From Sedimentisphaerales bacterium (GTDB taxonomy: Bacteria > Planctomycetota > Phycisphaerae > Sedimentisphaerales > SM23-30), in assembly GCA_016930855.1 (NCBI GenBank), contig JAFGFX010000108.1, positions 1 through 43,878 on the forward strand: a DNA stretch of 43,878 nucleotides. The letters are read 5' to 3'. The notes beneath the pieces are model-generated. The model saw only the letters and a list, made by a program, of their open reading frames with translations. It searched no databases and was not told the DNA's origin. Made by a program: the position numbers and the translations under genes. Shown here piece by piece: positions 1-43,878 of the stretch. The first letter of the stretch is position 1, and every line of letters starts with the position of its first letter.

Positions 1-30
1 CTAAAGTTTGAGCCGTAATTTGTCCTATAT

Positions 31-72
31 GACATCTGGTACGAGCTATAACCTGATGTCATGGAGGACATC
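31..72 (+). promoter_or_regulatory. Foldback repeats over transposase ribosome-binding site
   Basis: The arms at 31-40 and 51-60 are inverted repeats with one mismatch (GACATCTGGT against ACCTGATGTC). The GATGTC arm at 55-60 can also pair with GACATC at 67-72, which adjoins the GGAGGA ribosome-binding site (63-68) of the transposase remnant. Hairpins of this kind ahead of transposase genes are known in some IS families to block translation of read-through transcripts. That role here is an inference, and the gene behind it is broken. Confidence 0.4.
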
Positions 73-75
73 ATC

Positions 76-432
76 ATGGCTAAGCCACTACTCACGGACG
101 AACTATGGCAACGGATCAAACCACACATTCCTCCCGAGCCGCCCAAGCCCAAAGGGGGCCGTCCCCGGGTGACCGACCGGGCCTACGATGCGGAAGAAAA
201 GATTCGCCGGCCCCTGCGGCGCCGCAAAACGAAACCGCTGATCGCCAAGCGCCACGCCGACCACGGCAACGGCCTGGGCAAGTTCCGCTATGTCGTCGAA
301 GCGGCCTTTCATTGGCTGTTCAACCAAAGGCGTTTGCGGGTGCGTTATGAAAAACGGGATGATATTCATCAGGCGTTCTTGATCATCGGCTGTTTTCTCA
401 TTGGCTGGCGACGCATCGTAGAGTTTTGTTAG
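76..432 (+). pseudogene. IS5-family transposase, internally deleted
   Basis: The start at 76 is preferred over the ATG at 61 because GGAGGA lies about 7 nt upstream. The N-terminal part (LLTDELWQRIKPHIPPEPP...GGRPRV) is the usual start of IS5/IS427-group transposases. The C-terminal part (AYDAEEKIRRPLR, then KFRYVVEAAFHWLFNQRRL and the IGWRRIVEF tail) is their usual end. The roughly 250-280-residue enzyme is reduced to 118 residues, and the central region with the first catalytic Asp residues is gone. The join falls at Asp-Arg-Ala, a tripeptide expected on both sides of the deletion, which suggests deletion between short direct repeats. The remnant cannot be active. Confidence 0.8.
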
Positions 433-680
433 AGTGCTTTATTATAATGCTCCAGCCATTAATCCAGATGCGTCTGGAGTTCCTCAAGAGCATTATACAC
501 CTTCTTGCGAAATGTCACCTGATAAAACTCCTGCAGCACCGTCTTGTGGAACCGTTCGCAGATGCCGTTGGTTTGCGGGCTTCTCGCACGGGTCTGGCTA
601 TGGTTGATGTCCTCGATACTCAGATACAACTGATACTCATGACCTTCCCGTTTGCCGCTATACTCCGTGCAGCTGACTCC
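430..680 (-). pseudogene. IS481/IS3-type transposase C-terminal fragment
   Basis: Read on the minus strand, the segment encodes TEYSGKREGHEYQLYLSIED followed by SPQTNGICERFHKTVLQEF, the distal part of an rve integrase core with the catalytic Glu in the NGICERFHKT motif. Upstream of about 674 the frame carries unrelated sequence, so the N-terminal two thirds is missing. Downstream, a TAA interrupts the frame (LD-stop-WLEHYNKAL), and homology ends where the IS5-like remnant begins near 430. It is therefore truncated at both ends and carries a nonsense codon. Confidence 0.8.
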
Positions 681-711
681 TCTCGCCCAAAGGCGGGAGG
701 TTAAATGGCGG

Positions 712-733
712 GGTTTGGGGCAGAGCCCCAATA
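712..733. repeat. GC-rich hairpin (TTGGGGC-AGA-GCCCCAA)
   Basis: A perfect 7-bp stem with a three-base loop lies between the IS481 fragment and prfA. It has no following T-tract on either strand, so it is not a convincing terminator. It may be part of a degraded mobile repeat. Confidence 0.4.
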
Positions 734-909
734 TAAAACAACCCCCCAAAGTATTCAGAAGAACCGAATTCTCAAACACAGCGGGAGGCAAAAGATGGAT
801 CAAACATTAAACTCCCTCGAATTGTTCCGTACGCGTCAACGTTGACACGCGACGTTAGGGTAAACTCCATCGGTGGAATCGACGGGCCGTGCCGCAGGGG
901 GCGGGCCGG

Positions 910-2022
910 TTACAGGTTCTCCAGCCGCTGCTGTTTGTCGTAGTCGGCCAGGGCGCTGACCAGCTCGTCCAGGTCGCCCATCAGGATGCGATCCAGGCTG
1001 TAGAGTGACAGGTTGATCCGGTGGTCGGTCAGGCGGTTTTGGGGGTAATTGTAGGTGCGGATCCGCTGGGAGCGGTCGCCCGAGCCGATCATGTCGCGGC
1101 GGGTGGCGTCGCGCTGGGCCCGGCGCTTCTGCTCGTAAAAATCGAACAGGCGGCTGCGCAGGACCCGCCAGGCCTTGGCCCGGTTCTTGTGCTGGCTTTT
1201 TTCGTCCTGCATGCTGACCGTGATGCCGGTCGGCAGATGCTCCAGCTTGATCGCCGAACTGACCTTGTTGACGTTCTGGCCGCCCGGCCCGCTGGCCCGG
1301 GCCACGTGCTCGACCACCTCGTCGGGCTTGATATCGATCTCCACCTCCTCCGGCTCCGGCAGGACGGCCACCGTCGCCGCCGAGGTGTGGATCCGGCCCT
1401 GCGCCTCGGTCTGGGGCACCCGCTGGACCCGGTGGCCGCCGCCTTCGTAGACCAGGGCCGCCCAGACTCCGTTGCCCCGGAAATTGACGATCACCTCGCG
1501 AAAACCGCCCAGGTCCGTCGGCGAAAAGCTCATCGGCTCGAGCCGCCAGTGACGCCGCTCCGCGTACCGCTTGTACATCTCGTAGAGGTCGCGGGCAAAC
1601 AGGGCCGCCTCCTCGCCGCCGGTCCCGGCCCGGATCTCCATGATCACCGATCCGACCGACGCCTCCTGCGACATCACCAGCTGGCCCTTGATCTCCTCCA
1701 GCAGTTCGCGCCCCCGGCGGGTGAGGTCTTCGATCTCCTGCTCGGCCAGCTCCCGCAGCTCGGGGTCGGTATCGTCCTCGGCCAGAAGCGACTCGGCCTG
1801 CTCCCGCTGGGATTGCCACTGCCGCAGCCGGCGGTATTGGCCCACCAGGCCGGCCAGCCGGCCGTGCTCCCGGCCCAGCCGGGTGATCTCGGCGGCGTTG
1901 GCGGCGGTCGCCGGATCGTTCATCTGCCGCTCGATTTGATCGCAGCGATCCGACAACTCGGCGAGCTTGGCCAGCACCTTTTCCTCGGTGGCGGTCAATT
2001 GCACGATGGATTCCTCATACAT
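910..2022 (-). CDS. prfA: Peptide chain release factor 1
   Basis: Class I release factor that recognises UAA/UAG stop codons and triggers peptidyl-tRNA hydrolysis on the ribosome. The 370-residue length is close to the usual 360. The coiled N-terminal domain is followed by the PCRF region ([21 protein letters not shown]), the stop-codon-recognition tripeptide PQT at 203-205 inside [18 protein letters not shown] (a P-x-T motif, hence RF1 rather than RF2, which has SPF), and the catalytic GGQ at 247-249 in GPGGQNVNK. The first ATG has no Shine-Dalgarno sequence. A GTG six codons later (2004) is preceded by TGAGGA with good spacing and may be the true start. It lies downstream of rpmE but beyond a terminator, so it may have its own promoter. 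Confidence 0.97.
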
Positions 2023-2163
2023 AACACGGGATCTAGCCCGGAAATCTCCTCATCGGCCCCCCGGCGTCATCTGAACAACATCGCCTTACGGCGGGATCAT
2101 CCCCACGGCGGGGACAACCGGATGAAACGACAAACGCCCGTACGGGAAATGAGATCTCTCGAT

Positions 2164-2209
2164 AAAAAATCACGCGCCCCCGTCCGTTTCGACGGTTGAG
2201 TCGCGTGAT
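2164..2209 (-). terminator. Intrinsic terminator after rpmE
   Basis: On the minus strand an 8-bp stem, ATCACGCG (2202-2209) paired with CGCGTGAT (2169-2176), encloses a small inner hairpin CCGT-CGAA-ACGG and runs directly into six T residues (2164-2169). It sits 17 bp beyond the rpmE stop codon. Confidence 0.85.
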
Positions 2210-2225
2210 GATTCGTTCGGCAGCG

Positions 2226-2459
2226 CTAGGAATTGGCGGAATTCTGCTTGCCCTTACCGTAGGTGCCGGCGTATTTTTTCTGGAACTTCTCGATGCGGCC
2301 GGCCGTATCGACATACTTCTGCTTGCCCGTATAAAAGGGGTGGCAGGCCGAACAGATCTCCACGTGGATCTCCGGCACGGTCGCCCGCGTGGTGAACGAG
2401 TTGCCGCAGCCGCATTTCACGGTGGCTTCCACATACTTCGGATGGATTCCTGTCTTCAC
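2226..2459 (-). CDS. rpmE: 50S ribosomal protein L31
   Basis: Zinc-type L31 of the large ribosomal subunit, 77 residues. The sequence has the usual KTGIHPKY start and four cysteines in a CGC...CSAC arrangement (KCGCGNSF, then [14 protein letters not shown]), the zinc-binding pattern, followed by the conserved [17 protein letters not shown] tail. A longer reading frame begins at 2510, but family length and the GTG at 2459, with GGGAG about 11 nt upstream, favour this start. It has its own promoter and terminator and lies ahead of prfA, a common bacterial neighbour. Confidence 0.95.
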
Positions 2460-2623
2460 GTCTTTTTCAACTCCCAATCGCACTCTTGCCTCACCGAGGG
2501 CAGATTCCAATCCCTGTGCACCTCCGGGTCTGGCACAGGCAGGTTCACCGACCGGCGATTTGCCCTGCCGGATTCGGCAAGTAGCGCAAGCCGCGGCGTT
2601 TTTGCCTCAAAATCGAATATGAG

Positions 2624-2652
2624 ATTGTATCTGGGATTTGTGTTTTTGTAAA
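2624..2652 (-). promoter_or_regulatory. Sigma-70-like promoter for rpmE
   Basis: On the minus strand TTTACA (2647-2652) and TACAAT (2624-2629), each 5/6 to consensus, are separated by exactly 17 bp in a locally AT-rich stretch. The predicted leader to the rpmE start is about 155 nt, long enough for autoregulation by a ribosomal protein. Confidence 0.6.
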
Positions 2653-2659
2653 TAGCAAT

Positions 2660-3084
2660 TTTTGGTAGAGGTTATTAATGAGGGGCAACGGAAAGAAAAG
2701 GCCACCTAAGTATTTATTATATAACATCTTAAGTCTATCCGACCGAAATCAAAAACGACCGCGGCGTCTGATTTTGCCCTCTGGGGCCAACCTGGGATCG
2801 GATCGGACGGCAGCGGCGCTAGCGGCGGCAAAGGATGTCAGCCCGGTCGGCGGACAGACAAACCAGGCGAGTGGCTTCGAAGGGTAACGGCCGGGCGGCA
2901 GGAGGGAAATCGGCCAAATGGAGCTAAAGTATGCCGGCCGGGTGGTATACAACAGATGGGCACGGCTAAACGGGGCGCTTTTTCCCTTGGGCTTTTGCGT
3001 TGGAGGCGGTACAACGTTGCCGTATTGATGTTAGGTGTCGGCCAGGCGAACGCGACATCCAGCGAAGTCAGAGCAGGGGCCCCT
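2660..3084. other. Intergenic stretch without convincing gene
   Basis: This lies between the rpmE promoter and the plus-strand gene at 3085. Positions 2700-2740 are AT-rich; the rest is GC-rich. Short frames on both strands show no recognisable domain and no good ribosome-binding site. It presumably holds the promoter of the plus-strand gene, but no clear hexamer pair was found. Confidence 0.4.
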
Positions 3085-5034
3085 ATGTCCAAACCATCCG
3101 ACGACAGCGTAACGGTTTTTGTTGTCTATAATCACATCGAAAGTGACGGCAAATGCGTCAATCTCCAGGAGATGCTCGAAGAGATGGATGCCGATCGGGT
3201 GTGCATTTCACTGGGCAACGGCCGGCTGGATCCGCCCTGCCCGGACAAACGAATCCTGGAGGATCGCTGGCAGCGCCTGGAATGGGTCCAAAAGAAGCTG
3301 CGCCGCGGCGGCGTGAGGCTGGAGGTGGCCTTGCCGAGCCTGACGGCGGCCGATCCGGACAAAACCGGCACGATCGAGCGCCTGGAAGACCTCTGCCGAC
3401 GGGCGTGCCGGCTGGATCCGCATCGGATCTGGATCGACGACACGGCCGGCCGGCCGCACGACCGTTTCGACCGGTCCGGCTACCTGGCCTGGTTTCGCCG
3501 GATCGGCCGGATCCTGGCGAAAGGGAAGTGGCGCCGGTCGGCGGACCTGCTGGCCGGATCGCCCGAACGGTATGAGCCGTTCGGCCTGTCGGCGGGCCGG
3601 ATCGCCATGGTCCTGGCGGACGGCCAAAAATGCCGGTTCGCCCAAATGCAACCCTTTGACCGCGACCGCGACCGTACGGCGATTCTCCAGGCAGCCTTTT
3701 CGCTGGGCCGATCCGCGGCGTACGGCAAACCGTTTGGCCTGGCCGAGGCCTGGGGCTTTATCGAGCATCCGCAGGCCAGCGGATTCCAGAAATCCGCCGA
3801 GTCGACCCAGATGCAGTTCCTCCTGAACCGGCTGTTCGGCAGGCAGAACCTCCTGCTCAATGCCTTCGACCTGCTGGGCAATCCCCCCAACGCGGAAAAC
3901 CCCTATCTCAACATCTGGAAGAATTCACAACGAGTGAACCGGCAATTCTCCCGGTTGCTGGGCGGCCAGCTTGAGCATGCGGGGCTGGGACTGATCATAC
4001 CGGAAGGCGGCGGCCCGCCGGCCGGCGCCGCCGGCACGACAAAAGGTCTCGCCGATACCAACGCCAGCGGGCATGATGCAGCCGGCTGGTCACACCTACT
4101 CTGGCGCCTGGGCCTGCCGGTGGTGTTGATGACGCCCCAGCAAGCGCTGCAACGGGATACGACGTTCGTCCTTACCGGCCGGCAGGCGGGCCGCTTGAAC
4201 CAGAAACAACTCGAACACCTGTTCCATCACGGTGTTCTCCTGGACGCGACGGCGGCGGCGACACTGGCGAAAACGCCCTACCAGAACTGGCTGGGCTGCA
4301 CCATCCATTCCCGGTGCACGGGCGCGCAGATCGAGATCCTCTCGGACGGCGGCTTTGGGGCCCCCTACTATGGGCGCCGCACCCTGCTGTGTCCCGACGG
4401 CGATCTGGCACTTGGCACGGCCCGCCAGCCGCGGCACACCGATGCCCGGCCGATCACAACCCTGCAGGGGTTCGCCACCAGGGCGAATATCCCCGGGATC
4501 GTGATCTTCGACGATACCCGGAATCGGCGGCGCTGCGCGATTCTGCCCTATGACCTGGGGACTGATAGCCAGGCAGGCCAGGGATATCTCAACGGCCACA
4601 GTACCATCGAATCCGGGGCGCACAACGACCCGCCGTCATCGTCAGAACCAGGCCAGATCGGCATCCAGCCGCTATTGAGCCCCGTGCGACAGAGGCATCT
4701 GCAGGACCTGCTGGCCTGGCTGCGGCGGGGGCGGCTGGACTGCCAGGTGGAAAATGCCCCCGATCTGGTGCCGTTTCTGGTGCGGATCCACCCGGCCAGA
4801 CGGCTGGTCATGGCCCTCTTAAATATCAGCTTCGACTGGGCGATCGAGGCCCGCATCCGGTTTGGCTCGATGCCCTTTGCCGTCCGGCGGGTGCGGGAAT
4901 TGAATGAACAGGGCCAATGGAACGATCATGCGAAACTGCGGTGGGTCCGGCACCAGGATTATCAATACATCCAACTCACACCGGAAACGGCGGTGCCGCC
5001 CATGCAGATGACGATCCTGGCCCTGGACGGCTGA
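3085..5034 (+). CDS. Large uncharacterised protein, possibly GH42-like
   Basis: The protein has 649 residues from the ATG at 3085. An in-frame ATG at 2956 would add 43 residues with no signal-like sense, and AGGGG precedes 3085. No signal peptide or membrane segment is evident, so it is probably cytoplasmic. The N-terminal half alternates beta strands and helices like a TIM barrel and contains an RIWIDDTAGR segment where GH42/GH-A-like proteins carry acidic residues at a strand end. The middle (PVVLMTPQQAL...HHGVLLDATAAATLAK) resembles the glutamine-amidotransferase-like trimerisation domain seen in GH42 beta-galactosidases, and the C-terminus looks like a beta-sandwich. A carbohydrate-active role is a guess from these resemblances. 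The TGA stop lies inside a 9-bp minisatellite. Confidence 0.65.
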   Translation: MSKPSDDSVTVFVVYNHIESDGKCVNLQEMLEEMDADRVCISLGNGRLDPPCPDKRILEDRWQRLEWVQKKLRRGGVRLEVALPSLTAADPDKTGTIERLEDLCRRACRLDPHRIWIDDTAGRPHDRFDRSGYLAWFRRIGRILAKGKWRRSADLLAGSPERYEPFGLSAGRIAMVLADGQKCRFAQMQPFDRDRDRTAILQAAFSLGRSAAYGKPFGLAEAWGFIEHPQASGFQKSAESTQMQFLLNRLFGRQNLLLNAFDLLGNPPNAENPYLNIWKNSQRVNRQFSRLLGGQLEHAGLGLIIPEGGGPPAGAAGTTKGLADTNASGHDAAGWSHLLWRLGLPVVLMTPQQALQRDTTFVLTGRQAGRLNQKQLEHLFHHGVLLDATAAATLAKTPYQNWLGCTIHSRCTGAQIEILSDGGFGAPYYGRRTLLCPDGDLALGTARQPRHTDARPITTLQGFATRANIPGIVIFDDTRNRRRCAILPYDLGTDSQAGQGYLNGHSTIESGAHNDPPSSSEPGQIGIQPLLSPVRQRHLQDLLAWLRRGRLDCQVENAPDLVPFLVRIHPARRLVMALLNISFDWAIEARIRFGSMPFAVRRVRELNEQGQWNDHAKLRWVRHQDYQYIQLTPETAVPPMQMTILALDG

Positions 5035-5127
5035 CACGGTTGACACGGCCGACACGGTTGCCACGGCTGCCACGGCTGCCACGGCGGGCACCGCTGCCAC
5101 GGCTGATTCGGCTGATACGGCCGATCC
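5027..5127 (+). repeat. 9-bp minisatellite, consensus ACGGCYGNC, about 11 units
   Basis: Direct reading shows consecutive units such as ACGGCTGAC, ACGGTTGAC, ACGGCCGAC, ACGGTTGCC, ACGGCTGCC and ACGGCTGCC, with a few drifted copies at the end. The first unit contains the TGA of the upstream gene. The same consensus recurs at 27017-27069, also at a gene 3' end. Confidence 0.9.
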
Positions 5128-5239
5128 GTTAGGTTGGACCGGGAGATATCCAAGACCGCCGGCCAAAGAGCCGATAGGGAATCAGGCGGACCGGCGGCCG
5201 GTTTGTATACGACATTATCGGAACCGGCCAATACCCCGG

Positions 5240-6250
5240 ATGAATCCCACGATGAACCAAGAGAACGAATCAATTGAACTGACGGTGATCGCCCCGGTTT
5301 ACAACGAGGAGTTGATTGTGGCCGACTCCGTCCGGCGACTGCGGGAGGCCCTCGAAGATCTGCCGATCCGCTGGGAGCTGATCCTGGTGGATGACGGCAG
5401 CACGGACCAGACCGGCATCCGGCTGCGGGAGGCGACCGGGGACGATCCGCGGATCCGGGTGATCTCCTACCGGCCCAACCGGGGCCGGGGCTACGCCCTG
5501 CGGCGGGGATTCGACTCCAGCCGGGGCCGCTACGTGGTCACCACGGAAGCGGACCTGAATTACGGCCAGGATATCATCGAACGGCTCTACAACGCCCTGC
5601 TCGAAAGCGAGGCGGACCTGGTGATCGCCTCGCCCTACCGGCCGGGCGGGCGGCTGGAAAACGTGCCCTGGCGGCGGGCGCTGCTCAGCCGGCTGGGCAA
5701 TCGCCTCCTGCGCCTGGCGGTGCCGGCCCGGATCACCACGCTAAGCGGCATGGTCCGCGGCTACCGGGGTTCGCTGATCCGGTCGCTGCCCCTGCGTGAG
5801 GACGGCAAGGAGATCCATCTGGAGATCGTCTCCAAAAGCTGCATCCTGGGCAGCCGGATCACGGAGATCCCGGCGGTGCTGCGCTGGAAACCGAAGCAAA
5901 AGGGCGCCCCCCAGCGCAAGTCGAAGTTCCGGGCGGGCCGCCTGATCGCCAGCCACCTGCTGTTCGGTTTCTTCGAGGCCCCCATCCTGCTGTTCGGCAG
6001 CCTGGGGCTTGTCAGTCTGGCTCTCGGCACGGCGCTGGGCTGCTATTTGAGTTTCCTGTACTTCGTCCGGGATCAGGTCATCGGGGACCGGGTGGTGCTG
6101 ATCCTGACGACGATCTTCCTGATCCTGGCCGGCTTCGCCATGTTCCTGTTCTGCTTTGTGTCCTACCAGATCAAGGAGATCAAAAAGGATCTGTTCATCC
6201 TGCAGCACACGCTGCGCCAGAGACCGCGCGATCCGGACGCCAACCCATAG
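5240..6250 (+). CDS. Family 2 glycosyltransferase with C-terminal membrane anchor
   Basis: The 336-residue GT-A enzyme of the dolichol/polyprenyl-phosphate sugar synthase type probably moves a sugar from a nucleotide donor to a lipid phosphate carrier at the inner membrane. Visible motifs are APVYNEE (18-24), VDDGSTD (50-56), which binds nucleotide, and TEADLN (102-107) as the metal-binding acidic motif. SPYRPGG follows in the acceptor region. Two hydrophobic segments near residues 240-275 and 285-310 form a C-terminal anchor, as in GtrB-like enzymes. The polyprenyl-phosphate sugar could feed the GT39-like transferase three genes downstream. A second ATG four codons in is an alternative start; neither has a strong ribosome-binding site. 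Confidence 0.9.
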   Translation: MNPTMNQENESIELTVIAPVYNEELIVADSVRRLREALEDLPIRWELILVDDGSTDQTGIRLREATGDDPRIRVISYRPNRGRGYALRRGFDSSRGRYVVTTEADLNYGQDIIERLYNALLESEADLVIASPYRPGGRLENVPWRRALLSRLGNRLLRLAVPARITTLSGMVRGYRGSLIRSLPLREDGKEIHLEIVSKSCILGSRITEIPAVLRWKPKQKGAPQRKSKFRAGRLIASHLLFGFFEAPILLFGSLGLVSLALGTALGCYLSFLYFVRDQVIGDRVVLILTTIFLILAGFAMFLFCFVSYQIKEIKKDLFILQHTLRQRPRDPDANP

Positions 6251-6262
6251 CCGCGAGATTCC

Positions 6263-7207
6263 ATGCCGAAGACGAAACCGATTCGATCGCTGATCCAGAT
6301 CGCCGTTTCCCTGACGATTGCGGCGGTCCTGGTGGTTCATCTGAACGGCAGGGAGTTTTTCCGCTCCTTTCGCGGCGTTTCCTGGCAGACCACTGCGATT
6401 CTTCTCTTGCTGCTGACCGGCGGCCTCTTGATCCGGGGCTATCGCTGGAAATATTTATTCGACAAGCCGCCAAACCGCATTTCCCTGCGCGATGCCATGG
6501 TCTTGCTGCTGGTGGGATTGGGATTGAATCTGGCGCTGCCGGCCAGCTCCGGCGATATCGTCAAGAGCTATTTCGGGTACAAGTGGTCGGGCGTCAAGGA
6601 ACGCATGATCTCGGTCAGTATCGTGGATAAGCTGCTGGCGCTGGCGGCGGTGTTCGTTCTCGGCATCCCGATCGCGCTGGTGTACCGGCAGTTAACCCTG
6701 GCCGGCATGTCGATCCTGGGTTTCGTGCCGGTGCTGGCGGTTTTGCTGTCGCCCTGGTGGGTTCGGATGGTCCCCCGGAGCCAATCGCTCCTGAACCGGC
6801 TCACCCGCATCGTCCGCCAGAAACTGGACGTGCCGGCGGTGATGGAGGAGGCAAAGGTCCCCGCGGTAAAAATTCTGCCCGCCTTGCTGTATTCCCTCGG
6901 CGGCTGGCTGTTCACCTACGGCCAGTTGTATGTCTGCTTTCGGGCCGTCCGGGTGGAGATCCCCTGGTATTACGTGCTTTCCGCGGCGCCGCTGCTGACC
7001 CTGCTGCGCCTGTTTCCCCTGACCCTGAGCGGGATCGGCTCGGACGAGGCGGGAATGTGCTACCTGTTCGGGCCGCTGGGGGCGGGATTCGAGCAGATCC
7101 TGGCCGCGGCCGTGCTCTACCGCTTCTTCGCCCTGATCCTGCCCGGCCTAGCGGGATTGTTTTTTTTGGCGATAACCAAGCGGCTGCGATACCATCAGAG
7201 TCCCTAA
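6263..7207 (+). CDS. LPG_synthase_TM (flippase-like, UPF0104) integral membrane protein
   Basis: The 314-residue protein has about eight hydrophobic segments. The pattern matches the lysylphosphatidylglycerol-synthase transmembrane family: an early RGYRWKYLF loop, then LGLNLALPASSGDIVKSYF and SIVDKLLAL, and late PLTLSGIGSDEAGMCYLFGPLG. Members without the C-terminal synthetase domain occur in glycan and lipid gene clusters and have been proposed to move lipids or lipid-linked sugars across the membrane. That role is inferred. It starts 12 bp after the GT2 gene, implying co-transcription. Confidence 0.85.
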   Translation: MPKTKPIRSLIQIAVSLTIAAVLVVHLNGREFFRSFRGVSWQTTAILLLLLTGGLLIRGYRWKYLFDKPPNRISLRDAMVLLLVGLGLNLALPASSGDIVKSYFGYKWSGVKERMISVSIVDKLLALAAVFVLGIPIALVYRQLTLAGMSILGFVPVLAVLLSPWWVRMVPRSQSLLNRLTRIVRQKLDVPAVMEEAKVPAVKILPALLYSLGGWLFTYGQLYVCFRAVRVEIPWYYVLSAAPLLTLLRLFPLTLSGIGSDEAGMCYLFGPLGAGFEQILAAAVLYRFFALILPGLAGLFFLAITKRLRYHQSP

Positions 7208-7223
7208 GTAAAGAATCCATGCG

Positions 7224-7772
7224 ATGAACCTGATACACGCAATAAAAGTGAAACTCTACAATGCGATCCGCCTCTACCGCTGGAAAGTGATCCGCCGTCT
7301 GCTGGATCCGCAGGGAAAAACGCTGCTCGACATCGGCTGTTCGGAGTTGTTTTTCTACCAGAGGCTCAAGGATCGATACGAAATCACCCTGGCGGACTGC
7401 GATCCGCAGCACGAACGCATCCAGCGGCAGGACGTGCAGCACCTCGAGTACGCCGACCGCTCGTTTGACATCGTCCTCTGCCAGCAGGTGCTCGAGCATG
7501 TCGCCGATCCGGTGCGGGCCCTGGGCGAACTGCAACGGGTCACCCGCCGGCAATTGATCATCAGCGTGCCGTACGAACCGTTTTTTTCGCTGGCCCGCTT
7601 TTGTCATTGGGAAAAAAATCACCTTTGGGCCGTGACGCCCCGAGCCCTCGAACACCACCTGGGGCCGCCCGCCAGTGAACGTAAGATCTTCTTCAAGAGA
7701 TACTACGTCGGCCTCTGGACGTTTCCCGCCTCCAGCCGATCGGACGGAGGGCGCCTGACAACAGGAAGGTAA
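7224..7772 (+). CDS. SAM-dependent methyltransferase (Methyltransf_11 type)
   Basis: The 182-residue class I methyltransferase has motif I as LLDIGCSELFF (residues about 34-44), an acidic motif II around TLADCDP, and motif IV as FDIVLCQQVLEHVADP, the usual signature of the Methyltransf_11/UbiE-like group. These enzymes methylate small molecules or glycan/lipid intermediates using S-adenosylmethionine. It follows the membrane protein by 16 bp and precedes a membrane glycosyltransferase by 63 bp, so a lipid-linked sugar is a reasonable but unproven substrate. It is shorter than many relatives (200-250), ending soon after the last predicted strand. Confidence 0.85.
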   Translation: MNLIHAIKVKLYNAIRLYRWKVIRRLLDPQGKTLLDIGCSELFFYQRLKDRYEITLADCDPQHERIQRQDVQHLEYADRSFDIVLCQQVLEHVADPVRALGELQRVTRRQLIISVPYEPFFSLARFCHWEKNHLWAVTPRALEHHLGPPASERKIFFKRYYVGLWTFPASSRSDGGRLTTGR

Positions 7773-7835
7773 ATGGCCCGGACCGAACCGTTTTTATGCC
7801 TCTATCGATCCTTTTGTTCCGAGTGATAAAACACG

Positions 7836-9434
7836 ATGACTGACCGCATGAGCCGTTCCTGGAACACCTGGCTGGTCCTGCTGATCCTGCTGGTCGGGCT
7901 GGGCCTGCGGCTCCATCAACTGGGCCGGGAAAGTTTCTGGTTTGACGAGGGGGTCTCCATCGCCCGGTCGGATCAGTCCCTCTCGGGCCTGCTGGCCAAC
8001 GCCCGTCGGGCCGGCGGCAACCCGCCGGGCTACTTTCTGCTGCTGCACTACTGGATCGGGCTGTTCGGCCGGGGCGAGGCGGCGGTGCGGATGCTGTCGG
8101 TGGTCTTCGGGGCGCTCTGTCTGTCGCTGGCCTACCGGATGGGACGGCTGCTGTTCGACCGGCGGACGGCCTGCCTGACCCTGCTGCTGGTGGCCTTGAG
8201 CGGATTTCACTTCTATTACGCCCAGGAAGCCCGCTGCTATGCGATGCTGGCGGCGCTGGGGCTGCTGTCGATGGAGCTGTTTATCCGCTGGCGGCGGCGG
8301 CCGACGGCCCCCCTGGCGGCCGGCTACCTGGTAACCAGTATCGCACTGGTATACACCCACTACTACGGGCCGCTGCTGCTGGCGGCCCAGAACCTCTTCC
8401 TGCTGGCGTTTGGGCTGGATCCCGCCCGCCGGACGCCGATCGCCTGGAGACGCTGGATCCTGCTGCAGGGAGCGGCGGCCTTGAGCTTTGTGCCCTGGAT
8501 GCACATCCTGGCGTCCAAAACGGCGGCCATCCAGCAGACCAAGCTGCACCTGGCGCGGCCGAGCGTTTGGGACATCCCCGGCACGCTCAAGACCTACGCC
8601 GGGGAAAACATCGTGCTGGGGATCTTCTTCATCCTGCTGGCCGGCTCGAGCCTGCGGCTTCTCAAACGCACCCGAGGTTCAAGGGGACTCGAATCCCTTG
8701 GGCGTCAGAAGGCCGCCGCGGACGATCAAGCCGCCGTCCATGCCGAGAACGTCAACAGCGCGGGCTTGACGGCGGGGCAAACACTGTATTTCCTGGGCAT
8801 CTGGCTGGCCACGCCGATCCTGCTGCCCTTCCTGGTTTCGCAGGTCTCCACGCCGATCTTCGGGCACAAATACACGATCGCCGCCTCCTTCGCCTTCTAC
8901 CTGCTGGTGGCGGCGGGCATCAATCAGGTCCGCCGGCGATACGGATTCGGATTGATCCTGGCGGTCCTGCTGCTGGTTTATCCCCTGCGGATTCTCACCT
9001 ACTACCGCCAACTGGACAAGGAACCCTGGCGCACGGTGGTCGGGCAGTTGGAGGCACGGGCCCACGGCGGCGACCTGGTCCTGATCCATTCGTCCCATTG
9101 CCTGTCCAACATCTATGCGTATTACGCCAAGCGCGACGACCTGGTCATCGCCACCTTACCCGGCCGGGGCAACCGGATCGGACCCGAGCAATTGGAGGCG
9201 CTGCCCGGGATACTCGGCGGCCACGACCGCGTCTGGCTGGTGTATTCCCACGTCGGCGAAAACAGCGAGGCCCTGCTTCGCCAATTGCAGCAACGATACC
9301 CAACCAGCCGGGTGCGGGACTATTTCCGGATCCGGCTGTTTTTCTACGAGCGGCCAGGGGAGGATTCCACCGGCCGGCCGGACCCGATGCCGATTGAATT
9401 CTTCAAGTTTGCCGCGGCTTCGGCCGATAAATGA
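7836..9434 (+). CDS. GT39/ArnT-like membrane glycosyltransferase (PMT_2)
   Basis: The 532-residue polytopic GT-C enzyme would transfer a sugar from polyprenyl phosphate to an acceptor on the periplasmic face. The first membrane segment (about 11-29) is followed by SFWFDEGVSIARSD, whose Asp-Glu pair (37-38) is the conserved first-loop catalytic motif. A later HFYYAQEARCYAM segment is the second hallmark of the PMT_2 group. About ten hydrophobic helices follow, then a soluble C-terminal domain. Residues about 280-310 form a polar, Ala-rich insertion between helices. The co-directional GT2 gene could supply its lipid-phosphate donor. Confidence 0.9.
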   Translation: MTDRMSRSWNTWLVLLILLVGLGLRLHQLGRESFWFDEGVSIARSDQSLSGLLANARRAGGNPPGYFLLLHYWIGLFGRGEAAVRMLSVVFGALCLSLAYRMGRLLFDRRTACLTLLLVALSGFHFYYAQEARCYAMLAALGLLSMELFIRWRRRPTAPLAAGYLVTSIALVYTHYYGPLLLAAQNLFLLAFGLDPARRTPIAWRRWILLQGAAALSFVPWMHILASKTAAIQQTKLHLARPSVWDIPGTLKTYAGENIVLGIFFILLAGSSLRLLKRTRGSRGLESLGRQKAAADDQAAVHAENVNSAGLTAGQTLYFLGIWLATPILLPFLVSQVSTPIFGHKYTIAASFAFYLLVAAGINQVRRRYGFGLILAVLLLVYPLRILTYYRQLDKEPWRTVVGQLEARAHGGDLVLIHSSHCLSNIYAYYAKRDDLVIATLPGRGNRIGPEQLEALPGILGGHDRVWLVYSHVGENSEALLRQLQQRYPTSRVRDYFRIRLFFYERPGEDSTGRPDPMPIEFFKFAAASADK

Positions 9435-9472
9435 ACGTGACAAGGGACTTGTCGTACCGGGAGACGATACGC

Positions 9473-9724
9473 ATGTCGGCCATCAGCACGATCAACCAAC
9501 GGCTAATACAGAGCCAATTGGACCAGGTCCGGTTGCAGCAGGAAATCGATATCCGGGTGGCCAAAAAGGCCCTGGATGCCAATCGGATGCAGGCGGATGC
9601 GGCTCTCGCCCTGCTGGACGAGGCCGGCGAGATGGCGCGGCAGCTGCAAGCGTCCGATAACGAGGCGGTCAGCCTGGGGGCGCTGGTCTCCGGCCTGGGC
9701 CGGCAACTGGATGTGCGGGCCTAA
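9473..9724 (+). CDS. YjfB-like putative motility protein
   Basis: The 83-residue, largely helical protein resembles the YjfB 'putative motility protein' family (PF14070): a short polar N-terminus, then VAKKALDANRMQADAALALL, close to the family's VxVLKKAxDxQ-like helix, and a Gly-containing tail. The start at 9473 is chosen because GGGAG lies 9 nt upstream. An earlier in-frame ATG at 9431 overlaps the previous stop codon but lacks a ribosome-binding site. The family is poorly characterised. It is the last plus-strand gene before the convergent flippase. Confidence 0.6.
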   Translation: MSAISTINQRLIQSQLDQVRLQQEIDIRVAKKALDANRMQADAALALLDEAGEMARQLQASDNEAVSLGALVSGLGRQLDVRA

Positions 9725-9797
9725 TCCGAACTTGACGAAGTTTCCCGGCGGACCACATCCCCTTTTTTCCCTCACCCCCCAAAATCCCCCAAGGTGT

Positions 9798-11114
9798 TTA
9801 TGCGTGTGTACCTTTTCCCGGCGCTACCCGCAGGGCATAGCCGAGCAGTCCAGCGCAGGCCAGCATGGTGGCCACCGAGGAAATCAGGATCGCCCAGGCG
9901 GCGCCCGCCGGTCCGTGGCCGGGGATCAGCAATACGCAGAGAACGAAATTGACGGCAAGGCCCAATAGAACCGCCAGCATGCGGCTGGAGAAGCGGTGGC
10001 AGGCCAGCAGGGCATCGCCCAGGATCATTCCAGTCAGCAGGAAGAATCCGGCGATCATGACCAATCCGAACAGATCGGCATACCGGGCGTACTCCGGTCG
10101 GGCCACCATCCGCAGAATCCATTCGCCCCGGACCCACACCAGCAGGACCCCCAGAATTAGGGCTGAGCCGCTTGGCAGCAGGATCTTGCCCAGCAGCCGC
10201 AAAAAACCGCGCCGATCCCTCGTGAAATACACCGCCAAGCGGGGCAGGATCGCCTGGTTGACGCCGTTCTGCACGGTGGCCAGGGCGCCGAGCAGGTAGA
10301 GCAGGGTGCCGAAATGGGCGACGACCCGATCGTCGCCGCCGCGCTCGAGGAAATACAGGCTCAGGCGCTCGTTCAGGCTGGTGACGGTGATAAACAGTCC
10401 CAGCGGAATCCCCCAGCGGATCAGTCGCCCGGCGACGGCGGCATCCCAGGCCAGATGGATCGGCTCCCGGCGGGCCGCCTGCGGCCGGTCGTACAGCCAG
10501 CCCACCAGTACCACCGACAGGCACCAGCCGATGAGCACCACCACCACCCGGCTCGTGAAAAACACCCAGATCGCCGTCCACAGCAAAACCAGGGCGACCT
10601 TGAGGACCTGGGAGATGGTCACGTTTTTCATGCGTTCGTGTTTTTGCAGCACGGCCAGGTAGATATCCGCCCAGTTTTCGGCGCAGCGCACCGCCCCGGC
10701 CAGGAGAACCACGGCGATCTTGCCCGCCGGCCAGGCCGATCCGGCCAGCAGGCACAATCCCGCCAGCAGCACCATCAGCAGGCCGTTGCCGATCCAGCGG
10801 AGCATCAGGCAGTGGCCGACCCGGACGCGGTCGGCCGCGTCGGTGACCAGCACCAGCCGCAGGCCCAGGTTGAGAAACAGCGAAAGCGGCGTGACAATCG
10901 CCAGGGCCAGCAGCACTTGACCGACCTGGCCGCTGGGCAGGCGTTTCCAGAGCAACACGAAGATGCCGAAGCGGCCAGCCGCCAGGATGACGTTACCGGC
11001 GACGGCCCAGACGGTATTGCGGGACAACGAGCCGCCCCCGCGGTTGAGGCGCCAGGCAAGGTCGTGGGGCGGGGATATGCGACCGGAACCGGCGATGGGC
11101 GTTTTGCTGTTCAT
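9798..11114 (-). CDS. Polysaccharide flippase (Wzx/MATE-like)
   Basis: The 438-residue integral membrane protein has about 12 hydrophobic segments and is of the polysaccharide-biosynthesis flippase type, which moves undecaprenyl-linked repeat units from the cytoplasmic to the periplasmic leaflet. The N-terminal SRNTVWAVAGNVILAAGRF start, the central WGIPLGLFITVTSLNERLSLYFL segment and a LGLAVNFVLCVLLIPGHG near the end match the family pattern (Asn-containing late helix followed by Pro-x-x-Gly). It is last in the long minus-strand operon, 180 bp after the dehydrogenase. No intrinsic terminator is obvious beyond it. Confidence 0.88.
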   Translation of the reverse strand: MNSKTPIAGSGRISPPHDLAWRLNRGGGSLSRNTVWAVAGNVILAAGRFGIFVLLWKRLPSGQVGQVLLALAIVTPLSLFLNLGLRLVLVTDAADRVRVGHCLMLRWIGNGLLMVLLAGLCLLAGSAWPAGKIAVVLLAGAVRCAENWADIYLAVLQKHERMKNVTISQVLKVALVLLWTAIWVFFTSRVVVVLIGWCLSVVLVGWLYDRPQAARREPIHLAWDAAVAGRLIRWGIPLGLFITVTSLNERLSLYFLERGGDDRVVAHFGTLLYLLGALATVQNGVNQAILPRLAVYFTRDRRGFLRLLGKILLPSGSALILGVLLVWVRGEWILRMVARPEYARYADLFGLVMIAGFFLLTGMILGDALLACHRFSSRMLAVLLGLAVNFVLCVLLIPGHGPAGAAWAILISSVATMLACAGLLGYALRVAPGKGTHA

Positions 11115-11294
11115 GGAATGCAGGATGCGTTATCCGCGTCGAGTGGGCCGGCGGCGATTCGGATCTGCCCGACAAATCCCTATCAACTGAGGAGCCATCG
11201 CGCCGGCGCCGGACGGCACTGCGGGCGCCGGGCCGGGGGTGTTCTGACCCCCCCGACAAATGCCTGATGATCCACGGGCCCCGGGGCGGCGCGA

Positions 11295-12608
11295 TCAGGC
11301 CTTGACGATCTTGGCGCGGCCGCGCTTGACGTTGGCGGTGGCGTTGCGGGTATCAATCACCAGCCGGGCGTTCTGGACGATCCAGTTGAAATCGTAGCTG
11401 CTGTGGTCGGTGCTGATCAGCACGGCATCGTAGCCCTTGAGCATCTTCTCGGACAGGGGCTTGCTTTTCATCCGCAGGTCGTAGCGGCGCTGCTTGTGGG
11501 TCTGGGGGATGTAGGGATCGTTGTAGTCCACCTGGGCGCCGTGCTCGCGCAGGACGTCGATCAACTCGATGGAGGGCGATTCGCGGACGTCGTCGATGTC
11601 CTTCTTGTAGGCCAGGCCCAGCACCAGGATGCGGGCGCCGCTCAGGGCCTTCTTGCGGTCGCTCAGGGCCCGCAGGAGCTTGCCGACGACCAGGTAGGGC
11701 ATCTGGACGTTGATCTCGCCGGCCAGCTCGATAAAGCGGGTGGGCATGTGGTATTGCCGGGCCTTCCAGGTCAGGTAGAACGGATCGATGGGGATGCAGT
11801 GCCCGCCCAGGCCCGGGCCGGGATAGAACGGCTGGAAGCCGAAAGGCTTGGTGCCGGCCGCCCGGATGACCTCCCAGACATCGATCCCCATGCGGTCGAA
11901 GACCACCTTGAGCTCGTTGACCATGGCGATATTCACGCAGCGGTAGACGTTTTCGACGATCTTGGCCGCCTCGGCGATCTCGCAGGAATCGACCGCCACG
12001 ACCTTCTCGATCGCGATCTCGTACAGGCGAACGGCCCGTTCCAGGCTGGCCGGATTGAGCCCGCCGACCACCTTGGGAATGGATCGGGTCTCGAAGTTCT
12101 TGTTGCCCGGGTCCTCCCGTTCGGGGGAATAGGCCATGAAGAAATCCCTGCCGGCCTTCAGGCCGGAGGTCTCCAGGATGGGCAGCATCAACTCGCGGGT
12201 GGTCCCGGGATAGGTGGTGCTCTCCAGCACCACCATCTGGCCGGCGCGCAGATAGCGGGCCACCGTACGACAGGTGGATTCGACATACTGCATGTCGGGC
12301 TCGCGGTTCTCGGTCAGGGGGGTGGGCACGCAGATCAGGATGGCCTGCACCTGGCTCAAGCGCCGCATGGCGGTGGTGGCCTCAAAGCGCCCCGAATCGA
12401 CCATCTCCTTTATCTGGGCGCTGCGGATATGGCGTATGGGGCTCTGGCCGCGGTTGAGCTTGCGGACCAGCTGCTCGTTGATATCGAATCCCAGGATCCG
12501 GGCGCCGCCGTCCCAGAAGGCCCGCGCCAGCGGCAGGCCGACGTATCCCATGCCCACGATGCCGACCCGGCCGGAGGCGGCGGAGGCTCTCGATGGTGAT
12601 CGTTTCAT
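11295..12608 (-). CDS. Nucleotide-sugar 6-dehydrogenase (UDP-GlcNAc/ManNAc type)
   Basis: The 437-residue cytoplasmic NAD-dependent enzyme oxidises C6 of a UDP-sugar to a uronic acid for polysaccharide synthesis. The Rossmann motif is GIVGMGYVGLP (17-27). The catalytic Cys is Cys271 in GLGGHCIPIDPFYLTWKA, and the C-terminal domain carries LVLGLAYKKDIDDVRESPS. The PFYLTWKA and AYSPEREDPGN segments fit WbpA/WecC-type enzymes acting on N-acetylhexosamines better than plain UDP-glucose dehydrogenase. Its ATG overlaps the stop codon of the BY-kinase gene by four bases (ATGA), indicating translational coupling. Confidence 0.93.
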   Translation of the reverse strand: MKRSPSRASAASGRVGIVGMGYVGLPLARAFWDGGARILGFDINEQLVRKLNRGQSPIRHIRSAQIKEMVDSGRFEATTAMRRLSQVQAILICVPTPLTENREPDMQYVESTCRTVARYLRAGQMVVLESTTYPGTTRELMLPILETSGLKAGRDFFMAYSPEREDPGNKNFETRSIPKVVGGLNPASLERAVRLYEIAIEKVVAVDSCEIAEAAKIVENVYRCVNIAMVNELKVVFDRMGIDVWEVIRAAGTKPFGFQPFYPGPGLGGHCIPIDPFYLTWKARQYHMPTRFIELAGEINVQMPYLVVGKLLRALSDRKKALSGARILVLGLAYKKDIDDVRESPSIELIDVLREHGAQVDYNDPYIPQTHKQRRYDLRMKSKPLSEKMLKGYDAVLISTDHSSYDFNWIVQNARLVIDTRNATANVKRGRAKIVKA

Positions 12609-14869
12609 GATTGTTCCTTGGCCTGGGGTAACGCCCCGACCGGTTTCCGTTCGGCGGGGGAGCTGATATAGTCATAGTAGTTACGATAGGATTCGCGGAA
12701 GTACCCTCCCTTTTGCGGCCGGACGGCGTTGAGAACGGCGCCCAGGATGTGGACCTTGTCGGTCTTCATTTCCCGAATCATGCGGCCGACGATCCCGCGG
12801 GAGGTGTTGCCGGCATGGATGACCAGGATGGTGCCGTCGGCCAGGCCGGCGAGAATGCGGGCGTCGGACAGCAGCAGGGCCGGCGGGCCGTCGATGATGA
12901 TGTGATCGTAATAGGCCCGCTGGCTTTCCAGGAAGCTCTTCATCCGTTCGCTGCTCAGGAGGACCGCCGGGTTGGGCGGCGTCGGCCCGGCGTCGATCAC
13001 GTCGAGGCCCTCGATGCCGCTGGGCCGGATGACGTCGGCGGCGGTCGCCTGGCCGACGAGCACGTTGCTCAGGCCGCGCGGCGGGCCCTCGGCCGGAAAG
13101 AGCCGGTTGATCGCCGAGCGGCGGAAATTGGCGTCCGCCAGCAGGACGCGCTTGCCCTCGGCGGCGAAGGTCACCGCCAGATTCACGGCCGTGGTGGTCT
13201 TGCCGCAGCCGCGGCCGCTGCTGGTGATCAGGATCTGCTTGAGCTCGTCCGGCGGCGCGCTGAAATACAGGTTGGTGCGGACCTGCCGGTAGGATTCGCT
13301 CATCAGGGACTGGGGGTGGATCGTCGCCATCTTGGCGATCTCCGCCCGCTCGCGATCCTCGCCGTCGTATTCGGGGATCATGCCCAAAAACGGCACCTGC
13401 AGATAGCGCAGCACATCGCTGGGGGATTTGATGTTGTCGTCGAGAAATTCCAGCAGGAACACCAGGCCGACCGCCAGGAACAGACCCAGGAGGAATCCGC
13501 CGGGCAGAAACAGCGACCAGCGGGGGAAACTGATCACGTCGTTCTGGGTGCCGTACGTGATCTGTTCCTGCACCTCATTGACCTTGTCCAGCGTGATGCT
13601 CTTGGAGTTGATCCGTTCCTCGATCCGGATGGCGCTGCGCAGGAGATCCTCGATTTCCTGCTGAATGGTCAGGTGGCGGCTGCGTTTTTCGTCCAGATCG
13701 CTCTGGCGGGCGGAGATCTGGTCGTACTGCCGGCTGGCCTCCTCGTACTGCTGCTGGAGGGATTGCAGGCGATTATTAAGGGACCGGCGTTCCGCCGCGG
13801 CGTACTGCTGACGGAGCAACTGTTCCCGTTCGGCCATCTGCTGGTTGAGGCTGGTCATGATGACCTGGATCTGCTGGACGGTCTGGTGATCGTCCCCGAG
13901 CCGCTTGGACATGCCGTCGAGACTGGTTTGATAGTTGAGGATCTGGCTGCGATATCCCATCACCAGGGGATCGGCCTCGATGGCGGCCTGGACGGTGGTG
14001 GAATAGCCCTGGGTTTCCTGCTCCTGTTGCAGCTGGGCGATCCGGATCTGGAGGTCCTTCATCTGGGCGTCAAGCAGCATCTTTTCCCGGTGCATCATGG
14101 ACAATTCCTGCTGCACGACGTTCTGGTCCGATCCCCAGCCGGGCACATTGGCCTGCACCCGCAGGGTGTTCTGGGCCTGTCGCTTCTCGAGAACCTCTGT
14201 ATCGATTTTACCTTTTTCCTTGCGCAGCGACTGGAGATCCTTGTTCAGCTTATCGGTCGATTGGGCCAGTTTTTTCAGGCGAAAGACCTCGAGGATCTCG
14301 TCGAGGAGGCTTTTGGCTTCCTTGGGATTGCCGGCGGTCATGCCGACCAGGACGTATTCCGTGCCGCGCTGGGCCCGGGCGACGAAGTCCTTCTTCAGGG
14401 CCGCCAGGCGGACCTGGATATCGGGATACTGCGCGGCCCACTGGGTGTTCTGGACGGCATCGCGCTTGAGGACCTCCCCGAGAAAGGCGTCGCTGGTCAG
14501 GTAGGCCACCTGGTTGGCCGTCTCCAGGGCGACCAGGTCGCGGTTGGGCACGGGATCGAAGCCGCGCAGGATATCCTCCTGGACCGGGCTCTTGCACTTG
14601 ATCATGCCGACGGAGGAATACTGCGGCCGGTATTTGCGCAACACGAAACACAGCACGCCGGCGCCGAGGGAAAACACCAACGTGATCAGCACGATCAGCC
14701 ACAGCCGGCGGCGGAGCGTCCGGACGATATCCCGGAAGGTGAACCCCGTCCCGGCGGATGACCCGGCGGTCGCCGGCCCGCGTCGCACCATGATTGCACC
14801 ACTGCCCGCTGCTGGTAAAGATATCTGTCTAGTCACAATTGGTTCCTCACACTCTATCGGTTCTGTCAC
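12605..14869 (-). CDS. Wzc-like polysaccharide co-polymerase / BY-kinase
   Basis: The 754-residue inner-membrane protein joins a Wzz chain-length domain to a bacterial tyrosine kinase. Membrane segments lie at about 56-77 and 455-478, with a long periplasmic coiled coil between. The cytoplasmic kinase has Walker A TSSGRGCGKTTTAVNLA (about 549-565), Walker A' VLLADANFRR (second acid replaced by Asn; the usual form is DADLRR) and Walker B HIIIDGPP. The C-terminal tyrosine cluster has five Tyr between 723 and 734 (GGYFRESYRNYYDY), the autophosphorylation tail of Wzc proteins. It controls polymer length and export together with the SLBB lipoprotein encoded upstream. The gene lies 18 bp after the TPR gene. 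Confidence 0.92.
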   Translation of the reverse strand: MTEPIECEEPIVTRQISLPAAGSGAIMVRRGPATAGSSAGTGFTFRDIVRTLRRRLWLIVLITLVFSLGAGVLCFVLRKYRPQYSSVGMIKCKSPVQEDILRGFDPVPNRDLVALETANQVAYLTSDAFLGEVLKRDAVQNTQWAAQYPDIQVRLAALKKDFVARAQRGTEYVLVGMTAGNPKEAKSLLDEILEVFRLKKLAQSTDKLNKDLQSLRKEKGKIDTEVLEKRQAQNTLRVQANVPGWGSDQNVVQQELSMMHREKMLLDAQMKDLQIRIAQLQQEQETQGYSTTVQAAIEADPLVMGYRSQILNYQTSLDGMSKRLGDDHQTVQQIQVIMTSLNQQMAEREQLLRQQYAAAERRSLNNRLQSLQQQYEEASRQYDQISARQSDLDEKRSRHLTIQQEIEDLLRSAIRIEERINSKSITLDKVNEVQEQITYGTQNDVISFPRWSLFLPGGFLLGLFLAVGLVFLLEFLDDNIKSPSDVLRYLQVPFLGMIPEYDGEDRERAEIAKMATIHPQSLMSESYRQVRTNLYFSAPPDELKQILITSSGRGCGKTTTAVNLAVTFAAEGKRVLLADANFRRSAINRLFPAEGPPRGLSNVLVGQATAADVIRPSGIEGLDVIDAGPTPPNPAVLLSSERMKSFLESQRAYYDHIIIDGPPALLLSDARILAGLADGTILVIHAGNTSRGIVGRMIREMKTDKVHILGAVLNAVRPQKGGYFRESYRNYYDYISSPAERKPVGALPQAKEQS

Positions 14870-14887
14870 AGGTAACCGTCTAGCCGA

Positions 14888-17800
14888 TTATGGTTTCAAT
14901 TCCTCCAACGCCTGGAGGAGTTTGGGCTTGAGGGTTTCCTCCTCGACGGAGGCCTGGCCGCTCTCGAGGAGATTCAAGGCCAATCGGAACTGCTCCCGGG
15001 CATCGTCGCCGCGCTGCTGGCCCTGCAGGGCCTGGCCGAGATGATAGTACATGCCGACCGGCACGGGATTGCCCTGCCGCTGTTTCTGCTGGATGGCCCG
15101 GCGCAGGATGAGATCCGCCTTCCGGAAGGATTCCGGCGTGTTCCCGCGCAGCAAGGTGACGGCGTAGGTATCCATGATGTCCGGCTCGCCGGGCGCCAGT
15201 TGGAAGGCCTTCTCGGCCAGGGCGGCCGCATCGGCCTGCCGGTCGGGCCGGTCCATCAGCAGATAGGCCAGATTGTTCAGGATCGAGACATTCTCCGGCT
15301 GGCGCTCCAGCAGGCGCTGGTAGCTGTCGAGCGCCTGATCCGGCAGGTTGTTCTGCAGATAGGCCTCCGCCAGCATCTGGTCGATCAGGAACAGCAGATC
15401 GTCATCCTGCGTAAGCTTGCGGGCCGATTCCAGATTCCGGATCTGCTCGGCGTAGTTCCGGTTGAGCTGCTGCAGACGCGCCAGGGCCCGCCGGAAGATC
15501 ACCGAATCGGGCTGCTCCTTCAGCTTCTTCTCGGCCCAGGCGATCATCTCGTCGACGGCGCCGATGCCGGTGATTTGCAGCAACACCAACTCGGACGTGC
15601 GGACCTGATCCTGCACCCGCAGCAACGTCCGCTCGTACATGTCGATGGCCTGGCTTCGTTCGCCCAGGGCGAAGGACGCCTCGGCCATCACCAGCGTCAA
15701 GCCGGGAAAATCGGCATGCAGTTTCAGGTCTTCCTGGGCCAGGGCCAGGGCCTTCTGCAAATGCTCCCGGGCCGGTGCGGTCTGCCGCAGCTGCAGAAAA
15801 TGGCGCCCCAGCCGGACCTCGGCCGCCATCCAGCCCAGGCGCAGGGGATTGACCCGGTCCGGGGGATAGGAACTCATGGCGGCCGCTTTTTGCCACAGCG
15901 CGACCGCCTTTTCGAGGTACTGCGTCGCCAGGCGCGGGCGATTGAGCTTTCGCTGCTCATCCCCGCGGCGCCGGGCCACCCGGGCGGCCTCCACGTGCAG
16001 GCGGATCGAGTCGGGCGAACGCTCCAGGGCCTGGTCATACAGGGCCTCCAGCCGGTCCAGGCGGCCGTCCTGATCGAGACGATCCATCAGTTGGCTGCGG
16101 ATCAACTCGGACTGCGGATTGTCGCGCCAGGCCATTTCCAACTCCTGGATGGCCTCGGCCCGCCGGCCCTGTTCCCAATAGACCTGGGAAAGCTCCGCCC
16201 GCCCCATGTCGCTGGTGGCGGGCAGCTGGCGCCGCAACTGCAAAAGGATCTGCTCGGCCGGGGAATACTTGCGATCGTAGAACAGGGCCTTGGCCTTGAG
16301 CAGCAGCGCCCGGGGATGATCGGGATGGTTCTGGAGCACCTGATCGGCGTAGGCGGCCGCGGCCACGTACTGGGCCTTGAACAGCTCGATGTTGCCGGCG
16401 ATCAAGGGGATATGCTCGTAGGACGGGAACTTGCTCTTCAGCTCGGCGAGCAGTTTCTCGGCGTCTTCCACCCGGCCCGCCTCCAGCAGATAGACCAATT
16501 CCTGGCTGATCAGATCGGGATCGTCCTGGTGGCCGCGCAGCTTCTGGAGGACGGCCAGGGCCTCATCCAGCTGGCGCTGCTTGACCAGCAGGCCGGCCAA
16601 AAAGAGCGAGGCGGCCCGATGGAATTCATCCTGCTGCAAGATGGCCTGGTATTGCTCCAGGGCCTGCGGGTAGAGCTCGGGATCTTCCTGGTACATCTGG
16701 GCCAGACGCAGGCGGGCCTGGATCTGGGCGTCGCCGCTGGATTCGGCAACCATGTTCTGGAGCATCTGTTCGGCATTCTGCTCCCGGCCGGTGGTTTCCA
16801 GGAACCTGGCGTAGGACACGGCCAGCTCCGTGGACTGCGGGTTGGCCTGGAGGGCCTGGCGGAACACGGATTCCGCCCGCCGCAGGCTTTCCTGGCGCTG
16901 GGCGGAATCGGACGTCATTTCGGCATACTGATAGATGATGTTCGCCAGGGCCTGCCAGTTTTGCGGGCGGCTGGGATACAGGGCGATCAGGCGGTGGCAG
17001 GCGTTTTCGGCGATCTGCTGGGCCTGCTGCATCTGCTGAACGATCTTTTCCCGATCCTCTGGGGATAGGCCGCCGGCCGGTTCCTCGAGCTGGGCCTTCC
17101 ACAGGCCGATCCACAACGGATAATACACCACCTGCATCGAGAGGGCCTCGACGTCGTCGGGCTGAAGCAGCAGGATCCGGTTGGTCAGTTGGATCTGTTC
17201 GTAGATTTGGCCGTGGCTCAGGCTCTCCCAGCCGGATTTCCGGGCCGTCTCCTGGTTGCGCTGATGCTGCAGGGCCAGGAGCATCCGCATGGCGCCGCCG
17301 TGATTCAAATCCTGCTGGTAGGCGGTCCGGGCCTGGGCCAGCGCCTCCTCGGTGCGATTCTGGGCCTGATAAACGTGCGCCAGACTGAGATGCCCCGTGA
17401 CGGACACGGGCCGCTGCCGTAAAAACTGCACCAGACTGTCGGCCGATTCGATCCACTGCTGGTGTTCCGCATGGAGCAGGCCCTGGCACAGCAGGGCGTT
17501 GGTCGGATCGAGGGATTTGAGCTGGGCGAGAAGCGCATCGGCCCGGGCGTAGTCCTTGAGGCGCAGGGCGATATCGAAGAGCCCCCGCACGCTTTCGGCG
17601 CCTTGGGGATCCTGCCGCTGGGCCGCCTCGAAGAGCTGCGACGCTTTCTGCCAATAGCGCTGCGCGGTCTCGGCGTCGCCCTGGACCACCGACCAGTCGG
17701 CCAGGCGAAAGTAGTGCTGGGCCATCTCGAGATCCCGCCGCTGGGGCGGGCTGGTGCGGCGTATGGACTCCTCGACGATCTGATTCATGCGGTCCGGCGG

Positions 17801-19927
17801 GATGGCATTGGGATCCGGCTCATCCAGCATAAGCTGCATCTGGACAAAGTACCGGTTCTGCCCGTCGGCCTGGACGGCCCGGGCGATGATCTGCCGGGCC
17901 GGTTCCAGGACGGCCTTGTTGGCGCGGCCCTCTTCAAGATAATACTGCACCAGCGACCGAACCAGCGGTTCGGCGGCCGGCTGTTCCCGGACGATCGCCT
18001 CCAGGGCCTTGACGCGCTGCTGGACCTCGGGCAGGGCCTGGGCCCGCAAGAGGCGCAGGGACTCGTCCGGGGCCTCCAGCGTCTGGAGGATCTCCTGGGC
18101 CTCCGCGCGGCGATCCAGATTGATCAGCAACTCGGCCCGGACCTGCTGGACCCGGGACCGGTAGCGATACGCGTTGCCCATCTGCTCCTCGAAGCGTTCG
18201 ATCCACCCCAGGATCTGCCGCTGGAGCAACCGGCTGGAGACGCGGGCGGCCGCCTGGAGGAAATCGACGAAGTCCTTTTCCCGGCCTTCCACCGGCTGGA
18301 GGGCCACCTCGCCGTAGTGCAGGCCGTAGCTGTAATGTTCCGTCTCCCGCAGGACGCGGAACAGCTTCATCCGCAAATCCCGATCGATGTGGTTTTCCGC
18401 CGAGAGGGCCTCATCGGCGCGATACAAACGCCGGATCGCCTCCTCGGTGCGGCCCCGGGCCCAGGCGATCTGGCCGGCGGCGATCTGGCTGTAGGGATTC
18501 TGATCGCCGATGGTCTCGCTCAACCGGCCGGACAAATGCTCCGCTTCCGTCAGATACGATTCTTTCTTCTGGTCGTCCGTCTCCCGCAGGGCCAGTTCGG
18601 TGCAGACCTGGATCAGGCGGCGCATGATGCTCAGACGGGTGTTCTGCCGTATCATGGATTCCGGCCCGCCCATTTGCAGGAAGGACCAGTCGTACAATCC
18701 CCGCCGCAGGATCGTATACGCGCTGTGCCAGTCCTCCATCCCGTCCTGGCCGTACTGGTTATCCGCCCGCAGCCAATAGAGATTGCCCACGTCGAGAAAC
18801 CAGGCCGTGTCGATCTCGGGGGTCGCCAGGGCCTGGTGAAAGCAGTCAATCAACTGCTGATAGACCTTCGGATCGTAGCCCTCCAGGCGCAGCAGGCGGG
18901 CCTTGAGGGCGTAGAACTGCCCGCGCTGGGGGAACATCGCGATGCATCGATCCAATTCCCGCAGGATCGGATCCAGAACCGTTCGGGCCTCCCGGCGCTT
19001 CTGGCTACGGATCGTCGGATCGACGATGGCGGCGGCGGCGGTGTAGGCCTGCTGCACCCGGCCCAGCAGGACCAGCTCAAAGAGATTCTCGTAGGCCTGG
19101 GGGTCCTGCGGATTGGCTTCGATGGCCTGCCGCAGGACGGTCTCCGCCTGGGCGGCGGCGGCGGTCAGGGCCTCGGGGGTGTTCTTGTCGCCGGCCGGCA
19201 GAAAGGCCCGATAGGCCCGCAGATAACAGCCCGCCACGCTGTTCGGGTCGAGTTGGAGGGCCTTGTCGACCAATGCGTCGGCCTCGGCGAGCTGCTCCTT
19301 CTCGTTGGGGCTGGAGCCGGCGTCCACCAGCTTCATGAGGGCATGGGCATCGAGTTCGTAGCCGTAGGGATCGTCCGGGGCCAGCTGGATCAGCTGCTCG
19401 GCGCGGCTGCGGACCTGGGCCCACACGGTCGGCCATTGCGAACGGGGGCTGTTCTTGGCCAGCTCGTAATCGTACTGGGCCAGATGGCGGCGGGCGTACA
19501 GGTTCGGGGACTGCTGCTTGACCATGGCCTCCCAGTACTGCTTGGCGCCTTCAAACAACTGGGCCTCGATATAGAGCTCGGCCAGCTCCTGTATCGCCTG
19601 CATGCGGAGGGCAAAGTCCCCCCGGGAATAGTTCACGGCGGAGGTCAGGGCGTCGCGGGCCTCCATCCATTTCTTCAGGGATCCCTGGTCGCGCGATTCC
19701 ATCAAGGTCTTGTACGCCGCTTCCGGATCGGTCAGGGCGGCGGCCTGGTCCCGCTCCTCGGCCGCCAGGCGGCGGCCCTCCTCGACCAGCCGGTGCGCCT
19801 CATCCATGAAGGGCTTGGGATCCTTGAAGCGGTACTTCAGAAACAAGATGGTGCCGATGACGACGATCGCCATTGCCACCAGGGACAGCGTGGCGAGCAT
19901 CTTTTTATTCAAGCGCTTTTGAGCCAT
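14888..19927 (-). CDS. Giant membrane-anchored TPR protein of the exosortase operon
   Basis: The protein has about 1,679 residues with one N-terminal membrane segment (LATLSLVAMAIVVIGTILFL) after a basic MAQKRLNKK start, so the rest probably faces the periplasm. The remainder is helical TPR-type repeats throughout; typical units include QALDSYQRLLERQPENVSIL and AEQILLQLRRQLPATSDM. PEP-CTERM/exosortase loci often contain a large TPR protein (PrsT-like, roughly 900 residues), and this one is nearly twice that length. TPR arrays usually scaffold protein assembly, and here an export/exosortase complex is a plausible client. An ATG six codons earlier (19945) is possible, but GGGAG precedes 19927 and gives a cleaner signal anchor. 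It sits between the EpsI-like and BY-kinase genes. Confidence 0.85.
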   Translation of the reverse strand: MAQKRLNKKMLATLSLVAMAIVVIGTILFLKYRFKDPKPFMDEAHRLVEEGRRLAAEERDQAAALTDPEAAYKTLMESRDQGSLKKWMEARDALTSAVNYSRGDFALRMQAIQELAELYIEAQLFEGAKQYWEAMVKQQSPNLYARRHLAQYDYELAKNSPRSQWPTVWAQVRSRAEQLIQLAPDDPYGYELDAHALMKLVDAGSSPNEKEQLAEADALVDKALQLDPNSVAGCYLRAYRAFLPAGDKNTPEALTAAAAQAETVLRQAIEANPQDPQAYENLFELVLLGRVQQAYTAAAAIVDPTIRSQKRREARTVLDPILRELDRCIAMFPQRGQFYALKARLLRLEGYDPKVYQQLIDCFHQALATPEIDTAWFLDVGNLYWLRADNQYGQDGMEDWHSAYTILRRGLYDWSFLQMGGPESMIRQNTRLSIMRRLIQVCTELALRETDDQKKESYLTEAEHLSGRLSETIGDQNPYSQIAAGQIAWARGRTEEAIRRLYRADEALSAENHIDRDLRMKLFRVLRETEHYSYGLHYGEVALQPVEGREKDFVDFLQAAARVSSRLLQRQILGWIERFEEQMGNAYRYRSRVQQVRAELLINLDRRAEAQEILQTLEAPDESLRLLRAQALPEVQQRVKALEAIVREQPAAEPLVRSLVQYYLEEGRANKAVLEPARQIIARAVQADGQNRYFVQMQLMLDEPDPNAIPPDRMNQIVEESIRRTSPPQRRDLEMAQHYFRLADWSVVQGDAETAQRYWQKASQLFEAAQRQDPQGAESVRGLFDIALRLKDYARADALLAQLKSLDPTNALLCQGLLHAEHQQWIESADSLVQFLRQRPVSVTGHLSLAHVYQAQNRTEEALAQARTAYQQDLNHGGAMRMLLALQHQRNQETARKSGWESLSHGQIYEQIQLTNRILLLQPDDVEALSMQVVYYPLWIGLWKAQLEEPAGGLSPEDREKIVQQMQQAQQIAENACHRLIALYPSRPQNWQALANIIYQYAEMTSDSAQRQESLRRAESVFRQALQANPQSTELAVSYARFLETTGREQNAEQMLQNMVAESSGDAQIQARLRLAQMYQEDPELYPQALEQYQAILQQDEFHRAASLFLAGLLVKQRQLDEALAVLQKLRGHQDDPDLISQELVYLLEAGRVEDAEKLLAELKSKFPSYEHIPLIAGNIELFKAQYVAAAAYADQVLQNHPDHPRALLLKAKALFYDRKYSPAEQILLQLRRQLPATSDMGRAELSQVYWEQGRRAEAIQELEMAWRDNPQSELIRSQLMDRLDQDGRLDRLEALYDQALERSPDSIRLHVEAARVARRRGDEQRKLNRPRLATQYLEKAVALWQKAAAMSSYPPDRVNPLRLGWMAAEVRLGRHFLQLRQTAPAREHLQKALALAQEDLKLHADFPGLTLVMAEASFALGERSQAIDMYERTLLRVQDQVRTSELVLLQITGIGAVDEMIAWAEKKLKEQPDSVIFRRALARLQQLNRNYAEQIRNLESARKLTQDDDLLFLIDQMLAEAYLQNNLPDQALDSYQRLLERQPENVSILNNLAYLLMDRPDRQADAAALAEKAFQLAPGEPDIMDTYAVTLLRGNTPESFRKADLILRRAIQQKQRQGNPVPVGMYYHLGQALQGQQRGDDAREQFRLALNLLESGQASVEEETLKPKLLQALEELKP

Positions 19928-20066
19928 GTGCTTGGCATCTCCCATCTTGACTCAGGATATCGTCCGATAACGACGCTCTCTCCGAGCGGTACAAGGTTTC
20001 TCTCACTCCGGGCGAAACCGGCCGGGATCTTCCGGCCGGCCGCACCCGCGGCGCGCCGCCGGCCGG

Positions 20067-20861
20067 TCAGGAGCCCCGGGTGGCCTTTGCCCAATCCGGC
20101 CAGTGCTGCGTTTTGAGCACGGGAATGACCCGGCGGCACAACTTCTCCAAGGCCCGCAGGGTTTCGGCCGCCGACATCTCGTGTCCCCGTTCGAAGGTGA
20201 CCTCGACCTTGCTGAAATACGCATAGCGATGCCGCCAGTTGTTCTGCTTGATGCGGACCTCGGTCCGGGTGCAGGCGTAATCGCCGTTCACCGAGAAAAA
20301 GTAGCTCACGATGCGGTTCGACTTGGCCAGCATCGTTCCCGGCAGCTTGATGGTGAGCATCCGGATGGGGATCGAGATCAATCGCCCGTCCGGGTTGTCC
20401 TGGGGAACCTGGATCGAATACTGCTGCTTGTGCTCGACGATCCCGCCGCTGCCCACGTAGCACCAGTCCGGCACGTGCGGCACCTTGTCGGGATTGCCCG
20501 TGTAATAGGACACAAACAGGGTGGCGAACCGGGCGGGGTGATCCTCGGGGACCTCCGGATCCTCCAGGTGCCACCAGATGTACTCGTCGGTGCCCAGGGA
20601 CGCCGCGATCTCCGGATTGTCGATCTTCTCGCGGCCCACCACCCGATAGGGTACGATCTGCCGCACGTCCAGAGCGTCCAGCGGCCTCTGCAGCGGCAGC
20701 GGCAATTTGCGAAAATGCCACTGCAGCTTTTGGGCTCCCACGCGCAGCGTCCCGGCCCCGACCGCCAGGATCAGCGTGCAGATCACAAACGCCGGCTCGC
20801 GGCACAGTCTCGCCAAAGGATGCAGCACGTAGTGTTTCATGACGGTATTCTTACGACGCAT
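20067..20861 (-). CDS. Exosortase-associated EpsI-like protein (DUF3485)
   Basis: The 264-residue protein has one N-terminal membrane segment (about 25-42) and a periplasmic domain. The DKVPHVPDWCYVGSGG segment corresponds to the H-x-P-x-x-C-Y-x-G-x-G motif of the EpsI/DUF3485 family, which is found next to or fused to exosortases. Its biochemical role is unknown in the literature as I know it; a partner role in protein sorting or exopolysaccharide export is assumed from context. The gene overlaps the exosortase end by 11 bp, so the two are translationally linked. A later ATG (MKHYVLHPLARL, 20840) could be the real start. Confidence 0.8.
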   Translation of the reverse strand: MRRKNTVMKHYVLHPLARLCREPAFVICTLILAVGAGTLRVGAQKLQWHFRKLPLPLQRPLDALDVRQIVPYRVVGREKIDNPEIAASLGTDEYIWWHLEDPEVPEDHPARFATLFVSYYTGNPDKVPHVPDWCYVGSGGIVEHKQQYSIQVPQDNPDGRLISIPIRMLTIKLPGTMLAKSNRIVSYFFSVNGDYACTRTEVRIKQNNWRHRYAYFSKVEVTFERGHEMSAAETLRALEKLCRRVIPVLKTQHWPDWAKATRGS

Positions 20862-21840
20862 GGTTCTTGGCGCCGGGGACCAGGATGCCGGCGGCCTCCC
20901 GGTCCTCTTCGGTGAACAAACGGTTCATGATCCAGGCCAGCAGGCCGTACAGGCCGAAGGCCACGCCCAGCATGGCCAGGCCCAGCAGCATGTGCGGGGT
21001 GCCGCTGCTGATCTCCCGGCCCAGATAGATATGGAACACGCCGGTCAAAAAGACCCGCAGCATGTTGCAGAACACGGCGATGGGCACGGTGCTGGCCAGC
21101 AGAACCAGACGATGGCTCCAGTGCCGCTGTTCGAGATACGCCATGGCCACGCCCAGGGCCACGAAGGTCCGCAGCAGCCGCATGCCGCTGCAGGCCTCGG
21201 CCACGTCCAGGCTGAAACTCTCGCTGGCGCCCCGGACCAGATGGGTCCCGTGGATCACCACGCCCTCGGTGGCGACCTGGACGCCCGGCAGGCCGTTCAG
21301 GATCACGGCGGCGACCACGGCCGCCATCTTCCGCAGCGGCATGGCGATCTCCCAGTGCAGGCGGGTGGGCAGCGGCAGGGCGAACACCAGAAACACCACC
21401 GGCAGCCACAGGTGACGAATCAGCTGCCATCCCCCCAAAAACAACACCACGCCCAGCAGCACCCCGATCATGGCCAACTGCCGGGGATAACTAAAGCCGT
21501 GGAAAAACCAGTACACGTACCAGAGCAGGCTCAACACGATGACCGCCAGGCCCCAATAGCTGGGCAGGCTTTTCAGCCGGCGCAGGGCGTGGCGCTCCTG
21601 GTAGATAAAATAGAGACTGAAGGCCGGGATCAGCAGACCGTGCGATTCCTGGGGATCCCGCCAGCGTTCCAGCAGCGAGAGCAATTCCTCGCGAAACAGC
21701 AGGAAGAACAGCACGGCGGTGACGCCGATCTTCCAGGTGCGGTCGACGGCAGAATCCGCCGCCGGCAGCGTCTGCGCCGCGCCGCACGCCTGGTTGGCCG
21801 GGCAGAGGGAATCCTTTGCTGATATCGGTTTATTCGTCAT
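20851..21840 (-). CDS. Exosortase (EpsH/Xrt family)
   Basis: The 329-residue polytopic membrane cysteine transpeptidase-like enzyme would cleave C-terminal sorting tags (PEP-CTERM-like) from secreted proteins. All three proposed catalytic residues are present: Cys217 in EACSGMRLL, Arg262 in CNMLRVFLTG and His283 in GTPHMLLG. About eight hydrophobic helices surround them, and the early QESHGLLIPAFSLYFI segment is also typical (HG.L.P). The DUF3485 partner is a separate gene rather than a fusion. No protein with a recognisable C-terminal tag (short motif, helix, basic end) is encoded in this window, so substrates must lie elsewhere. It is second in the minus-strand operon after the export lipoprotein. 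Confidence 0.92.
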   Translation of the reverse strand: MTNKPISAKDSLCPANQACGAAQTLPAADSAVDRTWKIGVTAVLFFLLFREELLSLLERWRDPQESHGLLIPAFSLYFIYQERHALRRLKSLPSYWGLAVIVLSLLWYVYWFFHGFSYPRQLAMIGVLLGVVLFLGGWQLIRHLWLPVVFLVFALPLPTRLHWEIAMPLRKMAAVVAAVILNGLPGVQVATEGVVIHGTHLVRGASESFSLDVAEACSGMRLLRTFVALGVAMAYLEQRHWSHRLVLLASTVPIAVFCNMLRVFLTGVFHIYLGREISSGTPHMLLGLAMLGVAFGLYGLLAWIMNRLFTEEDREAAGILVPGAKNHAS

Positions 21841-21854
21841 GACACACGGTTATC

Positions 21855-22090
21855 GGCCGCCGGGGTGCCTGGCCGTCGTCCGCCCCCGGCAAATCGCCGG
21901 TCGACAATGGCCTGCCCGGGCCGCTGGGAATCACCTTTGGGGATACATTCGCCCCTTCGTAAACCGGCCCATCCCGGCCGGTCGGAATCACTTCTTAAAA
22001 TACACATGAGCCGTTTGTGAATCGGCCGGTTTCGGCCGCCGGGAATCAGCCTTCTAGACGCACGGGTCCCGTCTGTATAGTACGTTTCGC
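21855..22090. repeat. Degenerate 57-58-bp tandem repeats with GC hairpins
   Basis: Between the export gene and exosortase, units begin at 21919, 21976 and 22034 with GGCCG...GGAATCA. Each contains a middle part related to ATACACNNG and ends near a GGCCGG inverted repeat, for example ACCGGCC-CATCCC-GGCCGGT at 21963-21982. A weaker unit begins at 21855. This fills the only gap above 300 bp inside the operon, and no reading frame in it is convincing. Confidence 0.6.
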
Positions 22091-22164
22091 CCCGCCGGCC
22101 AGTTCGCGGCAAATCCTCCCGAATCCCCGCCGCGCCGCCGCCCGCGATCAAGCGGCGCGGGCAC

Positions 22165-23847
22165 TCAATGGCCAAAATCCACATCCGCAAAATTTCGATC
22201 GTACACGAATCCGAACCCGTAGGTGCTTCGGAAACTCTGCCGCAGCACGGCGAGCCAGCGCGCCACCGGGTGGGAGCCGACGTTGATGATATCATTGGGC
22301 TTGACGAACAGGTCGGGCGCGGTGCCGGCAAACAACTTGTCCAGATTGACCAAATAGGTCACTTCCTTGTTCTCGCCGATCCGGCGGATGATCTCACAAC
22401 GGCTCGGCCAGGCCAGCGCGCTGAGCGGGCCGGCCGTGGCGATGGCCTGTTTGAGGGTCAGCCGCTGGCCGACCAGGCTGTAGGCACCCGGCCGCGAGAC
22501 CTGGCCCATCACCGAGTAAATCCCCGTGGAGTTGTAGGGGACCTGGATGTCGTCGCCGGGCAGGATCACGACGTTTTGGGAGAAATCGCCCCCCCGCAGT
22601 CGTCTCAAATCCACCCGAATGACCTCCTGCTGCCAGAAGGCCGCCATCCGGTCATCCTCCCAGCCGACATATCCTCCGGGCGGCTGGGGGGGTCCGGCCG
22701 GCAGGGCGAAGGCGGATGAATCCATCTCCGGCAGCAGGCTCGACGCCTGGCCCTCGGCCGTCAGGCCCGCCGCCTCGACCGGTTCGACCCCTTCCGGGGG
22801 TACCAGCGTATAGTGATCGCCCTGGCGCACGACGCGCCAATCCCCCAGGGACGCCCCCTCCCCGGCCGGCGGATCGACGGCGGCGGCGGCAAGGCTCGAT
22901 CGGGCAGCCTGCTGGAGAAACCGGCTGGCCGAGGCCGGCGAGACGACATGGAACGTTGCCGGCAGGGAACCGCCGCCCAAGACGGACGCTGGAGAGGGCA
23001 ACACCGTCATGGGGGTGATGCTCTCGATCAATTCCTCCTGTTCTGTACGAGGCGGCTGGGTAGGCGGCGTGGGCGGCGTGGGTTCCTCGGCGGGCGGCGC
23101 CGGGACCGGTTCGATAATCTGCGGCGTCACCGGCGTCACCGCGGCCGGCGGGCCGGCGGGAGGAACCTTGCGGGCCGGCTCGGCTGTCGGCCGTCTCCAG
23201 ATCTGCTCGGCGGGCGTCGGTTGATCGGCCGCGGCGGCGGCCGATGGCGTCCGGATGATATAGGCATAGTCGGCATTGATCTGCGGGATTCCCCCGGCGC
23301 TGGCCAGGGCGTTCGAGATCCGATAATCGTTTTCGTTCAACATATAGGGCCCCGGCGCCGAAATCGCTCCGGAGACCGTATAGACCTTTTTGCGGGGGCC
23401 GCTGACCAGGACCGTGACGGTGGGATCCTTGAGCAGGCGGGGGCTCAAAAGCTGCTTGATGGTCTCGGTCAGCTCCAGTTCGGTCTTGCCGTTGGCCCGG
23501 AAGGTGCCGATCTCCGGGATGGTGATCCGCCCGGTCTCGCTCACCTGGCGGCGGCCGACCCATTCCTGGCCCGGCCCGAACAATTCATACACCGAGATGT
23601 CCAGGACGTCCCCCGGTCCGATCACGTACTCGGTCTCGTCGGGCATCAGATCGCGCGGCTGGGGTTCCCGGGCGATGGCGAACGGAGAAGACTCCTCATC
23701 CACCACACCGAGCTCGTCCAGAATGATATTCGTGATCGGCACGGCCCGAAACCGGCCGATCGTGTCCGGTCCGTCGCAGCCGGCCCACGTCATACCGAGC
23801 AACATCACCGCCCAGATCCATCGGATCGCATGTTTTGCCTGGAACAT
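22165..23847 (-). CDS. Polysaccharide export SLBB lipoprotein (Wza-like)
   Basis: The 560-residue protein starts at the ATG at 23847, giving MFQAKHAIRWIWAVMLLGMTWAGC, a signal peptide ending in a lipobox-like Cys (Cys24, though -3 is Trp). The open frame extends upstream to 24171 without such sense. The Poly_export domain (YVIGPGDVLDISVYELFG and on) is followed by an SLBB segment (YTVSGAISAPGPYML). After a long Pro/Ala-rich linker with no obvious fold (about 220-400), a second SLBB repeat follows (YSVMGQVSRPGAYSLVGQRL). Such proteins form the outer-membrane or periplasmic export channel for exopolysaccharide. The linker makes it longer than the usual 180-400 residues. It is the first gene of the operon. 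Confidence 0.9.
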   Translation of the reverse strand: MFQAKHAIRWIWAVMLLGMTWAGCDGPDTIGRFRAVPITNIILDELGVVDEESSPFAIAREPQPRDLMPDETEYVIGPGDVLDISVYELFGPGQEWVGRRQVSETGRITIPEIGTFRANGKTELELTETIKQLLSPRLLKDPTVTVLVSGPRKKVYTVSGAISAPGPYMLNENDYRISNALASAGGIPQINADYAYIIRTPSAAAAADQPTPAEQIWRRPTAEPARKVPPAGPPAAVTPVTPQIIEPVPAPPAEEPTPPTPPTQPPRTEQEELIESITPMTVLPSPASVLGGGSLPATFHVVSPASASRFLQQAARSSLAAAAVDPPAGEGASLGDWRVVRQGDHYTLVPPEGVEPVEAAGLTAEGQASSLLPEMDSSAFALPAGPPQPPGGYVGWEDDRMAAFWQQEVIRVDLRRLRGGDFSQNVVILPGDDIQVPYNSTGIYSVMGQVSRPGAYSLVGQRLTLKQAIATAGPLSALAWPSRCEIIRRIGENKEVTYLVNLDKLFAGTAPDLFVKPNDIINVGSHPVARWLAVLRQSFRSTYGFGFVYDRNFADVDFGH

Positions 23848-24187
23848 CGAGCTATCCCTTTCTAAGGGGGACGGATTCAAACGGCATACCGATTGCCGCC
23901 CTCTACCTGGATATCCAAGAAACCTCCCCGCGGATCGATCCCCACGGAGACGACACCCTGCAGAAACAATCCCTCCACGGGAACGGAAGATACAGGATTT
24001 CTCTCTCTTTTCGACTCTCAGTCGGCCTGAATTCCTTGCGGACTCCGCGGTGCGCCTCGATCCTCTTTTTTTGGGGATGATTCCCTTCGGACCGAAAACG
24101 CACCGGGCTGACAACCCCGCCCGCCGACGCGCCAAGCGGCCTGGCGGCGTCGCGCGAAACGGTGCTGTCATACGGCCTTAATTCACT

Positions 24188-24215
24188 ATTTTACAAGCAC
24201 CTATTCAAAGTGCAA
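24188..24215 (-). promoter_or_regulatory. Candidate promoter of the polysaccharide/exosortase operon
   Basis: On the minus strand TTGCAC (24210-24215) and TAAAAT (24188-24193) are separated by 16 bp in an AT-rich patch. The implied leader to the export gene start is about 330 nt. The -10 matches 5/6; the -35 is weak. Confidence 0.35.
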
Positions 24216-24266
24216 TCATCCATTTTTTCCCGGATTGCCCCGTTTCGATCCTTGGGGGCTTCTGCC

Positions 24267-24293
24267 GGCCGATCCGGTTTCGGCCCGTTTTTT
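24267..24293 (+). terminator. Terminator-like hairpin with T-tract, no gene in front
   Basis: A GGCCGA stem (24267-24272) pairs with TCGGCC (24280-24285) around a 7-nt loop, followed by CG and six T (24288-24293). No plus-strand gene lies upstream within the region, so it could end a small transcript or act in the acyltransferase leader; both are conjecture. Confidence 0.4.
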
Positions 24294-24807
24294 CACACGG
24301 ACCCGGCTTGGCCCGCGGCCCTTTTCGGCCTCGATACCGGCCGCCGGCCCCCGACAACAAACCGGCCCGGCTTGCCAACCGGCCGGCCATACTGTCCCTT
24401 GCGGGACTCGTCCATCCGGCCGGAATCCAAACGGGATTTTCAGGCAAAAAAACTGTCCTGATTTATCATCCTATATCGGAAAGCACCCTTTTGGGCTTTA
24501 CGATTTATCCAGCTCTAAATTCCACAATTGCCGAAACTTAGCGAATATTCCCGCCGGCATCGAACCCGGTTTTTGCCCGGAAAACGCCCCGGCAAATCCA
24601 CCCAAAGCGGATAGTAATACTGATAAGCTGTCTGGGGCACCGGCTCGGCCCGGGCCGGCGGTATTCCGGCCGGCGGATTGCCGCTGGGGTACCCGGGAAC
24701 AATTTTGGGAAATTGACTTCACAAATCGGCCCATCGAGGACGATACAAATTCTGGTTATTTATCGGGCGTTGGGGCCCACTCATTGATCATTAGTACGGG
24801 AACGGCG

Positions 24808-25560
24808 ATGAAAATCATCATTGTGGGCGCAGGCGGTCATGGTCGGGTGGTCCTGGACATCCTTAAAAGGAACCACCAGTTCGAGGTCAAGGGATTTCTC
24901 GATTCGGACCCGGCCCTGCACCGGAACCGCATTGACGGCGTCGAGGTCCTGGGCGATCTGAGCCTGATCCCCCGCTTCGGCGCCCTGGGCATCAGCGGGG
25001 CCGTCATCGCCATCGGGGACAACCGCATCCGCCAGATGTACGCCGAAACCCTCGAGAGGGCCGGGATCGGGCTGGTCAGCGCCATCCACCCCTGGGCCAG
25101 TATCGCCGATACGGCCCGCATCGGGAAAAACGTCGTAATCTGTGCCGGTGTAAATGTTTGCGCTCACACCTGCATCGAGGATTCCGTCATACTCAACACC
25201 GGCTGCATCATCGATCACGAGAGCCACATCGGCCCGGCGGCGCACATCTGTCCGGGCGTGCGGATGGCCGGTCACGTCTCGATCAATCCGGCGGCCTTTG
25301 TCGGTATCGGCGCCACGGTGATCCAGAACGTCACCATCGGCGAGGCCGCCGTCGTCGGGGCCGGCGCCGTGGTGATCAAGGACGTACCCGCCTACACCAC
25401 CGTCGTGGGGGTGCCGGCCCATATCGTCAAGCAGAGTCATATCCCCGTCAGCCTGACCGAGCGAAACGGCGAATTGGACCTGGGGCCCTGTAGGCCGCTG
25501 ATCACCCGTCCCCGGCGCCGCCGGCCCGTGCCCATCCAGGAAGCGGTCCTGCAGCCGTAA
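24808..25560 (+). CDS. PglD/NeuD-like sugar O/N-acyltransferase
   Basis: The 250-residue acetyltransferase starts at the ATG at 24808, because the family begins exactly with MKIIIVGAGGHGRVVLDIL. An upstream extension of the open frame to 24235 has no family sense. The N-terminal nucleotide-sugar-binding domain is followed by a left-handed beta-helix of hexapeptide repeats (HPWASIADTARIGKNVVICAG). His137 in IIDHESHIG corresponds to the catalytic His of PglD. The C-terminal 35 residues are an Arg/Pro-rich extension. Such enzymes acetylate amino-sugars, for instance in bacillosamine or sialic-acid pathways. It is probably monocistronic and divergent from the polysaccharide operon. Confidence 0.88.
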   Translation: MKIIIVGAGGHGRVVLDILKRNHQFEVKGFLDSDPALHRNRIDGVEVLGDLSLIPRFGALGISGAVIAIGDNRIRQMYAETLERAGIGLVSAIHPWASIADTARIGKNVVICAGVNVCAHTCIEDSVILNTGCIIDHESHIGPAAHICPGVRMAGHVSINPAAFVGIGATVIQNVTIGEAAVVGAGAVVIKDVPAYTTVVGVPAHIVKQSHIPVSLTERNGELDLGPCRPLITRPRRRRPVPIQEAVLQP

Positions 25561-25597
25561 ATAAAATACGGCCCGTCTTGGCTAACCCGTCCGGAAT

Positions 25598-25656
25598 CCA
25601 CTGGTCTTATAGGCATTGCCTGATTTTCGCGCGGGCACCGCAAATAGGATCAGTGG
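25598..25656. repeat. Inverted repeat CCACTG...CAGTGG
   Basis: Six-base arms at 25598-25603 and 25651-25656 flank about 47 bp containing a small AGGCA-TGCCT palindrome. The repeat lies just after the acyltransferase stop and before the kinase-like gene promoter. It could form a stem in RNA; no T-tract follows. Confidence 0.25.
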
Positions 25657-25711
25657 TGCAGTAATGGCTCACGGCGGATCAGGCCTCTGCCGGCCCGAAA
25701 TGGTGTATGGT

Positions 25712-25740
25712 TTGCATCGCAACGAATGATCAGGTATACG
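25712..25740 (+). promoter_or_regulatory. Possible promoter of kinase-like lipoprotein gene
   Basis: TTGCAT (25712-25717) and TATACG (25735-25740) have a 17-bp spacer, about 65 bp before the start codon at 25807. Both hexamers are only partial matches. Confidence 0.3.
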
Positions 25741-25806
25741 GGGCTGGGATGAAGAAGAGACGATGCCGCAACCGGCATCTGGGAAGCAACGACAACGGGT
25801 GGCCAT

Positions 25807-27084
25807 ATGAGAGCTCAATCGTCAGGAATTGCGCGGCCGGTGCGTATCGCCTGGGCCCTGACGATCGTGGCCGTGACCGCCGTGATATCGGCCGGCTGCG
25901 AAAAACACCGCTGGTACAGCCGGGCCGGATACGTTACCCAAGAGAATCCCCCGCCCGGCGGCTTTTGCCATGATCCGACCTGGCTGATCTTCTTTAAGAC
26001 CACCTATTTTTATCCGGTCCGCGACTGGTTCGACCTGGAATGGCAACAGGCCAGACTCCGCGGGCAAGGCGTCCCGGCCAAGAATCTGACCGCCGACGGC
26101 CGGGTGCCCGATTCCAGTTTCTTTGTCATCCGGCCGATCCGGGATGTCCCCCCGACGGTGCTGGCGCGGGGTCCCAACCAGGGGCCGGATCCGGCCGGGC
26201 CCTGGAAAATCATCAAGCGAAAAAAGCGGGGGGTCTCCCGGGGCTTTATCGGTTCGGACGGCCAGGGCCGAACCTATCTGGTCAAGCTCGATAACCGGGC
26301 ATACCCGCAATTGGCCAGCGGCGCCGAGGTGATCGCGGCGAAGATCTACTGGGCCCTGGGCTATAACGTGCCGCCGACGTACGTGGTCACCATCAGCGGC
26401 ACGGGCGACAGCCGGTTCGACGGCCGGCGGGCCCTGGCCTCTCGCTTGGTCGCCGGCAAGGTGATGGGGAATTTCAAATTCAACTGGGTGCGGGACCGGC
26501 GGGAATTCCGGGCCCTGCGACTGGCCGCCGCCTGGCTGAATGACACGGATCGGGCCGACCAGAACCTGCTGGCGGCGCTCGACGAGGGCCGGTACCTCTT
26601 TTATCTGGTCGACTTCAACGGATCACTCGGCAGCTACCGTCATGGCATCGCCAAGGAGCCCTGGATCGGCTGTCGCTACGCCTGGGACGTGGAAAGGCAG
26701 TTGACCGGTCTTCTGCGTCTTGTGACACTGGGTCTGATTCAAGAAGCCGGCTGCCGGCACAGCGAGATCCTTGCCTCGCCGACGCTGGGATACCTTCCCG
26801 GCGGATTCGATCCGGCCCGCTGGCGGCCGGAAACGCCCAATCCGGCCTTCGATCGCATGACCCGGCGGGATGCGGCCTGGATGGCGGACCGGATCGCCGC
26901 CTTTAGTGCCGAACAGATCGAGACGATCGTGGCCGAGGCCCGCCTGGACGATCCGGCCGACGCCCGGCGGCTGGTCGAGGTGCTGCGAGGCCGCCAGCGG
27001 GCGATAGTCCAGCGGTACGGCCAAACGGCCGACACGGCCGGCACGGCTGTCACGGCCGGCACGGCTGATGCGACTTACCCCTGA
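25807..27084 (+). CDS. Lipoprotein with atypical protein-kinase-like fold
   Basis: The 425-residue protein has a signal peptide ending in the lipobox VISAGC (Cys31), so it should be anchored outside the cytoplasm. The central part carries residues in the order of HipA/PI3K/Fam20-like kinases: Lys160 in TYLVKLDN (nucleotide lysine), Glu174 in SGAEVIAAKIYWALGYNVPP (helix C), NDTDRADQN (245-253) as a catalytic-loop-like segment with Asp246/248 and Asn253, and YLVDFNGSLG (267-275) with Asp269 as the metal-binding acid, DFN replacing DFG. I do not know a named family. The function is unproven, and ATP supply outside the cytoplasm is a problem. The last 20 residues are the translated 9-bp minisatellite (TADTAGTAVTAG). 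Confidence 0.75.
   Translation: MRAQSSGIARPVRIAWALTIVAVTAVISAGCEKHRWYSRAGYVTQENPPPGGFCHDPTWLIFFKTTYFYPVRDWFDLEWQQARLRGQGVPAKNLTADGRVPDSSFFVIRPIRDVPPTVLARGPNQGPDPAGPWKIIKRKKRGVSRGFIGSDGQGRTYLVKLDNRAYPQLASGAEVIAAKIYWALGYNVPPTYVVTISGTGDSRFDGRRALASRLVAGKVMGNFKFNWVRDRREFRALRLAAAWLNDTDRADQNLLAALDEGRYLFYLVDFNGSLGSYRHGIAKEPWIGCRYAWDVERQLTGLLRLVTLGLIQEAGCRHSEILASPTLGYLPGGFDPARWRPETPNPAFDRMTRRDAAWMADRIAAFSAEQIETIVAEARLDDPADARRLVEVLRGRQRAIVQRYGQTADTAGTAVTAGTADATYP
27017..27069 (+). repeat. 9-bp minisatellite inside gene 3' end, about 6 units
   Basis: Units ACGGCCGAC, ACGGCCGGC, ACGGCTGTC, ACGGCCGGC and ACGGCTGAT follow one another after a partial unit. The consensus is the same as at 5027-5127, 22 kb away. 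Here the array is translated as Thr-Ala-x triplets at the C-terminus of the kinase-like lipoprotein. Confidence 0.85.
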
Positions 27085-27390
27085 GCCGGATACCCTCGTA
27101 AAGGGCCGCCTGACCGCGGGGCGGCACGCCTCCAAGCCGTGGGCCGGTTCAGGATACCCTGCGACACCGACACCCAACCACGCCGGTCCCATAGGCTTGC
27201 CACGTGTCGAGACGGGGAATGTAAATAGATACATATTATCTGAAATAAAACAACGACATGAACCGGCGGACCGTTCTTTGTGCCGCGCGCCGAAAAACGT
27301 GCACCGGGCTCTTGCCCGGCCGTTTTACCGGGGCGCCCGTCGGACAGGCACACCCGACGCCAACGGCAATCCCCTCCGACCGGGCAGCTC
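27085..27390. other. Convergent intergenic stretch, nothing recognised
   Basis: About 306 bp lie between the kinase-like gene and rnc, which converge. It contains a short AT-rich patch near 27220-27250. No gene, clear terminator or repeat was found. Confidence 0.4.
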
Positions 27391-28137
27391 CTAGCCGACG
27401 GCCGGGACGGGATAGGCCACGTCGGGGGCGATGACGTCGAGTTCCTGGAGGGCGTGGAAGGCCGCCAGCTGCTCGGCCTCCTTCTTGCTGGTCCCCCAGC
27501 CGCTGGCAAAACGCCGGCTGCCGATCACGACGCTGACCTCGAAGCACTTGCTGTGATCAGGTCCTTTTTCATCCAATATTTCGTAAATCGGCGTCGTGTC
27601 CAGGGCGTGCTGGGCATACTGCTGCAGCATGCTCTTGAAATTGCCCTGATGCTGCGCGGCGTCCGCCTCGTCCAGCAGCGGCCCGAAAAACCGCAGGATG
27701 AACCGGCGGGCCTCCTTCTCGCCGCCGTCCAGATAGACGGCCCCGATGATCGCCTCGACGGCCGCCGCCGCGCAGGAGCGGGGCAGCTTGCGCTGCGAGA
27801 TCATGCCCTTGCCCACCCGCAGGAACCGGGTCAGCCCGATCTCCTCGGCGATCCGGCTGCACGTCCGCCGCGAGACCAACATGCTCTTGATCTTGGTCAG
27901 CTCGCCTTCCAGATAGTCGGAAAACCGCAGAAACAGCTCGTGGCAGATGACGATTCCCAGGATCGCGTCGCCCAGGAACTCCAGCCGCTCGTTGCTCTGC
28001 AGCCGGCTGTCGGCCGCCGACGCGTGCGTCAAGGCCTGCTCCAGCCAGTAGAGATTGGCAAACCGATACCCGATCGCCTCTTGGCAGGTATCCAGAAAGG
28101 TATCCTCGATTGTCATGATAAAACCGCTGCCATCCAA
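27391..28137 (-). CDS. rnc: Ribonuclease III
   Basis: The 248-residue double-strand-specific endoribonuclease acts in rRNA processing and mRNA turnover. The nuclease domain has the signature NERLEFLGDAIL (Glu, Asp) and the second acidic motif EAIIGAVYLDGG. The C-terminal double-stranded RNA-binding domain is seen in YEILDEKGPDHSKCFEVSV and the SGWGTSKKEAEQLAAFHAL helix. Length is typical (220-250). The start could also be the ATG at 28116 (MTIEDTFLD); neither has a strong ribosome-binding site. It has a strong predicted promoter and a long leader hairpin. Confidence 0.96.
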   Translation of the reverse strand: MDGSGFIMTIEDTFLDTCQEAIGYRFANLYWLEQALTHASAADSRLQSNERLEFLGDAILGIVICHELFLRFSDYLEGELTKIKSMLVSRRTCSRIAEEIGLTRFLRVGKGMISQRKLPRSCAAAAVEAIIGAVYLDGGEKEARRFILRFFGPLLDEADAAQHQGNFKSMLQQYAQHALDTTPIYEILDEKGPDHSKCFEVSVVIGSRRFASGWGTSKKEAEQLAAFHALQELDVIAPDVAYPVPAVG

Positions 28138-28147
28138 CGGCCGACCG

Positions 28148-28205
28148 AGGGCGAAAAGGGCTTGCCTGTATCCAGCGCCTACCCAATAAAAGCCATTTTC
28201 GCCCT
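28148..28205 (-). promoter_or_regulatory. Long hairpin in rnc 5' leader
   Basis: Arms at 28148-28163 and 28190-28205 pair at 15 of 16 positions (AGGGCGAAAA-G-GGCTT with AAGCC-A-TTTTCGCCCT) around a 26-nt loop. It lies between the predicted rnc promoter and the rnc start. In Escherichia coli, RNase III cleaves a stem in its own leader to limit its synthesis. The same logic here is an inference. Confidence 0.6.
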
Positions 28206-28232
28206 AGGTCAACACTCCAAATCCTTACCTAT

Positions 28233-28261
28233 ACCATACCCGATATCCGCTTTATTGTCAA
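28233..28261 (-). promoter_or_regulatory. Sigma-70-like promoter of rnc
   Basis: On the minus strand a perfect TTGACA (28256-28261) is separated by 17 bp from TATGGT (28233-28238). The predicted leader is about 90 nt and includes the hairpin at 28148-28205. Confidence 0.6.
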
Positions 28262-28344
28262 TCGGTTGTCTGTTCTTGTTTATCGGCAATAGGGGCCCAA
28301 AAGATTACGGCCCGCCCGTTGGAGATGTAAGTTACGAAATAAAC

Positions 28345-28373
28345 TTGAATTACCTTTTCCCAGGCGGTAGAGT
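28345..28373 (+). promoter_or_regulatory. Candidate promoter of S55 peptidase gene
   Basis: TTGAAT (28345-28350) and TAGAGT (28368-28373), 17 bp apart and about 50 bp before the start codon, diverge from the rnc promoter. Confidence 0.35.
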
Positions 28374-28421
28374 ACCCCTGCGATATTTTTCGACGGCCCC
28401 CAACGCCACAGAGGACAACCG

Positions 28422-30434
28422 ATGCATACATCCAAATCAAGTGCCTGGATTGCAGCCGTTTTGATTCTCCTGGCCGCCTCGGCCGAGGCCCTCGGCCAAC
28501 CGGCGGACGAATCCGTACGGCCCTGGTCGCCGCGAGAGGGCCTTTCCCGGCCCGCAGCCGAGCCGGCCCGCCAGGTCGCCGGCAATCCCGCGGCCCCGGC
28601 CGACGCAGGACCGGCCGGCGATACGGCGAGCCCCCCGGCGCCGGCCCCCTTCGACCGCCAGCGGTACATCGATATCGACGAGATCCGGCCCGGGATGCGG
28701 GGCTACGGCCTGACCGTCTTCCAGGGCGCTCAGCCGGAGCGCTTCGAGGTGGAAGCCGTCTCGGTGGTGCACAATTTTCTACCCAAAATCAACATCCTCC
28801 TGGTTCGCTGCCTGGACGACCGGCACAAATTCTCCAATCCGGTCGGCGGCGACAGCGGCTCGCCGGTGTTCTTCGACGGGCGGCTGGCGGGCGCGTTGGC
28901 CTACGGGTGGAGCTTCACCAAAGAGCCGCTCTACGGCATGACCCCCATCCGGTACATGTTGCAGGTAAAGGGAAAACCGGCCGGCCCCGGCGGTCAGGCT
29001 TCGCCCGCCGCACGGACTGGCCTGCTCGAGCGCGAGGTCTATCGCGACCTGCTGCGCGATGAACTGCTGAGCCGGCAGCAGCGCGTCCGGCTCTTTCGGG
29101 CCACCGGCCTGATGGATCGGTTTTCCCGGCCGGCGGCCAACGGCTGGTGCAGCCTGCCGCTGGCCCTGTCGGTGGGGGGATTCAGCCCCCAGGCCATCGA
29201 GAAACTGGCCCAGTGGATGCCGGGATATCATCTGGAAATGGCCGGCGGCGGCGCCGGCGACGCGGCCGGTCACGAAGCGGCCGAGGCCGCCGGGCCGATC
29301 GACCTGCAGCCCGGTTCGGTCCTGACGATCCCTGTCGTCTCCGGCGACATGAGCATGCGGGTGATCGGCACGGTCACCGAGGTCGTCGGCGATCGGGTGT
29401 ACGGCTTCGGCCATCCCTTCAACGCCGAGGGCGAGACGACCTGGCCCCTGGCCGGCGGCGTCGTGCACACCGTCGTCAACAAAACTGACCGCTCCTTCAA
29501 GCTGGGCGAATCCACCCGGATCATCGGGGCGATTTACGCGGACGAAACACCGGCCGTGTTCGGCCGGATCGGTTCCGAGGCGCCCCTGCTGCCCATCGAA
29601 TTGCAGGTCCATTGGGACCGGGAACCCTCCCCGGACATCTTCCACCTGCAGATGGCCCAGCACGACATCCTGAACCCGACGCTGGTGGCCAGCAGCATCG
29701 TCAACGCCCTGACGCAGCGCCAGGAACTGCCGCCGGAAAACACCCTGGAGTATCAGGTCGATCTGGCCTTCGACGGCGCCGGTTCGCTGCGGTTCGATGA
29801 CGTCATCTCCGGCGAATACGGCTGGAGCGACATGGTTAACGAGGTGTTCAGCGTCACCGCGCTCATGCTGGAAAACCCCTGGCAGAAGGTCAAGCTGGCC
29901 GGCGTCCGCGTCCAGGTCCGCATCGGCACGAATGACACCCTGGCCCCGATCAAGTCGATCCAGTTGAACCGGGCCCTCTATCAACCGGGCGATACGATCC
30001 AGGCCCGCCTGGTATGCGAACGGCTGCGGCTGCCGGAGGAAACGATCACCATGCAGATGAAGCTGCCGGAGGACCTGCCGGCCGGCAAATACAAGCTGGC
30101 GGTCGGATCGGAGCTGCTGCACCGGCGTCAATTGCAATCGGCCCACCCCCAGCGCTACATGGCCTTTCGGGGCGATGACATCCAGCGGATCCTGCAGGAG
30201 CGGCTTACCATCTCCCGCCGGAAGGTGTACATGAGTCTGATCGTGCCGCGGATGGGCGTGGCCCTGGCCGATGAGCGGTTCGTCGAGATACCGACGAGCA
30301 AGGCGATGCTGCTGACGGATCCCTCCCGGAACCTGGAGACGTCGCTCATCCGGCCGATCGTCGAGGCCAGCGTCGAAACCTCCCGCGTCATCACGGGCGG
30401 CAAACTGCTGGATATCGAAATCCGCCGGGACTGA
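28422..30434 (+). CDS. SpoIVB-like S55 peptidase domain protein
   Basis: The 670-residue exported protein starts at the ATG at 28422, with GAGG 7 nt upstream. A signal peptide covers about residues 1-25 (AVLILLAASAEALG), followed by a Pro/Ala-rich linker. The S55 domain begins at DIDEIRPGMRGYGLTVFQG and contains the serine motif GGDSGSPVFFDGRLAGALAYG (Ser146), after which YGMTPI is also typical of SpoIVB relatives. His117 in VVHNF may be the catalytic His. The remaining 450 residues include a VYGFGHPFNAEGETTWPLAGG segment, seen in long non-sporulation S55 proteins, and beta-rich domains. SpoIVB itself is a sporulation signalling protease; this bacterium is not expected to sporulate, so the role is probably envelope proteolysis, substrate unknown. 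Confidence 0.85.
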   Translation: MHTSKSSAWIAAVLILLAASAEALGQPADESVRPWSPREGLSRPAAEPARQVAGNPAAPADAGPAGDTASPPAPAPFDRQRYIDIDEIRPGMRGYGLTVFQGAQPERFEVEAVSVVHNFLPKINILLVRCLDDRHKFSNPVGGDSGSPVFFDGRLAGALAYGWSFTKEPLYGMTPIRYMLQVKGKPAGPGGQASPAARTGLLEREVYRDLLRDELLSRQQRVRLFRATGLMDRFSRPAANGWCSLPLALSVGGFSPQAIEKLAQWMPGYHLEMAGGGAGDAAGHEAAEAAGPIDLQPGSVLTIPVVSGDMSMRVIGTVTEVVGDRVYGFGHPFNAEGETTWPLAGGVVHTVVNKTDRSFKLGESTRIIGAIYADETPAVFGRIGSEAPLLPIELQVHWDREPSPDIFHLQMAQHDILNPTLVASSIVNALTQRQELPPENTLEYQVDLAFDGAGSLRFDDVISGEYGWSDMVNEVFSVTALMLENPWQKVKLAGVRVQVRIGTNDTLAPIKSIQLNRALYQPGDTIQARLVCERLRLPEETITMQMKLPEDLPAGKYKLAVGSELLHRRQLQSAHPQRYMAFRGDDIQRILQERLTISRRKVYMSLIVPRMGVALADERFVEIPTSKAMLLTDPSRNLETSLIRPIVEASVETSRVITGGKLLDIEIRRD

Positions 30435-30612
30435 GCGTCGCAGCGACGGCAGGGACGAGCCCCGAACCGCACCTCGGTTTGAGCCATCGAAATCGAGCTG
30501 CGGCCCGGTCCTGCCTGCCTGCGGCCGTCCCGGCCGATCGCCTGGGCACTGACGGCCGGGGGACATGGCCCTCCCGCAAGATTGCCGGCCGGAGGGTAAA
30601 AAACCAAAGGGC

Positions 30613-30651
30613 AAAAAATTAGGGACCGTGACACAGAATCACGGCCCCTAA
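30613..30651 (-). terminator. Strong minus-strand intrinsic terminator without a known gene
   Basis: On the minus strand TTAGGGGCCGTGA (30651-30639) pairs with TCACGGTCCCTAA (30631-30619) over 13 positions around a 7-nt loop, then runs into six T (30618-30613). One pair is G-U on the minus-strand RNA but A-C on the plus-strand RNA, which argues that the minus-strand RNA is the functional one. No minus-strand gene is apparent in the 400 bp in front of it. Confidence 0.75.
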
Positions 30652-30682
30652 CCCTCGGTAAGTAAAGGAAGGAGAAAGCTTG

Positions 30683-30727
30683 ATGGAAGCATCCTATCGT
30701 CTTGGGCTTGGTTTCTATCTGGGTTAA
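30683..30727 (+). CDS. Possible 14-residue open frame with strong ribosome-binding site
   Basis: The ATG at 30683 follows GGAAGGAG at a spacing of about 8 nt, and the frame MEASYRLGLGFYLG ends in TAA at 30725-30727. The ribosome-binding site is among the best in the window, yet the product is tiny. It could be a leader peptide for the downstream proC or a chance purine run; there is no further evidence. Confidence 0.25.
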   Translation: MEASYRLGLGFYLG

Positions 30728-30907
30728 GGGTCAATCCATCCATCAACGCCGGCCGCCGGATCGCCTCTTACCCTTTGCTCTTGGTGATGCCCCGGTTATT
30801 CACTTTTCACTAATCAATACGAAGGGCCACGCCGTCCGGTTCCGCCAAATGCAAATATTTTTACCGGGTGATTTCCCTTTTCCCGGCCGGACCTACCATG
30901 TTTTTCC

Positions 30908-30936
30908 CTGTAATTTGCGCCTCGAAGACCTATAAT
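30908..30936 (+). promoter_or_regulatory. Candidate promoter of proC
   Basis: A perfect TATAAT (30931-30936) lies 17 bp after a weak CTGTAA (30908-30913), about 130 bp upstream of the proC start. Confidence 0.45.
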
Positions 30937-31067
30937 GGGCCTATCGACGGCCTGCGGCCAAAACGGACCGCGGCGCGGGCGGCGCCGAGCGCCGGCGCAC
31001 CACCGCGCCGGGACGCGCCCAAGCCAAACCCCCGACCTCAGCGGGACCGGATGCCGGGAGGCAACGA

Positions 31068-31880
31068 ATGGATCGAATCGGTTTTATGGGCGGCGGAAAG
31101 ATGGCCGCCGCGCTGCTGAACGCCCTCTTGAAGGCCCAAGTCGCCTCGCCGGACCATCTGCTTTGCAGCGATGTCCAAGGCCAACGGCTGGACGAGTTGA
31201 AGCGCCGGCTGGGCATTCGCACCACGGCCGACAACCGGCAGGTCCTGACCGAATCGGATATCGTGTTCCTGGCATTCAAGCCGCAGAACTTTCCGGCGGC
31301 CCTCGAGGGCCTCGGACCCCTGGTACGGCCGAACCAGTTGATCGTATCGATCCTGGCCGGTGTCCGAATCGGGCGGATCCGCCGGCATCTGCCCGGCCGG
31401 GTGGTGCGGGTCATGCCGAACACCGCCTGTTTGATTGGCCAGATGGCGGCCGGCTACGCAACCGGGCCGGAGGTGGACGACGACGACCGGATTCGCCTGC
31501 GCCGCATCCTGGACAGCGCCGGAACGGCGGTCGAGGTCGAGGAAGACCTGCTGGACGCCGTCACCGGCCTGAGCGGCTCCGGGCCCGCCTTCGTCGCCTA
31601 TCTGATCGACTGCTTCTGCCGGGCGGGCACGGCCGCCGGATTGAGCCAAGCCGACGCCCGGGCGCTTACCCTGAAAACCTTTGCCGGAACCGCCCAACTG
31701 CTCGACGAGTTGTCGCTTTCCGCCGGGGATCTGATCGAGATGGTGACCTCGCCGGGCGGGACCACGCAGGCGGGCCGGGACATCCTGGAATCCTCCGACG
31801 CCGCCCGCATCCTGCGGGAGACGATCCGGCGGGCGACCGAGCGGAGCCGGGAATTGGGACGATCGTCCGAAGATGAATAA
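31068..31880 (+). CDS. proC: Pyrroline-5-carboxylate reductase
   Basis: The 270-residue cytoplasmic enzyme catalyses the last step of proline synthesis, reducing pyrroline-5-carboxylate with NAD(P)H. The Rossmann motif IGFMGGGKMAAALL is at the N-terminus, followed by FLAFKPQNF, VRVMPNTACLIG, the active-site region LSGSGPAFVAYLID and the signature EMVTSPGGTTQAG. Length is standard. GGGAGG lies 6 nt before the ATG. The gene overlaps the next by 8 bp. Confidence 0.95.
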   Translation: MDRIGFMGGGKMAAALLNALLKAQVASPDHLLCSDVQGQRLDELKRRLGIRTTADNRQVLTESDIVFLAFKPQNFPAALEGLGPLVRPNQLIVSILAGVRIGRIRRHLPGRVVRVMPNTACLIGQMAAGYATGPEVDDDDRIRLRRILDSAGTAVEVEEDLLDAVTGLSGSGPAFVAYLIDCFCRAGTAAGLSQADARALTLKTFAGTAQLLDELSLSAGDLIEMVTSPGGTTQAGRDILESSDAARILRETIRRATERSRELGRSSEDE

Positions 31881-32979
31881 CCTGGAATTCGCCAAATATA
31901 TCTGGTACTCGGCGAGCCTGGCGCTGCTGCTGGCCTGGATCTGCCATAAAGGCTGGCGGTTTGGCCTGGTTGCCGGGGCCGCCCCAAAAACGCCCGGCGC
32001 GCCGTATGCGCCCGACCAGACCTGTGCGCCCAATCGATCCGACGGAACCCCGACGGGCGGCCGCGTAGCCGGGCCGCAGTTAATCCGGCAGGAGACGCCG
32101 AGCCAGGAGGGGCCAAGCCTGGAGATCTCGATCCGGGAGGAACCGAGTTGGCAGGGATTCGAGCTTTTGGACGTCCTGCTGGTGATCCTGGTGTATTTCA
32201 TGACCGAGATGGTTCGCAGCCGGCTGGTCGGCGTGAACGAGCAATCCGCCCTGGCTCATCCCAAACGCTATTACAGTGCCTTGCTGGCCGGCCAGTTGGT
32301 CATCGCCGGGGTGATCCTGGGGCTGGTTCGGCTGCGGGGACGCGGCGGCTGGCAGCGGTTCGGCCTGCGCAGCGACGGGGGGCTGGGCACCATGGCGCGG
32401 GCGGTCGCCTTTTTTTTCGTGGCGACCGGCCTGACCCTTTTCACGCTGGACATCACGATCATCATCTGCCAGTCCCTGGGCAGCCAGGAGATCCAAAAGC
32501 ATTACATCCTCAAGCAGCTGTCCGAGCAGCCGTCCTTCTGGAGCATCGCGGTCATCGCGGCGACGGCCGCCATCGGGGCGCCGCTCGCGGAGGAATTCAT
32601 CTTCCGGGGGGTGCTGCAAACGTTCTTTCGCCGCCTGTTCAGCCGCCTGGGCCGCCGGTCGGCCAGCCAGCTTCCGGAGGCCAGCAACACGGTGAATGCG
32701 GCGGACGTGATCCCGGACGCCGAGACGGCGGAGGCGGCCAAGGCGGAAACTATCCCGAACCGGTCCTGCACCACGATGTGCCGCTGGCTGGGCATCATCA
32801 CCGCGTCGGGCCTGTGGGCCCTGCTGCATCCGGGCCAGCATATACCGGCCCTGTTCGTCCTGGGACTATGCCTGGGGTACCTCTACGAGGCCTACCGCAA
32901 TCTGCTGATCCCCATCTTCGTCCACAGCATGTTCAACATCCTGCCGCTGGTTTTCACCATCTGGAAGATCAACGGATAA
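31873..32979 (+). CDS. CPBP-family intramembrane metalloprotease
   Basis: The 368-residue polytopic membrane protein carries the CPBP (Rce1/Abi-like) motifs: Glu240-Glu241-x3-Arg245 in LAEEFIFRGVLQTF, a HPGQHIPALF segment, and HSMFNILPL near the C-terminus. These glutamyl proteases cleave prenylated proteins or act in bacteriocin self-immunity; the substrate here is unknown. An N-terminal membrane segment (about 10-25) is followed by a polar, Pro-rich loop of about 60 residues, and another polar insert of about 40 residues follows the EExxxR helix. Translational coupling to proC (8-bp overlap) is visible; a functional link is not. Confidence 0.88.
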   Translation: MNNLEFAKYIWYSASLALLLAWICHKGWRFGLVAGAAPKTPGAPYAPDQTCAPNRSDGTPTGGRVAGPQLIRQETPSQEGPSLEISIREEPSWQGFELLDVLLVILVYFMTEMVRSRLVGVNEQSALAHPKRYYSALLAGQLVIAGVILGLVRLRGRGGWQRFGLRSDGGLGTMARAVAFFFVATGLTLFTLDITIIICQSLGSQEIQKHYILKQLSEQPSFWSIAVIAATAAIGAPLAEEFIFRGVLQTFFRRLFSRLGRRSASQLPEASNTVNAADVIPDAETAEAAKAETIPNRSCTTMCRWLGIITASGLWALLHPGQHIPALFVLGLCLGYLYEAYRNLLIPIFVHSMFNILPLVFTIWKING

Positions 32980-33036
32980 ACGATATCGGGAATGGACGTC
33001 TCCGGCGCAGCCTACCATCCCGGGGCCGCCGTTTCC

Positions 33037-33055
33037 CTAGCCCAAGTTCCACAGT
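33037..33055 (+). repeat. 19-bp terminal inverted repeat, left copy
   Basis: CTAGCCCAAGTTCCACAGT is repeated exactly in inverse orientation at 39435-39453. The right copy lies just after an IS1634-like transposase fragment, so this is probably a left end of the same IS type. Confidence 0.7.
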
Positions 33056-33821
33056 AGAAGATTTTTCAAAATAATTTTCTGATGACGACGCGATTTTTGG
33101 ATTGCCAGAGAAGGGATCTGGTAGAAGGTGCGTAGCAGATGAATAGAACATTGTTGGTGCGCTTGTTGATGCACGGAGTAGTTTCCACTGGCAACACTTC
33201 CGTTCAACACGCAGAAGCGTTAGAGCACGTTTGTCTTCTGTGATGAGTGTGGTGCGAGGTAAGGATCTATAGCCCGGAGGCACATTCTTAACCGACCTAT
33301 CTGCCTTCCTTCAACATGGTCGATTTTAAACAGCCCCCTCATGGTCGATTTTAACCGCCCCTTGACTCTGATGATACGGTTCTATAGCCGCTCGCTTCCG
33401 CTCAAGCGTCCAGGCCAGATTTTTTTGATAACGTACGACGGGTGGAGGCAACAAGTCGGTATCACTCATTCACATCTCAAAAAGTAAAGATACAAATATA
33501 AACTAACACGTAGGTAAAGGAGTAGATGTGTAGAGGAGGGAATCGATTCAACGGACTTGGTAGCTTGATCCGGCCAAGATTACCGATTCACAAAAGAGAG
33601 CGTAAATGCTTGGTAATCAAGAAATTAAGGGGGGAGGAATCGGGGCGATCCATTCTTTTTTTGCGTAAATATTTTTTTACGGTAATGAAATGCGGCCTCA
33701 TGATACCTTAATCTACAGCAACTATTTGATTCAAGATGAAGACATCTCTCAGTCCAAAGGCGGTGAAAAATAGGGGAATTTTCTGCGCTGGAGAACCATA
33801 TTTTTATTAGGGGAAACGATC
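33056..33821. other. Low-GC gene-poor stretch of mobile-element debris
   Basis: The 766-bp region runs between the left 19-bp repeat and the first beta-helix gene. It contains IS21-like end repeats at 33315-33361 and short frames on both strands without recognisable domains; none was accepted. The last 100 bp should hold the promoter of the beta-helix genes, but no hexamer pair stands out. Confidence 0.5.
33315..33361 (-). mobile_element. IS21-like end with two terminal repeats
   Basis: Two near-identical copies of CATGGTCGATTTTAA followed by a C-rich tail start 25 bp apart (33315 and 33340). Read on the minus strand they give GGGGCGGTTAAAATCGACCATG and a related copy. Paired transposase-binding repeats of this kind near an end are characteristic of IS21-family elements. 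No istA/istB genes remain beside them. Confidence 0.5.
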
Positions 33822-35921
33822 ATGGACAGGGCAACTATCCCAAAATATGGCGGGGGAATACTGTCTCTTTTATTCGTGATGTTGAATTCGAGTCTCGCAG
33901 GACAAATCATCTATGTGGATGCCGACGCGCCGGGAGCCAATACCGGCGCCAATTGGACGGATGCCTATCGTCATCTCCAGGACGCCTTGACCCATGTCGG
34001 TTGTTCGTGTCAGCCGGTGGAAATACGCGTCGCCCAGGGGGTGTACCGGCCCGACCGGGGAGCAGGGATGGTACCGGCCGATCGCCAGGCCACCTTCCAG
34101 CTTCGTAACAAGATCACCTTGAAAGGGGGATACGCCGGCTATGGCCAAGCCGATCCCAACGACCGGGACATCACGGCCTACGAGACGATTCTCAGCGGGG
34201 ATTTAGAGGAAAATGATACGGAATTTAACCTGGACGATTGGGAGTCGATCCGGAGTTCGGTAGAACATTTTAGCCGCGATGATAACTCGTACTCGGTGGT
34301 AAACGGCAGCGGCACCGATGCGACGGCAGTATTGGATGGTTTTACGATTACTGCCGGTCATGCCAATATCTACGGAGGCTATGGGCCGGATTGTGGTCAG
34401 CTAGAAAACACAGACGATACTACCCCGGCAAACAACGGCGGAGGAATGTATATCTCTCAGGGAAGTCCGTCTTTGATCTGTTGTACGTTTCGCAGAAATA
34501 CTACTCTATCTTTTGGCAGCGATACGGGCGGCGGAGGGATGTATAACCTTCAGAGTCATCCTGCATTGGAAGACTGTCGTTTCGTAGAAAATATTGTTTT
34601 CAGCGGAGATGTAAGCTGTCGTGGCGCCGGTATGCTCAATATTGACAGCAATCCCAACGTATCCAATTGCACATTTGAAGGTAATATCGCCACGGGATTC
34701 GATGATGAATATTACGGCGGGGGGATGTGTAACGAAAGCAGTAGTCCTTCGTTAACGCATTGTTCATTTATGGATAATATGTCTCTTTATGCCGGCGGGA
34801 CGGGCGGGGGCGCCATTTACAGCTCCGACAACAGCCAGCCGGTATTAACGGACTGTTACTTTGCAGGCAACTCGGGCGCGAACGGCGGCGCGATCGTCGC
34901 CTATAATATCGTATTGCACCACTGCACATTTTATAAAAACGTAGCCGGATTTTATGGGGGGGCCATAAGCGGTGGCGGTGAACTTCGATTGGTAAATTGC
35001 ACGTTTCGAAAGAACCGGGCCGAACTCGGGGGAGCGATCCATGTCTGGCATAACACTCATGCGATACTGGAAGATTGCCTATTTACCCAAAACACCGCGG
35101 CAAACGGCGCCGGAATGGATTATCATGGAGGTGATTCTGAACTGACTCGCTGCATATTCCGGGCCAACATCGCTGACTGTGCCGGCGGCGGGATATACAA
35201 TGAGTATGGTCGCCTAAAACTGGCCCACTGTCTCTTTATGGGGAACTCAGCAAATGGTAATTATCCCTGGGCCGGCGGAGGGGCCATGTTTAACTATAAG
35301 AGCAACTTGATGGTTGCCCAATGCACATTTTCAGCCAATGTGTCTGCGAATGGTAACGCGCTGGCGTGTTATTCGTATCAACAAAATGAACCCAGCGATA
35401 TCCATTTAACAAACTGCATTCTTTGGGATGGCGGGAATGAAATTTGGAATCTCGATAATTCCGCGATAACGATAACTTATAGCGATATTCGTGGCGGCTG
35501 GTCCGGGCAGGCGAATATAGATGCCGATCCTTTGTTTAGTGATCCCGGTGACTGGGATAAAAACGGAACTCCGAATGATCCCAATGATGATTATTTTGTA
35601 GAAGGAGATTATCATTTACAAAGTCAGGCGGGGCGTTGGAATCCGGTAGATCAAACCTGGGTGCAGGATGAGGTGACGAGTCCGGGTATCGATGCGGGCG
35701 ATCCGGCGACGCCGATCGGGTGGGAACCGTTTCCCAACGGCGGGATTGTGAATATGGGTGCCTATGGCGGTACGAACAAGGCGAGTAAGAGTTGGTTCGG
35801 CAAGCCGAATTGTGAAACACCCATCGCCGGCGATATCAACGGTGATTGTATTGTAGATATGAGAGACCTGGGTTTGATGGCCAACCATTGGTTGGAAATA
35901 CCGAACTTGTTAGGAAATTAA
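33822..35921 (+). CDS. Secreted parallel beta-helix protein with dockerin-like C-terminus
   Basis: The 699-residue protein has a signal peptide (1 to about 27, ending near SSLAG), then IIYVDADAPGANTGANW. The leading module (EIRVAQGVYRPD...LKGGYAG...DPNDRDI.YETILSGDL) is common in planctomycete surface proteins. About 15 imperfect turns follow (GGGMY...PSL..C.F..N), the right-handed beta-helix repeat seen in polymorphic outer-membrane and pectate-lyase-like proteins. The end has a single EF-hand-like loop, DINGDCIVDMRD (671-682), with NHWLE after it. It is presumably secreted, perhaps by the T2SS encoded at 39-44 kb. The sequence is visibly AT-richer than its neighbours. Confidence 0.85.
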   Translation: MDRATIPKYGGGILSLLFVMLNSSLAGQIIYVDADAPGANTGANWTDAYRHLQDALTHVGCSCQPVEIRVAQGVYRPDRGAGMVPADRQATFQLRNKITLKGGYAGYGQADPNDRDITAYETILSGDLEENDTEFNLDDWESIRSSVEHFSRDDNSYSVVNGSGTDATAVLDGFTITAGHANIYGGYGPDCGQLENTDDTTPANNGGGMYISQGSPSLICCTFRRNTTLSFGSDTGGGGMYNLQSHPALEDCRFVENIVFSGDVSCRGAGMLNIDSNPNVSNCTFEGNIATGFDDEYYGGGMCNESSSPSLTHCSFMDNMSLYAGGTGGGAIYSSDNSQPVLTDCYFAGNSGANGGAIVAYNIVLHHCTFYKNVAGFYGGAISGGGELRLVNCTFRKNRAELGGAIHVWHNTHAILEDCLFTQNTAANGAGMDYHGGDSELTRCIFRANIADCAGGGIYNEYGRLKLAHCLFMGNSANGNYPWAGGGAMFNYKSNLMVAQCTFSANVSANGNALACYSYQQNEPSDIHLTNCILWDGGNEIWNLDNSAITITYSDIRGGWSGQANIDADPLFSDPGDWDKNGTPNDPNDDYFVEGDYHLQSQAGRWNPVDQTWVQDEVTSPGIDAGDPATPIGWEPFPNGGIVNMGAYGGTNKASKSWFGKPNCETPIAGDINGDCIVDMRDLGLMANHWLEIPNLLGN

Positions 35922-35936
35922 AATTAGGAGAAAGCC

Positions 35937-38900
35937 ATGGATCGGGGAAATCATAAGATCGTATTCGGAATAATGCTCGGTATTTTGGGTATTGCTTCCG
36001 GATTGGCAGGACAAATCATCTATGTGGATGATAATGCTATAGGGGATCCGGCGCCGGGGGATCCGACGATCAGCGATCCTCTCGAGGATGGAACCGCCGA
36101 GCACCCTTTTGACGCGATCCAGGAAGCAATAGATACCGCCGTTGTTGGAGAAGAGATTGAGGTGAAAGACGGTACCTATACCGGTGCGGGTAACCGGGAT
36201 ATTGAATTCAAGGGCAAGGCGATCACCCTGCGCAGTGAGAACGGACCGGCGAATTGTATTATCGACTGCCAGGGCAGCGAGGGGGAGCCGCACCTGGGAT
36301 TCTATTTCCACGGCGCGGAAGGACCGGATTCGATCCTGGACGGCTTTACCATTACCAACGGCCATCATGAACAGGCGGGAGGGATATTTTGCACCTATGT
36401 AGGTATCGGGGATTGGCGGCCCAGCAACCCGACGATTCAGAACTGCGTGATCACGAACAACTGGGGAAGGTACGCCGGGGCGATACATTGCCAATCACAC
36501 TGCGAACCGTTGATCTCGAATTGTATTATCTCTGATAATGTTGGCGGTTATATGGGTGGGATACACTACTCCGATGTATGCCACCCTGTTTTAAGAAATT
36601 GTGTTATCCGAAACAACAGCAGCCCCTACGGAGGAGGGATCCGCACCGGCGGCGCGCAATGTCACGGCACGATCACCAATTGCGTGATCATCGGCAACCG
36701 TGGTACTAACGGCGGGGCCGCCGTGAATTGGTGGTCCGCCGGGGGCAGCGTGACGATTACCAACTGCACCATCGTGGCGAATGATGACGAATACTGGAGT
36801 GGGGGGATTATTATTGGAGGCGGAGGGGGGACGACGGGTACGATAACGAACTGCATTATTCGGGACAACAGGGTGCAAGGTAGAGTGGAGGACCAGATCT
36901 CCCTGTGGCCGGATGGAGACCTTCCGACGACGGCGGAGGTGACTTATTGTAATGTGCAGGGCGGCTGGCCGGGCGAAGGGAATATCGATGCCGATTCGTT
37001 CTTTGTCGATGCCGACGGCGCCGATGACGTGATGGGGACGGATGACGACAACGTACGCTTACTGGGCGGGTCACCCTGTCTGGATACGGGGGACAACTCG
37101 GTGGTACCGGGATCGTTAATCACGGACATTGAAGGGAATCCGCGGATCGTGAACGGTACGGTGGATATGGGGGCATACGAGGGCCCGAATCAGGGTCTGG
37201 TGGTGAGGCCGCTTGTGGTAACAGTCGGCGAGGGGCAGACCGTCGGTTTCACCGTTGAGTTGGCAATGGATCCGAACGCCAGCGTCGAGGTGGTCTCGTC
37301 AGTTACCTCGGGTGATCCGGATATTACCATTTCATCGGGGGCAGTATTGACATTCAATTCATCCAACTACGATCAGCCTCGGACGGTGGAATTAGCCGCG
37401 GCGGAAGACGAGGATTATGTAAACGGCTCCGCCGTAGTATCTGTAATGGCGACGGGATTTAGCACGATTACGATCGGGGTGAACGAAGCCGAGGTCCACC
37501 ATGTTCTGTATGTGGATGCCGATGCCCCGGGCAGCGAGAAGGGAACGAGTTGGGCGGAGGCGTTTACGAGTTTGCAGGGCGCTTTAGCGGCCGCGAGGCT
37601 TCATCCGCACCTCCGGGAGATTCGGGTCGCACAGGGCGCCTACAAGCCGGATCAGGGGGCCGGGCAAACTCCGGGCGACCGCGCCGCCTCGTTCGAGCTT
37701 GTCAATGGCATAATCCTCAAGGGGGGATATGCCGGCTTCGGTACGCCGGACCCTAATGCGAGGGACATCCACAACTATGAAACGATTTTGAGCGGCGATC
37801 TGGACGGCAATGACGCATCGGTCGTCGGTGCTGCGGATCTGCTCGACGAGCCCAATCGCGCCGAAAACAGCTATCACGTCGTCAAAGGCTTCTATTTTCC
37901 GGATTGTCACCATGATGTTACGGCGGAGCTGGATGGTTTTACGATCCAAGACGGCAATGCCAATCGCTCTGACGACGAGTGGACTGAAGATGAAATCGGC
38001 GGCGGGATGCTCCATCAGTATGTCCGGGGCCTCAAGATTGCCAACTGCACGTTCCGTAACAACACCGCGGATTCCGGCGGCGCCATGTACGGAGGTCGTG
38101 GACCCCTTGTCAACTGCGTAATTACGAACAATGCGGCGGAATGGTCCGGCGGGGGTTTGGACTATTGCACAGGGCGGATCCAGGACTGTACGCTGGAAGA
38201 CAATTATGCCGGCAACAGCGGTGGGGCGGTCTATCTGTGGGGGGGCGATCCGCGGTTGGAGATCGAGAGGTGCACCTTCCGCCGTAACTACGCGAGTTCC
38301 GGCGGCGGGCTCTTTTTTGCCGATACCGACCCCGTTCTGGTGGATTGCACGTTCGCCGACAACGAGGCGTATGACGGCGGGGCGATCTATGCCGCCCATT
38401 TTGACAATCCGTCGTATCCGACACTGACCGCCTGTGTACTTCGTACCAACTCTGCCGAACGATACGGCGGCGCCATTCTTTGCTCGGGCAGCGACATGCG
38501 AGTAGCGAGATGTATTTGGCAGGGGAATAACGCGGAGGACGTCGGTGGCGCAATAGCATGCAATGACGGGTCCGAGGTACGCATGACCAACTGTACGTTC
38601 TATGAGAACAGTGCCCCCCAGGGAAACGCACTGGCCTACTTCTCCTCCTCGACTGAGTATCCATATCCCAATGAGGTTCACATAGTCAACAGCATTTTCC
38701 GGGACGGCGGCGACGAGCTATGGACCAACGATAGTTCGCAGCTCTCCATCCGTTACAGCGATATCCAGGGCGGTTGGCTGGGCGAGGGCGTCATCGACGT
38801 GAATCCACTCTTTATCGATCCGGACGCCGGGGAGTTTCATCTGAAATCCCAGGCCGGCAGGTGGAATCCCGGCAACCATACTTGGGTGCAGGATGCTGTA

Positions 38901-39137
38901 ACCAGTCCGTGTATCGATGCGGGGGATCCAGCTACGCCGATCGGTTGGGAGCCGTTTCCCAACGGCGGGCTCGTCAATATGGGGGCCTATGGGGGTACGA
39001 AGGAGGCAAGTAAAAGTTGGTTCGGCAAGCCGAACTGCGAAACGCCCATCGCCGGCGATATTAACGGCGATTGTATCGTGGATATGAGAGACCTGGCGAT
39101 ATTAGCCAAGCATTGGCTGGAAGAAGGACTGGAATGA
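35937..39137 (+). CDS. Two-domain beta-helix protein with dockerin-like C-terminus
   Basis: The 1,066-residue protein has AGGAG 6 nt before the ATG and starts 15 bp after the previous stop, so the two genes form one operon. A signal peptide (about 1-28, ending near SGLAG) precedes a first beta-helix (about 30-415). A linker domain (about 420-520: VGEGQTVGFTVELAMDPN...LTFNSSNYDQPRTVELAAAED) resembles Calx-beta-like domains. A second beta-helix (about 521-1020) begins VLYVDADAPGSEKGTSWAEAF and is paralogous to the upstream gene along its whole length. The end is again PNCETPIAGDINGDCIVDMRD (EF-hand loop 1041-1052) with KHWLEEG. It probably arose by fusion of a duplicated copy of the first gene to another beta-helix. 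Confidence 0.85.
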   Translation: MDRGNHKIVFGIMLGILGIASGLAGQIIYVDDNAIGDPAPGDPTISDPLEDGTAEHPFDAIQEAIDTAVVGEEIEVKDGTYTGAGNRDIEFKGKAITLRSENGPANCIIDCQGSEGEPHLGFYFHGAEGPDSILDGFTITNGHHEQAGGIFCTYVGIGDWRPSNPTIQNCVITNNWGRYAGAIHCQSHCEPLISNCIISDNVGGYMGGIHYSDVCHPVLRNCVIRNNSSPYGGGIRTGGAQCHGTITNCVIIGNRGTNGGAAVNWWSAGGSVTITNCTIVANDDEYWSGGIIIGGGGGTTGTITNCIIRDNRVQGRVEDQISLWPDGDLPTTAEVTYCNVQGGWPGEGNIDADSFFVDADGADDVMGTDDDNVRLLGGSPCLDTGDNSVVPGSLITDIEGNPRIVNGTVDMGAYEGPNQGLVVRPLVVTVGEGQTVGFTVELAMDPNASVEVVSSVTSGDPDITISSGAVLTFNSSNYDQPRTVELAAAEDEDYVNGSAVVSVMATGFSTITIGVNEAEVHHVLYVDADAPGSEKGTSWAEAFTSLQGALAAARLHPHLREIRVAQGAYKPDQGAGQTPGDRAASFELVNGIILKGGYAGFGTPDPNARDIHNYETILSGDLDGNDASVVGAADLLDEPNRAENSYHVVKGFYFPDCHHDVTAELDGFTIQDGNANRSDDEWTEDEIGGGMLHQYVRGLKIANCTFRNNTADSGGAMYGGRGPLVNCVITNNAAEWSGGGLDYCTGRIQDCTLEDNYAGNSGGAVYLWGGDPRLEIERCTFRRNYASSGGGLFFADTDPVLVDCTFADNEAYDGGAIYAAHFDNPSYPTLTACVLRTNSAERYGGAILCSGSDMRVARCIWQGNNAEDVGGAIACNDGSEVRMTNCTFYENSAPQGNALAYFSSSTEYPYPNEVHIVNSIFRDGGDELWTNDSSQLSIRYSDIQGGWLGEGVIDVNPLFIDPDAGEFHLKSQAGRWNPGNHTWVQDAVTSPCIDAGDPATPIGWEPFPNGGLVNMGAYGGTKEASKSWFGKPNCETPIAGDINGDCIVDMRDLAILAKHWLEEGLE

Positions 39138-39164
39138 TTTATTTCGGGCTTGTCCCATTGATAG

Positions 39165-39407
39165 TTGGAGGGTGAAAGAAGCGATGGCTGCTCCGGCCTG
39201 GGCGACGAACCGCGCCGCCTCTTTGAGGAATTGGGCCAAATCAGCCTAATGGATGTGATACTGCCTACCCGCCAAGGCCCAGCCATCCGCCGCCGCTGCG
39301 TCCGCCGCCCGACGGAACACCAGGCGATTTTACTGATGCGGCTGGGACTCGACCTGCCGTTCCAAATGAAAAGGGTAAACAAATGTAGTGAAGACGTTCG
39401 GCCTTGA
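39165..39407 (+). pseudogene. IS1634-like transposase C-terminal fragment
   Basis: The frame encodes the last 70 or so residues of an IS1634-type DDE transposase: PRRLFEELGQISLMDVILPT, then RRRCVRRPTEHQAILLMRLG and LDLPF. This matches the family's (L)-x-E-L-x-x-I-x-L-x-D-V-x-x-P-T...LGLxLP tail. The catalytic domain is absent and the apparent start codon lies in unrelated sequence after the beta-helix gene. Confidence 0.65.
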
Positions 39408-39434
39408 AGCCATCAAAAATGCGGTAGGGCATCA

Positions 39435-39453
39435 ACTGTGGAACTTGGGCTAG
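39435..39453 (-). repeat. 19-bp terminal inverted repeat, right copy
   Basis: ACTGTGGAACTTGGGCTAG is the exact reverse complement of 33037-33055. It lies 28 bp after the transposase fragment, the place expected for the element's right end. Flanks outside the two copies show no matching target-site duplication. Confidence 0.7.
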
Positions 39454-39492
39454 CCATGTCGCTCGTGGCAGGCGTACGCGGGTCCTTCGGCG

Positions 39493-39999
39493 TCACCGGC
39501 CGGTGTATTGCAGGCGGATGGTGGCGTCCCAGGAATCCTTGCTGGTGCCGCCGAACGGCGTCAGGTTGATATGGATGCAGTTGACCGAGGAGTAATTCCG
39601 CTCGGCACAATCGATAAACTGGGCCGCCTGGATGAGGCGCACGGCGTTGAGCTTGTAGGTCTCGGTGAACTGAATGCCGCCGTCGGCCATCTTCTTGGTC
39701 AGGCTTTCCCCCCGCTGCAGGCGGTTCTGGGCGATAAAGGAGGCCTTGGCGCACTGGCGGGCGGAGGATTCGCCCTCGAACCACTGCACCGAATCGGCGT
39801 TTTCGGCATTGCCGGCGAGCCGGCGCTGGGCGCGGATCTCCAGTGCCTGCTCCTTGACCTCGGCGGCGGTGGTCCGCTGGACGCGGGTCCGCTTGGACTG
39901 GTCCAAAACATCCATGCCCGTCACGATCACCCAGAGTGCCAACAGCGCCGGCACGCCGACGGCCCAGATCACCGGGTTTTTCCAATCCTGCCTGTTCAT
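39493..39999 (-). CDS. GspM-like small membrane protein of the T2SS
   Basis: The 168-residue protein has one N-terminal membrane segment (NPVIWAVGVPALLALWVIV) followed by a helix and a compact alpha/beta periplasmic part. It overlaps the gspL start by 4 bp and is last in the pseudopilus operon, the place gspM usually occupies. Sequence similarity to GspM is not evident, so the call rests on topology, size and position. GspM normally pairs with GspL in the inner-membrane platform. Confidence 0.6.
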   Translation of the reverse strand: MNRQDWKNPVIWAVGVPALLALWVIVTGMDVLDQSKRTRVQRTTAAEVKEQALEIRAQRRLAGNAENADSVQWFEGESSARQCAKASFIAQNRLQRGESLTKKMADGGIQFTETYKLNAVRLIQAAQFIDCAERNYSSVNCIHINLTPFGGTSKDSWDATIRLQYTGR

Positions 40000-41468
40000 G
40001 GGCGCGGCTCCCTTTCCGGATGGTCCGGGGAGGCCGCCACCACCCGGATGCTCATGTCAAACTCCCGCCGGTCCTCGATCTGCTGATCGAACGACCAGCT
40101 TTCGGCCTCCAGCAGCGGATAGCGGCGGATCGCCGAATTCATCTGCTCAAACTTCGCCAGATCGACCACCGATCCGGCCAGCCGGACGTCCTTGGGCGAA
40201 CAGCGCAGCGAATCGATCTTCAGATCGAAATCCTCGCCCAGGCCCGCCAGGGCATCCATCATCAGCATGAACGTACGGCTGGCGGAATCCGGCAGACTGG
40301 ATTGCGTGTGGGAGCGCCGCAGGATCCGCAGCTTGCGATATTCGATCCGCACCTTTCGGGCGATCTCGGTCATGTCGGCAGACGCGCCCGGCGGCTCGCC
40401 GAAGACCTCGACATACGCCCGATTCGCCGCCGTCTGGGCCTGGTCCTGCTGCCGCTGGTACTGCCGGCCGTACAGCTTGAGGAGGCCCAGCAGGCAACAC
40501 ATCAGCAGGCAGATGGCCGCGGACGATCCGAACAGGGCCCGCCGCCGGGAGGCGAGCATGCTGCCCGGCGGCAAGCCGTCGGCCCGGAAATCCACCGCCC
40601 GCTCGTGCGAGAAGCCCCCAATGGCGGCCCCGGCGGCCAGGGCGGTGGCCAGATCGGCCTCGGCCAGGGCCACCGTGGCCAGGCCCGACAACTCGGCAAA
40701 CCGCCGGATCTGGTCCTGGCCAAAGCCGCCGGCGTGATACAACAGTTTGCGGGGGGCCCGCTCCGCGGGCAGCGGCGCCGTCGAGCGGCGCAGCTCCGGA
40801 CCCAGCAATTCCACCGCGTGGGCCGGGCTGGCGCAGATCATGCTGCGGGTCAGGATCGGCCGGCGCTGCTCATCCAGCAGCACCAGATACAGACTGCCGA
40901 AGGCCCAGCCGATCACCGCCGCGGGCGTTCCCGGCGGGTATCCCGGGTCCTGGCCCAGATAGTGCAGCCAGGCGCACAGATCCGGCTCGGCCCGCAGGGG
41001 CTCCAGCCCGGTCCGCTCCAAATGCCCCAAGACATCCACGAGACGGTCACGGTCGTGGGAATAGACGATCAGATCGCTGCCGCTGCCGGCGGCGCTGCCG
41101 CCGCCGACCGGCGGACAGGGACAATAGCACAGGGCCAGATTCTCGGCGTCGGCGGCGAGTTCCTCCTCGACGTCGAAATGCAGGGTCTGCTTGATCTGCC
41201 GCGTCTCGGTGAATTCCGTATGATGCATCTGGGTTTGATAGAACCGACCCGCCAGGGCCAGCATGACTGGAAGCGTCCGGGGGTACTGCTGATGGACCTG
41301 CTCGGCCAGCTGGCGGGGCAGGTCCTCCGGCGCCGCGGCGCCCGCCGAGCCGTTCGCCGCCAGCTTGATCGTCGAGGCCCAGTGAAAATCCGAACCGTGT
41401 TTTTCCAGCACCACGGCCGTCAGATGCGCCTGGTCATAATGGATTCCTAAGCTGCGATTCTTCGCCAA
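39996..41468 (-). CDS. gspL: Type II secretion protein GspL
   Basis: The 490-residue protein has an N-terminal cytoplasmic actin-like domain (GIHYDQAHLTAVVLEKHG, later AAVIGWAFGSLYLVLLDE), a single membrane helix at about 326-345 (SSAAICLLMCCLLGLLKLY) and a periplasmic coiled region with a ferredoxin-like end. This is the GspL/PilM-plus-PilN layout. GspL links the secretion ATPase GspE to the pseudopilus assembly platform. It follows gspK with a gap of only 4 bp. Confidence 0.82.
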   Translation of the reverse strand: MAKNRSLGIHYDQAHLTAVVLEKHGSDFHWASTIKLAANGSAGAAAPEDLPRQLAEQVHQQYPRTLPVMLALAGRFYQTQMHHTEFTETRQIKQTLHFDVEEELAADAENLALCYCPCPPVGGGSAAGSGSDLIVYSHDRDRLVDVLGHLERTGLEPLRAEPDLCAWLHYLGQDPGYPPGTPAAVIGWAFGSLYLVLLDEQRRPILTRSMICASPAHAVELLGPELRRSTAPLPAERAPRKLLYHAGGFGQDQIRRFAELSGLATVALAEADLATALAAGAAIGGFSHERAVDFRADGLPPGSMLASRRRALFGSSAAICLLMCCLLGLLKLYGRQYQRQQDQAQTAANRAYVEVFGEPPGASADMTEIARKVRIEYRKLRILRRSHTQSSLPDSASRTFMLMMDALAGLGEDFDLKIDSLRCSPKDVRLAGSVVDLAKFEQMNSAIRRYPLLEAESWSFDQQIEDRREFDMSIRVVAASPDHPEREPRP

Positions 41469-41472
41469 GATT

Positions 41473-42603
41473 CTACTCCCCGGAAAAGACCGCCGAGGTC
41501 AGCATGTTGTCGTTGAAGTCAAAATAGATCCCGCCCAGCAGCCGGTTGCGGACGCGGCCCAGGCGGGCCTCCACGTGGAGGGAATAGGTGTCGCTCTTGA
41601 CCACGCACAAACTGCGGATGTTGTTGCTCATCTCGATGCTCAAGGCCCGCACCTTCTGGAGCTGGCCGGTATTGGTGAACGGCGCCTGCCGGCGGTATTC
41701 GACGATGCTCCGCGCCTGGTCCTCTGTTAGACCGATCTGCTCGAACGCGCAGAACAAGAGGTCCTCGGAGGCGGTGTTCAGGTTGAGGTAATACGTCCCC
41801 CACATGCTGAGGTAATCGCAAAACCGCGCGGTGGGGATCTCCATCTCCACCTGAATGGCCTCGCTCTGCGGATCGTGCTTGAGGAACTCGTGCCAGCCGG
41901 CGGCGAACACCGACATGTTCGTATGGCGCTGATTGTGCTCCCGCACCCGTTCGGCGTATTCGATCCGGCGGCCGCGGCGGGTCAGTGACGCGTCCCGGCC
42001 GCTTTTGCGGACCTGGACCGGCGCCGGCGGCAGGGTCAGCGGCCGGGCCTGTTTTTGCGCCTCCTTGATCACCCGTTCGGCCGCCGTGGCCGAGACGCCC
42101 AGGCGGCGGGCGTACTGACGAAACCCCTTCTCGGCCAGGGCGGCCGAGCCGCCCGGTTCGAAGGGCGAGCGCAGCAGCCAGTAGATCGGCCACTTGGCGT
42201 TCTCGTCGTGCACCTGCACGTTCACCGAGACCGGCCCGATCTGCAGGGTCTTTTCCAGGATGACGTAGGGCGGCCTCTCGACGGCCGGTTCGGCCGCCTC
42301 CGCCAGCAGCTCCTCCAGATCGACTTGGTTGGGATCCGGCGACGATTCCACCGGCGTTTCGGCCGTCGCCTCCGCCGGCGCCGCCAGCGGCTGGCGGCGC
42401 TGGTAGTACACCATCCGGGCCCCCATGATGATCCCCGACTCGGCGCCGTAGCGGCACTGGATCCGTTCGAGGCGGAAGCGGTGCGAACGCATCCGCAGGG
42501 TCGCCTCGGCCTGAAACTGCACGATGACCACCGCCAGCACCACCAGCACGATCAGCGTGAGCAACAGCGTGAAACCCCGTTTTGTACTTCCCGCACGATA
42601 CAC
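41473..42603 (-). CDS. gspK: Type II secretion minor pseudopilin GspK
   Basis: The 376-residue protein has a prepilin-type signal, STKRGFTLLLTLIVLVVLAV. The residue at +5 after the Gly is Leu, not Glu, the hallmark of GspK, the tip pseudopilin. A large globular domain contains YYLNLNTASEDLLFCAFEQI, the GspK helical (SAM-like) signature. Length is close to the usual 300-340 plus an acidic insert at about 75-105. It lies 105 bp after gspJ. Confidence 0.88.
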   Translation of the reverse strand: MYRAGSTKRGFTLLLTLIVLVVLAVVIVQFQAEATLRMRSHRFRLERIQCRYGAESGIIMGARMVYYQRRQPLAAPAEATAETPVESSPDPNQVDLEELLAEAAEPAVERPPYVILEKTLQIGPVSVNVQVHDENAKWPIYWLLRSPFEPGGSAALAEKGFRQYARRLGVSATAAERVIKEAQKQARPLTLPPAPVQVRKSGRDASLTRRGRRIEYAERVREHNQRHTNMSVFAAGWHEFLKHDPQSEAIQVEMEIPTARFCDYLSMWGTYYLNLNTASEDLLFCAFEQIGLTEDQARSIVEYRRQAPFTNTGQLQKVRALSIEMSNNIRSLCVVKSDTYSLHVEARLGRVRNRLLGGIYFDFNDNMLTSAVFSGE

Positions 42604-42708
42604 GATACGAATTTTCCTGTTACGCTTGCCGGCTGCATCGCCGCGCCGGTCCGGTTGCCGGGGCCGCTCTTTTTCGCTTTCCGCGAAGGCCGCCTCGTCG
42701 GCTCCAGA

Positions 42709-43347
42709 TTAAAACTTAAACCGCTCCAGGCAAAAGGTCCGGCTCACCGTAAAGAGGCGGTCCGGGTCCTGGGCCTCGCCGCGAAACAGGCAGCACGTCA
42801 CCTCGATCAGGTTGTCGGTCAGCTCGCGGGCCTCAAACGAATAGACCTGCTCGCACATGGGGATATAGTTCGCCGCCTGGCCGTCGCGGCTGGGATTCCG
42901 GCGGCGATAGAGCACCAGATCGTCCTGCTCGTAGCGGGGCATGGCCACCCATTCGACCGTGCTGCTCGGCGAGGTCCGGCCCGTCCCGAGCATGGCGATG
43001 ATGGTCAGCTGCGTCGTTTCCCGATCCGGCCCCACGGCATGGTTGCGGATCTGGACCTGGATCCCATGGGCCGCCGCGACGGCCAGGTCATCCACCAGCA
43101 GGTCCATGCAATGCTCCACGGCCGCTTCCTGGGTCAGTTCCTGCTCCAGGCGGATCGTCTGGCTGCTGGTCCGGTTCAACAACTGCAGGCTCACCACCGC
43201 GATCATGGCCACGATCACGAAGGTGACCAGCAGTTCCAGCAGCGTCAGCCCCCGCTGGCGGGCCACCGGCGGCCGGAGGAATCGACGCCCGGCCGCATTC
43301 CGCGGCCGCGTCGAGCGGAGGCCACGCTGTTTGGTTTTCGTCTGCAT
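42709..43347 (-). CDS. gspJ: Type II secretion minor pseudopilin GspJ
   Basis: The 212-residue protein starts at the ATG at 43347; an upstream in-frame start inside gspI has no sense. It has a long basic leader, then the prepilin peptidase site RQRG-LTLLELLVTFVIVAM with Glu at +5. A beta-rich globular domain follows (EWVAMPRYEQDDLVLYRRR; QVYSFEARELTDNLIEVTC). Position between gspI and gspK, size, and the late Tyr-Ser-Phe-Glu strand support GspJ. It begins 7 bp after the gspI stop. Confidence 0.82.
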   Translation of the reverse strand: MQTKTKQRGLRSTRPRNAAGRRFLRPPVARQRGLTLLELLVTFVIVAMIAVVSLQLLNRTSSQTIRLEQELTQEAAVEHCMDLLVDDLAVAAAHGIQVQIRNHAVGPDRETTQLTIIAMLGTGRTSPSSTVEWVAMPRYEQDDLVLYRRRNPSRDGQAANYIPMCEQVYSFEARELTDNLIEVTCCLFRGEAQDPDRLFTVSRTFCLERFKF

Positions 43348-43354
43348 CGTATTC

Positions 43355-43878
43355 TTACTTCGGCCGGGGCAGATCGAGCTGCGCGTCCAACGACTTGCCT
43401 TTGAGCTCGTCGGCCATATCCTCATCGATTTCGCCCCGGCGGATCAACTCCTCGATAATCTCATCCAGGGAGGGCTCGTGGCCCAACAGCTCCCGTAACT
43501 CCTCGAGAATCGGACTGGAGGGCTGATCCGGAAACGGCACCGCCATCTCCCGGCCGGCCAGCGGCTCCAGGGAACCGATGTAGCGCTCCAGCTCCACCAG
43601 CGTGTCGCCGCCCAGCAGATACGATTCAACCCGCACCGTCGCCTTGATCACGCTGGCGGCCGCCGTGTTCTGTCTGCCGCCCGCGACGTCCATCTGCTCG
43701 CGGGCCATGGACAATTCCCAACTGAAGCGGGGATCGAGTTCGTCCTGGCCGTGCAGTTCCTGGGCGTTGGGCTCCTGGCGGCTGTCGAGCAGGATCTCCA
43801 TCCGCCGCTGGGCCACGATCCCCGCCGCCTGCCGCAGGCCTTCCCGTTCCAGCCCGTCGGTGGTCCGGCGATAGACCA
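43355..43878 (-). CDS. gspI: GspI-like pseudopilin, 5' end beyond window
   Basis: The frame runs off the window edge; about 174 residues are visible, starting VYRRTTDGLEREGLRQAAGI. The AAGIVAQRRMEILLDS segment matches the post-helix region of GspI (A-x-x-A-x-x-R-M-E-x-L-L). A Trp-containing strand (FSWELSMAREQMD) follows, and the C-terminus is an unusually acidic helical extension of about 70 residues (EELIRRGEIDEDMADELKG). The prepilin cleavage site is outside the window. Gene order I-J-K-L-M agrees with the T2SS. Confidence 0.65.
   Translation of the reverse strand, partial: VYRRTTDGLEREGLRQAAGIVAQRRMEILLDSRQEPNAQELHGQDELDPRFSWELSMAREQMDVAGGRQNTAAASVIKATVRVESYLLGGDTLVELERYIGSLEPLAGREMAVPFPDQPSSPILEELRELLGHEPSLDEIIEELIRRGEIDEDMADELKGKSLDAQLDLPRPK

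Follow-up and report, generated by a model that had tools for sequence, protein, structure and literature searches.

One open reading frame in the window, the whole stretch of 43,878 nucleotides from a Sedimentisphaerales bacterium that was analysed (contig JAFGFX010000108.1), probably encodes an extracytoplasmic, lipid-anchored HipA-like kinase acting on the cell envelope, a reading to which a probability of about 0.62 is assigned. Most of what is known of HipA-like kinases concerns cytoplasmic toxins, and very few bacterial kinases working outside the cytoplasm are known to us. Through a conserved branch of lipoproteins whose catalytic set is intact, HipA-like kinases would extend to the envelope, and the testable question would arise of which phosphate donor is available there. 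HipA-like kinases themselves are not new, and the novelty is best called their move to the cell envelope. No description of the lipoprotein kinase family was found in the open-access papers searched. The genome containing the window has 3.9 Mb, and its close relatives in the genome collection searched are metagenome-assembled genomes (MAGs) of Sedimentisphaerales/Planctomycetota. The features of the gene and its neighbours are collected in Table 1.

Table 1. Features of the candidate kinase gene and its neighbourhood (window coordinates; fractions refer to the 18-member family alignment)
Feature	Position	Strand	Remarks
Candidate exported HipA-like kinase ORF	25807..27084	+	425 aa; 17 homologues collected
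Predicted signal peptide, lipobox I-S-A-G-Cys31 at its end	25807..25899	+	hydrophobic segment, invariant Gly30-Cys31
Gly-rich (nucleotide) loop G142-V-S-R-G-F-I-G-S-D151	26230..26259	+	around model strands 134-138 and 146-150
Lys160, putative ATP-binding lysine, strand 156-161	26284..26286	+	18/18; aligns with the HipA_2 VVKF lysine
Glu174, candidate alpha-C glutamate	26326..26328	+	not conserved
R231-R-E-F-R235, start of the helix preceding the catalytic loop	26497..26511	+	R231, R232, E233, R235 18/18
Catalytic loop N245-D-T-D248-R-A-D-Q-N253	26539..26565	+	D248, N253 18/18; N245 17/18
Putative metal-binding D269-F-N	26611..26619	+	D269 18/18, F270 17/18; after model strand 262-267
C-terminal helices of the C-lobe, residues 346-404	26842..27018	+	high confidence in model
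NeuD/PglD-type sugar acetyltransferase, upstream	24808..25560	+	TIGR03570, E 3.5e-63
SLBB polysaccharide-export protein, divergent neighbour	22165..24171	-	Poly_export, E 1e-17; homologues L025, L026, L027
Exosortase	20851..21840	-	TIGR02602, above cut-off; homologues L025-L027
Rest of the exopolysaccharide/exosortase locus	11295..20861	-	conserved protein in EpsI position, PrsT-like TPR protein, polysaccharide tyrosine autokinase, nucleotide-sugar dehydrogenase

The cysteine that the original prediction had taken for a lipobox residue lies where it was placed, and in the family alignment (18 sequences, the window protein plus 17; L040 is a contig-end fragment) the Gly-Cys pair is present in every member, 15 of which satisfy a PROSITE-like lipobox pattern. 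The only strongly hydrophobic stretch of the protein spans residues ~11-32, with no second transmembrane stretch, so that the family carries the predicted signal peptide, lipobox and invariant cysteine of bacterial lipoproteins. The protein would be exported, lipidated on Cys31 and anchored through it, perhaps in the outer membrane, since the residue following the cysteine is Glu and not Asp, according to an E. coli +2 rule that may not hold for Planctomycetota. HipA-like sequence and fold would also fit a HipA-type toxin of the usual cytoplasmic kind, with only an apparent signal peptide, but this is very improbable in view of the universal Gly-Cys, the hydrophobic stretch ahead of it and the ~100 residues that separate the lipid site from the kinase core in every member. 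Furthermore, no HipB/HipS-type antitoxin gene was found next to it in the window, where its neighbours encode NeuD and RNase III, nor was any conserved small neighbour gene found in the relatives. The HipA and HipT toxins of hipBA and hipBST share the kinase core motifs, but the lipoprotein signal and the missing antitoxin neighbour set the window protein apart from them, and neither HipA_C nor the HipA N-terminal domain of Pfam was matched.

Lys160, the loop at 245-253 and Asp269 in a DFN triplet had all been named beforehand and were found in place, the loop reading NDTDRADQN. Lys160, Asp248, Asn253 and Asp269, the Lys/Asp/Asn/Asp set of the protein-kinase-like (PKL) superfamily, are invariant across all 18 members, down to 38% identity; Asn271 is kept in 16, and Asp162, Trp243 and Tyr266 are likewise invariant. 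In the Gly-rich loop, Asp151 is universal, Gly142 and Phe147 are each found in 17 members, and Ser or Thr occupies position 144 in 14, as near the same loop in HipA and HipT (PMC8262856). The five-residue spacing between Asp248 and Asn253 is that between D166 and N171 of PKA. The other PKA reference residues are the lysine K72, the alpha-C glutamate E91 and the metal-binding D184, D166 being the catalytic aspartate. Since they are invariant in 18 sequences, Lys160, the catalytic loop and the DFN aspartate are taken as real and constrained. The gene is under purifying selection, with dN/dS of 0.15-0.22 in three pairs, and together with the invariant set this makes the residue pattern more than chance.

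Glu174, proposed along with the lysine and the aspartates as part of the kinase signature, is present in the window protein but did not withstand comparison with the homologues: the position holds Glu in seven members, Asp in one and Ser, Thr or Val in the other ten. This glutamate is not universal in the superfamily, and an ion-pair glutamate is likewise not identifiable in the predicted kinase-like families Lani_1194 and Lcin_0519 (PMC9758233). A non-acidic residue here in more than half of the members is what an exported pseudokinase would lead one to expect, in which the fold would serve to bind or scaffold a nucleotide, a polysaccharide or a partner protein and would transfer no phosphate. 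Such proteins exist in the secretory pathway, Fam20A being an example (PMC5413348). A non-catalytic scaffold would not need the four catalytic residues, yet these are invariant over wide divergence in a gene held under purifying selection, which makes a pseudokinase unlikely.

A two-lobed kinase fold was obtained by AlphaFold2 from the 18-sequence alignment (pLDDT 86.5, pTM 0.86), superseding a weak first model (pLDDT 58) built on five sequences before 13 more homologues were in hand. The elements follow the standard kinase order, beta1-beta2-beta3 (bearing Lys160)-alphaC-beta4-beta5-alphaE-catalytic loop-beta-beta-DFN-helices. All of the best 50 matches listed by Foldseek against the PDB are kinase-like folds, led by the HipA-family kinase CtkA (E 1.1e-4, TM-score 0.52 on the target), with PI4KII-alpha within the top six; CK1, PknG and Rio2 are also listed, together with one chain from a pre-40S particle that is presumably a Rio kinase. 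Extra N-terminal and inserted parts of the protein keep its TM-scores on the query length low (0.2-0.4). The structural comparison suggested at the outset was thus borne out in a kinase fold, although no PDB chain was convincingly matched by sequence.

Which branch of the superfamily is involved was indicated by sequence profiles. The only recurrent Pfam match is HipA_2 (PF20613), found in seven of the 18 members and always below threshold; the window protein scores 20.1 bits (E 4e-4) against a curated cut-off of 27 bits. PHROG 3162, by contrast a profile that reaches 17 of the 18 members, matches the window protein over residues 134-276 (E 7.8e-7). This PHROG is listed with unknown function and is nameless in the library; proteins annotated as HipA family kinases match it at 6.5e-22 and 4e-28, which identifies it as the HipA_2 family. 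When the family was aligned by hhalign with five HipA_2 proteins, a score of 50 was obtained, with Lys160, the catalytic loop and Asp269 set against their counterparts, while 60 column permutations gave at most 26.5 and the reversed alignment 13. In scans of the window's whole genome with HipA_2 and with phrog_3162, the best match was in both cases the gene described here. The Fam20C and CotH families of Pfam gave no match in the 18 members at E values up to 1, and no PADLOC defence family was matched. The original prediction had grouped HipA-, PI3K- and Fam20-type kinases without naming a family: its HipA-like component is supported and PI4KII-alpha stands among the nearest folds, whereas Fam20 and CotH are not closest, and the family can be placed in the HipA-like kinase branch.

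Comparison with known kinases marks out this branch. By sequence the closest are the HipA_2 proteins, whose Gly-rich loop, VVK lysine, DR-containing catalytic loop and downstream aspartate all align; those compared have ~250 aa and no lipobox, and three annotated ones adjoin DUF3037 genes, whereas the lipoprotein family has ~400 aa, ~100 extra N-terminal residues and a Pfam score short of the cut-off. The nearest solved fold among the matches listed is CtkA, a Ser/Thr kinase of Helicobacter pylori with 13% identity, which is served by a type IV system instead of a lipoprotein signal. CtkA also acts outside the bacterium, and the Tfs3 type IV system is needed for its host-cell activity (PMC5536186). 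Fam20 (Golgi casein kinase and xylosylkinase) and CotH are alike in principle, being atypical kinases that work outside the cytosol, but they share no sequence match with this bacterial lipoprotein; a Golgi casein kinase stood at rank 6 with the weaker model, and Fam20 is absent from the best 50 with the better one. The HipA phylogeny used for comparison is that of PMC8262856, and the survey of atypical Legionella kinases that of PMC9758233.

The 17 homologues, with 38-52% identity, come nearly all from the class Phycisphaerae. A protein search of 59 genomes yielded three full homologues in the window's bacterial family (50-55% identity) and one shortened gene. A profile built from the same-family homologues reached one genome of another class (L008), and a profile including it gave strong matches in 13 more Phycisphaerae genomes. 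The family is patchy, with strong matches in 15 of the 397 genomes of the class search, the window's own included, and outside Phycisphaerae the phylum samples gave the L008 genome only. This range is a lower bound, because the broad-profile search stopped at Phycisphaerae and the phylum samples; similar uncharacterised exported proteins presumably occur in Acidobacteriota. No relatives were found in viral contigs, and searches of plasmids and phages returned only weak similarities to HipA-family or phage structural proteins. A degenerate DNA pattern for a VPDSSF motif had no match in 392 genomes because it was too strict, missing even the window's own gene. Weak genome matches (L042-L046, L051-L054; E about 0.01-0.05) were set aside, since those read by eye seem unrelated or short: L043 is glycosyltransferase-like, L044 signal-peptide-peptidase-like and L051 macroglobulin-like, and L042 and L045 are short open frames.

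The gene of one relative (G007:C158; L025 1245-1956, minus strand) keeps both ends and lacks the catalytic core (~residues 126-288), with a frame change; decay and contig misassembly are both possible, and the contig bears 2.3x coverage in its name. Two phage structural proteins from the tblastn search (H11, H12) matched neither phrog_3162 nor Pfam kinases; by hhalign, one of the two is similar to the kinase domain, which is no more than a side lead. A fragment of a Yersinia phage particle-associated protein (L069, 3701-4900), annotated as an ADP-ribosyltransferase toxin, resembles the kinase domain (hhalign E 1.2e-5) and matched no PHROG or Pfam family; several fold matches in BFVD are likewise large phage proteins.

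Based on the conserved residues and the fold, a mechanism is proposed in which residues ~130-405 would fold into the two lobes of a HipA-like kinase domain. The nucleotide phosphates would be held by Lys160 and the Gly-rich loop, Asp248 would be the base in catalysis, Asn253 would coordinate the metal, Asp269 of the DFN would bind Mg or Mn, and phosphate would be passed to an envelope substrate. The main difficulty of this mechanism is ATP, which the periplasm is generally thought to lack. A kinase-fold transferase of other chemistry, such as AMPylation as in SelO or the use of a non-ATP donor available outside the cytoplasm, would ease this difficulty, and other chemistries are known for the kinase fold; the unusual invariant Asp162, two residues past the lysine, and the replacement of DFG by DFN also fit it. 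Yet the K/D/N/D residues align with their equivalents in HipA-like kinases and no direct evidence favours another chemistry, which is therefore considered quite unlikely. The expected lack of periplasmic ATP also speaks for a pseudokinase, and it leaves some weight both to that reading and to one of other chemistry.

For the extracytoplasmic kinase, a first substrate hypothesis is offered by the gene neighbourhood. In the window, as in the four other loci of its Sedimentisphaerales family, the kinase gene follows the NeuD-type gene in the same orientation. Divergent neighbours, in the window as in those three of the four loci that reach far enough, are the SLBB export protein and the exosortase. 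In this bacterial family, the substrate would most plausibly lie within the adjoining exopolysaccharide/exosortase pathway. An exopolysaccharide role for the whole kinase family was rejected: elsewhere in Phycisphaerae the gene stands beside unrelated and varied genes, so that the link is not general. More tentatively, lipid-anchored kinases phosphorylating exopolysaccharide or surface proteins from an extracytoplasmic donor may parallel in bacteria the Fam20/POMK kinases of the secretory pathway, having arisen independently out of HipA-like kinases.

Further along the plus strand of the window, a 670-aa protein (28422-30434) is weakly SpoIVB peptidase S55-like (NCBIfam E 3e-4, below cut-off), and a 368-aa protein (31873-32979) carries a CPBP/Rce1-like protease domain at its C-terminal end (Pfam E 9e-15), with a weak MrtJ match. 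Two large tandem proteins with right-handed beta-helix repeats are encoded at 33822-39137 on the same strand.
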